From assembly GCA_947258565.1 (NCBI GenBank), contig CAMYJB010000001.1, positions 124,001-188,000 on the forward strand: a stretch of DNA of 64,000 nt. Direction: 5' to 3'. Positions 1-64,000 of this stretch are shown in pieces; the stretch's first letter is position 1, and each line of letters begins with the position of its first letter. The notes beneath the pieces are model-generated. The model did no database searches. It was not told the origin of the DNA and saw only the letters and a list, made by a program, of their open reading frames with translations. The stretch comes from an uncultured Woeseiaceae bacterium (lineage in GTDB: Bacteria > Pseudomonadota > Gammaproteobacteria > Steroidobacterales > Woeseiaceae). The translations under genes were made by a program, and so were the position numbers.

Positions 1-759
1 CGCGCGCACGTCCGCCACGAAGTCGGTAATCGTGAAATCCACCTCGTGGCCTACGGCACTGACAATCGGCAACGGGCATTCCGCGATGGCGCGAGCGAGT
101 TGCTCGTCATTGAATGCCCAGAGGTCCTCGAGCGAGCCGCCGCCCCGGGTCAGGATCAGGACATCGCACTCGTCCCGCCGAATCGCGGTCTGCAAAGCCG
201 CGATCAGCTCTCCTGGCGCTGCGTCGCCCTGCACGGCTGCGGGGTAGATGATGACCGGCACGATCGGGAAGCGGCGCCGCAGGACGCTCAGCACGTCGCG
301 CACCGCCGCGCCGCTGGGCGAGGTGAGGACGCCGATGCGCCGTGGAAGCGGGGGAATCGCCTGCTTGCGGTCGTCGTCGAACAGGCCCTCCGCGGCCAGC
401 TTCTTCTTGAGCGCCTCGTAGCGCCGCTGCAGTACCCCTTCCCCGGCGGCTTCGATCTGTTCGACGATGAGTTGGTAGTCACCGCGGGCCTCGTACAGGC
501 TGACCTGGCCGTAGGCGAGCACGTGGTCGCCGTTCCTGAACGCGACGGTCGGGCCGCGCTGGCGGTTGCGAAAGAATGCCGCGCTGATCTGCGCCGACTC
601 GTCCTTGAGCCTGAAGTACAGGTGGCCGGAAGCGGGCCGTGCGATGTTCGAGATCTCGCCTTCGACCCAGAGCCGGCCGACGCCCCGCTCGAGCAGGGTC
701 TTCACCTGGCGGTTCAGCTGGCTGACCGTGATTGCGGTGGCCTGACCCGAGTTTTCCAT
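1..759 (-). CDS. xseA: Exodeoxyribonuclease VII large subunit, 3' end cut by window
   Basis: Large subunit of exonuclease VII, which with XseB degrades single-stranded DNA in the cytoplasm. The gene reads leftward from an ATG at 757-759; 253 codons are present without a stop, so the C-terminus lies beyond the window edge. The N-terminal OB-fold typical of the family is readable (opening with VSQLNRQVKTLLE, then WVEGEISN and HLYFRLKDE), followed by the start of the catalytic domain (RIGVLTSPSGAAVRD, LTRGGGSLEDLWAFND, ISAVGHEVD-type end as IVSAVGHEVDFT). It diverges from guaB with 95 bp between start codons, an arrangement seen in related bacteria. Identity is secure; only the missing C-terminus cannot be described. 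Confidence 0.93.
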   Translation of the reverse strand, partial: MENSGQATAITVSQLNRQVKTLLERGVGRLWVEGEISNIARPASGHLYFRLKDESAQISAAFFRNRQRGPTVAFRNGDHVLAYGQVSLYEARGDYQLIVEQIEAAGEGVLQRRYEALKKKLAAEGLFDDDRKQAIPPLPRRIGVLTSPSGAAVRDVLSVLRRRFPIVPVIIYPAAVQGDAAPGELIAALQTAIRRDECDVLILTRGGGSLEDLWAFNDEQLARAIAECPLPIVSAVGHEVDFTITDFVADVRA

Positions 760-788
760 GGTCGCGAGTATAGCCGATCAGTCCAAGC

Positions 789-2321
<1,533 letters not shown>

Positions 2322-2338
2322 CCGTCGAAAGAAACTCC

Positions 2339-3937
2339 ATGAGCGAGCCTGCAAGCATCACGAGCATTCCACGCAAGGACATCCATGCGCACCGGCTGCT
2401 GATAATCGATTTCGGCAGCCAGTACACGCAGCTGATCGCACGCCGCGTGCGCGAGCGTGGCGTCTATTCCGAGATCCACCCCTGGGACATGGACGACGCT
2501 GCTATTGCGGCGTTCCAGCCGTCGGGCGTGATTCTCTCGGGTGGGCCCGAGTCGGTGAACCTCGACAACCCGCCGCGCGTCGCGCACGCAGTCTTCGAAC
2601 TCGGCGTGCCCGTCCTCGGCATCTGCTACGGGATGCAGACCATGGCGGCCGAGCTGGGCGGAAAGGTCGAAGCGTCGACGCATCGCGAATTCGGTTATGC
2701 AGAGATCGAGCCGGGCGACTCGGGACTGCTCGGCGGACTCAGCGACACCGAAAGCGGGCCACCGCTCTTGAAAGTCTGGATGAGCCATGGCGATCGCGTC
2801 GAAGCCCTGCCACCCGGCTTCGAGGCGACGGCAAGCAGCAGCAATTCGCCGCTGGCGGCCATGGAGGATCGCAAACGGCGCTTCTACGGCGTGCAGTTCC
2901 ACCCCGAGGTCACGCACACGTTGCAGGGCCAGGCGATCATGGAGCGTTTCGTGCACGATATCTGCGGCTGTCCCAGCGACTGGACGCCGGGAAACATCGT
3001 TGCCGACGCCATCGCGCGGGTGCGCGAACAGGTCGGGGACGGCAAAGTCCTGCTGGGCCTTTCGGGCGGCGTCGATTCGTCGGTGGTTGCGGCCTTGTTG
3101 CACGAGGCGATCGGCGACCAGCTGACCTGCGTGTTCGTCGATCACGGCCTGTTGCGTCATGACGAGGGCGACCAGGTGATGGATACCTTCGGCGATCATC
3201 TCGGAGTCCGGGTCATACGCGTCGACGCTGCCGACCGCTTTTTTGCCGCGCTCGAAGGTGTGGACGACCCGGAGCACAAGCGCAAGATCATCGGCGGCAA
3301 GTTCATCGAGGTGTTCGACGAGGAAGCGCACAAGCTCGAAGGCATCGAATGGCTCGCCCAGGGCACGATCTACCCGGACGTGATCGAGTCGGCGGGCGCC
3401 TCGACGGGTAAGGCACACGTCATCAAGTCGCATCATAACGTCGGCGGGCTGCCGGAAGACATGCGCATGTCGCTGGTCGAACCGCTGCGTGAACTTTTCA
3501 AGGACGAGGTGCGCAAGATCGGCCTCGAACTCGGCCTGCCGCACGAGATGGTATACAGGCACCCGTTTCCCGGGCCGGGACTCGGCGTGCGCATACTCGG
3601 CGAGGTCCGGCGGGAGTACGTCGAAAAGCTGCAGCTCGCGGACGACATTTTCATCGACGAACTGCGCAAGAACGATCTCTACGACCAGGTCAGCCAGGCG
3701 TTCGCGGTGTTCCTGCCCGTGAAGTCGGTCGGCGTGATGGGCGACGGCCGACGCTACGACTACGTCATCGCGTTGCGTGCCGTGGAGACGATCGATTTCA
3801 TGACCGCCAGGTGGGCGAGGCTGCCCTACGACTTCCTCGAGGCAGTGAGCCTGCGCATTATCAACGAGGTGGAAGGTATTTCCCGCGTCACTTACGACAT
3901 TTCCGGCAAGCCGCCGGCGACCATCGAGTGGGAGTAG
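2339..3937 (+). CDS. guaA: GMP synthase (glutamine-hydrolysing)
   Basis: Converts XMP to GMP using ATP and glutamine-derived ammonia. The 532-residue protein has an N-terminal class I glutamine amidotransferase domain (GICYGMQTM with the nucleophile at about Cys96, and the catalytic His in [11 protein letters not shown]), then an ATP pyrophosphatase domain (P-loop [11 protein letters not shown]) and the C-terminal dimerisation domain ending KPPATIEWE, a standard GuaA terminus. It sits directly downstream of guaB, and its TAG stop abuts the ATG of tadA, so guaB-guaA-tadA looks like one operon. Confidence 0.98.
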
Positions 3938-4405
3938 ATGGCGGCCTGGTCGGAGACCGATCTTGGTCATATGCGCGCGGCGCTTGCCGAGGCGAAGATT
4001 GCTGCGGAGGCGGATGAGGTACCGGTCGGCGCCGTCGTCGTCACGGCTGGTGACATCATCGCGCACGGCCACAACCGCAGCGAGACCGACAATGACCCCA
4101 GCGCGCACGCTGAAATCGTGGCGCTACGCGAAGCTGCCAGAAAAACCGGCAACTACCGGCTGACAGACTCGACTCTCTACGTAACGCTCGAGCCGTGTGC
4201 AATGTGCGTGGGCGCGATGGTGCAGGCGCGGATTGCTCGCCTCGTTTTCGGGGCCTACGATCCGAAAGCCGGGGCAGCGGGCAGCGCGATCGACCTGTCG
4301 GACAGCCCCTCATTCAACCACCGCTTCGAGATCAATGGCGGTGTGCTGGCGGACGAGTGTGGCGCTGTGCTGAAGAGATTTTTCGAATCCCGCCGCAGCG
4401 CGTAG
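3938..4405 (+). CDS. tadA: tRNA-specific adenosine deaminase
   Basis: Deaminates A34 of tRNA-Arg(ACG) to inosine. The 155-residue protein carries the complete cytidine/deoxycytidylate deaminase zinc site: HAE at His57-Glu59 and PCAMC at Cys87/Cys90. The length and C-terminal extension fit TadA rather than a nucleoside deaminase. The ATG follows the guaA stop with no gap, suggesting translational coupling. tadA lying between guaA and mltF is a familiar gammaproteobacterial arrangement. Confidence 0.95.
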   Translation: MAAWSETDLGHMRAALAEAKIAAEADEVPVGAVVVTAGDIIAHGHNRSETDNDPSAHAEIVALREAARKTGNYRLTDSTLYVTLEPCAMCVGAMVQARIARLVFGAYDPKAGAAGSAIDLSDSPSFNHRFEINGGVLADECGAVLKRFFESRRSA

Positions 4406-4429
4406 GAGCGCATCTCGAGGCGCGCTCCT
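4404..4429. terminator. Hairpin between convergent tadA and mltF
   Basis: An 8-bp perfect stem (AGGAGCGC / GCGCTCCT) starts at the tadA stop codon and lies in the 37-bp gap between the convergent tadA and mltF. No T-run follows on either side, so a terminator role is plausible but unproven. Confidence 0.35.
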
Positions 4430-4442
4430 GCCGGTGCGACGG

Positions 4443-5873
4443 TCAGGTTTCGGTGATCTCCCGCTCTTCTTCCACCGTATCGGGCTCCGGTACCATCTCT
4501 TCCGGCAACTCCCCGTCTTCAGGGATGTCCGGTTCCTCGTTGGCCGTCAACCACTTGAGGATGTTGTAGTATCTGCGGATATTGTTCACGTACAGCACCG
4601 GTTCCCAGCCACGCGCATAACCGTAGGGTACTCTCGTGTACCACTTGCGCCGTGCAAGCAGCGGCAGCGCCTTGGATACCTCTATCCACGTGTCGGGATT
4701 GCCCCCCTGCCATTCGACGATCATGCGTGCGTCTTTAAGGTGATTGAAGCCCACGTTGTAGGCGGCCAGGGCCATCCACGTACGGTCCGGTTCGTCGACC
4801 GTGTCGGCGACGCGTTCGGTCTGTCGCACATAGTACTGCGCGCCCCCGAAGATGCTGTTTTTCGGATCCACCCGGTCGTCGATTCCAAGGTAGGCGGCGG
4901 TATCTTCAGTGAGCATCATGATGCCGCGGACGCCGGTCGGCGAGACGGCGCCGGAACGCCAGTGGGACTCCTGGTAGCCGATGGCTGCGAGCAGGCGCCA
5001 GTCGGCACCCCACTCGGCGCCGGCTTCCTCGAACATCTGGCGGTACCGCGGCAGCCGGCTCTCGTAGTGCCGGATGAAATTGCGCGTGCCGACGTAATCG
5101 AATTTCTTCGTGTGACCGTAGTAGCGGTCGTGCACGCGAGCGAGATACCCGTCGCGATCCGCGTTGATCAGGAAGTTGTCCGCACGAGCCAGCAGGCTGT
5201 CGCCCGCGCCCTTCGGGAACGCCCACGCGATCGGGTCGCCGAGTTCCAGATCGAGCGCCACCCTCAGGTCAGGGTGGAAGTGCCGCTGCACGTTGAACTC
5301 CGTGCTGTCAGCGATCGTGAAATCGACTTCTTCGTTGGCCACCTTTTCGAGCAGATCGGTGACCTCGGCGTCGGCGTTTTCCGTCCACTCGAGGTCCGGA
5401 TGAACCGTCGATAAGGCCTGCAGCATGTCGGAGTGGCTGCTGCCCGCCATTACTTCGATCGGGCGCCCGATGACGTCCTCGATACTCCGCGGTTTGCCCG
5501 TGCCGAGCTTGTAGATGAGATGCATGTCGACCATCTCGTACGGATAGCCGAAGTGCAGGTAATCGCGCCGCGACTCCGTGATCGAGAGGCCCGCGGCAGC
5601 CATGTGAGCCTTTCCCGCATTCAGGTAAGGGACAATTTCGGAGATGCTGTCGACCGTCTCGATCACGAGTTCGACGCCGAGTTCGTCGGCGAATCGCTGC
5701 ACCAGGTCGAATTCCGGCCCGGAGGGTCCGTCCGGGCCCTCGACGTAGCTGACGGGGCTGTCGCGGGTCACGACGCGCAACTCGCCGAGTTCGAGCACCT
5801 GGTCCAGGAGAGGAGGTGGCGACGAACAGGTGCCGATCAGTGCTGCCAGAGTTATGTAGAGCAACAGGCGCAA
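4443..5873 (-). CDS. mltF: Membrane-bound lytic murein transglycosylase F
   Basis: Periplasmic lytic transglycosylase that cleaves peptidoglycan. The 476-residue product has two modules: an ABC-type solute-binding-like domain (about residues 30-265) and a C-terminal SLT domain with the catalytic Glu in IGYQESHW, followed by GVRGIMMLT and AAYNVG. The N-terminus is a short hydrophobic stretch ending IGTC, a lipobox-like site with an unusual Thr before the Cys. The start codon is TTG at 5871-5873; I see no better in-frame ATG that keeps the signal sequence. The C-terminal tail is very acidic. It is convergent with tadA. Confidence 0.93.
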   Translation of the reverse strand: MRLLLYITLAALIGTCSSPPPLLDQVLELGELRVVTRDSPVSYVEGPDGPSGPEFDLVQRFADELGVELVIETVDSISEIVPYLNAGKAHMAAAGLSITESRRDYLHFGYPYEMVDMHLIYKLGTGKPRSIEDVIGRPIEVMAGSSHSDMLQALSTVHPDLEWTENADAEVTDLLEKVANEEVDFTIADSTEFNVQRHFHPDLRVALDLELGDPIAWAFPKGAGDSLLARADNFLINADRDGYLARVHDRYYGHTKKFDYVGTRNFIRHYESRLPRYRQMFEEAGAEWGADWRLLAAIGYQESHWRSGAVSPTGVRGIMMLTEDTAAYLGIDDRVDPKNSIFGGAQYYVRQTERVADTVDEPDRTWMALAAYNVGFNHLKDARMIVEWQGGNPDTWIEVSKALPLLARRKWYTRVPYGYARGWEPVLYVNNIRRYYNILKWLTANEEPDIPEDGELPEEMVPEPDTVEEEREITET

Positions 5874-6048
5874 GAGCTATCTCCGCGTTGCATCGCTTAT
5901 TGGTTTGACCGGCCGGGCAGGCATCGGATTCCCCCCTTTTGCCCGGTTCCGGTCTGGCGCTGTGATTCTATTTTACCGTTTTTGTCGTAGTCCATGCTGT
6001 TAAAGTTTGCGACACCTGCGTAAAATCCGGACCCCGCGATGCAACATC

Positions 6049-6165
6049 GGAGAGGTGCCGGAGTGGTCGAACGGGCCTGACTCGACAAACCGGCGCAGCC
6101 GGTTTGGACGCCGCAGGCGCCCCGCAGGGGCGAGGAGCGAAGCGACGAGTCAAATCAGGTGTACG
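6049..6165 (+). pseudogene. Interrupted 5' part of tRNA-Ser
   Basis: Bases 6049-6085 match the 5' 37 bases of the intact tRNA-Ser at 6207 with two differences: acceptor strand, D arm and the 5' side of the anticodon arm up to CTCGA. A GC-rich insertion of about 67 bases (6086-6152) follows, containing a hairpin (AAACCGGC / GCCGGTTT around 6088-6105). The sequence then resumes with AATCAGGTGTACG, the 3' side of the anticodon stem and start of the variable arm, before diverging. The T arm and 3' acceptor strand are absent, so this copy should not form a functional tRNA. Confidence 0.75.
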
Positions 6166-6206
6166 CCGCCCGCAGGGCGTCTCGCCGAACGAAAATACGA
6201 AATTAT

Positions 6207-6299
<93 letters not shown>

Positions 6300-6304
6300 A
6301 AATG

Positions 6305-6336
6305 AAACGGCCCCCTTTGCGGGGCCGTTTCGTTTT
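6305..6336 (+). terminator. Rho-independent terminator after tRNA-Ser
   Basis: A 10-bp perfect stem (AAACGGCCCC / GGGGCCGTTT, 6-base loop) begins 8 bases after the tRNA CCA end and is followed by CGTTTTC. Confidence 0.8.
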
Positions 6337-6415
6337 CTCGCCGAGTGTGGTTGCGGAAGCAGAATCCTGTTCGACGGGCGCAGCGGCGCAGCCGCCTGCC
6401 CGGTCGCGGAGCGAC

Positions 6416-6434
6416 AATCCCACCCTCTCCGCCA
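6416..6434 (+). pseudogene. 3' fragment of tRNA-Ser
   Basis: The 19 bases are identical to the last 19 of the intact tRNA-Ser (3' half of the T arm, acceptor strand, discriminator G and CCA). They are preceded by a GC-rich palindromic stretch (GGCGCAGCCGCC, 6384-6395), not by a tRNA body. This is a fragment, not a gene. Confidence 0.75.
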
Positions 6435-6443
6435 GTAAACAAA

Positions 6444-6479
6444 AAAAAAGGTACCGGATTCAAGTCCGGTACCTTTTTT
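6444..6479. terminator. Bidirectional terminator downstream of tRNA fragments
   Basis: A-run, then a perfect 9-bp stem GGTACCGGA/TCCGGTACC with a 6-base loop, then T6. A-tract and T-tract on opposite sides allow termination in both directions. It isolates the tRNA block from the gene at 6601. Confidence 0.8.
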
Positions 6480-6600
6480 GTACATTGAGTCTCCTCCCGG
6501 GGGCTCGCGAATGCTTTTTCTTCTCGGGCAATGGTCCCCGGTGTCGAGGCTGAGGAAATAGCGCTGGATTTTCTGGCCTCTTGCGAGGCAAACTCGTGTC

Positions 6601-7917
6601 ATGAGTGGACCCCCAATCCACATTCGCAACCGCTGGCTGCGAGATCCAGTACTACGCATCTGGATAGCGGTGGTCGTTGTCGTCCTCGTTGCGGCCAGCG
6701 TGGCTTGGAGTCTCCTGCCGCCACCGTTGCCGCAAGTGGTGCGTTTGGGCACCGGCCAAGCCGGTGGATATTATGAACGTTTCGGCGAGGGGCTACGTAA
6801 AGAAGTAGCCGAGCACGGAGTCGAACTGGAGACGGTGACCACGGCCGGCTCGATGGACAACATCCACCTGTTACTCGATGGAAAAATTGATATAGCGTTA
6901 GTCCAGAGCGGAAACCTGAGTGATGCGCAATCCGCTCAGCTGCTTTCCATCGCAAGTGTGTTCTACGAACCTGTGCTCGTCGTGGAACGCAGCGAGTGGG
7001 ATTCCTACCATATCGCTGGCGGCCGTATCGCCATTGGCGCACCGGGCAGCGGCGGCAATGCACTCGTACGCCGGCTCCTCGAGGACCAGGGGATCCGCGA
7101 CGGCGAACCACCAGGCACTCAGTTCGTAGAGATAGCCGGAGAGGCGGCGGTCAATGCACTTCAGTCGGGGGAGCTCGACTCAGCGGTTTTCGTGACATCA
7201 TTTGACGCGCCGTGGGTACGGACACTTTTTACCGACTCTGATCTGAGGGTGACGGACTTCGCACTGGCCGAAGCCTTTTCACGGCATGATCGTTTTCTCA
7301 GACGTCTTATCATCCCGGCCGGCCTTGTCGATCTCAGGTACGAACTGCCGCCGAAAGACCTGCAGATCGTTGCGACGACTGCCAGCCTGGTGATCCGGCC
7401 GGATGCCCACAAAGCGCTTATCCCCCTGTTCATAGAGAGTTCGCGACAGCAACTGTCGCAGGGCGGGTTGCTGGCAGCCCCGGGTGAGTTTCCGTCTGCG
7501 CATGGGGTCGAGGCACCGCTCGCGGATGAAGCACTTCAATACTTCCAGCGCGGGCCTTCGTTCTTTTATCGCTGGCTTCCGATCAGCTATGCATCGACTG
7601 CTACGCGACTCGCGATCGTATTGATTCCGCTGCTCACCCTGATGTATCCGCTGTTTCGCCTGGCCGGACCAGCTTACCGTTGGGCTACCGAGCGCCGCAT
7701 CTACCGCTGGTATCGCGTGCTGGGGCGGATTGAGAGAAGAATGGACGCCGCCGACAGCGCCGCCAGCCTGGATTCCATCCAGGAAGAACTTGACCGCGTC
7801 GACGAACAGATCCGGCACGTGCACGTGCCTAACAAATATGGATCGAATCTATTTAGCCTGCGAATGCACCAAAAATTGCTGCAAGACCGACTGGCGAGCC
7901 TTCGACGGAACGCATGA
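6601..7917 (+). CDS. TAXI-family TRAP transporter solute-binding protein, membrane-anchored
   Basis: The 438-residue protein has one N-terminal membrane segment (about residues 19-42), then a TAXI-type binding domain recognisable by RLGTGQAGGYYERFGEGL, a TTAGSMDN motif and IDIALVQSGN. A second hydrophobic segment (LAIVLIPLLTLMYPLF, about residues 340-355) is followed by a charged cytoplasmic-looking tail predicted as helical. TAXI proteins normally deliver organic acids or glutamate to a DctM-type permease, but no TRAP permease gene lies nearby. A sensory or non-transport role is therefore possible. The second membrane segment and tail recur in a subset of TAXI proteins. Substrate unknown. 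Confidence 0.8.
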   Translation: MSGPPIHIRNRWLRDPVLRIWIAVVVVVLVAASVAWSLLPPPLPQVVRLGTGQAGGYYERFGEGLRKEVAEHGVELETVTTAGSMDNIHLLLDGKIDIALVQSGNLSDAQSAQLLSIASVFYEPVLVVERSEWDSYHIAGGRIAIGAPGSGGNALVRRLLEDQGIRDGEPPGTQFVEIAGEAAVNALQSGELDSAVFVTSFDAPWVRTLFTDSDLRVTDFALAEAFSRHDRFLRRLIIPAGLVDLRYELPPKDLQIVATTASLVIRPDAHKALIPLFIESSRQQLSQGGLLAAPGEFPSAHGVEAPLADEALQYFQRGPSFFYRWLPISYASTATRLAIVLIPLLTLMYPLFRLAGPAYRWATERRIYRWYRVLGRIERRMDAADSAASLDSIQEELDRVDEQIRHVHVPNKYGSNLFSLRMHQKLLQDRLASLRRNA

Positions 7918-7959
7918 CGGCAGAGCATTCTTCGCAGAGGACTCGCCGCTCCGCCAGCG

Positions 7960-8400
7960 CTAGATCGCTCCGGTGTCGACGCCAGCGGTATCGGCGTTGT
8001 CGAAAAGTCGCGCGTACTCGATCTTGATACAGCGATCCATAACAACTTCGAGCCCGGCGGCACGTGCTTTTTCTGCCGATTCGTCGTGCTCGATGTCGAG
8101 CTGCATCCAGATGACCTTGGCGCCGATGTCGATTGCAGCTTCGACAAACGGCGGCACACGCTCCGATCGCTGAAACAGGTCGACGATATCCACTGACGTA
8201 GGTATCGCGTTCAAATCCGGGTAGCACCGGCGGCCGAGTACTTCATCGTATTTAGGGTTGACCGGGATCACCTCGAAACCTTTATCAAGCAGGTACCTGG
8301 CGACCTGGTTACTGGGTTTCGATGGTTCGGCCGAGAGTCCCACGATCGCGACTCGTTCGTAGTGGGTGAGGATACGTCGCAAGGCGTCTGTGTCGGTCAC
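7960..8400 (-). CDS. CoA-binding domain protein (YccU-like)
   Basis: A 146-residue Rossmann-fold protein of the succinyl-CoA-ligase-like CoA_binding family: VAIVGLSAEPSKPSNQVA near the N-terminus and VNPKYDEVLGRRCYPDL match the family. It starts with GTG at 8398-8400, overlapping the stop of the upstream acyl-CoA synthetase by four bases (GTGA), so it is translationally coupled as the last gene of a three-gene acyl-CoA operon. Members bind CoA without known catalysis; the context suggests a CoA or acyl-CoA related accessory role, which is inference. Confidence 0.85.
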   Translation of the reverse strand: MTDTDALRRILTHYERVAIVGLSAEPSKPSNQVARYLLDKGFEVIPVNPKYDEVLGRRCYPDLNAIPTSVDIVDLFQRSERVPPFVEAAIDIGAKVIWMQLDIEHDESAEKARAAGLEVVMDRCIKIEYARLFDNADTAGVDTGAI

Positions 8401-10025
8401 AATCGCCCGGCCTTTTTGCGCAGCTCGACTTTACGGATTTTACCGGTCGACGTCTTCGGCAATGGCCCGAATACGACTTTGCGCGGTGCTTTGAAGTGCG
8501 CCATGTTATCGCGGCAAAAATCGATAAGCTCCTGCTCGCTGATCGCTCCGGTGTCGCTGCGGAGATCGACGAACGCGCAGGGTGTCTCACCCCATTTTTC
8601 GTCCGGCATCGCCGTGACGGCGGCCTCGAGCACGGCCGGATGGCTGTAGAGTGTCGCCTCGACCTCGATACTCGAAATGTTTTCGCCACCCGAAATGATC
8701 ACATCCTTGGCGCGGTCCTTGATCTCGATATAGCCATCGGGATGGCAGACCGCGAGGTCACCGGAATGGAAATAACCGCCCGCAAATGCCTGAGCGGTCG
8801 CCTCGGGGTTCTTCAGGTAGCCTTTCATCACAATATTGCCGCGGAACATGACCTCGCCGATGGTCTTACCGTCTTTCGGCACTGGCTCCAGTGTCTCCGG
8901 GTTTGCCACGATGAGTTGCTCGAGCATGGGATAGCGCACTCCCTGGCGCGCCTTGAGCTGCGACTGTTCGCGCATCGGCAACTTATCCCAGTGCTCATGC
9001 CAGGAGCAGACGACAGCGGGACCATACACTTCGGTCAGCCCATACGTATGGGTAACGTTGAAATTCAGCCGGGCCATTGCTTCGAGGACCGCCGGCGGCG
9101 GCGCGGCGCCCGCGGCCATTACATTAACCGGGCGATCGACTGCCTTCTTCAGCTCATCGTCTGCATTCGCCATCAGATTCAGCACGACCGGCGCGCCACA
9201 CAGGTGCGTGACGCCGTTTTGCCTGATGGCATCGAAAATCTTCACGTCACGGACATCGCGCAAACAGACGCTGGTGCCATTCAGGGCAGCGATCGTCCAG
9301 GGAAAGCACCAGCCGTTGCAGTGAAACATTGGCAGGGTCCAGAGATACACCGGGTGAGCGCTCATGTTCCACGCCAGTATGTTCGACACTGCGTTCAAAT
9401 ACGCACCGCGATGATGGCTGACGACGCCTTTGGGGTTGCCGGTGGTACCGGATGTATAGCCGAGCGCAATAGCCTGCCATTCGTCATGCGGCAACTCCCA
9501 GGCGAATTCGGGATCGCCGCTTGCCAGAAAGTCCTCGTATTCATAGTCGCCAATCATCTCGCCTTCTTTCAAGGCTGGATCATCCACGTAGATCACGAGC
9601 GGTTTATCGTCGAGCTGGTCCAGCGCCACTGCCACCGTCGCGGCATACTCGGGATCGGTTAGCAAGACGCGGGCACCGCCGTGTTCGAGCTGAAAAGCTA
9701 TCGCACCCGGGTCGAGGCGAATATTGAGCGCATGAATAACCGCACCCGCCATCGGAATGGCGAAATGGGCCTCGTACATCGCCGGCACGTTGGGCAGCAT
9801 GACTGCAACGGTGACGTCTCTCGCGACGCCATGCTGCCGCAGTGCGCTGGCAAACCGGCAGCTGCGGCGATACGTTTCGCGCCAGCTACGGCGCGATTTG
9901 TTGTAGACGAGGGCGCAACGCTCAGGGTAAACCGCTGCGGCCCGCTCGATAAAAGTCAGCGGTGAAAGCGGCGTATAGTTGGCCGCATTCTTGTCGAGGT
10001 CGGCCGAGTACTGCGAGTCTGCCAT
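8397..10025 (-). CDS. Acyl-CoA synthetase (AMP-forming)
   Basis: Activates a carboxylic acid to its CoA thioester through an acyl-adenylate. The 542-residue protein has the P-loop-like motif YTSGTTGNPKGVV, a TYGLTEVYGP motif, the hinge region IKDRAKDVIISGGENISS and the catalytic Lys in KTSTGKIRK near the C-terminus. The sequence resembles the medium/long-chain 'acyl-CoA synthetase' group related to 3-methylmercaptopropionyl-CoA ligase (DmdB), but substrate cannot be set from sequence. It follows the enoyl-CoA hydratase by 9 bp and overlaps the CoA-binding gene by 4 bp. Confidence 0.93.
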   Translation of the reverse strand: MADSQYSADLDKNAANYTPLSPLTFIERAAAVYPERCALVYNKSRRSWRETYRRSCRFASALRQHGVARDVTVAVMLPNVPAMYEAHFAIPMAGAVIHALNIRLDPGAIAFQLEHGGARVLLTDPEYAATVAVALDQLDDKPLVIYVDDPALKEGEMIGDYEYEDFLASGDPEFAWELPHDEWQAIALGYTSGTTGNPKGVVSHHRGAYLNAVSNILAWNMSAHPVYLWTLPMFHCNGWCFPWTIAALNGTSVCLRDVRDVKIFDAIRQNGVTHLCGAPVVLNLMANADDELKKAVDRPVNVMAAGAAPPPAVLEAMARLNFNVTHTYGLTEVYGPAVVCSWHEHWDKLPMREQSQLKARQGVRYPMLEQLIVANPETLEPVPKDGKTIGEVMFRGNIVMKGYLKNPEATAQAFAGGYFHSGDLAVCHPDGYIEIKDRAKDVIISGGENISSIEVEATLYSHPAVLEAAVTAMPDEKWGETPCAFVDLRSDTGAISEQELIDFCRDNMAHFKAPRKVVFGPLPKTSTGKIRKVELRKKAGRL

Positions 10026-10034
10026 GGCCTGGCG

Positions 10035-10832
10035 CTATTTGTTCTTCCACTCGGGTTTTCGCTTCTGAATGAAAGCATCGATGCCCTCGCGCGCGTCGTG
10101 CGAATCCATGTTGCAGGCCATGCGTTCGCTTGCGTAGGAATACGCATCGGCAAGATCCATCGGCAGTTGCTTGTAAAACATGTCCTTGCCGAGCTTGATC
10201 GAGTGCGCAGACTTGGCCGCTATTTTGGCAGCCAGCGCCTGCGTCGCCGATTCGAGTTCTGCAGCCGGGACAACCTCGTTGACCAGGCCATATGCCTCGG
10301 CCTCTGCTGCCGATATGAAGTCCCCCGTAAGCAGCATTTGCATCGCCTTCTTGCGAGGAAGATTACGGCTCAGAGGCACTGCCGGGGTCGAGCAAAACAA
10401 ACCGAAGTTGATGCCCGAGACAGCGAAACGCGCATCCTCGGTGGCCACCGCCAGGTCGCAGTTGGCAACCAGCTGGCAGCCTGCGGCCGTAGCGATTCCA
10501 TGCACCTGAGCAATGACCGGTTGCGGCAGGCGGTTAATACTGACCATCATGCGCCCACACTGGTCGAACAGCGCCTGGTGGAAAGCGCGGTCCTCGCTCG
10601 CGCGCATTTCTTTTAAATCATGACCCGCACAAAATGCCTTGCCATGGGCCGCAATGATGACGACTTTCAGTCTTTCATCCTGCGCAATCTGGTCCAGCTC
10701 GTGCTGCAGGCTGGTCAGCAGTTCTTCGGATAACGCATTGAATTTCGTCGGTCGATTGAGGGTCAGCGTTGCAATACCGTCGTCATCGCTGCGCAACAGA
10801 ACGGGCTCTGGAGTGACTGGATCGGTGCTCAT
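10035..10832 (-). CDS. Enoyl-CoA hydratase/isomerase family protein
   Basis: Crotonase-fold protein of 265 residues, first gene of the acyl-CoA operon. The oxyanion-hole motifs HGKAFCAGHDLKEM and the IAQVHGIATAAGCQLVANCDLAVA helix are clear. The hydratase Glu positions are less obvious: the second active-site region reads GINFGLFCSTPAVPLSRNL, where many true hydratases carry a Glu, so another crotonase activity (isomerase or hydrolase) is possible. The C-terminal FIQKRKPEWKNK is typical. It likely acts on the CoA thioester made by the neighbouring synthetase. Confidence 0.9.
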   Translation of the reverse strand: MSTDPVTPEPVLLRSDDDGIATLTLNRPTKFNALSEELLTSLQHELDQIAQDERLKVVIIAAHGKAFCAGHDLKEMRASEDRAFHQALFDQCGRMMVSINRLPQPVIAQVHGIATAAGCQLVANCDLAVATEDARFAVSGINFGLFCSTPAVPLSRNLPRKKAMQMLLTGDFISAAEAEAYGLVNEVVPAAELESATQALAAKIAAKSAHSIKLGKDMFYKQLPMDLADAYSYASERMACNMDSHDAREGIDAFIQKRKPEWKNK

Positions 10833-10992
10833 CGATTAGATTCCCTGTGGTATGTGACGGGCTGAATACGGATCCGCTCCAGTTTTTTCAATGAACGACC
10901 GATTTCATGCCTCGTACGTCACCATACCCAGCGCCGACGATTTATTCCAATTCCAGCCAGGTGGTCCTGTTCGTTGGCCGCAGGAGCCGCGC

Positions 10993-13287
10993 CTAATCTT
11001 TCGCGGCGCCCCGCGCGACCGCGTACTCCTGCGCATCGACCACTGCGAGCGCACTCATGTTGACGATGCCACGCACGGTAACCGATTGGGTCAGTACGTG
11101 AGCGGGCCTGGCGACGCCAGCCAGGATCGGTCCGACGTTTACGCCGTCGCCCAGCGCTTTTACCAGATTGAACGCGATGTTGGCTGCGTCCAGGTCCGGC
11201 ATGATTAACAGATTAGCGCTACCGGTAAGCCGCGAGTTGGGGAAAATGCGCTCGCGTATCTGTTCGGAGATAGCGGCGTCAGAGTGCATCTCTCCCTCGA
11301 CCTCGAGATCCGGCGCGCGCTCGAGCAGGATCTGCAGCGCATCGCGCATCTTCTGCGCCGAGGGTGCGCTGCTGGCGCCGAAATTGGAATGCGACAAGAG
11401 TGCGGCCTTCGGCGTCAGTCCGAAGCGGCGAATCACGTCGGCCGCCATAAGCGTGGTTTTGGCAATGTGTTCGGCCGACGGATCGTTGGTCACATACGTG
11501 TCCGTGATGAACAGGCTACCCTTCGGCGTGATCAACAGGTTGATGGCAGAAAAATCCGTCAGCCCCGGCGCAACGCCGATGACGTTCCGAACGTAACTCA
11601 GGTGCTTGTGGAAGCCGCCGTTGACCCCGGCAACCATGCCGTCGACATCGTCACGATGAAGCAGGAGGGTGGCCAGGGCCGTGGTCCGGGTCAGGATGAT
11701 CGCACGCGCATCGGCCGGGGAAACACTCCGGCGTTCCATGATGCGATGGTAGTCGTCGCAATCCCTTTCGTAATTCGGATTGTTGGACGGATCGAGGACG
11801 TCGAAGTCCTTGCCGCAGACGATATGCAAACCCATGTCGCGGATCGTCGTTTCGATCAATTCCTGGCGTCCGAGCAGGAGCGGACGCGCGATGATGCCGT
11901 CGTCGACGAGAACCTGGACAGCGCGCAATACCCGCATCGACTCGCCCTCGGCGTAGACCAGTCGGCGCGGGTCCCCGGCGGCACGTTCGAACACCGGCTT
12001 CATTACCAACCCTGAACGGAAAACGTAGTTCTCGAGGCGGTGCCTGTAGGCGTCGAAATCCTCGATCGGTCGCGTCGCAACACCGGAGTCAATCGCCGCC
12101 TTCGCCACGCGCAAAGGCACTTCTGCGATCAGCCGCGGGTCGAAAGGCTTGGGAATCAGGTAGTCGGGACCGAAGCGCAGCTGTCCGCCCCCGTAGGCCG
12201 CGGCGACCTGCTCGTCGGCCTCTTCCATGACCAGGTCCGCCAGGGCCTCGACACAGGCGATCTTCATTTCTTTGTTTATGTCCGTCGCGCCCACGTCCAG
12301 GGCGCCGCGAAATATGTAGGGGAATACCAGCACGTTATTGATCTGGTTGGGATAATCGGAGCGGCCTGTGCCAATGATCGCGTCAGGTCGCACCTCGTGC
12401 ACCAGTTCCGGCCGGATCTCCGGCTCGGGATTCGCCAGCGCCATGATCAGCGGGCGATCGGCCATGCGTTTGACCTGCCCGGGCTCGAGGACGCGCGGCG
12501 CCGACAGCCCCAGGAACACATCGGCACCGCCAATCACGTCGTCGAGGACGCGTGCGTCGCTATCGACCGCGTAGCGTTCCTTGTACGGGTCCATGTTGTC
12601 ACGACCGAGACACACGACGCCGTGGATGTCGCAGAGAGTCACGTTCTCCTTCTGCAGGCCCATGGCAACCAGCAGGTCGACGCACGCCAGGGCGGCGGCG
12701 CCGGCGCCGCTGCCAACCAGACGCACGTCCTCGATGCGTTTGTCGATCAGGCGCAGTCCGTTCCGCACGGCAGCCGCGACGCAGATGGCGGTGCCGTGCT
12801 GGTCGTCGTGCATCACCGGTATCGACATGCGGTCGCGCAGCTTGCGCTCAATGTCGAAACACTCGGGCGCCCTGATGTCCTCGAGGTTGATGCCGCCGAA
12901 CGTGGGTTCCAGGGCGGCGACGATATCGACGAACCTGTCCGGGTCAGTTTCGTCGATTTCGATGTCAAAAACGTCGACGCCCGCGAACTTTTTGAACAGC
13001 ACCGCTTTGCCTTCCATCACCGGCTTGGAGGCCAGCGGCCCGATCGGTCCCAGTCCCAATACCGCCGTACCGTTGGTCACCACCCCGACCAGGTTGCCGC
13101 GGGTCGTATAGGTTGCTGCGTCGGAAGGGTTGTCGACGATCTCTTCACAGGCAACGGCCACTCCCGGCGAATAAGCCAATGCCAGGTCGAGCTGGTTGAC
13201 CATGCGCTTGGTCGGCTGGATCTGCAGCTTGCCCGCAACAGGATGCCGGTGGTAGTACAGCGCGCGTTCGCGAAATTCATCGGTCAT
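10993..13287 (-). CDS. maeB: NADP-dependent malic enzyme with phosphotransacetylase-like domain
   Basis: Decarboxylates malate to pyruvate with NADP+. The 764-residue hybrid has the malic enzyme domain in the N-terminal half ([55 protein letters not shown] as [11 protein letters not shown]) and a C-terminal phosphate acetyl/butyryltransferase-like domain, usually regulatory and not catalytic. I place the start at the ATG at 13287, preceded by AGGGGAA, over an upstream in-frame codon at 13335. The length matches E. coli MaeB (about 759). Confidence 0.95.
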
Positions 13288-13399
13288 CGGGATTCCCCTG
13301 CTTCTTGCTGTTGTTCGGGTTTCCGGCACGAACAACAGTTACCAATCCTGGTTCAAATCTCTGCACCGTGCTCGACCAGGTCAGCGCCGGTACCACGGG

Positions 13400-14806
13400 C
13401 TAGCCGCTCATATCCTCCAGCTCGACACCGCGCGTCTCGTGAACCATCTTCACGACGAACACGATCGAAAGCAGCGCGCAGAGCGTGTAGAAGCCGTAGG
13501 CGCCGGCAAGCCCGATGCTTGCGAGCATGATCGGGAACGTCATGGTGATGCCGAAATTCGAGCCCCACTGCGCGAGGCCGCTTACGGCAAGACCGGTGCC
13601 GCGAATCTGGTTCGGGAACATCTCGCCGAGCATGACCCACATCACAGGGCCCCAGGAAAAATTGAAGAATACGACGTAGACATTTGCCGCGACCAAAGCG
13701 AGAGGACCGAATATGCCCTCGAGCGTCAACTCACCGTTTGCGTCCGTCGTTGCATTCATGAACGCGATGACGAGGGTCGCCAGCGCCAATGACATACCGA
13801 TCGAACCGATCATCAGTATGGGCTTGCGGCCGATCCTGTCGATCAGCAAGACCGTGACCGTTACGGCACCGATGCTCAACCCGCCGCTGATGATATTGAT
13901 GAGCAGTGCGTCGCTCTCGGTAAACCCGACCGATTGCCACAGAACCGCCCCGTAGTAGAAGACGACATTGATACCGACGAGTTGCTGCAGCGTGGCGAGG
14001 CCGACGCCGACCCAAACGAGCTTGCGAATGCGATTCGTTTTCGGATCGACCAGGTCGCGCATGCGCGGCCTGTGATGGTCCGCAGCAAGCGAATGATCGA
14101 TTTCCTCGACTTTTCGTTCTGCAGCTTCTCGTCCAACGAGCTTGGTCAGGACGCAGAGCGCCTTGTCGCGGTGCCGGCACAGGACGAGGTAGCGGGGACT
14201 CTCCGGAATGAACAGCAGGGCGAGGAAGAAGATTGATGCCGGCAGGATCTCGATCCAGAACATCCAGCGCCATGCTTCGAAACCCAGCCAGAATTCGTTC
14301 GTCGAACCACCCGCAGCGCCGGCGAGCAAGTAGTTGCTGATGAAGGCGATGAAGAGTCCAGAGATAATGGCAATCTGCTGGATCGTTGCCAGAGCGCCCC
14401 TGAACCTGGCTGGCGCAACTTCCGCGATGTACGCCGGCGCCAGCACGCTTGCAGCACCAACTGCGAGGCCGCCAAGCACCCGGTAGACGACGAATTCGGC
14501 CGATGCGGACGCGATGCCCGAACCCCAGGCGCTAACGATAAAGAAGACAGCGGCTACGCGCATGATGCCGCGGCGCCCGAATCGGTCTGCAAGCCGCCCC
14601 GCAAAGAATGCCCCCACCGCACAGCCGAGCAGCATCGACGCAACGTTGAAGCCGGTGCCTACACTATCGGAGTTGAAAGCCCCTTGCAGCCCGTCAACCG
14701 TGCCGTTGATGACACCGCTGTCGAAGCCGAACAGGAAGCCGCCGATCGTTGCAATGCAGCTGATGATGATGACGTAGAGCGTATGTTTTTCTGATTCTTC
14801 CGGCAT
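13400..14806 (-). CDS. Sugar porter family MFS transporter
   Basis: Twelve-helix major facilitator of 468 residues. Sugar porter signatures are present: GFLFGFDSGVINGT in helix 1, GRLADRFGRRG in loop 2-3, PESPRYLVL after helix 6 and a second DRIGRKP in loop 8-9. Sugar-proton symport is the usual role of this family. No sugar catabolic genes sit beside it, so the substrate is not predictable. Transcribed in the same direction as maeB, with 112 bp between them. Confidence 0.9.
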   Translation of the reverse strand: MPEESEKHTLYVIIISCIATIGGFLFGFDSGVINGTVDGLQGAFNSDSVGTGFNVASMLLGCAVGAFFAGRLADRFGRRGIMRVAAVFFIVSAWGSGIASASAEFVVYRVLGGLAVGAASVLAPAYIAEVAPARFRGALATIQQIAIISGLFIAFISNYLLAGAAGGSTNEFWLGFEAWRWMFWIEILPASIFFLALLFIPESPRYLVLCRHRDKALCVLTKLVGREAAERKVEEIDHSLAADHHRPRMRDLVDPKTNRIRKLVWVGVGLATLQQLVGINVVFYYGAVLWQSVGFTESDALLINIISGGLSIGAVTVTVLLIDRIGRKPILMIGSIGMSLALATLVIAFMNATTDANGELTLEGIFGPLALVAANVYVVFFNFSWGPVMWVMLGEMFPNQIRGTGLAVSGLAQWGSNFGITMTFPIMLASIGLAGAYGFYTLCALLSIVFVVKMVHETRGVELEDMSG

Positions 14807-15023
14807 AGAGCGAGCAATATGATGCTTAAACGACTACGCTACAAGCCCCGGCGGGCCGTTCTTTCCCACGGACGGGTGCTGCGGGCGGGTGCACCAATGC
14901 GCTTCGCCCCGGCGTCGAAAGACAAGATAATCGGCTTACCGACACAGTTTGGTGAAAGATCGTAGGTACGCGTCGGCAAAGGCGTTATGCTATCGGGGTA
15001 GGCAAGAGAGAGGTGAAAGGATC

Positions 15024-15494
15024 ATGTTCAGCAAGAAGAAAGAAGACTATCCGGAGTATGAACGCTCCGAACCCGCCGTGCCGAGCAGTCCGGACGTAAG
15101 GCGGCGCAAGACCTCCGTCATCGGGCCGACGCTCAAGTTCAAGGGCGAATTGTCGGCGAACGAAGACCTGATCATCGAGGGCGAGATCGAGGGCACAATT
15201 GCCCATCAGGACAAAAACCTCACGGTTGGTAAAGAGGGCCGTGTGAAGGCCGATATCAATGCCCAGACGGTGGAGGTCTACGGCAAAGTGGAGGGTGACA
15301 TCCACGGCCAGGACATCGTTAAACTCGCCAAGTCCGCCGACGTGAAGGGCAATATTCGCTGCGCCCGCATCGTCATGGAAGACGGTGCGAAATTCTCCGG
15401 CACCATCGAAATGAGCCAGAAAGCGAAGGCGGCACCCAAGCCGGCCAGCCTCTCGGTCGCGGAGTCGTCCAAGCAGGCCGAATCCGTCGGTTAA
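15024..15494 (+). CDS. Bactofilin (polymer-forming cytoskeletal protein)
   Basis: Bactofilins polymerise without nucleotide into membrane-associated filaments involved in cell shape and localisation. The 156-residue product has a charged N-terminal tail, a core of repeated beta-helix turns (FKGELSANEDLIIEGEIEG, VGKEGRVKADINAQTVEVYG, GDIHGQDIVKLAKSADVKG) and an Ala/Ser-rich tail. I chose the ATG at 15024, preceded by AGAGAGGTGAAAGG, over an upstream in-frame codon at 14949. A second, shorter bactofilin follows directly. Confidence 0.92.
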   Translation: MFSKKKEDYPEYERSEPAVPSSPDVRRRKTSVIGPTLKFKGELSANEDLIIEGEIEGTIAHQDKNLTVGKEGRVKADINAQTVEVYGKVEGDIHGQDIVKLAKSADVKGNIRCARIVMEDGAKFSGTIEMSQKAKAAPKPASLSVAESSKQAESVG

Positions 15495-15500
15495 GCTGCG

Positions 15501-15815
15501 GTGACGGCCTCTGATCCCGTCATTGAGCCTACGCCGCACGAGGCTGACGCGCCTGACAATGCGGCCGGTTCGCGGCGGCCGCTGCCCTCGATGATCGGTA
15601 TTTCCGTCGTAATGAAGGGCGAGCTGACCGTCGGAGAAGACCTTGTCATCGAGGGCACGTTCGACGGCACGATAACGGGTGAGGGCACGGACACCGTGAC
15701 GGTCCGGCGCACGGCGCGAGTCCGTGGCGAGGTGTCCGCGGGCGTCGTGCAGGTCGAGGATGGCACGAACCTGGAAAGCACCACGCTGACGGGCCGGATA
15801 CGGCTGGCGAGGTAG
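15501..15815 (+). CDS. Short bactofilin paralogue
   Basis: A 104-residue protein starting with GTG six bases after the preceding bactofilin stop. Its core (VVMKGELTVGEDLVIEGTFDG, RTARVRGEVSAGVVQVEDG) matches the beta-helical repeats of the upstream protein, but there are fewer turns and no long C-terminal tail. It may co-polymerise with or cap the first bactofilin. That is inference from tandem position. Confidence 0.8.
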   Translation: MTASDPVIEPTPHEADAPDNAAGSRRPLPSMIGISVVMKGELTVGEDLVIEGTFDGTITGEGTDTVTVRRTARVRGEVSAGVVQVEDGTNLESTTLTGRIRLAR

Positions 15816-15856
15816 CGGATGTTGCTGGCGTGATCCCGGCCGGAGCAGAGAGAACC

Positions 15857-17266
15857 ATGGAAACCGCAGTCCTTGCGGCAATGTTCCGTGAATTCATCGA
15901 CGCGCGTTGCGTCGTGTTTGCTGACGAGTCCAAACGGCCGTTCGAGTGTGACGGTCTGTCGGTGTACAAGCAGTTGCCCGGCCTGGTCGTGATGCCGTCG
16001 ACGACGGAACAGGTCCGAAAAGTCATGCGCTTGTGCTGCCGGCACAAGGTCCCGGTTGTCGTTCGTGGTGCCGGAACGGGTCTATCGGGCGGGGCGCTGC
16101 CGCACCCGGACGGTGTGCTGCTGTCCCTTGCGCGTCTTTCGAAAATCGTGGAGATCGACCCGGACGCCGGGCTGGCCCGAGTGCAGCCTGGCGTAAGCAA
16201 CCTAGCGATCAGCGAAGCCTGCGCCCCGTATGGACTGTTCTACGCGCCGGACCCCTCATCGCAGATCGCCTGTTCGATCGGCGGCAACGTCGCGGAAAAC
16301 GCAGGCGGCGTGCATTGCCTGAAGTATGGGCTGACCGTGCACAATGTGGTGCAACTGACAATCGTCACCGTCGAAGGCGAGATAATCACCGTGGGCTGCG
16401 ACGGCCTGGCCAGCGCCGGTCCCGATCTGATGGCGCTGATGATCGGCTCCGAGGGCATGCTGGGCGTCGTAACCGAAGTCACGGTCAAGCTCCTGCCGCA
16501 ACCGTCGCACTGCCAGGTGATCCTGGCGTCGTTCGATGAGCTCGAAAGCGCAGGCGACGCGGTGAGTGCCGTGATCGCACAAGGGATCATCCCGGCGGGA
16601 TTCGAGATGATGGATAGCTACGCCATCCGGGCCGCTGAGGACTATGTCGGCGCAGGCTACGACACCGATGCCGCGGCCTTGCTTCTCTGCGAGCTGGACG
16701 GCACCGAGGAAGAGGTCCGACATTGCGCCGAGCAGGTCACGGCCGTGTTCCAGCGATACTGCGCCAGGTCGATTCGCGTTTCGCAGAATGAAGCAGAGCG
16801 CTTGCTGTTCTGGAAAGGACGGAAATCGGCGTTTCCTGCCGTCGGGCGAATCTCGCCAGACTACTATTGCATGGACGGCACGATTCCCCGCCGAATGTTG
16901 TCACGCGTTCTGAGCGAAATCAGCCGGCTGTCCGGTGAATACGGATTGCGGGTGGCGAACGTCTTCCACGCCGGCGACGGCAATTTGCACCCGTTGATTC
17001 TGTTCGACGAAAGCCAGCCCGGTGAACTACAGAAAGCAGAGGAGTTCGGCGCCGAGATTCTCAGGATCTGTGTCAATGCAGGAGGATGCATCACGGGAGA
17101 GCATGGCGTCGGCGTGGAAAAACTGGCGCAGATGCTCGACCAGTTCAGCAACGAGGAATTGGCACAGCTGAACGCGATCAAGGACGCGCTCGATCCCGAT
17201 GCATTGCTCAACCCCGGTAAGGGCGTTCCGACGCTCAAGCGCTGCCAGGAGTACCGGTCAACGTGA
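15857..17266 (+). CDS. glcD: Glycolate oxidase FAD-linked subunit GlcD
   Basis: FAD subunit that oxidises glycolate (or D-lactate) to glyoxylate. The 469-residue protein shows the PCMH-type FAD-binding domain (VVVRGAGTGLSGGALP, then CSIGGNVAENAGGVHCLKYG) and the C-terminal CITGEHGVGVEK motif. The ATG at 15857 follows GCAGAGAGAA and is preferred over an in-frame GTG at 15830. glcE begins inside its stop codon (GTGA), so glcDEF form one operon. Confidence 0.93.
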   Translation: METAVLAAMFREFIDARCVVFADESKRPFECDGLSVYKQLPGLVVMPSTTEQVRKVMRLCCRHKVPVVVRGAGTGLSGGALPHPDGVLLSLARLSKIVEIDPDAGLARVQPGVSNLAISEACAPYGLFYAPDPSSQIACSIGGNVAENAGGVHCLKYGLTVHNVVQLTIVTVEGEIITVGCDGLASAGPDLMALMIGSEGMLGVVTEVTVKLLPQPSHCQVILASFDELESAGDAVSAVIAQGIIPAGFEMMDSYAIRAAEDYVGAGYDTDAAALLLCELDGTEEEVRHCAEQVTAVFQRYCARSIRVSQNEAERLLFWKGRKSAFPAVGRISPDYYCMDGTIPRRMLSRVLSEISRLSGEYGLRVANVFHAGDGNLHPLILFDESQPGELQKAEEFGAEILRICVNAGGCITGEHGVGVEKLAQMLDQFSNEELAQLNAIKDALDPDALLNPGKGVPTLKRCQEYRST

Positions 17267-18318
17267 CGGCGATCGCAGACCTGCTGGACCAGGTTCGGAA
17301 TGCCGTTGCGGCACAACGGCCGCTCTGCATCAAGGGTGGCAACAGCAAGCAGTACCTGGGACGCGAGCAGCAAGGTGAACCCGTTGATGTAAGCGGCTAT
17401 TCCGGTGTCGTGGATTACCAGCCTTCGGAGCTGGTAATAACGGTACGTGCAGGCACGACGCTATCGGACATGCAGCAGGTACTCGCGCAGGAAAACCAGG
17501 TGCTTGCCGGCGAACCGCCGGAGTTCGATGGCAAGGCAACGGTGGGCGGCACGCTGGCATGCAATCTTTCGGGGCCCTCGCGGCCATGGCACGGTTCGAT
17601 TCGCGACCAGGTTCTCGGTGTGCGGATCATCAATGGCAAAGCCGAGCACCTGCGGTTCGGTGGCCAGGTCATGAAGAACGTGGCCGGGTACGACGTGTCG
17701 CGATTGCAGGCAGGCGCAATGGGGACGCTGGGAATCCTGACCGAGGTAACGCTCAAAGTCATACCGAAACCCGAGTCGACCGTCAGCGTCCGGCGGACGA
17801 TCGGCGCGAACGATTCGCTGCGCGTTATGAACGAGATTTGCCGCAGGCCTCTACCGGTAACGGGTGCATGCTGGTACGCGGGCGACATGTATATTCGCCT
17901 GTCGGGGCCGGTGTCTGTCATTGGTGCTGCGGCGGAGCAACTCGAGGGCAGAGTCCTGCCGGACGACGACGGCTTCTGGTCGCGGCTGCGGGAAATGGAG
18001 CTGCCTTTCTTCGCTGACGCAAAGGACCTCCGGTGCATCTCGCTTCGATCCACCCGTGACCATTTCAGTGAGGATGCGGACTGGCTGATCGACTGGCGTG
18101 GCGCGCGACGGTGGCTGGCAGCCGGTGGCAACAGGGACTCTCTGGACAAGCACGTGCGGGATGCCGGCGGCGAGCTGAGCCAGGTGCGCGGCGCGGAGCA
18201 TGGGGCTGACGTATTCCCGCAGCGCAGCGCGGTGTACCGACAAATGCTGCTGCGGCTCAAGCAGGCACTCGACCCTGACGGGGTTTTCAATCCGGGTCGC
18301 CTGTACTCCTGGCTGTAG
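17263..18318 (+). CDS. glcE: Glycolate oxidase FAD-binding subunit GlcE
   Basis: Second FAD-binding subunit of glycolate oxidase, 351 residues, beginning with GTG overlapping the glcD stop by four bases. FAD-binding motifs: LCIKGGNSKQYLG, GATVGGTLACNLSGPSRPW in the form ATVGGTLACNLSGPSRP, and MKNVAGYDVSRLQAGAMGTLG, a sequence characteristic of GlcE. The C-terminal half is shorter than in GlcD, as usual. Required with GlcD and GlcF for activity in E. coli. Confidence 0.92.
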   Translation: MTAIADLLDQVRNAVAAQRPLCIKGGNSKQYLGREQQGEPVDVSGYSGVVDYQPSELVITVRAGTTLSDMQQVLAQENQVLAGEPPEFDGKATVGGTLACNLSGPSRPWHGSIRDQVLGVRIINGKAEHLRFGGQVMKNVAGYDVSRLQAGAMGTLGILTEVTLKVIPKPESTVSVRRTIGANDSLRVMNEICRRPLPVTGACWYAGDMYIRLSGPVSVIGAAAEQLEGRVLPDDDGFWSRLREMELPFFADAKDLRCISLRSTRDHFSEDADWLIDWRGARRWLAAGGNRDSLDKHVRDAGGELSQVRGAEHGADVFPQRSAVYRQMLLRLKQALDPDGVFNPGRLYSWL

Positions 18319-18327
18319 GGCGCAAGC

Positions 18328-19548
18328 ATGTATCTGAAATTGCACAGCGACTATGCGGGCAACGCGCCGGCGCGCGAGGCTGCGGAGATCATAAAAAGCT
18401 GCGTGCACTGTGGTTTTTGCAACGCCACTTGCCCGACGTACCAGGAATTCTTCGATGAACGCGATGGTCCGCGCGGCCGAATCTACCTGATGAAGCATAT
18501 GCTGGAAAGCGGACGGGCGGGCGATGCGACGCGACTACACCTGGATCGCTGCCTGACCTGCCGTGCCTGCGAGACGACGTGCCCGTCCGGTGTGCGTTAC
18601 GGCAGGCTGGCCGATATCGGCCGTGAGCTTATCGAGGAGAAGACCCGACGTCCGATCGTGGAAAAACTACAGCGCAGCATCGCGAGAATGATCTTTCCGT
18701 TTCCGGGTCGCGTCAGAATGTTGTTGGGATTCGGCCGCGTCGCGCACTGGCTTCTGCCATCGCGGTTGAGGCGTCAGATCCCTCGCAAGCAGAAGTCCTC
18801 CGCGCCGGACGCCAGGCAGCCGGCGACGCAGCGAAAAATGATCATCCTGGGGGGTTGCGTCCAGGCGGCAGCGACGCCGGGTACCAACGATGCGGCGAGG
18901 CGCGTATTCAGGCGTCTCGGTATCGATCTGGTCGAAGCGGCTTCAGCCGGATGTTGTGGCGCCGTCAGCTATCACCTGGCCGCCAGGGACGAAGGTCTCG
19001 ACTTCATGAAACGCAACGTCGATGCCTGGTGGCCGCATATCGAGGCCGGGGCCGAAGCGATAGTATCTGCGGCATCGGCATGCGGCGTGATGATCAAGGA
19101 CTATGGGGACCTTCTGAAGGGCGACCCGATCTATGCGGCCAGAGCCCGGCGTGTCAGTGAACTGGCCAAGGACCTGACCGAAGTGCTCGAGGCAGAGGAC
19201 CTGAGCGTATTTCGAGAATCGAGCGGCAAGCAAGCCACTGCCGTGCATTGTCCCTGTACGCTGTCGCACGGCCAACGGCTGGATGGGGCACTGGAGCGTG
19301 TCCTCGAAAGGGCGGGCATACCGCTGGTAGAAACCGCCGAAAAGCACCTGTGTTGTGGTTCCGCCGGCACGTATTCCCTATTGCAGCCGAGAATCAGCGA
19401 CAGACTTCTGGCTCGTAAGCTCGCGGCTTTGTCCGTCGGAAAGCCGGAACAGATAGTCACCGCGAACATCGGCTGCCAGCTGCACCTGAGCTCGCAATCG
19501 GATGTGCCCGTCAGACACTGGATCGAGTTACTCGACACCGCAAATTAG
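18328..19548 (+). CDS. glcF: Glycolate oxidase iron-sulfur subunit GlcF
   Basis: Electron-transfer subunit passing electrons from GlcD/E to the respiratory chain. The 406-residue protein carries two [4Fe-4S] motifs (CVHCGFCNATCP and CLTCRACETTCP) followed by two CCG domains (SAGCCGAVSYHL; HCPCTLSHG and HLCCGSAGTY). It begins 9 bp after glcE. The TAG stop at 19546-19548 is also the first base of a palindromic repeat element, so the 3' end of the operon abuts that repeat. Confidence 0.94.
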   Translation: MYLKLHSDYAGNAPAREAAEIIKSCVHCGFCNATCPTYQEFFDERDGPRGRIYLMKHMLESGRAGDATRLHLDRCLTCRACETTCPSGVRYGRLADIGRELIEEKTRRPIVEKLQRSIARMIFPFPGRVRMLLGFGRVAHWLLPSRLRRQIPRKQKSSAPDARQPATQRKMIILGGCVQAAATPGTNDAARRVFRRLGIDLVEAASAGCCGAVSYHLAARDEGLDFMKRNVDAWWPHIEAGAEAIVSAASACGVMIKDYGDLLKGDPIYAARARRVSELAKDLTEVLEAEDLSVFRESSGKQATAVHCPCTLSHGQRLDGALERVLERAGIPLVETAEKHLCCGSAGTYSLLQPRISDRLLARKLAALSVGKPEQIVTANIGCQLHLSSQSDVPVRHWIELLDTAN

Positions 19549-19730
19549 GGGACAGTGACTTTAAGTGCCAGGGAACCCGGGTCACCGTCTCGGATAGAGT
19601 TGCGGGACAGGGGTTACTGTCCCTGTATTTCGTGAGGCGTATCCCAGTTTTGATCGATCTCGGTGTGCAATAGTGGTTAATAACCGGCGACAGTGACCGA
19701 TGTTGCCTGGCACTTAAAGTCACTGTCCCC
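19548..19730. repeat. Palindromic repeat, long version (copy A)
   Basis: Two perfect inverted arms of 25 bases (19548-19572 and 19706-19730), each beginning GGGGACAGTGACTTTAAG, flank 133 bases of spacer. The spacer has another dyad, GGGACAG/CTGTCCC, near 19605-19624, and a further CAGTGACC piece near 19691. The same arm sequence recurs at 24365 and, degenerate, at 24761. No coding sequence is seen in the spacer. It resembles a REP/BIME-like or miniature mobile element; no transposase lies in the window. Confidence 0.8.
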
Positions 19731-19746
19731 AAATAGAGGGCATGAG

Positions 19747-20676
19747 ATGACGGCATTCAACACCTCAGGAAATATGGCACGCTGCTTTGCGCTGGCTGCG
19801 GCAGCTCTGGCATTGCCGGGTTGCGACGCCGTCAACGAGGCGATCGACGCCGTCGACGATATCGGCAACGATGCAGATGTCTTCTACTACGTTTCTCTCG
19901 GTGACTCGCTGTCGGTCGGCGTGCAGCCGAACAGCAACGGCACGCTGCTGCCGACGGATGACGGATACCCGGACCAGCTGTTCGACCAGGTCAAAGCAGA
20001 TTTCGATGCCGCAGGGCTGAACCGCGAGCTGCGCCTCGTAAAGCTCGGCTGTCCGGGAGAGACGCTGGACGACATGATCAATGGCGGCAGCTGCCTGTAT
20101 CTCGCGGGCTCCCAGCTCGACGCAGCGGTCGACTTCCTCGGTGATAACACGGACAAGGTGCTGCTGCTGACGATCGATATCGGCGGCAATGATTTTCGCA
20201 ATGCCGATTGCATCACCGATTCGGTGGATTTCGATTGCGTCGCCGAGGTGTCCGGGCAGATAGCCACGAATCTGGCGTCGGTCCTCGAGGCATTGAAGGG
20301 CGCCGCTGATCCCTCCACGACAATCATCGGCATGAATTACTACAATCCATACCTGTCATCGTGGCTCGATGGCCCCGACGGCCAGGTCCTCGCAACGGGC
20401 TCGGCGGATGCCGCTGTAGTGTTCAACGACGCGATGACGTCGACTTACGCGACTGCGGGTCTACCGATGGCCGACGTGTATGCCGCGTTCGAGTCCGATG
20501 ACTTCGTGACGATGGTCTCGTCGCCAAACGGCACCTTGCCGGTCAACGTGGCAAATATCTGCGCATTCACTTACATGTGTGACGCCCCGCCTGTCGGACC
20601 CGACATCCATGCGACCGTCGCGGGCTACAGTCTTATCGCGGATACATTGGCAGGCGCGTTGCCGGCAAGCCCGTAA
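19747..20676 (+). CDS. SGNH/GDSL-family hydrolase lipoprotein
   Basis: A 309-residue exported lipoprotein: hydrophobic signal ending ALPGC with the lipid-attachment Cys at residue 26. The hydrolase has the GDSL nucleophile block YVSLGDSLSVG (Ser54), an oxyanion block IDIGGNDF and the catalytic Asp-His pair in PDIHATVAG near the C-terminus. Such enzymes are esterases or lipases; substrate unknown. The ATG at 19747 follows GAGGGCATGAG. An in-frame codon at 19693 lies in the palindromic repeat and is rejected. Confidence 0.88.
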   Translation: MTAFNTSGNMARCFALAAAALALPGCDAVNEAIDAVDDIGNDADVFYYVSLGDSLSVGVQPNSNGTLLPTDDGYPDQLFDQVKADFDAAGLNRELRLVKLGCPGETLDDMINGGSCLYLAGSQLDAAVDFLGDNTDKVLLLTIDIGGNDFRNADCITDSVDFDCVAEVSGQIATNLASVLEALKGAADPSTTIIGMNYYNPYLSSWLDGPDGQVLATGSADAAVVFNDAMTSTYATAGLPMADVYAAFESDDFVTMVSSPNGTLPVNVANICAFTYMCDAPPVGPDIHATVAGYSLIADTLAGALPASP

Positions 20677-20814
20677 GATTGCAAATGATTCTTGTTTCCT
20701 GAGCAGCAGCAACGAACTGCTTTGAGTTTTTATTTGCCTGTGTCACTGGCATGATAGCGTCTCGCGTCTTCCATTTCGGAAGGGACGTTCCGCATTCATA
20801 ACTGCTGACTCCGA

Positions 20815-21807
20815 ATGACATCGATGACTGATACGCTCCGGGACGCGGTGCCTGGCCTGCTGCTCAGCGCGACCATCGCACTTGCCGTGCGTTTCGTCAG
20901 CGACGAGCTCGGTGGTCCCGCGATGCTGTATGCCTTGCTGTTCGGGATGGCGTTCAACTTCCTCACCGAGGATGAGCGTTTTGCGCGCGGCATTCGTTTT
21001 GCCAGCCGCCATATTCTAAGGTTCGGAGTCGCGTTACTGGGGATACGCATCACAACGACCGAGGTCATGGATCTCGGCTGGCCGGCGCTCGCCCTTATCG
21101 TAGCGGCTGTGGTTGTGACTATCCTGATTGGCGTATTGATCGGACGTGCCGGCGGCCTTAAAAACGACCAGTCCATCCTCTCGGCCGGTGCGGTGGCTAT
21201 CTGCGGCGCATCCGCTGCCCTTGCAATCGCGTCGGTATTGCCGTCGCACAAAGACCATGAACGCAACACGATTCTGACCGTTGCCGGCGTTACCGCGCTC
21301 AGCACGGTCGCCATGGTCGTTTACCCGGTGCTCGTTTCTTACCTCCAGTACGACGACGTTACGGCAGGGGTGTTTCTCGGTGCGACCATTCACGATGTTG
21401 CGCAGGTGGTCGGCGCGGGTTACATCATCTCCGACCAGGCGGGCGAGATTTCCACGCTCGTGAAACTCATTCGTGTCGCCTGCCTCGTGCCGGTGGTTAT
21501 CGTCATCTCGCTGGTGATGCACCGGCGGCGATCCGCGGATGCGGCCGGGGAACCGCTGCTGCCATGGTTTCTCGTGATTTTCGTCGTGCTCGTAATCGTC
21601 AACAGTCTTGGCTGGGTTCCTGCACAGGCGCATACTGTTCTGACGCCGGTGTCGAGCTGGTCGTTGCTCACGGCCGTCGCGGCTCTCGGGGTCAAAACCT
21701 CGCTCAAGTCCCTGGCCGAAGTCGGCCCTGCGCCCGTTGGCGTGATGCTGGCTCAGACGGTCGTTCTTGCGTTGTTTGTGATGGGTGGCGTCGCGCTGAT
21801 CCGGTAG
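20815..21807 (+). CDS. YeiH-family putative sulfate exporter
   Basis: Integral membrane protein of 330 residues with about ten hydrophobic segments; family features include LYALLFGMAFNFL, the RFGVALLGIRIT segment, LSAGAVAICGASAALAIA and TIHDVAQVVGAGY. The YeiH/PSE family is annotated as putative sulfate exporters, with weak experimental basis. sat begins 52 bp downstream on the same strand, which supports a link to sulfate or sulfite handling. Two ATGs at 20815 and 20824 are equally plausible starts. Confidence 0.88.
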   Translation: MTSMTDTLRDAVPGLLLSATIALAVRFVSDELGGPAMLYALLFGMAFNFLTEDERFARGIRFASRHILRFGVALLGIRITTTEVMDLGWPALALIVAAVVVTILIGVLIGRAGGLKNDQSILSAGAVAICGASAALAIASVLPSHKDHERNTILTVAGVTALSTVAMVVYPVLVSYLQYDDVTAGVFLGATIHDVAQVVGAGYIISDQAGEISTLVKLIRVACLVPVVIVISLVMHRRRSADAAGEPLLPWFLVIFVVLVIVNSLGWVPAQAHTVLTPVSSWSLLTAVAALGVKTSLKSLAEVGPAPVGVMLAQTVVLALFVMGGVALIR

Positions 21808-21859
21808 TCAGCTGCGAGGTGAGACGCTCCATCGATTTTTCTGAGAAGAGGATGCACAG

Positions 21860-23047
21860 ATGTCGAACCTGGTTCCGCCGCACGGCGCCGACTCGCTGAA
21901 ACCACTGCTGCTGCCGGAAACCGAGAGAGCAGAGGAGGCAAAACGCGCCGCAAGATTGACGCAGGTCCCGCTGTCGAGCCGCGAGGTTTCCGACCTTTTC
22001 ATGCTCGGCATGGGCGCCTACACGCCGCTCGACGGTTTCATGGGCGAGACGGACTGGCGCGGTTGCTGCGAACATATGACGCTCTCCAGCGGGATCTTCT
22101 GGCCGATCCCGATCACGCTGTCCTGTGCGCAGGATCTGGGCGACAGCATCGGCATCGGCGAGGACGTGGCGCTGACGGACGGGGAAAATGGCGAATTGCT
22201 GGGAATCCTGACCGTCGAAGAGAAATACGGCATCGATCGGGAATTCGAGTGCTCACAGGTATTCCGCACCACCGATACGGCGCACCCGGGCGTGGACAAG
22301 GTCATGCAGCAGGGACCCGTCAATCTGGGCGGTCCGGTTCGCACGCTATCCGAAGGGCATTTCCCCGAGACTTACGCCGGGTTTTACCATCGTCCGGCGG
22401 AGACGCGCGCGTTATTCCAGGAACGCGGCTGGTCGAAAGTGGCCGCATTTCAGACGCGCAACCCGATGCACCGCAGCCACGAGCACCTGGCGAAGATCGC
22501 GATCGAGATCTGCGATGGCGTCCTGATCCACCAGGTCCTCGGTGCCCTGAAGCCCGGTGATATTCCCGCCGAGGTGCGGGTGAAGGCGATCGACGCTCTC
22601 GTCAATCATTATTTTGTGCACGGCACCATCCTGCAGGCCGGCTACCCGATTGAAATGCGCTACGCCGGCCCGCGCGAAGCGCTGCTGCACGCGGTCTTGC
22701 GACAAAACTTCGGTTGTTCCCACCAGATAGTCGGGCGCGACCATGCCGGCGTCGGGGATTTCTATGGTCCCTTCGATGCGCACCACATCTTCGATACGCT
22801 CGAAGCGGGCAGCCTCAAGACCGAGCCGCTGAAAATCGATATCACGTTCTACTGTTACACCTGCGGCGGCATGGCGACCGGAAAAACCTGCCCTCACGAA
22901 GCCAGTGACCGGCTGGCGATCTCCGGTACCAAGCTCAGGGAGATGTTCGCCAGCGGCGAGTCGATTCCGCCCGAGTTCAGCCGTAGCGAGGTCGTTGCCG
23001 TGCTAAGGGACTATTACGATGGGGTCGGCGGTCAGGCTTCTGATTGA
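21860..23047 (+). CDS. sat: Sulfate adenylyltransferase (dissimilatory-type, monomeric Sat)
   Basis: Interconverts sulfate plus ATP with APS plus pyrophosphate. The 395-residue protein is the Sat/MET3-like family used in dissimilatory sulfur metabolism, not the CysDN type. It contains [14 protein letters not shown] (nucleotide-binding, HxxH type), [33 protein letters not shown] and the CxxC...C...H zinc motif in [15 protein letters not shown]. In sulfur oxidisers it makes ATP from APS. Here the next gene is a truncated aprM-like remnant and no aprBA is seen, so a complete APS pathway is not encoded at this locus. Confidence 0.95.
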
Positions 23048-23115
23048 CACGGGCACCGGATACGTATTACAAATTAGAAAAATCGAATATTCTCATGTCG
23101 GCCGGTCGGCGGTTG

Positions 23116-23150
23116 ATTGACGCGGGCTGCAGGGGTGCCTCCGTGTCAAT
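23116..23150. other. Inverted repeat between sat and the aprM-like remnant
   Basis: ATTGACGCGG and CCGTGTCAAT form a 10-bp stem with one mismatch and a 15-base loop. A further direct copy, ATTGACACGG, overlaps the end of sat at 23043-23052. No T-run follows. Function unknown. Confidence 0.4.
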
Positions 23151-23255
23151 CGTCACAATTACGCATTGCGCCGAGTACCGGAAAAGCGCTCTACAAGGGT
23201 CAGCCAGGTCGTTGGGCAGCAAGTCGAAAACAACCGGCTAATTTGGGGAAAATTG

Positions 23256-23584
23256 ATGTTTACGAGCAATCCCTTCGCCGAGCTCTCGGCGTTCATTTCA
23301 CCCGCGGTAATGCAGACCTACGTCATTGTCATGGTCATCCTCGTGGCGGCTGGCACGATCTATGACGTTCTGCACAAGAAGAGTGCCCGGTATTTTCGGC
23401 GAAACATGCAGAAATCAAGAGCCCGGGGCAGCGCGATCGGCGGCGGCGAAATGGTGTCGATGGCGATCAAGACGGCCGTTGTCGACGTCGCGACCTCGGG
23501 CATTGCTTCACGGTCTCCCGTTTCGATCGGGCGTCCGACAGCTGGGATCTCGAGAAAGCCCCCGTCTATCACATCGTCGACTAA
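23256..23584 (+). pseudogene. Truncated aprM-like gene fused to an unrelated 3' tail
   Basis: An ATG at 23256 preceded by GGGGAAAATTG opens a protein whose first 82 residues (FTSNPFAELSAFISPAVM, one membrane segment YVIVMVILVAAGTIYDVL, then IGGGEMVSMAIKTAVVDV) look like the N-terminus of the membrane anchor AprM that follows sat in sulfur oxidisers such as Allochromatium. After VDVATSG (about base 23501) the similarity stops: the same frame gives a Ser/Pro-rich tail ending at 23600, whereas another frame reads FTVSRFDRASDSWDLEKAP and ends at 23584, like the C-terminus of a different gene. A deletion that removed the rest of aprM and probably aprBA explains this. The AprM assignment is from memory of the family. 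Confidence 0.6.
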
Positions 23585-23593
23585 GAGCTGCTA

Positions 23594-24397
23594 TTGCTAA
23601 TCGCGCAGATCAGCGATACGCACATACTCGCGCCGGCATCGGACCAACCCACAGCAGAACTGCGGGCCGAGTGCCTGCGGCGAGCGGTCGCGGATATCAA
23701 CGGGCAGAAGCCGGATGCCGTCGTGTTCACCGGCGATACGACGCAGCACGGCTCGCCGGAGGAGTACGCGCTCCTGCGCGAGCTGCTGGCGCCGCTGGCT
23801 GCGCCGCTCTATCTCGTGCCGGGAAATCGCGACGACAAGGACACGCTCCGCGTCGCATTCAGCGATCACCCGTACCTGCCCGGCAGCGGTAATTTCCTGC
23901 ACTATGCGGTCGAGGAGCACTCTGTCCGTCTCGTTGCGATCGACTCGACCTCCCCGAGAGAACGAAAAGGCCGATTCTGCGCCCGGCGCCAGGCTTGGCT
24001 CGACGAGGTGCTGAGCGAGCAGCCCGAACGACCCACGCTGCTTTTCATACACCATCCTCCCTTCGATGTCGGCGATCACTATGTCGGTGGTTACCGCCGG
24101 CCGGAAGAGGCAGCTGCACTTGCTGATATCGTCGGTCGCCATCCGCAGGTTATCGGGTTGCTCTGCGGCCACGTGCATTGGCCGGTCGAGATTCGCTGGG
24201 CAGGTACAGAGGCCCGCATCATGCCGAGTATTGCGGTCGACGTCCGCAAGGGTATCGACGAGACCGAGGCCAAGGGGCGGCCAATCTACTTTCTTCACCG
24301 CCTTCTGGGCGCGATCGCCATCGTCAGCGACACGAGGATGGTTAGCGACCCGACCGGCAAGATAGGGGACAGTGACTTAAAGTGCCAGGCGAGATAG
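23594..24397 (+). CDS. Metallophosphoesterase (CpdA/Icc-like)
   Basis: Calcineurin-like phosphoesterase of 267 residues. All metal-binding blocks are present: QISDTHI, FTGDTT, VPGNRD (GNR in place of the usual GNH), HHPP and GHVHWP. This matches the CpdA/Icc class of cyclic-nucleotide phosphodiesterases, but substrate is unproven. Translation appears to start at TTG 23594, nine bases after the stop of the orphan tail. The last ten or so residues (ending DSDLKCQAR) are encoded by the left arm of a palindromic repeat, so the native C-terminus was probably replaced. Confidence 0.85.
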   Translation: MLIAQISDTHILAPASDQPTAELRAECLRRAVADINGQKPDAVVFTGDTTQHGSPEEYALLRELLAPLAAPLYLVPGNRDDKDTLRVAFSDHPYLPGSGNFLHYAVEEHSVRLVAIDSTSPRERKGRFCARRQAWLDEVLSEQPERPTLLFIHHPPFDVGDHYVGGYRRPEEAAALADIVGRHPQVIGLLCGHVHWPVEIRWAGTEARIMPSIAVDVRKGIDETEAKGRPIYFLHRLLGAIAIVSDTRMVSDPTGKIGDSDLKCQAR

Positions 24398-24437
24398 AAA
24401 TAACCGATTTCGCCTGGCACTTTAAGTCACTGTCCCC
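24365..24437. repeat. Palindromic repeat, compact version (copy B)
   Basis: Two perfect 28-base inverted arms (24365-24392 and 24410-24437) enclose a 17-base loop. The arms start GGGGACAGTGACTTAAAG, almost identical to copy A at 19548. The left arm supplies the last codons and stop of the upstream phosphoesterase. As RNA it would fold into a very stable hairpin and could act as a transcription stop. Confidence 0.85.
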
Positions 24438-24455
24438 TTAATATGTGAAGCACGA

Positions 24456-24779
24456 ATGGGCAGCATCGCAATTATCACGACGACGGACAGCCTCGACGAG
24501 GCGCGCTCGATTGCGTCTGCGTTAGTGGAGCGGAAACTCGCGGCCTGCGCACAGATCTCGTCAATACAAAGCTACTATCGCTGGGAGGAGGCCGTTCAGA
24601 ATGACGAGGAATTCCGTCTTCTGATCAAGACTACGGATGACCGTTATGCGGACGTGGAGGCCGCGATTCTGGAGCTACATTCTTACGATCTGCCCGCCAT
24701 AGTTGCTTTCGATATCACGCAGATTTATGGGCCTTACGCCGAATGGGTGGCTGATGCAACAAGGGGACAGCGACCCTGA
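24456..24779 (+). CDS. cutA: Divalent-cation tolerance protein CutA
   Basis: Small trimeric cytoplasmic protein of 107 residues linked to copper tolerance; its molecular function is unsettled. Family motifs: ITTTDSLDEARSIASALVERKLAACAQI in shorter pieces TTDSLDEARSIA and LAACAQI, then YYRWEE, EEFRLLIKT and the SYDLPAIVAFDI strand. It begins 18 bp after repeat copy B. Its final residues (RGQRP) are encoded by repeat copy C, which overlaps the stop codon. Confidence 0.93.
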   Translation: MGSIAIITTTDSLDEARSIASALVERKLAACAQISSIQSYYRWEEAVQNDEEFRLLIKTTDDRYADVEAAILELHSYDLPAIVAFDITQIYGPYAEWVADATRGQRP

Positions 24780-24810
24780 TTTACGGAGTTAAGGTCACTG
24801 TCCCCTTTTT
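24761..24810 (+). repeat. Palindromic repeat, degenerate copy C, with terminator form
   Basis: Arms AAGGGGACAGCGACC (24761-24775) and GGTCACTGTCCCCTT (24793-24807) pair over 15 bases with one G-T wobble and are followed by TTT, giving the shape of a rho-independent terminator. The GGGGACAG core matches copies A and B but the inner AAGTGCCAG part is missing. The left arm overlaps the cutA 3' end. Confidence 0.75.
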
Positions 24811-24829
24811 GATCTAGAGTAGGGCGACC

Positions 24830-25459
24830 ATGTCTCGTGACACCAGACACCGGATTCTCGTTGCCAGTCTCCTGCTGTTCAATGAACACGGGGTGCCGCG
24901 CACGACCATCAACGAAATCGCGGACGAGATCGATATCAGCCCGGGCAACCTGCATTATCACTTTCGCAAAAAAGAGGACATCGTCGACGCGCTGACGGCT
25001 GAATTCCAGGCCGACGCGCGCAAGGTGTTGCATCCGCCGGAGAGTGGCACCCTGTCGCTCGACGACTTCTGGTGGTTCCTGCATCACCTGCTGGAACTGA
25101 AGGGGGCGTATCGTTTTATGCTCACCGACACGGAGGTCCTCGCCGACGAGTATCCGAAGGTTGCTCGGGCCTTACGGCACTTCGCGAGAGCAGTCAATGC
25201 GGCTTTCGAGTTGTATCTGCTCGGTCTGGTACAGAGCGGCTATCTGAATGCAGATATGCCGGGCGTAAAGAGCGCCGCCAGAAATGTCGCCATCATCGCG
25301 CTCATGTCCGAGCGCTTCGACGCGTTGGTTGAATCAGGTTCGGAGGCGGATGATGCAGCAATCGGCGTCGCGCGATCGATCCTTGGCCTGTTGAAACCGC
25401 TCGCCACCGCGGAGGCGGCGAGCCACCTGGAAGAACTGGCCACTCACTACGCGGAGTGA
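24830..25459 (+). CDS. TetR-family transcriptional regulator
   Basis: A 209-residue repressor-type protein. The N-terminal helix-turn-helix reads TTINEIADEIDISPGNLHYHFRKKEDI, in standard TetR form (pieces TTINEIADEI and GNLHYHFRKKEDI). The C-terminal ligand domain has the look of the AcrR/PhaD-like group. It is convergent with the phasin gene 19 bp away, so control of PHA or lipid storage is a reasonable guess but not shown by the sequence. Confidence 0.9.
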   Translation: MSRDTRHRILVASLLLFNEHGVPRTTINEIADEIDISPGNLHYHFRKKEDIVDALTAEFQADARKVLHPPESGTLSLDDFWWFLHHLLELKGAYRFMLTDTEVLADEYPKVARALRHFARAVNAAFELYLLGLVQSGYLNADMPGVKSAARNVAIIALMSERFDALVESGSEADDAAIGVARSILGLLKPLATAEAASHLEELATHYAE

Positions 25460-25467
25460 GTGGCCAG
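25436..25467. terminator. Hairpin between convergent tetR and phasin genes
   Basis: A perfect 13-bp stem (CTGGCCACTCACT / AGTGAGTGGCCAG, 6-base loop) spans the tetR stop codon in the short gap between the convergent genes. No T-run follows, so intrinsic termination would be weak. Confidence 0.45.
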
Positions 25468-25477
25468 GAAGTCGCTA

Positions 25478-25990
25478 TCAGGCAGCCTTCGTTTCAGATG
25501 CTGCGGCTGGCTTTGCGGCCGCTGCCTTCTTTGCCGGAGCCTTCTTGCTTGCAGCCTTTTTGGCCACAGGCTTTTTCGCCTTCGGCTCGATCGCCCTCAT
25601 GATCTTGTCGAGCTTTTTGTTGATCTTGTCGATATCGCTCTTGCTCGGAACATACAGGCGGTCCATTGCGCCGGCAACGCGCTTGTCAAAAGCACTCTGC
25701 AGCTTGTCGAGCCCGGAACGATCGCGGACCCGGTCGAGCAGGCCTTCAGCCTTCGACTCGGCGTCGTCCCGCATCTCGCGGACGGAGTCCTGGACGTCGT
25801 CGATCAGCCTCTCGGTCTTCTTCGAGGCTTCCTTGCGGAATTTCTCGCCGTCCTTCACCAGCGTATCGAATGTCTCGGAACCCATTTTCTGGGCGTTGGC
25901 GAATGCACCGAGGCCCGCCAGGAATACATTGTCCAGCTGCTCGGTAAATTCACTAACTCTTTGTTTTGCCTTACTTTCTTTCTTCGCCAT
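25478..25990 (-). CDS. Phasin-family PHA granule-associated protein
   Basis: A 170-residue protein with an amphipathic helical phasin domain (about residues 8-125; FTEQLDNVFLAGLGAFANAQ, TFDTLVKDGEKFRKEASK) and a basic, histone H1-like tail of repeated AAKK/KKA units (KKPVAKKAASKKAPAKKAAA). This is the PhaF/PhaI architecture: the phasin domain coats polyhydroxyalkanoate granules and the basic tail binds DNA. No PHA synthase is in the window. The ATG at 25988-25990 follows GAGGAGAAAACC, a strong ribosome site. Confidence 0.88.
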   Translation of the reverse strand: MAKKESKAKQRVSEFTEQLDNVFLAGLGAFANAQKMGSETFDTLVKDGEKFRKEASKKTERLIDDVQDSVREMRDDAESKAEGLLDRVRDRSGLDKLQSAFDKRVAGAMDRLYVPSKSDIDKINKKLDKIMRAIEPKAKKPVAKKAASKKAPAKKAAAAKPAAASETKAA

Positions 25991-26071
25991 GGTTTTCTCC
26001 TCAGCACAGTTAATTGCGAATTATGGGAACTGTAGCTCGCAAAATTAGGGCCTTCATACTAAATTGAGCGA

Positions 26072-27544
26072 ATGATTCTCTCGGCAACAAGGCGCCTGCA
26101 GGCGGCCATGAACGAGGCCCAAAGCTACGAGGAGTGGCGGCAGGCGGCGATCGCGCATGACAAGGCCACCGGCATACACGAGTGGGCGGAATCGGACGAG
26201 TCGAAGTACTTCGATTACGTATCCATCAGGCGGCGGCTCGAAAGGCTGCGCAAGCTCCGTGCGTCCGGCGACCATGCGCGTCTGCTATATGCTCTGAACG
26301 AGGGCATTCACGGCAACATCGACGGTATCGGGCGCCGCGCGCTCTATGGCAAGGCGAAGTTCGGTACCAAACGGCTGATCAAGGACTACGTCAACGAAGT
26401 CGTCAGCGCGCTCGAACTGCTTGCGAGCGAAGACGCCGAGGACATCCCGTTCGACGATCGGCTGGATTTCTTTCGCCGGGCCCAGCATTGCTACGGCTGT
26501 TCCGCTTTCGTGATGAGCGGGGCCGGTTCGCTGTTGTTCTTCCACATTGGCGCCGTGAAAGCGATGTGGCTCGAGGGCATTCTGCCCGACGTCCTGTCCG
26601 GCAGCAGCGGCGGGGCCATCGTCGGCAGCCTGGTCGGCACCTATGAAAGCAAAGATGTCGGGAAGCTGTTCGAACCCGGCAACCTTGTGCACGAAATCGA
26701 GCGCGACAATGGGCTGTGGCGATACTTCGACATGTTCCGGCCCGAGGTAGCCTCTATCGACGAGGTATACGGAGCGCTCGAACGGTTACTGCCGGACCTG
26801 ACATTCCTGGAAGCGTTCCAGCGAACCGGCCGGCACATGAATGTCTCCATTGCTGCTGCGGAGAAGCACCAGACCTCGCGCCTGTTGAATGCGATCACGA
26901 CGCCGAACGTGTGCGTGCGCGAGGCCGTGATGGCATCTGCTGCAGTACCCGGCTTCTATCCGCCGGTGAGGCTAATGGCCAGGGACGACACGGGTAAGAA
27001 GCAGCCATACCTGAAATCGCGCCGCTGGGTCGACGGCTCGATCAGTGATGACTTGCCGGCCAAGCGTCTGACCAGGATCTACGGCGTGAACCACTTCATC
27101 GTGAGCCAGGTCAATCCGCACGTATTCCCTTTTGTCACCGATACGCGGCGCGGCACTGATCCGCTCTCTATAATGAAAGCCGCGGGTAGCCGCACGGCGC
27201 GCGAATGGCTCAACGCCGGCGCGACCCTGTTCGAAAAGCCGCTCTCGTGGAACCCGACGCTCAACAGGCTCACGAACGCGGGCCTGAGCATCATCAACCA
27301 GGACTATATCGGCGACATCAATATCCTGCCCGACAGGTTGCTTTTCAATCCGCTCAAGTTGCTTGCGCACCGCTCCGTCGAGGAAGTAATCGAACTGATC
27401 GCGATGGGCGAGCGAGCAACGTGGCCGAAGATAGAGATGATCCGGGTCCAGACGAGGATTGGCCGAACACTCGACCGTATCGTAGGACAGCTCGATCACG
27501 GCGCGCCCAAATTGAGCGGATCGACGGTGCGGCGCGCCGGTTGA
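26072..27544 (+). CDS. Patatin-like phospholipase with DUF3336 domain
   Basis: A 490-residue protein. The N-terminal 120 residues match the DUF3336 region found on TGL-type triacylglycerol lipases, followed by a patatin domain: oxyanion loop near SGAGSLLFFHIGAV, nucleophile elbow GSSGG (Ser179) and the catalytic Asp in WVDGSISDDLP at about residue 316. The combination suggests lipolysis of stored neutral lipid or phospholipid. It lies between the phasin and the WS/DGAT acyltransferase genes, fitting a storage-lipid turnover role. Confidence 0.9.
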   Translation: MILSATRRLQAAMNEAQSYEEWRQAAIAHDKATGIHEWAESDESKYFDYVSIRRRLERLRKLRASGDHARLLYALNEGIHGNIDGIGRRALYGKAKFGTKRLIKDYVNEVVSALELLASEDAEDIPFDDRLDFFRRAQHCYGCSAFVMSGAGSLLFFHIGAVKAMWLEGILPDVLSGSSGGAIVGSLVGTYESKDVGKLFEPGNLVHEIERDNGLWRYFDMFRPEVASIDEVYGALERLLPDLTFLEAFQRTGRHMNVSIAAAEKHQTSRLLNAITTPNVCVREAVMASAAVPGFYPPVRLMARDDTGKKQPYLKSRRWVDGSISDDLPAKRLTRIYGVNHFIVSQVNPHVFPFVTDTRRGTDPLSIMKAAGSRTAREWLNAGATLFEKPLSWNPTLNRLTNAGLSIINQDYIGDINILPDRLLFNPLKLLAHRSVEEVIELIAMGERATWPKIEMIRVQTRIGRTLDRIVGQLDHGAPKLSGSTVRRAG

Positions 27545-27556
27545 CGGCCGTCCGGC

Positions 27557-29059
27557 TCAGGCGGCCGGTGATTCCTTGCTCGCTTTGGTTGACTTGCGCG
27601 CGGTTTTCTTCTTCGCGGTTTTCTTCTTGTTCGCCTTTTTCCTGGGTTTGACCGCGGACTTCAGGCTTGCCACGGCCGTATCGACGCACTCGATGAAAAA
27701 CTCGATGTCGGGCATGAGTTCGCGCGTCGACGTCACATTGAACGTGATCTCACCGTTATAGCTCGGCGTTGCGATGAAGAGCCCCATGCCGTTTACAAGT
27801 GGCGCGAGCCCGTAGGCGCCGACCTGCCGGGCGCCATTCATGTACAGCGGCACCTGCGGTCCGGGAATATTGGAGATAAACAGATTGCACGTGCGCGCTG
27901 CCATGCCAGCACGCAGCACGAGGCGACCCGCAAGAACCTGCGTTGCCGCCGGCACGTGCTGGCTGAGATCGGTCATCAGGCGCGCGGACACACCGGCTTT
28001 GGCTTCCTTGCTGAGTTTTGTCGCCTCGTGAATGCAGCTCAGCCGATCGACGTCATTGCCGACATCGGTGCAAATCGGCACCGTCATCGATGTGACGTTA
28101 TTGCCCGGTGAATCGGGAGCGGCCGTGCTGGATTTGCGTGCATTGATCGGCACCCACGCTACCAGCGATTCATCGGGCAATTCGCTATGGTGCTTGAGGT
28201 AACGACGCAGGGCGCCGCCGCACACGGCCAGTACCACATCGTTGATCGTGCTTCCCGGCACGGCCTGCCTGATGGCTTTGAAGTCGTCCAGCCGGAACGC
28301 CCTGGCGCCGAACATCTTGCGTGGGGATACGACGTGATTGAATCGCGTGTCCGGCACATCCTGCTTGTCTTTCTTCTGGGCGGTCAGCACCTTTTGTGCG
28401 ACGTGATACACGCTCGGCACCGCACGCATGACAGCATCCGTCAGGCCGATCGGCGAGCGAACCGTATGCCAGGCGGCTCGGATGGCCATATCGACGACGC
28501 CCGGCTTCGGGCTGCGCCTTAGCCTTGCCATGTTCAGGGGGACCGCCGGCGTGCCCTTGTTGTCGATGTCCGCCAGGGCGCCGAAGAAGTCGATGATGGC
28601 TTTACCATCGACGGCGGCGTGGTGGATCTTGGTGACAAGCGCGTAGCTTCCCTTCGGTAGCCAGTCGACGTTATCGAGCCCTTCGATGACGTACATTTCC
28701 CAGAGCGGTCGGTTCATGTCGAGCGGCCGCGAGTGATAACGTGCGACGTGGATGCAGAACTGGCGCCAGTCGCCCGGTTCGGGCAGCCGTCCGTGCCGGA
28801 TGTGGTATTCGAGGTCAAAGTGCTCGTCGTCCACCCAGTACGGAAAATCGAGCTCAAGCGGAACGTGCACGAGACGGCGTTTGAACAGCGGACTCATGTG
28901 CAGGCGCCCTTCGACATGGGCGAGTATATCCTTGAAACGCACGACATCGCTGCCGGGTACGGTCGACTGGTCGAAGATTGAAACCGACGTGAGGTGAGTC
29001 AGGTTGTCCGGCGACTCCAGGTAGAGGAACTGGGCGTCCTGCGGGCTAAGTTGATCCAT
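27557..29059 (-). CDS. Wax ester synthase/diacylglycerol acyltransferase (WS/DGAT)
   Basis: Makes wax esters or triacylglycerols from acyl-CoA. The 500-residue protein opens with the family start LSPQDAQFLYLESP, has the catalytic HHAAVDG at about residues 146-152 and the PLW motif (NRPLWEMYVIEGL), and ends with the ISNIPGPQVPLYMNGA region. Unusually, it carries a strongly basic C-terminal tail of about 30 residues (KPRKKANKKKTAKKKTARKS) like that of phasin PhaF. It lies 12 bp after the HAD-PlsC gene and is probably co-transcribed with it. Confidence 0.93.
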   Translation of the reverse strand: MDQLSPQDAQFLYLESPDNLTHLTSVSIFDQSTVPGSDVVRFKDILAHVEGRLHMSPLFKRRLVHVPLELDFPYWVDDEHFDLEYHIRHGRLPEPGDWRQFCIHVARYHSRPLDMNRPLWEMYVIEGLDNVDWLPKGSYALVTKIHHAAVDGKAIIDFFGALADIDNKGTPAVPLNMARLRRSPKPGVVDMAIRAAWHTVRSPIGLTDAVMRAVPSVYHVAQKVLTAQKKDKQDVPDTRFNHVVSPRKMFGARAFRLDDFKAIRQAVPGSTINDVVLAVCGGALRRYLKHHSELPDESLVAWVPINARKSSTAAPDSPGNNVTSMTVPICTDVGNDVDRLSCIHEATKLSKEAKAGVSARLMTDLSQHVPAATQVLAGRLVLRAGMAARTCNLFISNIPGPQVPLYMNGARQVGAYGLAPLVNGMGLFIATPSYNGEITFNVTSTRELMPDIEFFIECVDTAVASLKSAVKPRKKANKKKTAKKKTARKSTKASKESPAA

Positions 29060-29071
29060 ATAGACGGCTCC

Positions 29072-30496
29072 TTATTGGTCCAGTGCATTCAGATACATGC
29101 CCCGAACCTCGGCAACATGCCGGTCGATCGACTCGACCGACCAGTTGCTCGTATCGACGGGCGGCAGTACTTCGACGTGGACCGTACCCGGGTGGAACAG
29201 GATATCTCCTTTCGGCTGCACGTCTCCCGAATTGTGAATGACGATCGGAACGATCGGCACGCCCGCCTGCATCGCAAGATGAAATGCGCCTTTCTTGAAC
29301 GGTGCGAGCTTGTCGGTTATCGAGCGCGTACCTTCGGGTGACAGGCACACCGACTTGCCTTCGACACGCATGGCGTCGACGAGCGGCATCATTGCCTCGA
29401 CGGCCTTCGCCGTATCCCTGCGGTCGATAAGCACCACGCCGGCAGCTTCGAAAACCCGGCCGACGATCGGCAAATCGCGAATCTCCCGTTTGCCGACACC
29501 CGTGATGTCCCGCCGCAACAAGCGAGCGACGATGACGAGGTCGACGTTGCTCTGATGGTTGAAGATAAAGACTGCCGGGCGCTGCGACCACAGATGCTGC
29601 TCTCCGTCGATCCTCAGGTTGAGCCCGATCAGGGCGCTTGCCGTGTCCGCAAACACGGATATCGAAAAATTCAGTGCATCGCGCTTCGAACCGGTCAGCA
29701 CCCAGATCGGCAATCCTGCGGCGAAGGAGCCGACGAGGTTCGCCGGCAGCAACAGCGACCGCACCCAGTCGGACGCATGGGTGCTGCCGCGGCTGCCGAA
29801 CCGGCGGATCGGCCAGCCGTTGCGTTCGGCTATGCGTTGAAGTTTCGAGTTCGGGTTTAGCGGCCTCGGTTTGCCGACACGCTGCAGGAGTTCGATGTCG
29901 TCGTCGCTGTCGGAATAAAAGAATGACTGGCCCAGGTCCACGCCATGCTCGGCGGCGAGCGACTCTGCCGCGGTAACCTTGCCTTCGCCGAAACAGGTCG
30001 GCTGGATCACCGCGCCCGTGAAATAGCCTTTTTCCACCTCGAGTTCGGTGAACAGCACGTTCTCGATGCCGAGATCGCGTGCCGCAGGTTCCACCTGGTA
30101 ACGCGTTGCCGAGGTGATGATCGCCACGGTGTGTCCCATCCTGAGATGAGCCTGGACGAGGGCGCGCGACTCGGGATAGATCTGGCGTGCCAGGTGTGAT
30201 TCGAACAACTCCTGGCCGAAATTCGCGTAGCTGTCCTCGCGTATGCCGCGCAGAAATTGTGAAGCGGCGATCATCATGGCTGAAAATCCCAACCTGCCGA
30301 TGCCGAAGGCCGCCATCGCGCTGACCAGTTCCATGAGTTCGCGCACGGAGAGGTTGCCGCGGCGGACCTGCTCCCGGATGAAGGTCACGGCCGAGTAGCC
30401 CGAGATCAGGGTGCCGTCGAAATCGAAGAACGCACCGATCTCCGGCCCCTTGGGCGATTGCATGATTTCGGCGATGACGCTCTCGTGTTGCAGCAT
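29072..30496 (-). CDS. HAD-IB phosphatase fused to 1-acylglycerol-3-phosphate acyltransferase
   Basis: Bifunctional protein of about 474 residues. The N-terminal part is a HAD-superfamily subfamily IB phosphatase (FFDFDGTLISGYS; SATRYQVEPAA; FYSDSDDDIELL). The C-terminal part, from about residue 290, is a PlsC acyltransferase with FNHQSNVD (HxxxxD motif), PEGTRSI and VPIVPIVIHNS. It would acylate lysophosphatidate and possibly dephosphorylate phosphatidate-like intermediates, feeding the adjacent WS/DGAT. The ATG at 30496 follows ACGGAGATCC and is preferred over an in-frame TTG at 30520. Confidence 0.9.
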   Translation of the reverse strand: MLQHESVIAEIMQSPKGPEIGAFFDFDGTLISGYSAVTFIREQVRRGNLSVRELMELVSAMAAFGIGRLGFSAMMIAASQFLRGIREDSYANFGQELFESHLARQIYPESRALVQAHLRMGHTVAIITSATRYQVEPAARDLGIENVLFTELEVEKGYFTGAVIQPTCFGEGKVTAAESLAAEHGVDLGQSFFYSDSDDDIELLQRVGKPRPLNPNSKLQRIAERNGWPIRRFGSRGSTHASDWVRSLLLPANLVGSFAAGLPIWVLTGSKRDALNFSISVFADTASALIGLNLRIDGEQHLWSQRPAVFIFNHQSNVDLVIVARLLRRDITGVGKREIRDLPIVGRVFEAAGVVLIDRRDTAKAVEAMMPLVDAMRVEGKSVCLSPEGTRSITDKLAPFKKGAFHLAMQAGVPIVPIVIHNSGDVQPKGDILFHPGTVHVEVLPPVDTSNWSVESIDRHVAEVRGMYLNALDQ

Positions 30497-30597
30497 TCGG
30501 ATCTCCGTTTGGACCGGCAATTATAGCGGAGGGTGTGACGGGTTTGTCCGAGAACCGTTCGTGGTAATGTCGCTTTGGTCATTTCGGGGAAGGTGCA

Positions 30598-31407
30598 GTG
30601 ACGGAAATCAGGGGTAGACGGGCGCTAATAACCGGCGCCGCCAGCGGTATCGGCAGGTTACTGGCTGCGGAACTCGGGGCAGCCGGCGCCAGCCTGGTCC
30701 TGTGGGATATCGATGCAGAGGGTCTCGGCGACGCGCAGGCGGAGCTTCGCGGTGCGGGCTGCGACGTAGAAATCTGCGTCTGTGATCTGACCCGGCGGGA
30801 GGCCATAGAGGAGGCGGCGGCGGAGACGCTGCAGAAAGCCGGGCCGGTCGATATCCTGGTCAACAACGCGGGAATCGTTGCGGGGAAAAACCTCCTCGAC
30901 ATATCGCCCGCGGAGATCGAACGGACGTTCCAGGTCAATACGCTGGCCCTGTTCTGGACGGCCAGAGCATTCCTGCCGGGCATGCTGGCACGGGATTGCG
31001 GGCACGTTGTCACCGTGGCGTCGGCGGCCGGGCTTGCCGGTACGTCGAAGCTGACAGACTATTGCTCCAGCAAGTTTGCCGCCGTCGGCTTTGACGAATC
31101 GCTGCGTGTGGAGCTCAAGCGCATGAAAAGCAAGGTCGTCACGACCGTGGTTTGTCCCTTCTATACGAATACGGGCATGTTCGATGGCGTTCGAACCCGC
31201 TTTCCGTGGCTATTGCCCATATTGAAACCTGATTCGGTCGTGAGACGCATCGTCGGAGCCATCCGAAAAGACCGGCGCAGGCTGATCATGCCGTGGTTCG
31301 TCTACACGTGCTGGCCGAGCAGGCTCTTGCCGGTGAGCTGGTTCGACACGCTGATGGCGTTCTTCGGCGTTAGTCACAGCATGGACGAATTTCGGGGCCG
31401 CGAGTAA
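30598..31407 (+). CDS. Short-chain dehydrogenase/reductase (SDR16C-like)
   Basis: NAD(P)-dependent oxidoreductase of 269 residues with TGAASGIGR cofactor motif, VNNAGIV, Ser in the VASAAGLAG strand and the YCSSK active site. The acidic residue after the second strand (LWDIDAEGL) suggests NAD+ preference. It resembles the RDH10/17-beta-HSD11 group that acts on retinoids, fatty alcohols or sterols, which would fit the adjacent lipid genes. Translation starts with GTG. It diverges from the HAD-PlsC gene. Confidence 0.88.
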   Translation: MTEIRGRRALITGAASGIGRLLAAELGAAGASLVLWDIDAEGLGDAQAELRGAGCDVEICVCDLTRREAIEEAAAETLQKAGPVDILVNNAGIVAGKNLLDISPAEIERTFQVNTLALFWTARAFLPGMLARDCGHVVTVASAAGLAGTSKLTDYCSSKFAAVGFDESLRVELKRMKSKVVTTVVCPFYTNTGMFDGVRTRFPWLLPILKPDSVVRRIVGAIRKDRRRLIMPWFVYTCWPSRLLPVSWFDTLMAFFGVSHSMDEFRGRE

Positions 31408-31421
31408 GTCGGTGCATTCGC

Positions 31422-32750
31422 CTACTTGAAGATATCGGCCGGATCGATTCCGAAGGCGCCGTGCTCGTGACCGCTTGCGATCCACAGCGCGCCGGGCTGG
31501 GTGGCGTCGAGCGGCAGGTCGCGCATCTCCACTACCCTCGGTTGCGGCAATGGCGCTTTATTCTCGTCGAGCAACAGCAACACCTTGGGCCGCAGGATAT
31601 TGTGCGGATTCTGCTCGAGGACGACGGCCACCGAACCGTCGTTGAGTTCAACGAGGCTCGCAACCGGGAACATGCCCATGGTTGCGAGGAATTGCTCCAC
31701 GACCTCTGCCGCGAAGTCCTTGCCGCGCATGTCGTTCAAAGCCCTGGCGGCATCGTAGGCTGCCATAGGTTTTGAACAAGACGCCTCGCTGGTCATGGCA
31801 TCGTAGCAGTCTGCGATTCCGGCAATGCGGCCGAACGGCGGGATCTGGTTGCCGAGCATGCCGTGTGGATAACCGGATCCATCGAAGCGCTCGTGGTGAC
31901 ACCGGACCATGTCGGCAACCGGCTGCGCCACGCCCTGAGAATCCGCCAGGATATTCACCCCGAACTCGACATGCTGCCGGAGCATGGTCTTTTGTTCTTC
32001 TGTAATCGCGCCGCTTGACGCGGCAATACTCTTCGGGAGCATGGCGTTGCCGACATCGAGCAGCATGCCGCCCATCGCAAGAACTTCGAGCATGTCGCGA
32101 TCGAAATTCAGGTGGCGCCCGAACATCAGGCACCAGATCGCGGTGCCTACAGAGCGGTTGTAGTTTTCGGTGCTGCGCTTGCGGGAAAAAACCTCCCAAG
32201 CCAGTGCGTTCGGATTACGCAACACACTCTCGACCGCCGGCTGGACGGCTTGACGCAGCTCCTCAATCTGCACGTTGCCACGGATAGTCGCCCGGTCCAT
32301 CAGTGCCTTGTGGTGCTTGCCGAGAACTTTATACGCGTCGCGGGCTTCGCCGGCTTCCGCGCGCGCGGTGGTCTGTATCCCGTATCCCTCCTGCCCGCTC
32401 GAGGCGAGCGTGGCAGCCTGGCGAAAAAGCCCCAGGCGCGTCAACAGCTTCTGCAGCCATCGGATGAGCTTGCCCGGCTCCTTTGTCTTACGGCGTGAGG
32501 CCGGCGTCGGTTTGCGTGGCTGTCGCTGCAATTGGATGAGCCGTCGCACCTGATCATCCGACAGCTTGCCACGTTCGACGTCGATATAGACGATGCTGCA
32601 GCATCGCTGCAGCATATCGATCTCCGCCTGCTCACTGATCTCGAAGCCCTGGAAGATGAACGGCGTCTCGAGCCAGGGGCGATCCAGCTTCGAGACGTAC
32701 ATGCCTTCCGACACTTTCGCGACGTCGATTGGGACTTGCTTGATGCTCAA
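31422..32750 (-). CDS. DUF3391/HD-GYP domain protein with degenerate metal site
   Basis: A 442-residue protein with an N-terminal DUF3391 domain (KQVPIDVAKVSEGMYVSKLD) and a C-terminal HD-GYP domain normally acting as cyclic-di-GMP phosphodiesterase. The GYP block is intact (CHHERFDGSGYP, His285/286 and 291-295) and so are QHVEFG (His260) and ADCYDAM (Asp314). The HD dyad is broken: the expected HDxGK reads LDVGN (Leu231-Asp232), and the earlier conserved His in the HS motif is Arg199. Loss of two metal ligands suggests it is a c-di-GMP sensor or an inactive enzyme. It is convergent with the SDR. Confidence 0.88.
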   Translation of the reverse strand: MSIKQVPIDVAKVSEGMYVSKLDRPWLETPFIFQGFEISEQAEIDMLQRCCSIVYIDVERGKLSDDQVRRLIQLQRQPRKPTPASRRKTKEPGKLIRWLQKLLTRLGLFRQAATLASSGQEGYGIQTTARAEAGEARDAYKVLGKHHKALMDRATIRGNVQIEELRQAVQPAVESVLRNPNALAWEVFSRKRSTENYNRSVGTAIWCLMFGRHLNFDRDMLEVLAMGGMLLDVGNAMLPKSIAASSGAITEEQKTMLRQHVEFGVNILADSQGVAQPVADMVRCHHERFDGSGYPHGMLGNQIPPFGRIAGIADCYDAMTSEASCSKPMAAYDAARALNDMRGKDFAAEVVEQFLATMGMFPVASLVELNDGSVAVVLEQNPHNILRPKVLLLLDENKAPLPQPRVVEMRDLPLDATQPGALWIASGHEHGAFGIDPADIFK

Positions 32751-32897
32751 TGGAACCGATCAGTTGTGGAAGCTCATCGATCATAGCAGAGCCTGAGTCA
32801 TCAGGCCTTTCCGGGGCGCTCCGTCGCCGCGCGAATTTCGGTACCATGCCAGCAACGGCCAGATCCTCGTCCGTTCCGGCATGGGAGTATCAGACGC

Positions 32898-33575
32898 TTG
32901 ACCACGGAATCCGTAGCCAGGGCAAGAGCAGCATTCCGCGAAAACCGTATTCCCAGGATTTATTCGGGGCACATGCATCTCGCTACGATCGTCGGATTTA
33001 CCATCCTGGTTGCGGCATCCAGTTTCGCGATGCTGAGTGACGTCAAGCCGCTTGAATGGCTGACCATCCCGCTGACCTTTCTGTACTCGAATGTTGCGGA
33101 GTATTTCGGACACCGCGGCCCGATGCACCACAAGACAAGATTACTCGCCGGAATATTCCAGCGGCATACGGTCGAACATCATGCCTTCTTTACCGATGAA
33201 GCGATCAGCTTCGACTCACCGCGCGACTACCGGGCCGTGCTGTTTCCGCCGATCCTGCTGGTGTTCTTCTTTGGTTTCTTCGCGGTCCCGGCCGGTGCGA
33301 TGCTCTACTACCTGGTATCGCCAAACGTCTGTTTCCTGTTCGTGTTCACGGCGATTCTTTATTACCTGAATTACGAACTCTTTCATTTTGCTTACCACGT
33401 GGACCCGCAGTCGTGGATCGGCCGACTGCCGATCATGCGCCGCCTGCGCAGGCACCACGTAGTGCATCACAACAAGGCCCTGATGACGCGCTGCAACTTC
33501 AACATCACCTACCCGATTTGCGACCGGCTGTTCGGCACGCTTTACCGCGGCGGCGATCGGGGATATACCCAGTGA
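32898..33575 (+). CDS. Fatty acid hydroxylase/sterol desaturase family protein
   Basis: Membrane di-iron protein of 225 residues with about four hydrophobic segments and three histidine clusters: EYFGHRGPMHH, QRHTVEHHAFF and LRRHHVVHHNK. This pattern defines the fatty acid hydroxylase/sterol desaturase/carotene hydroxylase superfamily, which uses O2. Substrate cannot be set; a fatty acyl or carotenoid chain is likely. No ATG fits, so TTG at 32898 is taken as the start. Confidence 0.85.
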   Translation: MTTESVARARAAFRENRIPRIYSGHMHLATIVGFTILVAASSFAMLSDVKPLEWLTIPLTFLYSNVAEYFGHRGPMHHKTRLLAGIFQRHTVEHHAFFTDEAISFDSPRDYRAVLFPPILLVFFFGFFAVPAGAMLYYLVSPNVCFLFVFTAILYYLNYELFHFAYHVDPQSWIGRLPIMRRLRRHHVVHHNKALMTRCNFNITYPICDRLFGTLYRGGDRGYTQ

Positions 33576-33639
33576 GAGCCGTCGTGTACCGGGCGTTTTC
33601 GGCGCCATCGGCGTGACGATCGTCACCGGGTATTATTGA

Positions 33640-34428
33640 CTACCAGGGCATCTGGCTGCCGTCGTAGGACCAGAACGAGCCGTTATCCGCCGGCGTAAGC
33701 TTGTCGAGCACCGCCTTCATCCCGGAGATCGAGTCAGCGGGTTGCAAGGGGGCGTTGGGACCTCCCATGTCGGTCTGCACCCAACCCGGTGTGAGCACGA
33801 CGCAGATAAATCCCTCGGGTCCGAGCTCTGCGGCCAGGGTCTTCGTAAACATGTTGAGCGCCGCCTTGCTCTCGCGATAGCCGTAGAAGTTACCGCGCTC
33901 GTTTTTTGCGATGCTGCCGAGATTGCTGCTCAGGCCGGCAATTATCTTCAGCTGGCCCTGACGCAGGTTGGGGAGCAGCGCACGGGTAACTCGGACCGGC
34001 CCTACCGTGTTGACCGCCAGCGTACGGTTGTAGTCGTCGAAATCGATCTCCTCTATCGTGCCGACCCGCGGGAAGATTCCGGCATTATTAATAAGCATAT
34101 CGATGGGCTGGCCGGCGAGTTCGGCCGCCAGCCGGTTCACGCTGTCCTGGTCCGCAACGTCCAGCTGCGCGACGCGTGCGCCGAGCCCCTTCAGCTCCCC
34201 GGCCTGTTCGGGTTTACGCGCCGTGCCGATCACGTGCCAGCCGGCTTCGGCGTATTGCCTCGCAAACTCGAGGCCGAGTCCGCGGTTGGCGCCGGTGACC
34301 AGGACTGTTCGGGAAGTTTCTGCGCTTGATTCGTTAGCACCGGAATCGGCCGGGTGCACGACGGATAGCGCCACCAATGCGGTCAGGCACGCCATTACTC
34401 CAATGTCTGCAACTGATCGAATCGCCAT
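33640..34428 (-). CDS. Exported SDR family oxidoreductase (C-factor-like)
   Basis: A 262-residue short-chain dehydrogenase resembling the CsgA/C-factor group: VLVTGANRGLGLEFA, INNAGIFPRVGTIEE, Ser in GLSSNLGSIA and YRESKAAL as the YxxxK site. Unusually for this cytoplasmic family it begins with a hydrophobic signal-like segment (VMACLTALVALSVVHPA), so the enzyme may be periplasmic or membrane-anchored. A cofactor source outside the cytoplasm would then be a puzzle. Substrate unknown. Confidence 0.85.
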   Translation of the reverse strand: MAIRSVADIGVMACLTALVALSVVHPADSGANESSAETSRTVLVTGANRGLGLEFARQYAEAGWHVIGTARKPEQAGELKGLGARVAQLDVADQDSVNRLAAELAGQPIDMLINNAGIFPRVGTIEEIDFDDYNRTLAVNTVGPVRVTRALLPNLRQGQLKIIAGLSSNLGSIAKNERGNFYGYRESKAALNMFTKTLAAELGPEGFICVVLTPGWVQTDMGGPNAPLQPADSISGMKAVLDKLTPADNGSFWSYDGSQMPW

Positions 34429-34531
34429 GGATCTTACGGTCCTTATTTAGCTGTAAAGATTTCGAGGCAACATACTAGCGTCAGCCGCCGAGGGATGACA
34501 CGCCTGCCGGCAAGGCAACACCGAATTACTA

Positions 34532-34600
34532 CCGGTATTTCTACCTATATCAAACGGACTTCTAATTTAGATAATCCTAATATATAGACCATTTAGCCAG
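34532..34600 (+). promoter_or_regulatory. AT-rich leader upstream of the sulfur operon
   Basis: A sharply AT-rich block in otherwise GC-rich DNA ends about 30 bases before the first YeeE gene. It contains a loose inverted repeat (CTAATTTAG ... CTAATATATAG, 34561-34587) and TATATA. It likely holds the promoter and a regulator site, but I cannot assign hexamers with confidence. Confidence 0.35.
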
Positions 34601-34629
34601 GCCTCAGGGCGCTGAACAGGTTCACAACC

Positions 34630-35142
34630 ATGAAATTCGGAACTCGCTGGCCGCCCGTACCCGCGGGCATTCTCATCGGCATCAGCATGTTGCTGGCCTT
34701 CGTCGTGGCAGGACGCGGCATCGGCGCAAGCGGGGCAATGACGCGCTTCGTCGCCTGGGTGCAGCACGGGCTGTTCCCGGCCGCCACGGAACAGAGCGCC
34801 TATTTCGGCAAGTACTTCGCCGACGGGGCGCACCCGCTTTACGACTACGTCGTGTTTCTCGTCGTGGGTCTGATCATCGGCAGCTTCATCGCCGCGTGGC
34901 TGAGCGGCGAACTCCGAGTCGAGGTGTTGCGCGGGGCTCGCAGCTCGATGGCGTACCGGCTCGCGCTCGGCCTGACCGGTGGCGTTCTCGCAGGATTTGC
35001 GGCCCGTCTTGCGCGCGGCTGCACCAGCGGCCAGGCATTGGTCGGCGGCGCCGAGCTGTCCCTCGGCGCATGGGTTTTCATGATGTGCATATTCGCCGGC
35101 GGCTGGATGGCGGCCTGGTTCGTGAGAAAACAATGGATATGA
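34630..35142 (+). CDS. YeeE/YedE family permease, first half
   Basis: A 170-residue membrane protein with about four hydrophobic segments and the YeeE/YedE signature RLARGCTSGQALVGGAELSLGAWVF, quoted here as ARGCTSGQAL, containing the conserved Cys that relays thiosulfate in TsuA. It is half the size of TsuA. The second half-permease begins inside its last codons (10-bp overlap), so the two probably assemble as a heteromer. It is the first gene of the operon, which suggests delivery or export of a reduced sulfur compound for the enzyme encoded downstream. Confidence 0.88.
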   Translation: MKFGTRWPPVPAGILIGISMLLAFVVAGRGIGASGAMTRFVAWVQHGLFPAATEQSAYFGKYFADGAHPLYDYVVFLVVGLIIGSFIAAWLSGELRVEVLRGARSSMAYRLALGLTGGVLAGFAARLARGCTSGQALVGGAELSLGAWVFMMCIFAGGWMAAWFVRKQWI

Positions 35143-35891
35143 TCGCTCCCCTCGCCAAAACGGGCGCCATCTCGCCCGAGATGAACCTTTGGCTCGCGAT
35201 ACCGATCGGTGTCGTGTTCGGTTACGCACTGTTTCATGCGGGCTTTACGGACGGGCGGCGCATCGCGTGGGCGTTCTATTTCAAGGACGTCGGCGTCCCC
35301 GTCGTCATGTTCTCGGCGATCGTCACCGGCATGCTCGGCCTTTGGGGCCTGAGCCTGGTCGGCTTTCTCGATATCACGCAGGTCTACCTGTTGCCGACTT
35401 TCCTGTTGCCGATGGCTATAGGTGGGATATTGTTCGGGCTCGGCATGGTGATCGGTGGCTACTGCCCCGGCACGGCCGTCGCCGCGGTAGCAACCGGCAA
35501 GATTGACGCCCTCGTGTTCATCGTCGGCTTTCTGCTGGGCAGCCTGATCTTCGGCGACCTGTTCCCGGTCTGGGGCGACTTCTACAATAGCGATTACATG
35601 GGCGTCGTTCGCCTGGACCAGACGCTCGGGATCGGGCTGGGCGCGGCCGTGTTCGCCGTTGTCGTCATCGCCTTGGTCGGCTCACTGGCGATGCGCTGGG
35701 TGCAGCAGCATTTCTGGCCGACGACCGATACCGACCCGCAGCAGGGCGCGATCCTGAAATTGCAGGGCGGCCTGATTGCTGCCGCCCTCGTCATCGGTTT
35801 CGCGCTCGCTTTTTTCCCGACAGAGTCTTTCATTGACGACAACCCCGAACCGCCTCACTACATCATTCCCAAAACAGCGAGCTCCCAGTGA
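35133..35891 (+). CDS. YeeE/YedE family permease, second half
   Basis: A 252-residue membrane protein with about seven hydrophobic segments. The conserved Cys lies in MVIGGYCPGTAVAAVATGK, which corresponds to the second Cys block of the YeeE/YedE fold. The ATG at 35133 gives a natural N-terminus before the first membrane segment (MNLWLAIPIGVVFGYALF) and overlaps the preceding gene by 10 bp. Its stop codon overlaps the GTG start of the molybdopterin subunit (GTGA), so the operon is tightly coupled. Confidence 0.88.
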   Translation: MDMIAPLAKTGAISPEMNLWLAIPIGVVFGYALFHAGFTDGRRIAWAFYFKDVGVPVVMFSAIVTGMLGLWGLSLVGFLDITQVYLLPTFLLPMAIGGILFGLGMVIGGYCPGTAVAAVATGKIDALVFIVGFLLGSLIFGDLFPVWGDFYNSDYMGVVRLDQTLGIGLGAAVFAVVVIALVGSLAMRWVQQHFWPTTDTDPQQGAILKLQGGLIAAALVIGFALAFFPTESFIDDNPEPPHYIIPKTASSQ

Positions 35892-38077
35892 AACGACGCG
35901 AATTCATCAAGGTCTCCTCGTTGCTCGGCGCGGGCGCTGCGGCATCTCCTGCGCTCTTGCTCGGCGGCTGCGCCGCGAAACCTCTGCCCGGCACCGGCAC
36001 GGTAAGTACCACGCCGACGATCTGCGACATGTGCTTCTGGAAGTGTGCGGGCAACGTTTACAAGGAAGACGGCGAGATCTGGAAGATCACCGGCAATCCC
36101 GATGACCTGCACAGCGGTGGCCGGTTGTGCACCCGGGGTACCGGCGGACCCGGCGCGTATCTCGATCGCGACCGGCTGAAAAGGCCGCTGATGCGCGTCA
36201 CGATCGACGGCAAGCAGACGTTCCGCGAGACGTCCTGGGATGTGGCGCTCGACTTCATTGCCGACAAGATGAAGTCCATCGCCGCGACGGCTGGTCCGGA
36301 GCGGATGCTCATGCTGAACCACGGCGCGGGCAGCAGTCACTTCCGCCACTTGCTGCGGGCTTACGGCTCGGACAGTCATGCCGAACCGGCGTTCGCGCAG
36401 TGCCGCGGGCCCCGCGACGTCGGTTTCAGGCTGACCTTCGGTGCGTCGGCCAGTTCGCCGGAGCGTACCGACATGGCCAATGCGCGCTGCATCGTGCTGA
36501 TCGGGTCGCACATCGGCGAGAACCTGCACAACGGACAGGTGCAGACGCTTGCCGAGGCGCTGAACAACGACGTGACGCTGATCACCGTCGATCCGCGATT
36601 TTCCGTGCCTGCGGGCAAGTCGAAATACTGGCTGCCCATCAAGCCGGGCACCGACATGGCGCTGCTGCTCGCGTGGATGAACGTACTCATTACGGAGGAC
36701 ATGTACGACAAGGATTACGTCGAACGTTACACGGTCGGTTTCGATCAGCTGGCCCGGCACGTACGCGATTACACGCCCGAGTGGGTGTATCTCGAGACGG
36801 GCATCAAGCCGGACGTGATCCGGCAAACGGCGCGCGAGATGGCGCAGGCGGCGCCCGCGACAGTCGTGCATCCCGGCCGGCATGCAGTCTGGTACGGCGA
36901 CGATACGCAGCGTAGCCGCGCGATCGCGATGCTCAACGCGCTGTTAGGGTCGTGGAACCGCAAGGGCGGCTTCTATGTTCCGGAGAAAGTCAGCCTGCCG
37001 AACTATCCGTTGCCCGACTATCCGAAGCCGAAGGCGAGGACGGCGGACGCGTACCCGGGCAAGTGGCCGTTCGCGGGCCAGGGCGTCACCAACGGCGTGA
37101 TCGAAGCCTCGGTTGGCGACGACGCGTACTTCAAGGGCTGGCTGGTCTACGGCACCAACCTGCCGCAGACGGTTCCCGGGATTGCGCAGCAGCTCGAAGC
37201 GGCCGCGAATTCGCTGGAACTGGTCGCCGTCGTGGAGACCATGCCGTCCGAGATGACGGGTTATGCCGATGTGATCCTCCCCGAATGCACCTTTCTCGAG
37301 CGTTACGACGACCTGCGCAACTCCGGCGAGCGGCATCCATCACTCGCGCTGCGCATGCCGGCCTTCGAGCCGAAGTACGACAGCAAGCCCGGCTGGTGGA
37401 TCGCGAAACAGCTCGGCAAGCGTCTCGGGCTGGAGGCGTATTTTCCGTGGAACGACTACGCCGAGAAGCTCGACTGGCAGCTAAAGCAGGTCGGCAGCTC
37501 GCTCGAGGAAATGCAAAAAATCGGCGTGAAGAACTTTCCGCGCAAGACACCGCTTTACTTCCGCGACGGCGAACGTGTGCGGTTTCGCACGCCGAGCCGC
37601 AAGATCGAGCTGTACTCGAAGCAGCTGGCCGACAAGGGTTTCGAGCCGATGCCGGTCTATACACCACCTGATCCTGTCCCGGAAGGTTTCTACCGGCTCA
37701 ACTACGGTCGCATGCCGGCACACACCTTCGGCAAGACCGTGAACAATCCGCTGCTGTTCCAGCTCTCTCCCGAGAACCAGGTCTGGGTCAATCCGCTGGT
37801 TGCAAACGAATGGTCGCTGAAGAACGGTGACTACGTGCGCCTGGGCGGCACCAACGGCGTAGTCAGCAACAAGGTCAGGGTTCGGGTCACCGAGCGGATC
37901 GGCCCTGACTCGGTATTCATGGCGCACGGTTTCGGCCACAAGTCCAAGCGGCTGCGACTGGCGGCCGGTGTCGGTGCCGACGACACGGAGCTGATGGGCA
38001 ACGTCAAGGTCGATCCCATCATGGGCGGCACCGGTCTGCGGGCAAGTTTCGTGACGTTCGTTCGAGAGCGCGCCTGA
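35888..38077 (+). CDS. Molybdopterin oxidoreductase catalytic subunit, PsrA/PhsA-like
   Basis: Catalytic subunit of a complex iron-sulfur molybdoenzyme, 729 residues. A Tat signal (KRREFIKVSSLLGAG, residues 2-16) directs export. A [4Fe-4S] motif uses Cys46, Cys49, Cys53 and Cys81 (CDMCFWKC ... CTRG). Cys172 in FAQCRGPRD sits where polysulfide reductase PsrA carries its Mo-ligand Cys. The remaining Mo-bisPGD domains and the C-terminal molydopterin dinucleotide-binding domain (LNYGRMPAHTFGKTVNNPLL) are complete. Related enzymes reduce polysulfide, thiosulfate or tetrathionate, or oxidise sulfite; substrate and direction are undetermined here. Confidence 0.9.
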   Translation: MKRREFIKVSSLLGAGAAASPALLLGGCAAKPLPGTGTVSTTPTICDMCFWKCAGNVYKEDGEIWKITGNPDDLHSGGRLCTRGTGGPGAYLDRDRLKRPLMRVTIDGKQTFRETSWDVALDFIADKMKSIAATAGPERMLMLNHGAGSSHFRHLLRAYGSDSHAEPAFAQCRGPRDVGFRLTFGASASSPERTDMANARCIVLIGSHIGENLHNGQVQTLAEALNNDVTLITVDPRFSVPAGKSKYWLPIKPGTDMALLLAWMNVLITEDMYDKDYVERYTVGFDQLARHVRDYTPEWVYLETGIKPDVIRQTAREMAQAAPATVVHPGRHAVWYGDDTQRSRAIAMLNALLGSWNRKGGFYVPEKVSLPNYPLPDYPKPKARTADAYPGKWPFAGQGVTNGVIEASVGDDAYFKGWLVYGTNLPQTVPGIAQQLEAAANSLELVAVVETMPSEMTGYADVILPECTFLERYDDLRNSGERHPSLALRMPAFEPKYDSKPGWWIAKQLGKRLGLEAYFPWNDYAEKLDWQLKQVGSSLEEMQKIGVKNFPRKTPLYFRDGERVRFRTPSRKIELYSKQLADKGFEPMPVYTPPDPVPEGFYRLNYGRMPAHTFGKTVNNPLLFQLSPENQVWVNPLVANEWSLKNGDYVRLGGTNGVVSNKVRVRVTERIGPDSVFMAHGFGHKSKRLRLAAGVGADDTELMGNVKVDPIMGGTGLRASFVTFVRERA

Positions 38078-38088
38078 GGGGATCACTG

Positions 38089-38631
38089 ATGACACGATTT
38101 GCCATGGTGATCGATACGAAGACCTGCATCGGTTGCGGCGACTGCGTCGTTGCGTGCAAGACCGAGAACAGGGTGCCGGACGGCCTCAACAGGGACTGGA
38201 TAGTCGAGGCAACGCAGGGGAAGTATCCGCAGCTCACGACGGAGTTTCGCTCGGAGCGCTGCAACCACTGCTCCAATGCGACCTGCGTAACGCTGTGCCC
38301 GACCGGGGCAAGCCATCACTGGGCAGGCACGAACATCGTCCTCGTCGACCCCGACATGTGCACCGGCTGCAAAGCGTGTATCGCCGCTTGCCCTTATGAC
38401 GCGCGCCTCGTCATGCATCCGGACGGCTATATCGACAAGTGCACGTTCTGCCATCACCGCGTCGGGGAGGGCCTCGACCCGGCCTGTGTCTCGAGTTGCC
38501 CGACGCGCTGCATGCATTTCGGTTCGCTCGACGAGCCGAGCAGTGAGGTCAGCCGGTTGCTGAAGACTCGCGAATACAAGGTTCTGAGCCCGGAAACGGG
38601 CAATGAGCCGAATGTCTACTACCTGATCTGA
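38089..38631 (+). CDS. Four-cluster [4Fe-4S] electron-transfer subunit (PsrB/TtrB-like)
   Basis: A 180-residue ferredoxin-like subunit with 16 clustered cysteines: CIGCGDCVVAC, CNHCSNATCVTLCP, CTGCKACIAACP and CTFCHHR...CVSSCPTRC, enough for four [4Fe-4S] clusters. This is the standard electron-transfer partner of a Tat-exported molybdoenzyme and has no signal of its own, so it should be co-exported with the catalytic subunit. It lies 11 bp after it and 12 bp before the NrfD gene. Confidence 0.92.
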   Translation: MTRFAMVIDTKTCIGCGDCVVACKTENRVPDGLNRDWIVEATQGKYPQLTTEFRSERCNHCSNATCVTLCPTGASHHWAGTNIVLVDPDMCTGCKACIAACPYDARLVMHPDGYIDKCTFCHHRVGEGLDPACVSSCPTRCMHFGSLDEPSSEVSRLLKTREYKVLSPETGNEPNVYYLI

Positions 38632-38643
38632 GGTCCGCGGAAG

Positions 38644-39642
38644 ATGAAGGAAGAATTGTTTGTCACCGCACGCAGTAACGCACTCATCGACCCGAGCCTG
38701 CACATATGGACCTGGGAAGTCGCGATGTACCTGTTCCTCGGCGGCCTCACCGCCGGCATCATGGTGTTCGCCGCAACCATAGCGTTGCTGAAGAAGGACG
38801 AGGAGGCGCCGTTCGCTGCCACGAAGCTGGCCCTGCTGGCTCCTGTCGTGCTGTCTCTCGGCATGACGACCCTGTTCCTGGATCTCGAGCACAAGCTGTA
38901 CGTGTTTCGGTTCTATACCTCGTTCCAGGTGCTGTCCCCCATGTCCTGGGGCGCGTGGATACTGATTGTCATTTACCCGGTCTCGATCCTGCAGATCCTG
39001 TCCACCCTGCGCAGCGGCTATCCGCAGGCTTCGCCGTATGTGGATCGTTTCGCAATTGGCAGGCAGGTGCTCGACTGGTGCGAGGCGAATCGCCGCCAGA
39101 TCGCGATGACGGCCATCCCGTTCGGCATCGCGCTGGGCATTTACACCGGTATCCTGTTGAGCGCTTTCAGCGCGCGGCCGTTCTGGAACTCCGGCGTACT
39201 CGGACCGCTGTTCCTGGTCTCCGGGCTGTCGACCGCGGCCGCGCTCGTGGCGCTCGTCGCGAGAAAACACAGCGAGAAGGTTCTGTTCACCCGGTTCGAC
39301 CTGGGACTGATCGCTGCCGAAGTGGCGCTCGTGGCACTCTTTATCATCAATCTCGCCAGCGGCACCGAGCAGCAGCTGACTGCACTGGACAGCATTATGG
39401 GCGGCCCCTATGCGCTGGTATTCTGGGTGCTGTTCGTCGGGGTCGGATTGCTGATACCGCTGGTACTCGAGCTCCTGGAGATTCGTGGTCTTGCACGCCG
39501 CGTAGCTATCGTCGCGCCGGTGCTCGTGCTGCTGGGAGGATACGTACTGCGCCAGGTGTTGATCGACATTGGCCAGGAGAGTAACTGGACGAAGTATGAT
39601 ACCCAGTATAATGCGGAGCTGCTGCAGCGGCTGCGCGATTGA
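38644..39642 (+). CDS. NrfD/PsrC-family membrane quinone-interacting subunit
   Basis: Integral membrane protein of 332 residues with eight to nine hydrophobic segments. NrfD-family features are seen: HIWTWEVAMYLFLGGLTAG near the N-terminus (quoted as WEVAMYLFLGGLTAG), FLDLEHKLYVFRFY and FQVLSPMSWGAW. Such subunits anchor the molybdoenzyme to the periplasmic face and exchange electrons with the quinone pool. Together with the two upstream genes it completes a PsrABC/TtrABC-type respiratory complex. Confidence 0.92.
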   Translation: MKEELFVTARSNALIDPSLHIWTWEVAMYLFLGGLTAGIMVFAATIALLKKDEEAPFAATKLALLAPVVLSLGMTTLFLDLEHKLYVFRFYTSFQVLSPMSWGAWILIVIYPVSILQILSTLRSGYPQASPYVDRFAIGRQVLDWCEANRRQIAMTAIPFGIALGIYTGILLSAFSARPFWNSGVLGPLFLVSGLSTAAALVALVARKHSEKVLFTRFDLGLIAAEVALVALFIINLASGTEQQLTALDSIMGGPYALVFWVLFVGVGLLIPLVLELLEIRGLARRVAIVAPVLVLLGGYVLRQVLIDIGQESNWTKYDTQYNAELLQRLRD

Positions 39643-39682
39643 GCGGCCGTCGAATTAATCAAACACAACGGACGAGAGGCAA

Positions 39683-40315
39683 ATGGCGCTACGACTGAAT
39701 TCGATCCTGCTGTTCCCGGTTGCGGCTATAGTCGCTGCATGCGGACAGGCACCCGAGCCTGGCACCGGGGTATCTTTTACGGATGTCGCGCAGTCCGCGG
39801 CTCGCCAGGAGGACCGTGTCAGCGTCGAACAGCTGGCCGAATGGCTGATCGAGGAACGCAAGGACTTCGTGCTGATCGACGTGCGTTCGCAGGAGGAGTA
39901 CATGAAGGGCAAGATCCACGAGGCCCGCAACGTACCTCTGGCCGAACTCGTCAGCGAAGAAACCATGGCCGGCCTCCCGGCCGACAGGAAGGTCGTCGTC
40001 TATTCCAATGGGTCCGAGAACGCGGCCAAGGCATCCACGATGCTGCGACTCGCAGGCCTCGACGCGCATCTCGTTACCGGCGGCTACAAGGCCTGGCATG
40101 AGCGCATACTCAATCCCGACATACCGGCCGAGGAACTGGACGGCGAGAGCCCGCAGGTGTCTGCCCAGCGTGCTTACAGCTGCTACTTTGTCGGCGAGCG
40201 CGGCGCAGCGGCTGCGGAACGCGGCGAAAAGAAACCGTTCGAGCCGCCGGTATTCACCGCGGAAGAGGACGAGGAGCTGCCGGAGTTGCCGCCTGTCGGC
40301 GAAGAATCCTGCTAG
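39683..40315 (+). CDS. Rhodanese-fold lipoprotein lacking the catalytic cysteine
   Basis: A 210-residue lipoprotein: signal with lipid Cys20 (AIVAACG) and a single rhodanese domain at about residues 45-140 (FVLIDVRSQEEYMKGKI ... HLVTGGYKAWHE). The active-site loop, normally CxxGxRS, reads SNGSEN (108-113): the persulfide-forming Cys is Ser108 and the Arg is absent. After the domain come Cys167 (AYSCYF) and an acidic, Pro-rich tail ending with Cys210. It is last in the sulfur operon, 40 bp after the NrfD gene. It may bind rather than transfer sulfur, or use the tail cysteines. Confidence 0.85.
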   Translation: MALRLNSILLFPVAAIVAACGQAPEPGTGVSFTDVAQSAARQEDRVSVEQLAEWLIEERKDFVLIDVRSQEEYMKGKIHEARNVPLAELVSEETMAGLPADRKVVVYSNGSENAAKASTMLRLAGLDAHLVTGGYKAWHERILNPDIPAEELDGESPQVSAQRAYSCYFVGERGAAAAERGEKKPFEPPVFTAEEDEELPELPPVGEESC

Positions 40316-40341
40316 TCGCCTGAACCATCTTCAAACAGTAG

Positions 40342-41985
40342 CTAATCGACGGCAGGGATATTCGCGTCGATATCGGCGTCGAGGATCGCTTTCATTTCGG
40401 ATGCGTTGAAGGGTCGCTGACCCGGCACGGGCGTTGCTCCACCCAGGGCGTTGTCGGCGTTCGTCCAGGCATCGGCCGGCAGGCCGTCCTGCAGCAGAAC
40501 GTGTCGGGGGGTGAACGAAAACCCGTCTCCGTCACTGACGATGTCGCCTGTGCCCAGGCCGAGCGCCTTGCTCGAGCGATGGCAGGATTCGCAGGATCTC
40601 GAGTTGCCCGTGGTGTGCGGCGAGAGCGGCGCAAACCGCCGCACGAATCTGGCCGTGTCCCAGGCCGGGTGTGCGACCGTCATGATCATTCCCGGTACGA
40701 AGGGCTCGATCTCGTTGTTGTCGTTGACGCCGAGCGCGGGCGGCACGTTGTCTGCGTGCCAGAACCTGTCGGTCCAGCGCCCGGGCGTGAGGGATTTGTC
40801 GATGTGATCCCATTGCTCGCCGCCCGGATCGAACGCCATGTGGCAGCCATAGCATTGCGGCGCCCACTGGCTGTGACACGCGGCGCAGCTTAGCCGTTCG
40901 TGCGAATGATCTCGGGCATGCCGCCCGGGCGGCGGCACCGGGATTCGCAGCACGTGACCCGTATTCTTCGCGTGCAGCCATGCGCCATCATCGCGCAATT
41001 CGATGTTCCACAACGGTGTCCCGTGCTTCTCAGTTGCGAGGAAACGGGTATCGGCATTCGCGGCGAACGGCACGTGTTTCTTCATGCCCGCGAGCCCGGG
41101 CGGCCAGTCCCGCATGGAAATCCGCGGGCCGTCATTGCCGTGACAGTCGCTGCAGGCAATGTCGACTGCCTGTCGCTGGTGACTCGCGTCGCCGGCATCC
41201 GCCATCAGCCCGACGCTGGTATGGCAGTCGACGCAGCTCATGCCGGCGAGGTTGTGAACATCGGGCGGCAATCGTTCGACAGGACGGCCGTCTGCGAGAC
41301 GCAACTCAGGACGTTCGCCTGCGTTGGCCGGGGGCACGGTTTCCGCCAGACCCGCGTAACTGAGCGAGATTCGGCCGGAGCGGGAGTGGCAGCCGAAGCA
41401 ACGGCCGTCTTCCACGCGGGTCGTCAATGCCGGGTGAGCATCGTCCGGATAGTCGTTGATGTGGCAGGCGAGGCAACCGCCACCCCGGTCGCGCGTCACG
41501 TCCAGCGCATGATTCCGTTTCGGCTGGCCGAGGTGGCAGCTCGCACACTGCTTGCGCAACATCGAATCGGCAACGCTGTTTCCAAGCGACTGGAAATTCG
41601 CCTGCCTTGCGGCGCCCGATTCATCACCGAGAACGGCTCGCGTCTTCTGAACGATGCCGTGGCCCGTCTGCATCAGGTTGCCCGCGACACCCCTCACGCG
41701 ATCGGAGTGACAGTCGCCGCAGGCGCGTCCCGCCGTCGCGAGGTTGCCAGGGAATGCAATCAGGCCGTCGTGCGCTCCGGCCTCGGTCGATGACGAAGGG
41801 TTACCTGCGTGACAGGCGACACAGTTATCCGGGGCAAACGCATGCGCCGCGCCGAATCCGCTTTGCTCTGCAGCATGGCACTGCACGCAGCCGTTGACGC
41901 TCGCCGCCGGATCGCCGCCATCCGCTTGCCCGGGCGGCGTCAATGCGAGGAACAGGCCGAGTACGAGCGGTAAGCGACACAGCAT
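40342..41985 (-). CDS. Undecahaem c-type cytochrome
   Basis: A 547-residue secreted protein with a signal peptide (about residues 1-21) and eleven CxxCH haem c motifs: CVQCH (33-37), CVACH, CGDCH, CASCH, CLACH, CFGCH, CVDCH, CSDCH, CAACH, CYGCH and CESCH. Many additional His residues could serve as distal ligands. I do not recognise a named family; it is not an NrfA or Hao pattern, and I see no CX15CH. It is convergent with the sulfur operon (26 bp between stops) and diverges from the S9 peptidase. An electron-carrying role between the molybdoenzyme complex and another acceptor is possible. Confidence 0.92.
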   Translation of the reverse strand: MLCRLPLVLGLFLALTPPGQADGGDPAASVNGCVQCHAAEQSGFGAAHAFAPDNCVACHAGNPSSSTEAGAHDGLIAFPGNLATAGRACGDCHSDRVRGVAGNLMQTGHGIVQKTRAVLGDESGAARQANFQSLGNSVADSMLRKQCASCHLGQPKRNHALDVTRDRGGGCLACHINDYPDDAHPALTTRVEDGRCFGCHSRSGRISLSYAGLAETVPPANAGERPELRLADGRPVERLPPDVHNLAGMSCVDCHTSVGLMADAGDASHQRQAVDIACSDCHGNDGPRISMRDWPPGLAGMKKHVPFAANADTRFLATEKHGTPLWNIELRDDGAWLHAKNTGHVLRIPVPPPGRHARDHSHERLSCAACHSQWAPQCYGCHMAFDPGGEQWDHIDKSLTPGRWTDRFWHADNVPPALGVNDNNEIEPFVPGMIMTVAHPAWDTARFVRRFAPLSPHTTGNSRSCESCHRSSKALGLGTGDIVSDGDGFSFTPRHVLLQDGLPADAWTNADNALGGATPVPGQRPFNASEMKAILDADIDANIPAVD

Positions 41986-42089
41986 AGGCGGATTACTTTA
42001 GCAGAGCGGTGTCCCCGGGGTTCGTGTGTGCTGTCGTTGATCCCTCTGGTAAGGTTGCCGCTGCAACAATTTTGACCGGAGTCCCAAGA

Positions 42090-44129
42090 ATGAAAAGAAT
42101 CGTCCTGTCCTGCCTGGTTATGAGCCTGTCGTTCGCAGTCAATGCAGAGGAAACGCGGCGCCTGAGCGCGGAGGTCCTGTGGGAACTTTCACGTCTCGCA
42201 CCGCCGGTGATCTCGCCGGATGGCAGGCACATCGTGGTTGCTGCTACGACCTATCCCGAGGATGACGACCCCGAACAGAGCTTTAATCCGGAGACGCGTC
42301 TCTGGTTGCTGTCGACACGGTCGGGCAGCGAGCAACGGCCTTTGACGGCCGAAGGTACGCAAGCGAGCGAGCCTGTGTTTTCCCCCGACGGTTCACGCCT
42401 CGCGTTCGTCGGCAAGCGCGATGACGACGACACCGGGCAGGTCTACGTGTTGCCGATGGACAAGCCGGGCGAGGCCGTGAAATTGACGGACGTTCCCACC
42501 GGCGTCTCGGCGCTCAAGTGGACAGGAGAGCACATCTATTTCGTCTCGAATGTCTGGCCTGACAAGACCTTCGAGGCGATGGCGGAGGAGATCGAGGCCG
42601 AGGAGGACAGCAAGCTATCCGCGAAAACCTGGAACGCGATGCCTTATTCCCACTGGGATCACTGGCTCGACGAGGAACGGCAGAATCACCTGTTCCGGAT
42701 CCCGGCGGCCGGTGGCGAGATCGAAGCATTGACGTTGGGCACGGATTTGCAGTTGCCGCGCACCGACGCCGGCACCGGCGAATACGATGTGTCGCCGGAC
42801 GGCAAGCTGCTGGCATTCGTCGCCAACAGCCGCACAGAGGGCGTGTACCCGGACTACGACGTGTTTCTCATGGAGATTGGTTCGAAGGAAGCCGAGAACA
42901 TCACGGAGGAAAACGAGGCGCCGGACGGTCAGCCGATGTTTGCACCGGACGGCAAGACCCTCGCATACACACGTCAGGCCATTGCGGGATTCTACGGGGA
43001 CCAGGTGAAGCTCCTGATTCGCAAGTTGCGCTCGGGCAAGACGGATCTTCTGCATGAGACCTGGGACCGTTCGGTATCCGGGCTCGTGTGGGCGCCGGAC
43101 GCGAAGGGCTTCTATGGCGCCATAGACGATGCCGGCAGCCGCCGCGTGCATTACCTGCCGCTCGACGGGGCCCCTGAGCGACTCACAGACGCCACCAACT
43201 TCGATGGCCTGAGCATCGCCGACGACGGCACCCTCGTCGCACGCAACCAGAGCGCAGTGTATCCACCGCGGGTGGTTCTTGTGTCGAAAGACGGCAAGGA
43301 CGTGCGGCGCCTCGACCGATTCAATGACGAGATACTCGCCGACGTCGACATGGGAACCTACGAGTCGGTTACCTATACGGGCGCGGACGGAGACGAGATC
43401 CAGATGTGGGTGCATTATCCGCCCGGGTTCGATTCGCGCAAGCAGTACCCGTTGTTGCTTGCGATCCACGGCGGGCCGCACGGCGCCATCACCGACGTGT
43501 TCCATTTTCGCTGGAACACCCCGACCTTCGCATCCTGGGGGTACGTTGTTGCCTGGCCGAATTTCCACGGCTCGTCGGGGTTCGGTCAGGATTTCACCGA
43601 TTCCATCAACCCGGACTGGCTGACGAAACCGTATGCCGACGTCATCGCGGCAACGGAATGGTTCGCCGACAAGCCCTGGATCGACTCGGAGCGCATGGTT
43701 GCCGGTGGTGGCAGTTATGGCGGTTACCTCTCCTCGGTGTTGCTCGGTAAGGAGCATCCTTTCAAAGCCCTGGTCATACACGCGGCGGTCTACGACATGT
43801 ATGCACAGACCTCAGCCGACTTCGCAGTTCACGATCAGCGCTTCGGCCCGTACTGGGAGAACCCGGACATCTATGCCGAAATCTCGCCACACATGTACGC
43901 GGCCGGGTTCGACACGCCGAGCCTCGTTATCCACGGGCAGAACGACCTGCGTGTCCCGGTGGGCCAGGCGTTTTCACTGTTCCGGGCGCTGCAGCGCAAT
44001 GGTGTCGAATCGCGACTCGTGTACTACCCGGACGAGAATCACTGGATCCTGACGCGGGAGAACTCGGTGCACTGGTATGGCGAGTTCAGGGACTGGATAA
44101 CGCGCTTTGCGGCGCCCGGACCCCGGTAA
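42090..44129 (+). CDS. S9-family prolyl oligopeptidase-type peptidase
   Basis: Secreted peptidase of 679 residues. A signal peptide (KRIVLSCLVMSLSFAVNA) is followed by a WD40-like beta-propeller (about residues 30-410) and an alpha/beta-hydrolase domain: nucleophile in GGGSYGGYLSS, Asp in VIHGQNDLRVP and His in PDENHWIL. This is the dipeptidyl-peptidase IV/acylaminoacyl-peptidase group. The ATG at 42090 gives the signal peptide and is chosen over an in-frame GTG at 42009. Confidence 0.92.
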   Translation: MKRIVLSCLVMSLSFAVNAEETRRLSAEVLWELSRLAPPVISPDGRHIVVAATTYPEDDDPEQSFNPETRLWLLSTRSGSEQRPLTAEGTQASEPVFSPDGSRLAFVGKRDDDDTGQVYVLPMDKPGEAVKLTDVPTGVSALKWTGEHIYFVSNVWPDKTFEAMAEEIEAEEDSKLSAKTWNAMPYSHWDHWLDEERQNHLFRIPAAGGEIEALTLGTDLQLPRTDAGTGEYDVSPDGKLLAFVANSRTEGVYPDYDVFLMEIGSKEAENITEENEAPDGQPMFAPDGKTLAYTRQAIAGFYGDQVKLLIRKLRSGKTDLLHETWDRSVSGLVWAPDAKGFYGAIDDAGSRRVHYLPLDGAPERLTDATNFDGLSIADDGTLVARNQSAVYPPRVVLVSKDGKDVRRLDRFNDEILADVDMGTYESVTYTGADGDEIQMWVHYPPGFDSRKQYPLLLAIHGGPHGAITDVFHFRWNTPTFASWGYVVAWPNFHGSSGFGQDFTDSINPDWLTKPYADVIAATEWFADKPWIDSERMVAGGGSYGGYLSSVLLGKEHPFKALVIHAAVYDMYAQTSADFAVHDQRFGPYWENPDIYAEISPHMYAAGFDTPSLVIHGQNDLRVPVGQAFSLFRALQRNGVESRLVYYPDENHWILTRENSVHWYGEFRDWITRFAAPGPR

Positions 44130-44186
44130 TTGGAATTTGCCCGGTAGTCCGGTGTCCAATCAGGCATTCGCCGGGCGGGGGATCGC

Positions 44187-45812
44187 ATGTCTGACAAGCA
44201 ACCTGCAATGGCGCGAAGGGATTTTCTCGCCGCCATTGGCAAGGCCGTTGGGGGCTCCGCCATGTTGCGGGCAATGGCGGCGATGGGCATCGGCACTTCG
44301 ATCTCGGCTTGTGGTTCTTCGTCGGCAGCGTCCGCCCCGGGCGCGACGTCTCCGCCAGCGCCGCGTGTAGACTCGCCGCGCCCCGGCGACTGGCCGGCGA
44401 ACGTCGGTGCCGGCAAGACAGTCGTGATTCTCGGCGCAGGCATCACCGGGATGACTGCGGCACTGGAGATGACCCGGCTGGGTTATGCGTGCACGCTTCT
44501 CGAGGCACGGTCGTCTGCCGGCGGCCGGGTATTGACGCTCCGCGCCGGTGACGTTGTGAACGAGACCGATTCGTCACAAACCTGTCAGTTCGATATCGAC
44601 GAAGAACTGTATTTCAACGCCGGGCCGTCGCGTATCGCGCAGCACCATGAATTCCTGCTCGGCTACTGCCGCGAGTTCGGGGTGAAGCTCGAGCCGTTTA
44701 CGAACGATAACCGCGGCGCCTGGTTGCATTCACCAGGCGCTTTCGGCGGACAGCCGCAGATCGCGCGACAACTGCTCGCCGATACGCGCGGCGGCATCGC
44801 TGAATTGCTGTCCACGGCGATAAATCAGGACGCACTCGACCAGGCGCTCACTGAGACGGACAAGGCCAATATCCTCGCGATGCTGCGGCAATTCGGCGAC
44901 CTCGACATCAACTACATCTATGACGGTACGCCGCGTGGCGGATTTCCGGGTCAGGGAAACGCAGGTAGCCGCCAGCGAGGTGAGCTGCTGCCGCCAAGGC
45001 AGCTACAGGAGCTGGTCACGGAGTTTTTCTGGGAACTCCGTTTGTCTTTTTCCCAGGGCTTCGATCAGCAGCCCGCGATGCTGCAACCTGCAGGCGGAAT
45101 GGACAGGATCGCTCGTGCGTTCGAGTCACGAGTCGTCGACGACATCGTATTCGAGGCCACGGTCACGGAAATCCGAAAGACGTCCGGCGGCACCCGTGTC
45201 GTCTTCAACGACCTGTCGGGGACACCTGCGACGATCGAGGCCGACTACTGCATGGTCACCGTTCCCGCGCCCGCACTTGCGGGCATCGACAATGATTTCT
45301 CTGCAGCCCATCAGGCAGAGATCGAGGGTTTTCAGTATTCATCGGCCGTGCGCGTGGCATTCCAGGCGCCACGATTCTGGGAGCAGGAACACAACATCTA
45401 TGGCGGCATCACCTGGACCGACCAGGACATCACTCAGATCTGGTATCCCAACCACGGATTCCAGAATCCAAACGGCATAATCGTTGGCGCCTATATTTTC
45501 GACGGCGCAGCCGGCGGCAGGTTTACCGACATGGCACCGGTGGCACGCATCGACGCGACGCGCGCACAGGCAGCAAACGTGCATCCGCAATTCCGGGACC
45601 AGGCAACGCATGGCATCAGCGTGGCCTGGAATAAAATGCCTTTTCAACGTGGTGGCTGGGGAACGTCAATTCCGTTGGCACTGCTGAGCGCGGACGACAA
45701 TATCTTCTTTGCGGGCGAACACCTCAGTATCCTCCAGGGCTGGCAGGAAGGCGCAATACTGTCGGCGTACCTGGCTATCGATCAGATCGTAAACCGCGAT
45801 CTCGGTGCCTGA
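44187..45812 (+). CDS. Flavin-containing amine oxidase family protein, Tat-exported
   Basis: FAD-dependent oxidoreductase of 541 residues. The N-terminus has a Tat motif (ARRDFLAAIGK) and a SxCG site (ISACGSS) that could make it a lipoprotein. The Rossmann motif VVILGAGITGMTAALE and the EARSSAGGRV motif define the amine oxidase/phytoene desaturase fold; FFAGEHLS near the C-terminus completes the FAD site. Substrates in this family include amines, amino acids and others, so specificity is open. It starts 57 bp after the S9 peptidase and may be co-transcribed. Confidence 0.88.
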   Translation: MSDKQPAMARRDFLAAIGKAVGGSAMLRAMAAMGIGTSISACGSSSAASAPGATSPPAPRVDSPRPGDWPANVGAGKTVVILGAGITGMTAALEMTRLGYACTLLEARSSAGGRVLTLRAGDVVNETDSSQTCQFDIDEELYFNAGPSRIAQHHEFLLGYCREFGVKLEPFTNDNRGAWLHSPGAFGGQPQIARQLLADTRGGIAELLSTAINQDALDQALTETDKANILAMLRQFGDLDINYIYDGTPRGGFPGQGNAGSRQRGELLPPRQLQELVTEFFWELRLSFSQGFDQQPAMLQPAGGMDRIARAFESRVVDDIVFEATVTEIRKTSGGTRVVFNDLSGTPATIEADYCMVTVPAPALAGIDNDFSAAHQAEIEGFQYSSAVRVAFQAPRFWEQEHNIYGGITWTDQDITQIWYPNHGFQNPNGIIVGAYIFDGAAGGRFTDMAPVARIDATRAQAANVHPQFRDQATHGISVAWNKMPFQRGGWGTSIPLALLSADDNIFFAGEHLSILQGWQEGAILSAYLAIDQIVNRDLGA

Positions 45813-45899
45813 CTCTCGGATCCCTGGCGCGCGCCGGTCGCCTGGAGTGGTGTTGAGCGGCGGGATCGCGGGCGTCGCCCGATGAATGAGCTTTGGTGT

Positions 45900-46598
45900 C
45901 TATGCGGGCGGTGAGAAGTACAGCTGCGTGACTAACGCGATATGTGCCATTGAGTGCGCGATGATCACGACCCAGAGATTGCGGCCGCAAAGCAGGTAAG
46001 CGAAACCCCAGACGGCACCCATGATGGAGGTGAGTAAGATGCCCCCGAGCCCCCATTGGAAGTGCACGGACCCGAATATGAGCGCCTGGGCAAGAACCGC
46101 GAGGACGGCGGCGCCTCTCGCGCTGCCAAAGACAGTCGCCAGCCGCTCGATCAGGAAACCGCGGTACAGGATCTCCTCGGGAATGGCTGCCGTAAGCGGT
46201 AATGCGACCGCAAGCGCCAGCGCGGCGGCAAGGTTCCCCCGGACGCCGTCATAGCGGGACATATCCGGCTGCGGCAAGTCGAAAAACGGCGCGACGATCA
46301 GCGGCGCAAAGTTCTGCGCAACGACGAAGACCACCAGGATTCCGACCGCCCAGACGGGAACGGTTGCCCAGCGGTGCGGGCGCCGCAAGCCGATATCCGC
46401 CAGCGTGCCGCCGCGTCCCAGAGTCATCGCCACGGCTGCCGCGGCGCCGGCGAGGACCGCCATCACACCGCGTGCCTCTGCGCCCCACGGCAGATGGTCC
46501 GCGACCGCGAGCTCGCCGCGGAAGGCGAGGATCGAAACGACCACGACGACTGCGATATCAGCCAGGCTGGCGCTCGATGATCTGTTGCCAATAACCAT
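45900..46598 (-). CDS. CPBP-family intramembrane glutamic endopeptidase
   Basis: Membrane protein of 232 residues with about seven hydrophobic segments. The CAAX-protease/bacteriocin-processing motifs are present: EEILYRGFLIERL (motif 1), FGSVHFQWG (motif 2) and HSMAHIAL (motif 4). Bacterial homologues often process peptides or give immunity, but substrate is unknown. The start codon overlaps an operator-like dyad shared with the divergent TetR gene 27 bp away, suggesting that TetR controls it. Confidence 0.87.
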   Translation of the reverse strand: MVIGNRSSSASLADIAVVVVVSILAFRGELAVADHLPWGAEARGVMAVLAGAAAAVAMTLGRGGTLADIGLRRPHRWATVPVWAVGILVVFVVAQNFAPLIVAPFFDLPQPDMSRYDGVRGNLAAALALAVALPLTAAIPEEILYRGFLIERLATVFGSARGAAVLAVLAQALIFGSVHFQWGLGGILLTSIMGAVWGFAYLLCGRNLWVVIIAHSMAHIALVTQLYFSPPA

Positions 46599-46617
46599 GT
46601 TATTTAATACAATAACA
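46598..46617. promoter_or_regulatory. TetR-type operator dyad
   Basis: A perfect inverted repeat, TGTTATT-N6-AATAACA, lies between the divergent CPBP and TetR start codons, overlapping the CPBP ATG and ending 7 bases before the TetR ATG. The block is AT-rich in GC-rich DNA. Position and symmetry fit a TetR operator controlling both genes. Confidence 0.65.
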
Positions 46618-46624
46618 ATGTTAT

Positions 46625-47218
46625 ATGAGAAGAGTCAATACGACACGCGAGCGCATCAAGACGGCGGCGCTGAATTTGTTTGCGGAGCAGGGCTTTGCCG
46701 GGACGTCGATCGCGGCAATCGAGACCGCGGCAGGGCTTGCGCCGCGCGCCGGTGCTTTCTACCGGCACTTCCCGGGCAAGCAGGCGCTGTTCGAGGAGCT
46801 TGCGAGAGAGCGAATAACCGAGACGCCGGACGAGTTCGATTTCGAAGGGCTGAGAGCCTTCGGCGATACGCGCGCCGAGCTCATTTCGCTCGCCCGGCAG
46901 TTCGAGACGGCGGCGGAGCGGCAAAGACCCTACCTGCGCCTGATCGGGGAAGTCAGGCTTACGGAGTCCGGCAAATCGTTCGAACAAGAGGCGAATGAGA
47001 CGATGCTGCATGCCCTGATGGAATGGATTGCAACCAGACCGGCCGGCAAAGAACTCGATTCCGGGCGGCTCGCCGCATTGACCATGAATGTATTCGGCAG
47101 CTGGCTGTTTTACCTCGCGAAGCGGCAGCAGGGCATCGATTTCGCGGCGCTCGATCGCGATACGCTTCTCGAGAACTGGGCGGGAACCTGGTCCGCAGTG
47201 CTCGACGCCGGGGACTAG
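46625..47218 (+). CDS. TetR-family transcriptional regulator
   Basis: A 197-residue regulator with an N-terminal helix-turn-helix (IKTAALNLFAEQGFAGTSIAAIE; then FYRHFPGKQALFEELA) and a TetR_C-type ligand domain. It diverges from the CPBP protease gene. The ATG at 46625 sits within 8 bases of the palindrome at 46598-46617, so the transcript has a very short leader and autoregulation is likely. Confidence 0.9.
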   Translation: MRRVNTTRERIKTAALNLFAEQGFAGTSIAAIETAAGLAPRAGAFYRHFPGKQALFEELARERITETPDEFDFEGLRAFGDTRAELISLARQFETAAERQRPYLRLIGEVRLTESGKSFEQEANETMLHALMEWIATRPAGKELDSGRLAALTMNVFGSWLFYLAKRQQGIDFAALDRDTLLENWAGTWSAVLDAGD

Positions 47219-47394
47219 CGCCTGCAACCTCTCGTGCAGTATCGATCGCGATCTGGTTCAGGACAACATGCTGCCGGCCCCGGCGGTGCGCGCAGCGTCT
47301 CGGGGTCCGTATTTGCCTCAATTGCGTCGGGATTCGACAGAGTCCAGAGTGGATAATGAATTCCTGTACGCCCGCGTGGGCGAAGGAGGCACGT

Positions 47395-47589
47395 ATGGCT
47401 GTCATCAACCTGCTGATAATCGCGGCACTGCTGGCGACCCTGGTGGTTTTGACCCTCGGTTTGCGCTCAATGGCGAAAGGCGGCGCCTACGACGCAGAGC
47501 ACGCCGAAAAGTTCATGTGGGAGCGCATCGCGCTGCAATCCCTGGTCGTCGTCCTGCTGATTGTGGCGGCTATCCTGCTAAACGCCTGA
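47395..47589 (+). CDS. Small twin-transmembrane HIG1-domain-like protein
   Basis: A 64-residue protein with two membrane segments (INLLIIAALLATLVVLTLGL and LQSLVVVLLIVAAILL) joined by RSMAKGGAYDAEHAEKFMWER, which matches the HIG1-type loop (quoted as SMAKGGAYDAEHAEKFMW). Such proteins associate with respiratory complexes, especially cytochrome oxidase. The ATG at 47395 follows AAGGAGG, a near-perfect ribosome-binding site, which settles the start against longer in-frame reading from 47023. Confidence 0.82.
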   Translation: MAVINLLIIAALLATLVVLTLGLRSMAKGGAYDAEHAEKFMWERIALQSLVVVLLIVAAILLNA

Positions 47590-47691
47590 AGCAGCGCGCC
47601 GGGGTGCGCTCAGGCGGCAGCGCCCTTGAGGCCGCTGGTACTGACGAGACTACGTTAAACTCGGCGTCTCGCAGTTCCTGACGCGCACGAA

Positions 47692-48045
47692 ATGAATCTC
47701 AGCCAATTCGAAACCGTCATTCGGGAGACGATGGGCGGACTCCCGGAATGGGTGCAGGATGCGCTCGATAACATCGAGATTCTCGTTCTCGACGAGGCCG
47801 ACGAAGGCCTCGATCCGGACGGGGAGGGTCTGCTCGGGCTCTACCTGGGACTGCCCCTGACGGAGCGTGGTGTCGACTACGCGGGTGAACTGCCGGACGT
47901 CATTTACATCTTCCGGCAGCCGCACCTGGAACTCGGACTACCTCCGGACGAACTGCGCGACGAGATCGCCCGAACGCTGATCCATGAGGTCGCCCATTAT
48001 TTCGGGATCGACGACGATCATCTCGACGAAATCGGCTGGGGTTGA
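47692..48045 (+). CDS. Minimal zincin-like metallopeptidase
   Basis: A 117-residue protein of the 'metallopeptidase family protein' group (possible minimal MMP). The zinc site is HEVAHYFGIDDDHLDE near the C-terminus, the extended HExxHxxGxxxxH form. The N-terminal half (FETVIRETMGGLPEWVQDAL) is typical. Function in the cell is unknown. Its last 28 bases overlap the end of the convergent DUF3108 gene. Confidence 0.9.
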   Translation: MNLSQFETVIRETMGGLPEWVQDALDNIEILVLDEADEGLDPDGEGLLGLYLGLPLTERGVDYAGELPDVIYIFRQPHLELGLPPDELRDEIARTLIHEVAHYFGIDDDHLDEIGWG

Positions 48046-48806
48046 TCCGGGTCCGCCTTATCGAGTGGCGCGTACTCGACCAGTTGGGCTTTAGACTTGA
48101 TATTACCGCCTTCGCGGAAGACGATCATTACCGGCGCATAATCCAGCGCTTCTGCGCAGTGCAGTGACCAGCTCTTGTTCTTTTTCGCGGACGAGTAACG
48201 GATTTCGACCGTCTCGAATTCCCCCAGCTTCGTCTTGACCGCCTGGCCGGGAAACACCTCGAACTCGTAGTCGCGCCAGCGAGCGCGGTCGAATACCGAG
48301 ATCCCGTTCATGCTGGCGCCGGTATTCATCGCAAGCATCACTGCAACATGTGCCGAAATGCGATTGTGCCCGTTCGGCTGCATCGGTTCGTCGACCGATC
48401 TCTCTTTGTAGACGCCGGTCACGCGGCCCGGGGGGGTGTCGAACAGGTATTCGGTGTTGCGTGTCGGGTTGGCGATCGTGTCGGTGCTCCGGTAATCGAT
48501 CGGCCTGAGCTTGCCATCCGCTATTTCCAGCGACGTGGTTTCCACTATGCTGCCCCGCCGGAATACCGTCACAATTCCCCGGGGAGTCAGAGACGTTTCG
48601 TAGATATATCCCGATTCGCCGTCCTGCCAAAGATCCAGCGTCATCTCGCCGCGCAGAATGCCGTAGCTGACCTTGTAGCTTGCGCTGAACAGCGGCAACG
48701 GCTGTGCGCCGGCGACGCTTGCCAGAAACATCATCAAAATCAGAATGATGCAGCGACAGGCGAAGTCGCTTACGCTACGTACTTTTGGGTATTTCACGGC
48801 GTTCAT
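48018..48806 (-). CDS. DUF3108-family exported protein
   Basis: A 262-residue protein with an N-terminal hydrophobic signal (CIILILMMFLASVAGAQ) and the DUF3108 pattern: FSASYKVSYGILRGEMTLDL at the start and a central GKLRPIDYRSTDT, ending with YAPVMIVFREGGNIKSKAQLVEYAP-type text (KSKAQLVEY). DUF3108 proteins are periplasmic or outer-membrane associated and of unknown function. The chosen ATG at 48806 lies only 21 bp from the divergent DUF3187 start. Confidence 0.82.
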   Translation of the reverse strand: MNAVKYPKVRSVSDFACRCIILILMMFLASVAGAQPLPLFSASYKVSYGILRGEMTLDLWQDGESGYIYETSLTPRGIVTVFRRGSIVETTSLEIADGKLRPIDYRSTDTIANPTRNTEYLFDTPPGRVTGVYKERSVDEPMQPNGHNRISAHVAVMLAMNTGASMNGISVFDRARWRDYEFEVFPGQAVKTKLGEFETVEIRYSSAKKNKSWSLHCAEALDYAPVMIVFREGGNIKSKAQLVEYAPLDKADPDQPQPISSR

Positions 48807-48827
48807 TGTTGGGGTCAAAATAGCCCG

Positions 48828-49838
48828 ATGCACAGAATGAAATTCACACGCACGATTATAGCGTTGCCGCTGCTGGTGATCAGTGTACCGGGATGGGGTG
48901 GCGGCGTGGACAGTTATGCGCTTCGCAACCAGCATCCATTCCTGCATATTTACGGCTTGCCGCCGCTGCAGGGCGCGGTACTTGCCGAACGTGGAAGTAC
49001 TGATTACGGGTTCACATTCACCGTCGTAAACAACGCCGAAGTCAAGGATACGGACACAGAGTCGATAAGACTCGATGGCGAGACCTACTTTGCTGATTTC
49101 AGGCTGCGCCGCCGGGTTCACGAGCGGCTCGAGCTCGGCGTCGACATACCTTTCGTCAGGCATTCGAATGGTGTACTCGATGACGCAATTTTTGATTGGC
49201 ACGATTTGTGGAGCATGTCCAATTCAAAGCGTAACGGGCCAGGCAACGTGCTCAACTACAGCTACCTGAACAACGGTTCGGTCGAGCAGGAAATCTCGTC
49301 ATCGAGTTCCGGGATCGGCGACGTCCAGCTCTCCGCTGCCGTTCCGCTTAGCGCAGATGGTGGAGACAGTTCGGGACACGTAACGATGCGCTTCAGCGTT
49401 AAAGTGCCGACCGGCGATTCCGCTGATTTGCATGGGAGCGGCGCGGTGGACGCAGCGCTTGGGCTTTATGCCCAGGATTCCGGCACGCTGCTGGGCAAGG
49501 ATTTTGCCTATCTCGGATTCGCGGGCGTGCTGGCGCTGGGAGACGGGGACATACTCACTGAGCAGCAGCGGAGCGCCGTGCCCTTCGGAGGAGTCGCCGC
49601 GACCTGGCATGCGACCGAACAGTTCGGCATCACGGGGCAGTTGCAGGCGCAGGGCGCTTACATCGACAGCGATCTGGACGAGCTGGGCGGCAGTTCGATC
49701 CAGCTTGCGGTTGGGGGTATCTACAGGCTGCCCCGGCACGGCGTATCGTTGAGATTCGCGCTCGTCGAGGATGTGATTTCGGACGCGACGCCGGATTTCG
49801 CAGTGCACCTGGCTGTCCACGTTTCGGGGAGCCGGTGA
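48828..49838 (+). CDS. DUF3187-family outer-membrane-like protein
   Basis: A 336-residue exported protein: signal peptide (IIALPLLVISVPGWGGG) followed by beta-rich sequence beginning NQHPFLHIYGLPPL, characteristic of DUF3187. Alternating hydrophobic strands and a C-terminal aromatic/hydrophobic strand pattern suggest an outer membrane beta-barrel, which is inference. A second in-frame ATG at 48837 is also possible. The next gene overlaps its stop codon (TGATG). Confidence 0.82.
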   Translation: MHRMKFTRTIIALPLLVISVPGWGGGVDSYALRNQHPFLHIYGLPPLQGAVLAERGSTDYGFTFTVVNNAEVKDTDTESIRLDGETYFADFRLRRRVHERLELGVDIPFVRHSNGVLDDAIFDWHDLWSMSNSKRNGPGNVLNYSYLNNGSVEQEISSSSSGIGDVQLSAAVPLSADGGDSSGHVTMRFSVKVPTGDSADLHGSGAVDAALGLYAQDSGTLLGKDFAYLGFAGVLALGDGDILTEQQRSAVPFGGVAATWHATEQFGITGQLQAQGAYIDSDLDELGGSSIQLAVGGIYRLPRHGVSLRFALVEDVISDATPDFAVHLAVHVSGSR

Positions 49839-50629
49839 TGCCTGGAGTTTCAGAGCTGCTCGGAATGCCAATGCGGTTGCCGGCCGCAGCGATCGTGGCG
49901 CTGACCCTCGTTTCGAGTCTCGCGTGGGCAGACGACGTCGAGGTTGTAACGCGCGATCCGGCCGATGAGGTGGAGTTTTACCGCGATGGCGCCGGGCTCT
50001 GGCGCGATACCAAGTACTTCCTGGGCTACCAGTTTGGTGCGATTGCCATCCTGTATGTGATGCCCGAGAGTGTGAGCGGCTGGAGCTCCGAGCAGAAAAA
50101 GGACTATAGCCTCTCTGTCTGGTGGGAGAAGACGACCCACCCTGAGAATGACTCGGACGATTTCTACATCAATTACATATTGCATCCGTACTGGGGCGCC
50201 GCGTACTTCGTGCGCGCGCGCGAGCGCGGCTTCAACAACTGGCAGTCATTCGGTTACTCCACGCTGCTGTCGACCCTTTTCGAGTTCGGTGTCGAGGCAA
50301 TGGCCGAGGAGCCGTCGAAACAGGACCTCTGGGTAACCCCGGTGATCGGCTCCATGGTCGGGATGTATTTCATGCACCTGAGGGGGAACGTTCGGGCCCG
50401 CGATATCGAGCGCGGCTATCGTTCGACCGGCGATAAATGGATTTGGGTGCTCACCGATCCGCTGGGCTCCCTGAACCGGCAGTTCGACAAATGGTTCGGG
50501 TGGGACACGGAAGTCCAAATCCGTCCCTACCGTGCTCAGGTTGAGGCGCAACCTCCTGGCGTTTCGAAACCGCCGAATGGCACGGACAACGAATACACTT
50601 ATGGCCTGCAGCTGCAGGTGCGCTGGTAA
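49838..50629 (+). CDS. DUF3943-like exported protein
   Basis: A 263-residue protein with an N-terminal signal (LPAAAIVALTLVSSLAWA), a region YINYILHPYWGAAYFVRARERG and FEFGVEAMAEEPSKQDLWVTP that resemble DUF3943, and a C-terminal beta-strand ending QLQVRW. An outer-membrane location is likely. Function unknown. It is translationally coupled to the DUF3187 gene and likely works with it. A GTG at 49835 and an ATG at 49871 are alternative starts. Confidence 0.7.
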   Translation: MPGVSELLGMPMRLPAAAIVALTLVSSLAWADDVEVVTRDPADEVEFYRDGAGLWRDTKYFLGYQFGAIAILYVMPESVSGWSSEQKKDYSLSVWWEKTTHPENDSDDFYINYILHPYWGAAYFVRARERGFNNWQSFGYSTLLSTLFEFGVEAMAEEPSKQDLWVTPVIGSMVGMYFMHLRGNVRARDIERGYRSTGDKWIWVLTDPLGSLNRQFDKWFGWDTEVQIRPYRAQVEAQPPGVSKPPNGTDNEYTYGLQLQVRW

Positions 50630-50649
50630 GGCCGTACAGGGTCGGCGGA

Positions 50650-50961
50650 CTAGGGGGCCGCCTTCAGCAGCCTCGAATCGACCTCGTATTTCGATCCGTC
50701 CAGTGCTTCGAGGTTGACCTCCCAGACTTCTTCGTCGGGTATCTGGGTTCGCTCCAGTCCCGGCAATTCGCGTTCGTCATCGACCTGCAGTCCCCAGATG
50801 CGAACGTGTCGGACACCGGCAACCGGTATGCGCTCCGCGTCAAAACGGGCACGCAGCTTCTCGTCGACGTCGTCCTTGCCCCAGATCGCGAAACCGCATT
50901 CCGCGATTTCGGCAACCTCGGGCGGCATGTTCCTCGGCCCTGAATCTGTCATTGATGTCAC
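50650..50961 (-). CDS. Hypothetical protein
   Basis: A 103-residue soluble, acidic protein with no signal or membrane segment. I do not recognise the family. Readable features are CGFAIWGKDDVDEKLRARF and a C-terminal EVDSRLL block. It is convergent with the DUF3943-like gene (20 bp). An ATG nine bases inside (50952) is an alternative start. Codon use looks like its neighbours, so I believe it is real. Confidence 0.6.
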   Translation of the reverse strand: MTSMTDSGPRNMPPEVAEIAECGFAIWGKDDVDEKLRARFDAERIPVAGVRHVRIWGLQVDDERELPGLERTQIPDEEVWEVNLEALDGSKYEVDSRLLKAAP

Positions 50962-51045
50962 CTCCGAAGATGATCGTAGATTCGATTTCTGCGCGTCGAT
51001 ATCCGTAAATATGCCGACTGAGATTGTTCGAACGGTTGGCGGTCG

Positions 51046-52158
51046 CTAGTTGTTGCCTGTCTTTGTCGGCGTCAACCGCAGCAATCGACCGCCTTTCTTG
51101 TCCTCCAGCATCCAGATCGCGCCGCTCGGTCCCTGTAGCACCGCGCGCATGCGCTTGCCCATGTCGAAGCGCTCCGCTTCACGAGCGTTGTCGCCGTCGA
51201 ATTCGATACGCACCAGCGACTCCGACGAGAGCCCGGCGATGAAGCCGTCGCCACGCCAGTCTGAAAACAATGCACCGTCGTAAATCATGAAGCCGCCCGG
51301 CGAGATGACCGGCGTCCACCAGACGGCAGGCGCAGCGAACTCGGGCCGGGTATCGTGGTCCGGAATCGCTTTGCCACTGTAATGGTCGCCGTTGGAAACG
51401 ACGGGATAACCGTAATTTTCGCCGCGAACGATCCTGTTGAGTTCGTCGCCGCCCTTGGGTCCCATCTCGATATTCCACAGCTGACCATCGAGGTCGAACG
51501 CGATGCCGAGCGGATTGCGGTGACCGAGCGACCAGATCTCTGCTGTCACGCCGCCTTCGCTGTGGAAGGGATTGTCTTGTGGCACGGATCCGTCGTCGTA
51601 CAGGCGTACGATCTTGCCGAGATTGCCCGACATGTCCTGCGCGGGATCGAATTTCTGCCTGTCCCCCGAGGAGATAAACAGATGTCCTTCGTCATCGAAC
51701 AGCAGGCGGTGTCCGTAGTGGCCGCGTCCGCTGACTTTCGGGTCCTGGCGCCAGATGACCTCGACGTCCGACAAAGAGCCCCCGGCATCGGCCAGTTCGA
51801 GCACGCCCCGGGCTACTGCCGCACCGCGCGTGTTGCCTTCCCCGGCTTCCACGTAGCTGAGGTACACGAGCCCGTTCCGCGCAAAATCCGGATGCAGGGC
51901 AACGTCGCCGAGGCCACCCTGGCCGCCATAGTCGACCCCGGGAACACCGCTCACCGGCTGCGACGTGTTTCCGGTTCCGTCGACGACCAGCAGGCGCCCG
52001 GCTTTCTCGGTGACCAGCAGGCGCCCGTCCGGCAGGAATGCCATCGCCCACGGCTCGTCGAATTCCGCGATTGCCGTTGCGGAGAATGGTGGTTGCGCAT
52101 CGGCGTTGGCGCAACCGGCAAGGAAAACGGCAGAAAGGGCAAGCAGGACTCGGGACAT
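51046..52158 (-). CDS. PQQ-dependent aldose sugar dehydrogenase-like lipoprotein
   Basis: Soluble-type quinoprotein glucose dehydrogenase family (Yli/Asd), 370 residues. The signal ends VFLAGCAN with a lipobox. The six-bladed propeller opens with [22 protein letters not shown] and contains [37 protein letters not shown] and [11 protein letters not shown]. These enzymes oxidise aldoses to lactones with PQQ; no PQQ biosynthesis genes are in the window. I chose the ATG at 52158 because it creates the signal peptide; a longer reading from 52362 has no rationale. Confidence 0.88.
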
Positions 52159-52246
52159 GGCAGTTACCGGTACTTGGAGGGTTAGCATAAGTGTAGTATT
52201 GAGCATAGTCCCCCGTCCGCTGCCGTTACAAACGAATACGAACATT

Positions 52247-52771
52247 ATGAGAATCAACGCGATCGCCATAGGCCACAATCCCCCGGAGGACGTCAATGTC
52301 ATTATCGAGGTTCCCCACGGCGGACAACCCATCAAGTACGAAATGGACAAGGAGGCGGGCACGCTCGTTGTCGACCGTTTCCTGTATACGCCAATGGCCT
52401 ATCCGGGCAATTACGGGTTCGTGCCGCATACCCTGTCGGAAGACGGCGACCCCATCGATGTGCTGGTAGCCAACTCCCGAGAACTGGTGCCCGGCTGCCT
52501 GATCAATGTGCGCCCGATCGGCGTGCTCGTGATGGAAGACAATGCGGGGCAGGACGAGAAGATAATCGCCGTACCGTCACCATCACTGACGCAACGCTAC
52601 GATCACATCGAGCAGTATTCCGATCTGCCGGAGATCACCCTGCGCCAGGTCGAGCATTTCTTCGAGCACTACAAAGACCTCGAGCCGGGGAAATGGGTCC
52701 GGATCGGCGACTGGCACGGCGCAGACGATGCCAAACGCATGATCGTCGAGGCGATAGAGCGCGCGCAGTAG
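52247..52771 (+). CDS. ppa: Inorganic pyrophosphatase
   Basis: Family I soluble pyrophosphatase, hydrolyses PPi to phosphate. The 174-residue protein matches E. coli Ppa in length and motifs: [32 protein letters not shown] and the signature DGDPIDVLV. The ATG at 52247 gives the conserved start MRINAIAIG-type; upstream in-frame sequence runs antisense to the sugar dehydrogenase gene. It is convergent with the aldo/keto reductase; their stops abut as TAGCTA. Confidence 0.96.
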
Positions 52772-53716
52772 CTACAGGGCGTCGAAAAAGTTCTCCATCT
52801 GCCTGCGTTGTCCGGCATCGGGCATGGGTCCCTGCGCGGCGCCGAAATTGTCGTCCACGTGTCGCGCCTTCGTCATGCCCGGTATCGCGACCGTGGAGGC
52901 CGGGTGCGACAGCGCATACTTGAGCAGGAACTGCGCCCAGGAAGTGATCTGCAGTTCGGCTGTCCACACAGGCAGCGACCGGTCGCCAAGCGCGCCGAAG
53001 ATCCGGCCGCCGCCGAAGGTCCGGTTCAGCATCACCGCCATGCCGCGGTCGGCAGCCAATGGCAGCAGACGTTCGGCCGCTTTGCGCTGCTCCAGGGAGT
53101 AGTCGATCTGGATGAAGTCCAGGTCGTGCCGCAACATGGCTTGTTCCATCTCTGCGTACTGACTCGATCTCGACGTCGTCAGTCCGACATAGCGAATTCT
53201 GCCGTCCTGTTTTAGGTCATGCAGCAGGGGAACGTTGTTCTCCCAGTCCCGCAGGCTGTGCACCTGCATCAGGTCGATGGTATCGGCTTGCAGCTTGCGG
53301 GCCGAGTCGCTTGCCTGTGCCAGGCTGTCGTCGCGCCCGCTTTCGCGGTCGACCTTGGTGGCGATGAACAGGTCTTCCCGAATGCCGAGGTCGTTCATCA
53401 GGTCGCCGAGCACGCGTTCAGAACTGCGATAGCCCGGTGCGGTGTCGATAACGGCCCCACCCAGCTGGTGGAAACGCGCCAGTGCTTCCCGGAGTGGCGC
53501 GCGGGCGTCCGCGGAATCTCCCACGCCGTACCGATTCGTGCCGAGACCCATGATCGGGATTGACTCACCCGAGGACGGGATCTTGCGGTTGATGACGGCT
53601 GCCGGCCCTGCCAGCGTGGCAGGCGTGCCAGCGGCAATCAGCCCGGCGGCGGCTAGCGCTTGTTTCGTAAAGTTACGACGACTGATTCGAGGCACTGCGG
53701 TCTCCCGTGGCGGCAC
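52772..53716 (-). CDS. Aldo/keto reductase with Tat-like signal
   Basis: NADPH-dependent (alpha/beta)8 barrel oxidoreductase, 314 residues. Catalytic residues are present: Asp and Tyr in [12 protein letters not shown], Lys in FIATKVDRE and His in MQVHSLRDW. Unusually, the N-terminus is a Tat-type signal ([21 protein letters not shown]), so the enzyme is probably exported. Substrate unknown. Confidence 0.88.
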
Positions 53717-53762
53717 GATAATACCGTATCATGCGAGGTGGGCATCGAACCGAGAGACAGCG

Positions 53763-54215
53763 ATGGCAGGACTGTATTTCGAAGAATTCTCGGTCGGACA
53801 GATATTCGATCATCCGATCCGGCGCACGATTACCGAAGCAGACAACGTGTTGTTCACCACGATGACGCACAACCCGGCTTCGCTGCACCTCGACGCCGAA
53901 TACATGAAAAAGACGGAGTTCGGCAAGCCCCTTGTTAACAGCGGCCTGACGCTTGGATTCATGGTCGGAATTTCGGTCAACGACACCACTCACGGCACCA
54001 CGGTCGCCAATCTGGGCTGGGACGAAGTTCGCTTTCCCAGGCCACTGTTTCACGGCGATACGATCCATGTGCAGACCGAGGTTCTCGAAGTGCGCGAGAG
54101 TAAGTCGCGTCCCGACAACGGCATTGTGACCTTCGCCCACCGCGCTTATAACCAGCACGACGAGCTTGTCGGCGAATGCAAGCGCATTGCACTCATGTTG
54201 AAGAAGTCGAAATGA
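53763..54215 (+). CDS. MaoC-family dehydratase (hotdog fold)
   Basis: A 150-residue hotdog-fold hydratase with [22 protein letters not shown] at the N-terminus and [18 protein letters not shown], where the D-x(4)-H-like active site of R-specific hydratases is replaced by [29 protein letters not shown] is the second conserved block. The stop overlaps the ATG of the next gene (ATGA), so the two are coupled. Paired with a CitE-like lyase it resembles itaconyl-CoA or mesaconyl-CoA hydratases. Confidence 0.87.
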
Positions 54216-55102
54216 TTCGCAGTTTCCTGTTTGTGCCGGGCGACAGCGAGCGCAAGCTCGCGAAGGCGGGCGCGGTCGGTGCGGATGCGATCATCGTCGA
54301 CCTCGAAGATTCGGTGGCCGCAGATAGCCGCCCGCGGGCACGGGAACTCGCACGCGAGTACATCGAAGGACGAGACGACGCCTGGTTGCGGATCAATCCG
54401 GTCGACTCCGGGGAGGCACTCGACGACCTGCAGGCCGTGATGCCGGCGGCACCGAGCGGCATCGTGCTGCCCAAGGCCAGGAGCGCTGACGATGCCGCGC
54501 GGCTTGCGACCAAGCTGGACGAACTCGAAAGCCGGTACGACGTGTCCGCCGGAACGACCCGGATACTGCCTATCTGTACCGAACGGCCGCGGGCGCTCTT
54601 TTCCCTGGACAGCTACGTCGGCGCCACCCCACGGCTCGCCGGCCTGACCTGGGGTGCCGAGGACCTCAGCGCTGCGCTGGGCGCACGGGCTAACCGTGGT
54701 GAGGACGGACATTGGCTTTCGCCTTACGAGCTGGCACGTTCGCTGTGCCTGTTCGCGGCGGCGGCGGCCGAGGTACCGGCCATCGATACGGTTTACACGG
54801 ATTTCCGCGATGCGGAAGGGCTGGCATCGTTTGCCGCGCGCGCGGCGCGCGATGGTTTTACGGGGATGCTCGCCATACATCCGGCGCAGGTGGCGACGAT
54901 CAATGAGGCATTTTCGCCCAGCGCTGAGGATGTGCGCAGGGCAGAGCGCATTGTCGCGCTGTTTCGGGCCCACCCGGGCGCGGGGGCACTGGCGCTCGAT
55001 GGCGAAATGATCGACAAGCCGCACCTGGCGCAGGCACGCCGCACTATTGCGCTGGCGACAAAGCTAAAGACACGGCAGCAAGGCCAGGGCGATCAGCAAT
55101 AG
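54212..55102 (+). CDS. CitE-like CoA ester lyase (HpcH/HpaI family)
   Basis: A 296-residue lyase of the citrate lyase beta/malyl-CoA/citramalyl-CoA lyase family: [28 protein letters not shown], then [14 protein letters not shown] and the [10 protein letters not shown] block. It cleaves a 3-hydroxyacid-CoA to acetyl-CoA plus a ketoacid; candidates are (S)-citramalyl-CoA, malyl-CoA or beta-methylmalyl-CoA. No citF/citD genes are present, so it is not citrate lyase. Coupling to a MaoC gene suggests a C5-dicarboxylate-CoA route. Confidence 0.88.
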
Positions 55103-55197
55103 ATTTCTGTATCGGCGATACCTGGACGCCGGCCGATCCGGCCATCACTGACGACCTGATCCGGAATCGCGGGGATCGAGCGTAGCTCGCGGGAGAA

Positions 55198-56649
55198 TCA
55201 GGCCTTGGCCTGACCGCTGTCATCATTGAAGTCGTCGTCGAAAACGACAGTGTCGGATTGCGTCTCGAGGTCGTCGAAGTCGACGAGTTCGTTCAGTCCG
55301 CTCACGTCGCCGATGCCTTCGAGTACCTCGCCCGGCGCCTTGTCGGACAGGTGCTCGGTCTGGTCAGACGGCTCTTCGGGACTTTCGCTGGCCGCTGCCT
55401 GTTCGGCCATGAATTCTTCCTCGCTCAGCGGTTCGAGCTTCACCTTTGGAAGCGGCTGGCTCAGCCGGTGTTCGCGCAGCGACTCGATGATATGGCGTTC
55501 ATAGGCTTTGACGAACTCTTCCGCAAACATCTGCGGGAAACGGCCGCCACCCCTCTCCGTCATGATCGGGTAGAGGTCCTTGTAAAGTCCCCAGTACTTG
55601 ATCTCATTCAGGAAGCGGAACAATCGCTTGCGGCCAAGGGAGCGCTCGAAATTGGCCGTGAGCTCTTCCGGGTCGAAGCGCTCGGCGAACTCGACGAACG
55701 CTTCCGTCATTGCATCAAGAAAAGCTTCCTGGTGTGCCAGCAGGTCCTGGCAGACTTCGCGTACGGCATCGCGGGGGCCCAGGTATTCGCCTTCGCGCCC
55801 GACCAGTAACTGCTTGACGAGGTCACCGGTATTCTGTGACAACTTGATCGGGTTATTGTGCCGCGGAAGTATGGTGGTCTGGTCGAGCCGGAACGCCGTC
55901 TTCAGCTCGGCCCGATTCTGCAGCAGTTTCTCGATGCCGCTTATGAACTCGCGCAGGATCTCGCCCGCGTTGCTCATGGTCTCTGCAACGTCGATCGCGG
56001 GATGGAGTTCCGCACGGCTGATTTGCAGACCATCGAGGAATGCATCGAAAAGGTCGTCCTGCGTCACGCCGACCCGCGACGGCCCGGGTGTGCCCGGATC
56101 GAGAACCGGTGGTGCGGGTTCGGAAGCTTCTTCTACCAGCTCGGCCAGCGGCGCGTGGGCCGACTCATCGTCGGCTGACAGGGCCGTGGCGAACGCCCCG
56201 TCGCCCGTAATCTCGTCTTCGTCGAGCAGCTGAACGCCGGTCTTTATGCGGTCCTCTTCCACGAGCTGCTCAATGTGGTCGGGTACGACACTCGGTTTCG
56301 GCTCAGCGGGCACCTCGAGGTCCTCGCCTTCGTCGATGGAAACGAAGATTTCGAAGTCGCCCAGGTGCAGATGGTCGCCGTCGAACAGGCGGCGGGGGTT
56401 GCCCTTGCCGATCGCCTGGCGCTCGTCGTTGACGTATACGCCGTTGGTACTGATGTCGACGATGTAATAGATCCCGCCTTTGCAGTCGATCGTGGCGTGC
56501 TTGCCGGAGATGAACTTGTCCGGGTCGGGCAGAATCCAGTCATTGTTCAGGGAGCGGCCGATCGTCCCGCCTTCCGACCGGAATTCACGCACCGCATCGT
56601 CGCCGACGATGTCGCGGTGTTCGCTGATGATTTCCAGTTTGAGCGGCAT
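55198..56649 (-). CDS. tagH: Orphan type VI secretion-associated FHA protein TagH
   Basis: A 483-residue protein: an N-terminal FHA domain (residues 1-100; GTIGRSLNNDWILPDPDKFISGKHATI shortened to TIGRSLNNDWILPDP, and STNGVYVN) followed by the C-terminal domain of type VI-associated TagH/ImpI proteins (NPIKLSQNTGDLVKQLLVG, LAHQEAFLDAMTEAFVEFAE, KYWGLYKDLYPIM). TagH takes part in threonine-phosphorylation control of T6SS. No other T6SS gene is seen in the window, so it is an orphan or the locus lies elsewhere. ATG at 56649 is preferred over an upstream codon at 56676. Confidence 0.85.
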   Translation of the reverse strand: MPLKLEIISEHRDIVGDDAVREFRSEGGTIGRSLNNDWILPDPDKFISGKHATIDCKGGIYYIVDISTNGVYVNDERQAIGKGNPRRLFDGDHLHLGDFEIFVSIDEGEDLEVPAEPKPSVVPDHIEQLVEEDRIKTGVQLLDEDEITGDGAFATALSADDESAHAPLAELVEEASEPAPPVLDPGTPGPSRVGVTQDDLFDAFLDGLQISRAELHPAIDVAETMSNAGEILREFISGIEKLLQNRAELKTAFRLDQTTILPRHNNPIKLSQNTGDLVKQLLVGREGEYLGPRDAVREVCQDLLAHQEAFLDAMTEAFVEFAERFDPEELTANFERSLGRKRLFRFLNEIKYWGLYKDLYPIMTERGGGRFPQMFAEEFVKAYERHIIESLREHRLSQPLPKVKLEPLSEEEFMAEQAAASESPEEPSDQTEHLSDKAPGEVLEGIGDVSGLNELVDFDDLETQSDTVVFDDDFNDDSGQAKA

Positions 56650-56869
56650 TCCCGTCCCGTATCGTCGCCGCCGCACGCGAAATTCGCCGCGCGGTCAGTG
56701 GCCCAGTACAAATACTGCGCCGGAAGAAGGGCCTATGCTGCCAAGTAGTTCACATAATGGGGCCCTGAGTGCCGTCTGACGCCTTGACAACGCGATTTGG
56801 CGACCAAATATGAGACATGGGTCGGCAGTGGCGAAATCCGCTGCGGTATGTCACTTTAGGCGGATCAGC

Positions 56870-57199
56870 ATGAGCAACAAGACACTGTACAAGATCGTTT
56901 TCGTGAGCCAGGGTCAGGTCTACGAAGTGTATGCACGCGAAGTCAGCCACGGCGGCCTGTTCGGCTTCGTCGAGGTCGAGGACCTCGTTTTCGGCGAGCG
57001 CTCGAGCGTCGTCGTGGACCCCTCCGAAGAGCGCATCAAGTCAGAGTTCGAAAACGTCAAGCGCACCTACCTGCCCATGCACTCGATCATTCGCATCGAC
57101 GAGGTGGAAAAGCAGGGCACGTCGAAGATCACCAAGGCCGAGGGCAACGTCACCCAGTTCCCGATGCCCATCTATACCCCCACCGACTCCGACAAGTAG
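56870..57199 (+). CDS. DUF1820-family protein
   Basis: A 109-residue cytoplasmic protein of the gammaproteobacterial DUF1820 family: LYKIVFVSQGQVYEVYAREVS, LFGFVEVEDLVFGERSSVVVD and the MHSIIRIDEVEKQGTSKI block match it closely. No function is known. The ATG at 56870 follows GGCGGATCAGC. It diverges from tagH. Confidence 0.9.
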   Translation: MSNKTLYKIVFVSQGQVYEVYAREVSHGGLFGFVEVEDLVFGERSSVVVDPSEERIKSEFENVKRTYLPMHSIIRIDEVEKQGTSKITKAEGNVTQFPMPIYTPTDSDK

Positions 57200-57581
57200 A
57201 CAGGCACCCGTTGCGGCGCCGGCTCTTCATGACACTTAGCTAAAGCGGTCATGCGCACGGGTCAATTGCGCATTCGGGCCGGACCGCGGCGATGCTTTTT
57301 CTCGTCATGGCTCGCTACGCTGCGCTTTACTTCCTCGAAAAACATCGCCGACGGTCCGCCAGTGGCAGGAGCGCACGTTGGCGTGCCTGACCTGAACTGC
57401 TGTGTCCAGCGAGCCTGGTTCGGGGTGTTTGTCGACGAGGCCTAAAGCGAGCGCAGCGAGCAGCCCGGAGACAAATACCGCAGACCAGGCTCCTTGCCCA
57501 TTTGCCCAACGAGAAGAACCGGCGCGCATGATGCAAGGTCGACGTGCCCTGCGGAGGGGGCATGCAGGGGGAGGGCAGCGC
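57200..57581. other. Non-coding gap between DUF1820 gene and purL promoter
   Basis: No convincing reading frame. It contains a small perfect hairpin (GCACG-TTGG-CGTGC near 57373-57386) and a long imperfect dyad at 57411-57492, listed separately. The rest looks like a leader or eroded sequence. Confidence 0.5.
57411..57492. other. Long imperfect dyad, possible structured RNA
   Basis: GAGCCTGGT (57411-57419) pairs perfectly with ACCAGGCTC (57484-57492), and inside it GGTGTTTGTC (57424-57433) pairs with GACAAATACC (57470-57479) allowing one G-U. The 36-base centre carries repeated GCGAGCGCAGCGAGC. Together this is a long stem of about 23 bp; role unknown. Confidence 0.5.
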
Positions 57582-57609
57582 TTGCAGCGGGGTGCGTGTC
57601 TAGTATGAT
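57582..57609 (+). promoter_or_regulatory. Sigma70-like promoter of purL
   Basis: TTGCAG (57582-57587), 16-base spacer, TATGAT (57604-57609). The -10 box matches five of six consensus positions and the -35 four of six. The expected transcription start near 57616 falls after an upstream GTG at 57613, which supports translation from ATG 57694. Confidence 0.6.
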
Positions 57610-57693
57610 CCCGTGCTATCTATTCGATCCCGTGCAAGGCCACCCCGCTTGTCGAAACCTGCCGCTGATGTCGTGACTCCGACACCCGTCGAC

Positions 57694-60600
57694 ATGCTGG
57701 AACTGGCTGGTCAGCCCGCGCTGTCCGGTTTCCGACTGGAGAAGCTCGCGCACGCCCTGCGCAAAGCGGACGGGCGCGTCGGCGGCATCGAAGCGCGCTA
57801 CATCTACTTCGTCGATCTCGCCACGAAGCTACCCGCAGAGCATCGCGAGCGCCTGGAGGCGTTGCTGCTGTCGGGAGAGGCGCCGGGCCGACTGTCGAAG
57901 GGAACGTCTAAGCTGTACGTCGTGCCGCGCCACGGCACGATCTCGCCCTGGTCCAGCAAGGCCACCGACATCGCACTCGCGTGCGGCCTGAGCGGCGTGC
58001 GGCGGATCGAGCGCGGTATCTGTTATGCCCTCAAGTTCGGGGGGCGTCCGTCGCAGGACGAGGTTCTGCAACTGTCACGACTGCTGTTCGACCGCATGAC
58101 GGAGACCGTGCTCGAGTCGAGCGGCGACGCACGTGCGCTGTTCCAGACACATGAACCGGCTGAAATCGTATCGGTCCCGCTGCAGGAAGCGGGCCGCGCC
58201 GCGCTGGAGTCGGCCAATATCGATCTCGGCCTTGCGCTGTCGGAGGACGAGATCGATTACCTGGTGGCGAGTTACGCCCAACTCGGCCGCGATCCGACCG
58301 ATGCCGAACTCATGATGTTCGCCCAGGCCAATTCGGAACATTGCCGGCACAAGATTTTCAACGCCGACTGGATCATCGACGGTGAGCCGCAGGATGAACG
58401 GTTGTTCGGCATGATCCGCGCCACGACCGAGGCGAGCCCCAATGGTGTTATCTCCGCCTACTCGGACAACGCCGCCGTTATCGAAGGATGGACCACGTCG
58501 CGCCTGATGCCTGCACCATCGAGCCGCGAGTACACCTACTGCAACGAACCCGTGCATATCCTGATGAAGGTGGAGACACACAATCACCCCACCGCCATCT
58601 CACCGTTTCCCGGCGCGGCCACCGGGTCGGGCGGCGAGATTCGGGACGAGGGTGCAACGGGCCTCGGCGCAAAACCGAAGGCCGGTCTGACTGGATACAC
58701 GGTGTCTCACCTGCGCATCCCCGGCTACCCGCAGCCCTGGGAGTCGGACTTTCCGCACCCCGACCGCATGGCGACACCGCTCGAGATCATGATCGACGGA
58801 CCGATCGGCGGTGCGGCGTTCAACAACGAGTTCGGACGGCCTAACCTTTGCGGTTATTTCCGCACCTTCGAATGGCGGTCGCCGGACATGCCGGTGAATG
58901 AAATGCTCGGCTACCACAAGCCGATCATGATCGCCGGCGGCGTCGGCAACGTGCGCGAGGAACACGCGAAAAAAATCGACGTGCCGGCCGGTGCAACAGT
59001 CGTCACAATCGGCGGGCCGGCCATGCTCATCGGACTTGGCGGCGGCGCGGCCTCGAGCGTCGCCAGCGGGACGTCGAGCGTCGATCTGGACTTCGCGTCC
59101 GTGCAGCGCGGCAACCCCGAGATGCAGCGTCGCGCACAGGAGGTGATTGACCGCTGCTGGGCGATGGGCGAGGACAGCCCGATACTACTGATTCACGATG
59201 TGGGTGCCGGCGGCCTCTCCAATGCGGTCCCGGAAGCCGTGGACCACAGCAGACATGGCGCCCGCATAGAGTTGCGCGACGTCGCGAATGCCGAGCCAGG
59301 CATGTCCCCCATGGGCATCTGGTGCAACGAGGCGCAGGAACGCTACGTGCTTATTGTTGCCGCAGACAGGATCGACGAGTTCGAGACGCTCTGCGATCGC
59401 GAACGCTGCCCGGTATCCGTTATCGGTACGCTCGCCGATGACGGCAGGCTCGTGGTCACCGACCGCGAGTTCGAAAACCGGCCCGTGGACATGCCGATGC
59501 AGATGCTGCTGGGCAACCCTCCGAAAATGACCCGGGACGTGGTGCGCTTAAGGCGCCGAACGGATGCCGTCGATCTGGGCGAGATCGAACTCGAGGACGC
59601 CGTGTATCGCGTACTGCGCTTTCCCGCCGTCGCCAGCAAGAGTTTCCTGATTCACATCGGCGACCGCACCGTGGGCGGGCTCAGCGCGCGCGACCAGCTC
59701 ATCGGGCCCTGGCAGGTGCCGGTCAGCGACGTCGCGATCACGCTGTCGGGCTTTGAGGGAGTGACCGGCGAGGCGATGGCCATGGGCGAGCGCACGCCGC
59801 TGGCCGCATTGGACGCACCGGCGTCAGGGCGCATGGCCGTTGCCGAGTCGATTACCAACATTGCCGCGGCGGCGATCGATGGCATCGACAAATTGCGCCT
59901 GTCGGCGAACTGGATGGCAGCCGCAGGCCATGCCGGCGAGGACGCCAGCCTGTTCGACACCGTGAAGACGGTTGCCAACGACATGTGCCGCGAGCTGGGT
60001 ATCGCTATCCCGGTCGGCAAGGATTCCTTGTCGATGCGCGCCCGCTGGCACCAGGACGGCGAGGAGTACCAGGTCGTGGCGCCGGTTTCGCTGATCGTGT
60101 CTGCGTTTGCTCCGGTCACCGATGCAACCCGGCAGCTGACGCCCCAGCTGCAGGCCACGAACGAGCAAAGCTATCTGCTGCTCTTCGACCTCGGCGCCGG
60201 CCGGAATCGGCTCGGCGGTTCCTGCCTCGCCCAGGCCTTCAGTCGTGTCGGTGGTGAAGCGCCCGATATCGACAATCCCGCCGCACTCGGCAACTTCTTT
60301 GCCGCTATCCAGGAACTGTCGTCCCGTGACATGTTGCTTGCCTATCACGACCGCAGCGACGGAGGACTGCTCGCCACGGTCGCGGAAATGATGTTTGCGA
60401 GCCGCCTCGGCGTCTCGCTGCAGCTCAGTGGCCCGCGCGAGAGTGTGCTGGCACAGCTGTTCAGCGAAGAGGCCGGGGCGATCGTCCAGGTCACGAAAGG
60501 CAAGCTGACGCAGGTGCAGATGGTGCTCGACCGGCACGGCATCGGCACGCAGGCGATCGGTCGCGTCGAGAGCACACCGGTGCTGACAATACGCGACGGC

Positions 60601-61572
60601 GGCGCCACACCCCTGCGCTTCGAGCGCAAGGACCTGCAGCGCGCGTGGTCAGAGACCAGCTACCGAATACAGTCGCTGCGCGACAATCCGGCGACTGCAA
60701 AGGAAGAATTCGATCGCATCCTGGACGAAGACGATCCCGGGCTGAACGCGCAGCTCACCTTCGATGCCAATAACGACATTGCACTGCAACTGCGCGGCGG
60801 CATCAAACCGCGAGTCGCGGTTCTGCGCGAGCAGGGCGTCAACAGCCAGTACGAGATGGCGGCGGCATTCATGCGTGCCGGCTTCTCGGTCGTCGACGTG
60901 CACATGAGCGACCTGCTCGAGGGCCGTGACGACCTCGCGAACTACCAGGGCCTTGTCGCCTGTGGCGGATTTTCGTTCGGCGACGTATTGGGTGCCGGCG
61001 GGGGATGGGCAAAGTCGATCCTCTATCACTCGCGCACTCGCGACCAGTTCCAGGCGTTTTTCGAGCGCAGTGACAGTTTCGCTCTCGGCGTCTGCAACGG
61101 CTGCCAGATGTTGTCGCATCTGCGCGAACTGATACCGGGTTCGGACAACTGGCCGCGCTTCCTGAGGAATCGTTCAGAGCAATTCGAGGCGCGCCTGAGC
61201 CTCGTGGAGGTCGTCGAAAGCCCCTCGTTGTTCCTGCAGGGCATGTCCGGTTCGCGCATGCCGATCGCAACCTCGCACGGTGAGGGTCGTGCCGTTTTCG
61301 AGAGCGACGATGCTCGCTACGCCGCATCCTACACGGTGGCGGTGCGCTACGTGGACAACTATGGCCAGGTGGCGGACGAGTATCCGTCAAACCCCAATGG
61401 TTCGCGCGACGGCATCTGCGGACTGGCCAGCGAAGACGGTCGCGTCACGATCATGATGCCGCATCCGGAGCGGGTTGCCCTGACGCGCCAGAATTCCTGG
61501 CATCCCGATGACTGGAGTGACGATGGGCCGTGGATGCGGATGTTCCGCAATGCGCGGGTGGCCGTGGGCTGA
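57694..61572 (+). CDS. purL: Phosphoribosylformylglycinamidine synthase (PurL, large single-chain type)
   Basis: Fourth step of purine synthesis: FGAR to FGAM with ATP and glutamine. The 1292-residue protein matches the E. coli/Pseudomonas large type. N-terminal and linker domains are followed by two AIRS-like halves ([78 protein letters not shown]) and a C-terminal glutamine amidotransferase ([11 protein letters not shown] with nucleophile Cys, and the SHGEGRAVF and PHPERV blocks). ATG 57694 gives the usual start [11 protein letters not shown]-type. Its stop and that of the convergent neighbour form TGATCA. Confidence 0.96.
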
Positions 61573-62265
61573 TCAGGCCGACGAGGCGAGATCTTGGTTG
61601 TCTTCCTGCACGAAGAACCGCCGTACCTTCAGCGCGCGCGTCAGCTTGCCGCGACGCACAAAGCACTGGTAGAGCATGTCTTTCATCACCTCGAGCAGAA
61701 TGCCCGCCTGTACGCGATTCAGGAGCGGCAGCAGTTCCTCTTCGCCCGCGTCGAACAGGACCGACTTTATCGGCGCGAACGCCTCGTCATCGATACCGGC
61801 GATATCCTGGGCGATCATCACCTCTTCGAATGCCCGCAGCTTGCCGCCTTCGCCGAGCGCCGCGTAAGCGCTGCTTGCGGAGCGCCGGCACATCGACGCG
61901 AAGGCATTGAAATTGTTGGTGGAATAACAGGACAGGGCCTCGCGAAACAACACTTCCGTGTGCTTCGGCAGGTAGGAAAACGCGAAGCGCTCCTTGGGCC
62001 GCTCGAGCTCGACAAAGTTGCGGTACAGCTCCACCCGGTTGTCGGTGAATGACTTGGTGGCGAAACGCAGGAACACGGGAGCGTGGCAGGAGTCGCACTG
62101 GTAGACGAGGCCGACGTGTTTTGGCCGGGTTTCGATGACGTCAGCTGCTTTCGGGATGGACTGCGGCGTCATGTGCGAGTAGACGTTGCAATACGGGCAC
62201 TCGAGCCCGATTTGCTCGTCATCATCGCTCAGCAACTCCTGGTGCCTGTCCAGTGCTAGTGTCAT
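61573..62265 (-). CDS. DUF4145 domain protein with zinc-ribbon
   Basis: A 230-residue cytoplasmic protein. An N-terminal two-knuckle zinc-ribbon-like motif (CPYCN ... CDSCH) precedes a helical DUF4145 domain (FNAFASMCRRSASSAYAALGE). DUF4145 is widespread near restriction or stress loci and its role is unknown. The ATG at 62265 is chosen; an upstream in-frame codon at 62298 is an alternative. Convergent with purL. Confidence 0.8.
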   Translation of the reverse strand: MTLALDRHQELLSDDDEQIGLECPYCNVYSHMTPQSIPKAADVIETRPKHVGLVYQCDSCHAPVFLRFATKSFTDNRVELYRNFVELERPKERFAFSYLPKHTEVLFREALSCYSTNNFNAFASMCRRSASSAYAALGEGGKLRAFEEVMIAQDIAGIDDEAFAPIKSVLFDAGEEELLPLLNRVQAGILLEVMKDMLYQCFVRRGKLTRALKVRRFFVQEDNQDLASSA

Positions 62266-62427
62266 TCGCTCAGACCGCTCGTTACCGCCGGTCACCATTG
62301 TCGTTATTGGTCGGGCCGACGCTTATTGTAATTGCGGCAGGTCCGTCCCTGCCGGTATTTCCAGTATGCACCAAGGTTTTACCACGCCAGCGGCCCTTGA
62401 ACATAATCCAGTAACCAGGGTCCGGCG

Positions 62428-64000
<1,573 letters not shown>

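Follow-up and report, generated by a model that had tools for sequence, protein, structure and literature searches.

Known PsrA/PhsA enzymes are, to our knowledge, reductases. In Wolinella, sulfur is supplied to Psr by Sud, a polysulfide-sulfur transferase with a periplasmic rhodanese fold that uses a cysteine in its loop. The route by which sulfane sulfur gains access to molybdenum enzymes of the periplasm is an open question, as is its transfer to the cytoplasm from SoxY and similar carriers; the means of this transfer has been described as unknown (PMC11582611). SoxY has a swinging arm with the motif GGCGG (PMC6067878). A relay of sulfur from the SoxY cysteine along the cysteines of a YeeE-like channel has been called conceivable, and direct cysteine-to-cysteine transfer inside YeeE was doubted by the channel authors because of the spacing (PMC11582611). 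Half-length protein pairs with conserved cysteines include PmpA/PmpB and YedE1E2 (PMC11582611, PMC10812762). The YedE1E2 pair imports zero-valent sulfur, depends on both conserved cysteines, and is often found with a persulfide dioxygenase (PMC10812762).

Among enzymes, the 1136-residue metallopterin-dependent ergothioneine synthase (MES) of Caldithrix abyssi strictly requires Cys1135 to deliver sulfur to a Cys-ligated bis-MGD site (PMC9516567). The six srr genes of B. selenitireducens encode catalytic, iron-sulfur, and anchor subunits along with rhodanese-domain proteins (PMC12481199), and the Geobacter ExtHIJKL-ExtM cluster brings together a rhodanese lipoprotein and an ExtM-type multiheme cytochrome (PMC6148476, PMC5877670).

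Gene content of the module

The window, the whole 64,000-nucleotide stretch analyzed here, contains six open reading frames on the forward strand at 34630-40315 (Table 1), as described in an earlier note on this DNA. The tight spacing given there was also found: yeeA and yeeB overlap, yeeB and mopA overlap in GTGA (35888), and the later gaps are 11, 12, and 40 bases. The start of yeeB is the ATG at 35133 or that at 35139. Three features do not appear in the earlier note: the cysteine with which the rhodanese ends, the fused genes of relatives, and the multiheme cytochrome encoded on the opposite strand.

Table 1. Features of the module and the adjoining cytochrome gene, in window coordinates.
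Feature	Coordinates	Strand	Description
yeeA	34630..35142	+	C-terminal YeeE/YedE half, PmpA-like; PF04143 89.4 bits, profile 173-310
yeeB	35133..35891	+	N-terminal YeeE/YedE half, PmpB-like, plus added membrane segments; PF04143 56.9 bits
mopA	35888..38077	+	PsrA-like Mo-bisPGD catalytic subunit; three molybdopterin domains (Pfam)
ferB	38089..38631	+	PsrB-like electron-transfer subunit; Fer4_11 PF13247 86.8 bits
nrfD	38644..39642	+	NrfD/PsrC-like quinone-linked membrane subunit; PF03916 155.4 bits
rhod	39683..40315	+	rhodanese-fold lipoprotein; PF00581 60.6 bits
rhod C-terminal arm, residues 175-210	40205..40312	+	predicted disorder; Cys210 at tip
mhc	40342..41985	-	periplasmic c-type cytochrome, multiheme, encoded convergently; CxxCH motif count 11

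Catalytic complex

MopA has a twin-arginine start (MKRREFIKVSS), iron-sulfur cluster cysteines at positions 46, 49, 53, and 81, and a molybdenum-ligand cysteine, Cys172 (codon 36401-36403). It matches Thermus PsrA (2vpw) over the full length with 653 bits (E 5.6e-195), compared with 142 bits for the ArrA chain. Scores against NCBIfam models were 471 bits for PhsA, 150 for ArrA, and 47 for TtrA, with the match to the PhsA thiosulfate reductase model NF012032 (471.5 bits) falling under the curated cut-off of 694. Cys172 aligned with the cysteine of Thermus PsrA, every alignment row has cysteine at the Mo-ligand column, and the clade alignment shows no variation in the columns of H145, C172, and R331. 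In the tree, MopA grouped with Thermus PsrA with SH-aLRT 99, ArrA and TtrA being compared by score; the 55-row clade had SH-aLRT 92, which is below 95. On sequence comparison, MopA is best classed as a PsrA/PhsA/SrrA-type sulfur enzyme, with Thermus PsrA the nearest of the references used. Scores and tree thus side with the PsrA-like molybdoenzyme proposed in the earlier note and set MopA apart from the arsenic, formate, and tetrathionate enzymes; placement in a non-sulfur clade did not occur.

Both the iron-sulfur and NrfD-type partner subunits of a PsrA-type complex are encoded beside mopA (Pfam). FerB has 17 cysteines, enough for four [4Fe-4S] clusters, and matches NrfC/ArrB/DsrO-like models.

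Split YeeE/YedE channel

The two half-length genes yeeA and yeeB together span both halves of the YeeE profile, with one conserved cysteine each. YeeA aligned to residues 244-327 of TsuA (6leo), and its Cys131 (35020-35022), in the motif RGCTSG, is cysteine throughout the alignment (45 of 45 sequences, counting that of the window). The YeeB cysteine (codon 35463-35465), in the motif GGYCPG, is likewise present in all 46 aligned sequences, that of the window among them. The Sulf_transp match of YeeB spans positions 13-189 of the PF04143 profile, its DUF6691 score of 26.2 bits is just below the cut-off of 27, and a sequence search gave no PDB match at E 0.1. Profile coverage and motifs together identify YeeAB as a probable split sulfur channel of the PmpAB/YedE1E2 kind. 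The earlier note did not recognize the combination of a two-gene half-permease with a rhodanese-fold lipoprotein lacking the catalytic cysteine; the half-permease itself is not new, such pairs being described as PmpA/PmpB and YedE1E2 (PMC11582611, PMC10812762).

Distribution of the gene set

In the synteny comparison, 12 loci carry the complete six-gene set plus the convergent cytochrome, and the core set was found again in Bacteroidota and Planctomycetota. Both permease halves lie near mopA on the same strand at 44 of 59 loci, with several others ending at a contig edge, and an mhc or otr gene is present at 31 of the 59. The genes co-occur far above chance, and the convergent 11-heme cytochrome is a member of the set in Gammaproteobacteria. 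Of nine Gammaproteobacterial matches, two lie outside the clade. An isolate, Sinimarinibacterium sp. CAU 1509, carries the module (L017). Psr-like loci outside the clade (L086-L096, Bacteroidota; 6.7-19 kb fetched) lack the permease and rhodanese in 11 of 11 cases. The linked module envisaged in the earlier note survives this comparison, as the permease and rhodanese genes are conserved alongside the catalytic subunit in relatives. Plasmid searches with mopA and rhod returned distant relatives only.

Rhodanese lipoprotein and its C-terminal cysteine

The rhodanese has a lipobox cysteine, Cys20 (39740-39742), and an active-site loop, YSNGSENAA, that contains no cysteine in the window or in any of 15 aligned rows. 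Cys210 (codon 40310-40312) is invariant in the 15-sequence alignment, and Cys152 is also present. The label "Cys-less rhodanese" in the earlier note therefore holds for the loop and fails for the whole protein, Cys152 and C-terminal Cys210 having been overlooked. In the AlphaFold model, the core (residues 41-150) has block pLDDT values of 86-97, falling to 47-54 from residue 171 on, and the charged tail of about 35-40 residues is predicted to be disordered. The best Foldseek matches to the model are rhodanese-fold proteins (top E 1e-7).

At 47 of 59 loci, a rhodanese or YeeB-rhodanese fusion has cysteine as its last or second-last residue (45 intact ORFs and two read through frameshifts, L014 and L116). 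Ten of the other 12 loci are cut by contig ends and two are without such a rhodanese, L019 and L028 having none in full context. Counted by operon protein, duplicate loci included, a terminal cysteine occurs in 42/46 rhod sequences and in none of those for mopA (0/89), ferB (0/89), nrfD (0/75), yeeA (0/48), or mhc (0/29). A control sample of 30 rhodaneses (12 genomes with 116 PF00581 matches, from which 30 loci were retrieved) included two that end in cysteine, both of them operon members, and none among the 28 others. Of the 24 single-domain rhodaneses of Bacteroidota that bear the tail, 15 have no cysteine in the ORF other than that of the tail, which makes an intramolecular disulfide impossible in these proteins. 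YeeB-rhodanese fusions from two phyla (L101, L025, L175, L176) all end in cysteine, and seven unfused YeeB proteins (L013-L018 and L032) end in EGC, together tying the tail to the channel.

The tail varies among loci. A second rhodanese at L020, L021, and L031 has its last cysteine five residues before the end, and two rhodaneses at L100 have no terminal cysteine. In Bacillota, rhodaneses near other Psr/Srr-type enzymes have ASCG and GGGGGGCGG tails: L180 and L182 encode a double rhodanese ending in ASCG upstream of the catalytic gene, and L186 has rhodaneses with GGCGG tails. Four tail-less rhodaneses lie near a Psr-like enzyme at L192, and this enzyme groups with those of the tail-bearing L180 and L182. 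MYXO-CTERM and GlyGly-CTERM are kinds of C-terminal sorting signal considered for the tail; such a signal was ruled out for rhod, as zero or one residue follows the cysteine. A tail cysteine on a rhodanese was not found described in the open-licence literature, and the Srr literature may contain a description.

The signature of these sets is a Cys-less loop combined with a Cys-ended tail, adjoining mopA and yeeAB, and it distinguishes them from those plain Psr-like loci that were covered here. A standard respiratory reductase of the Psr/Phs type, with accessory genes that are only loosely linked, a structural or disulfide-bonded terminal cysteine, and a permease serving biosynthetic sulfur uptake only, would agree with Thermus PsrA as the closest solved relative of MopA, with the invariant H145, C172, and R331, and with the menD gene found in 7 of 12 positives tested (see below). 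It nevertheless appears unlikely, given the YeeB fusions and EGC tails, a tail cysteine that is widespread in the operon and absent from control rhodaneses outside it, the many Bacteroidota copies in which that cysteine is the only one, and the lack of permease and rhodanese genes at plain Psr-like loci.

Convergent multiheme cytochrome

The product of mhc scored 211.5 bits against the ExtM model NF040943 (cut-off 800 not reached) and 20.6 bits against TIGR04315, the octaheme tetrathionate-reductase-family model (cut-off 375 not reached), and in a profile comparison it matched Bacteroidales proteins of the latter family with probability 96. In Bacteroidales, an octaheme cytochrome of this family and a thiosulfate-reductase-like cytochrome b adjoin the operon at L020-L022 and L031, the family scores being those of L020, whose neighboring cytochrome reached 520 bits with TIGR04315, above the cut-off. 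An AlphaFold model of mhc, built with 10 sequences, had a mean pLDDT of 43 and was discarded.

Distant relatedness of mhc to ExtM speaks for a Srr-like respiratory selenite (or tellurite) reductase, in which the arm and rhodanese would carry selenium and the cytochrome would be an ExtM-like partner. Redox potentials would allow a ubiquinone-only cell to reduce selenite, and L180 and L182 pair a layout similar to that of srr with the ASCG-ended double rhodanese. The six srr genes likewise include rhodanese-domain proteins (PMC12481199). MopA, however, falls beside Thermus PsrA in the tree, away from the branch of Bacillota in which L180 and L182 lie, SrrA itself being outside the sequences compared, and none of the six genes matches a chaperone family, whereas srrD is a chaperone. 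A selenium or tellurium function is accordingly regarded as very unlikely.

Proposed swinging-arm mechanism

The gene set and its conservation, the tail cysteine, the fusions, and the Mo-ligand cysteine are observed features of these loci; from them we infer that the cysteine carries sulfur and visits MopA. MopA, FerB, and NrfD would form a periplasmic, quinone-linked Psr-type complex partnered with a YeeA-YeeB sulfur channel, and the membrane-anchored rhodanese-fold protein would serve as a mobile sulfur carrier between them. The working thiol would be the C-terminal cysteine on the disordered tail, the old active-site loop having none, and it would alternate between thiol and persulfide. At MopA, the reaction would be R-SH + HS- <-> R-S-SH + 2e-, with FerB and NrfD relaying the electrons between MopA and quinone in either direction, and at YeeAB the sulfane sulfur would be passed to the channel cysteines. 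A SoxY-like arm on a rhodanese scaffold, ferrying sulfane sulfur between the Psr-type enzyme and the YeeAB channel, is considered probable by a small degree. Because a single protein, channel-fused in some relatives and often with one tip cysteine, would make both handovers, both can be tested through one residue.

Reaction direction

The direction in which this arm would work is a matter of inference. The window genome is 99.7% complete and gave no menD or MqnA/D match. As it shows no known menaquinone route, we lean, at a little under even odds, toward sulfide oxidation coupled to sulfur import in this organism, which is no less likely than reduction. Use of the same arm in the opposite direction, reducing arm-bound sulfane sulfur (polysulfide, S0, thiosulfate) to sulfide in anaerobic respiration, is possible but doubtful here, and the same weight attaches to the channel role that would accompany it, namely supplying the arm with sulfur or taking up a surplus.

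The homology of MopA to PsrA speaks for reduction, as do the two cytochromes encoded next to the operon in Bacteroidales, one octaheme and of the tetrathionate-reductase family, the other a cytochrome b resembling that of thiosulfate reductase. Also on this side, menD was above the cut-off in 7 of 12 mopA-positive Gammaproteobacteria and 0 of 18 mopA-negatives, a comparison confounded by kinship, as all negatives belong to the family of the window and only two positives do, one of them with menD. This pattern favors low-potential reduction in those relatives. Against reduction in the window organism stand the lack of a menD or MqnA/D match in its genome and the weakness of ubiquinol as an electron donor to sulfur. 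In addition, YedE1E2 is reported as an importer and not an exporter (PMC10812762). Menaquinone as an explanation of the module was rejected in view of the absence of menD from the window genome and the kinship difference between positives and negatives, and menD does not settle the direction.

SoxB was above the cut-off in 9 of 12 mopA-positive genomes, with a tenth (G381) split across two contigs, compared with 3 of 18 negatives; in the same Sox-link test it was not above the cut-off in the window genome, a point against the proposed mechanism, or in G745. The YTD sulfur-disproportionation cluster (PMC12998232) was set aside, as no TusA or DsrE match was found among the neighboring proteins scanned.

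Comparison with known systems

The complex resembles PsrABC, PhsABC, and SrrABC in its Cys-ligated catalytic subunit with one [4Fe-4S] cluster, four-cluster ferredoxin, NrfD-type anchor, and twin-arginine start, but MopA occupies a separate branch next to Thermus PsrA. Its regular partners, which are YeeAB, the tail-Cys rhodanese, and frequently a multiheme cytochrome, are missing from the plain Psr-like loci L086-L096. Sud is similar to rhod as a rhodanese-fold periplasmic protein serving Psr, with its cysteine in the loop, whereas rhod has none there and one at the C-terminus.

Like PmpA/PmpB and YedE1E2, the channel has separate genes for two halves with a single conserved cysteine per half; YeeB, however, exceeds its counterpart in length, and some relatives have it fused to a rhodanese or ending in EGC. 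The genetic partner of YeeAB also differs from that of YedE1E2, being a molybdoenzyme rather than the persulfide dioxygenase that often accompanies the latter (PMC10812762). The ExtHIJKL-ExtM cluster similarly unites a rhodanese lipoprotein with an ExtM-type multiheme cytochrome, but the available portions of its reports name neither a molybdoenzyme nor a YeeE pair for Geobacter (PMC6148476, PMC5877670). MES of Caldithrix abyssi also passes sulfur from a C-terminal cysteine (1135 of 1136) to a Cys-ligated bis-MGD site, yet it is a cysteine-desulfurase fusion that forms a C-S bond and has no membrane subunits (PMC9516567).

SoxY is likewise a periplasmic carrier with a cysteine ending a flexible C-terminal arm, often adjacent to glycine. 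In contrast, model matches give rhod a rhodanese fold rather than a SoxY fold, its partner enzyme is a PsrA-type molybdoenzyme, and the operon tips are EGC, ESC, or GGC instead of GGCGG, the window rhod ending in GEESC with the terminal cysteine alone in common. The occurrence of ASCG and GGGGGGCGG tails in Bacillota suggests that sulfur and selenium respiration may generally rely on such an arm for delivery to a molybdenum site. Set beside these systems, the rhodanese may tentatively, at slightly under even confidence, represent a periplasmic sulfur carrier of a new class, its catalytic cysteine relocated out of the loop and onto the end of an arm that is physically joined, in some relatives by fusion, to a split YeeE channel and carries sulfane sulfur back and forth between it and a Psr-type molybdoenzyme.

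Gene set and conservation

The six forward-strand genes that the earlier note read as one unit are all present, overlapping or at most 40 bases apart, and the families it named for them are upheld by Pfam and NCBIfam: yeeA and yeeB (YeeE/YedE permease halves), mopA (PsrA-like catalytic subunit), ferB (ferredoxin), nrfD and rhod (rhodanese lipoprotein). A convergent multiheme cytochrome is the seventh member of the set; its 211.5 bits against the ExtM model (NCBIfam cut-off 800) indicate distant kinship. Searching the window genome with MopA returned its own copy and two distant paralogues. Neighboring genes include a peptidase, an oxidoreductase and an HD-domain protein with the domain architecture usual for cyclic-di-GMP phosphodiesterases.

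Coordinates of the module, its neighbors and features at relatives' loci (L numbers)
Feature	Source	Position	Strand	Remarks
Six-gene module	window	34630-40315	+	
Multiheme c-type cytochrome (mhc)	window	40342-41985	-	11 CxxCH motifs
S9-family peptidase, then flavin amine oxidoreductase	window	42009-45812		far side of module
HD-domain protein with DUF3391	window	31422-32750		
menD	L015 (Thiohalobacter)	11996-13864		413 bits; short way downstream of cytochrome
Octaheme tetrathionate-reductase-family cytochrome and cytochrome b561-like protein with PAS domain	L020 (Bacteroidales)	188-2863		side by side
Two adjacent rhodanese lipoproteins	L186 (Bacilli)	2702-4383		
Four consecutive rhodanese proteins	L192 (Bacilli)	12990-18712		near Psr/Srr-like catalytic gene

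Genome searches with MopA (E 1e-150) matched 9 of 369 Gammaproteobacteria, two of them (L084 and L085) distant and outside the mopA clade, 2 of 147 genomes in the window's order (the window genome and a congeneric one), 38 of 345 Bacteroidota (25 high and 13 low scorers) and 5 of 246 Planctomycetota. The combination recurs in relatives: among 34 loci from a scan of genome contigs, where contig ends interrupt several of the remaining Gammaproteobacterial loci, all six genes and the convergent cytochrome are visible in 12, and both permease halves occur in 44 of 59 clade loci, with a multiheme cytochrome gene in 31. High-scoring Bacteroidota loci (21 of 25 inspected, L020 and 20 others) have the order mopA-ferB-nrfD-yeeA-yeeB-rhodanese wherever the stretch is long enough; yeeB and rhodanese are fused in L101, and no permease gene was detected in L102. 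The low-scoring loci are a natural control for the permease/rhodanese association, as all 11 inspected of 13 (6.7-19 kb each) carry mopA, ferB and nrfD alone, without permease or rhodanese.

Catalytic subunit

The best solved relative of MopA is Thermus PsrA, matched over its full length at 653 bits, compared with 142 bits for the ArrA chain; NCBIfam scores are 471 bits for PhsA (below the cut-off of 694), 150 for ArrA and 47 for TtrA. In an 89-row tree, built without ArrA and TtrA rows, which were compared by score, mopA lies inside a 55-row clade (SH-aLRT 92) nested in a 68-row group (support 99) with Thermus PsrA and 11 plain Psr-like Bacteroidota rows, and 16 Bacillota rows and E. coli PhsA fall outside that group. 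Cysteine occupies the Mo-ligand column in every row. The phylogeny on which the earlier note let its sulfur assignment depend thus groups MopA with PsrA, a placement that fits the PsrA/PhsA/SrrA lineage, whose members use polysulfide, thiosulfate or selenite (PMC10100899, PMC7331816).

Psr-like matches at E 1e-100 were found in 14 of 299 genomes of Bacilli, the class of genome G870, and 14 loci were inspected. In L180 and L182 the catalytic gene directly follows one for a double-rhodanese lipoprotein that ends in ASCG, and a triple rhodanese is encoded downstream; the arrangement is similar to that of the srr operon, which also includes rhodanese-domain proteins (PMC12481199). The L186 lipoproteins, on the opposite strand some kilobases from the Psr-like operon, end in GGGGGGCGG, a SoxY type of end motif here sitting on rhodanese domains. 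None of the four L192 proteins ends in Cys, and the models used found no rhodanese at the other 10 loci.

The rhodanese and its terminal cysteine

The rhodanese had been described as Cys-less, which holds for the loop, where YSNGSENAA has lost the catalytic Cys, but not for the protein end, GEESC. A rhodanese or YeeB-rhodanese fusion with Cys last or second-last occurs at 47 of 59 loci, some of them near copies of each other and so not fully independent; 45 of these are intact ORFs, and in the frameshifted L014 and L116 the tail was taken from the following frame. At ten loci the contig breaks off before the gene end, and two with full context (L019 and L028, the latter just outside the 55-row clade) have no terminal-Cys rhodanese. 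Usual endings are EESC, EEGC, KKKKKEGC, PEGGC, GGCG and GGGCD, and the terminal Cys is the sole one of the ORF in 15 of 24 tail-bearing single-domain Bacteroidota copies. Exceptions are a second rhodanese in L020, L021 and L031 (last Cys five residues before the C-terminus), a pair of double rhodaneses in L100 without terminal Cys, and ordinary loop-Cys rhodaneses without terminal Cys carried additionally by L080 and L081.

With duplicate loci counted, Cys ends 42 of 46 rhod proteins, 7 of 12 double rhodaneses and 13 of 49 YeeB, and none of the control proteins (mopA 0/89, ferB 0/89, nrfD 0/75, yeeA 0/48, mhc 0/29). A rhodanese control gave 116 matches in 12 of 13 genomes; among 30 loci inspected, two proteins were Cys-ended, both operon members, leaving 0 of 28 non-operon rhodaneses.

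An AlphaFold model built with 15 sequences has a confident rhodanese core, to which Foldseek matched rhodanese-fold proteins, and a low-confidence tail from about residue 171 that is apparently disordered. Woeseiaceae-like copies have negatively charged tails and most Bacteroidota copies positively charged ones; the tip thus stays constant on a variable linker.

The four YeeB-rhodanese fusions, one from Bacteroidota (L101) and three from Planctomycetota (L025, L175, L176), all have Cys within the last two residues, and at seven Gammaproteobacterial loci (L013-L018 and L032) unfused YeeB itself terminates in EGC, an ending absent from the window's YeeB. The fusions and EGC-ended YeeB link the tail to the channel.

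Direction of the reaction

Should ubiquinone be the sole quinone of the window organism, converting sulfide to an arm persulfide with sulfur import would be energetically easier than reducing sulfur; the opposite, reductive direction is plausible in menaquinone-bearing relatives. YedE1E2 is reported for import only (PMC10812762).

menD exceeded the cut-off in 7 of 12 mopA-positive Gammaproteobacteria versus 0 of 18 negatives, although all the negatives come from the window's family, to which just two positives belong, one with menD. The window genome has no menD, and none of the 30 genomes yielded MqnA/D. An ORF related to the L015 menD lies at a like position in L013. Among the 12 positives, 9 have a SoxB score above its cut-off and a tenth has a split SoxB; neither the window genome nor genome G745 has it over cut-off. 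At Bacteroidales L020-L022 and L031, an octaheme tetrathionate-reductase-family cytochrome and a b561-like cytochrome b adjoin the operon (family scores taken from L020), another sulfur context.

Comparison with known systems

Each part of the module has a known relative. The two-gene half-permease is of a known kind: one Cys is conserved per half (45/45 and 46/46 aligned sequences), and PmpA/PmpB are described as such halves, with Cys equivalent to TsuA Cys293 and Cys91 (PMC11582611), and YedE1E2 is a two-protein zero-valent sulfur importer in which both Cys are essential (PMC10812762). In the literature searched, the main Srr paper excepted, no report was found of a Cys moved from the rhodanese loop to the C-terminal tip, of its wide conservation beside the MopA clade, or of a tip-Cys rhodanese fused to a split YeeE half. 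There is a real chance that the tip-Cys rhodanese represents a new class of sulfur carrier.

By analogy, we infer that the rhodanese is an anchored arm shuttling sulfane sulfur between MopA and YeeAB, because SoxY carries sulfur on the tip Cys of its flexible C-terminal tail (PMC6067878) and the C. abyssi ergothioneine synthase (PMC9516567) has an essential Cys, one residue before its C-terminus, that delivers sulfur to a bis-MGD centre with a Cys ligand. That a SoxY Cys might hand sulfur to the cysteines of a YeeE-like channel has been termed conceivable, and direct transfer between channel cysteines doubted by the same authors given their spacing (PMC11582611); the YeeB-rhodanese fusions lend comparative support to sulfur passing between the tail and the channel.
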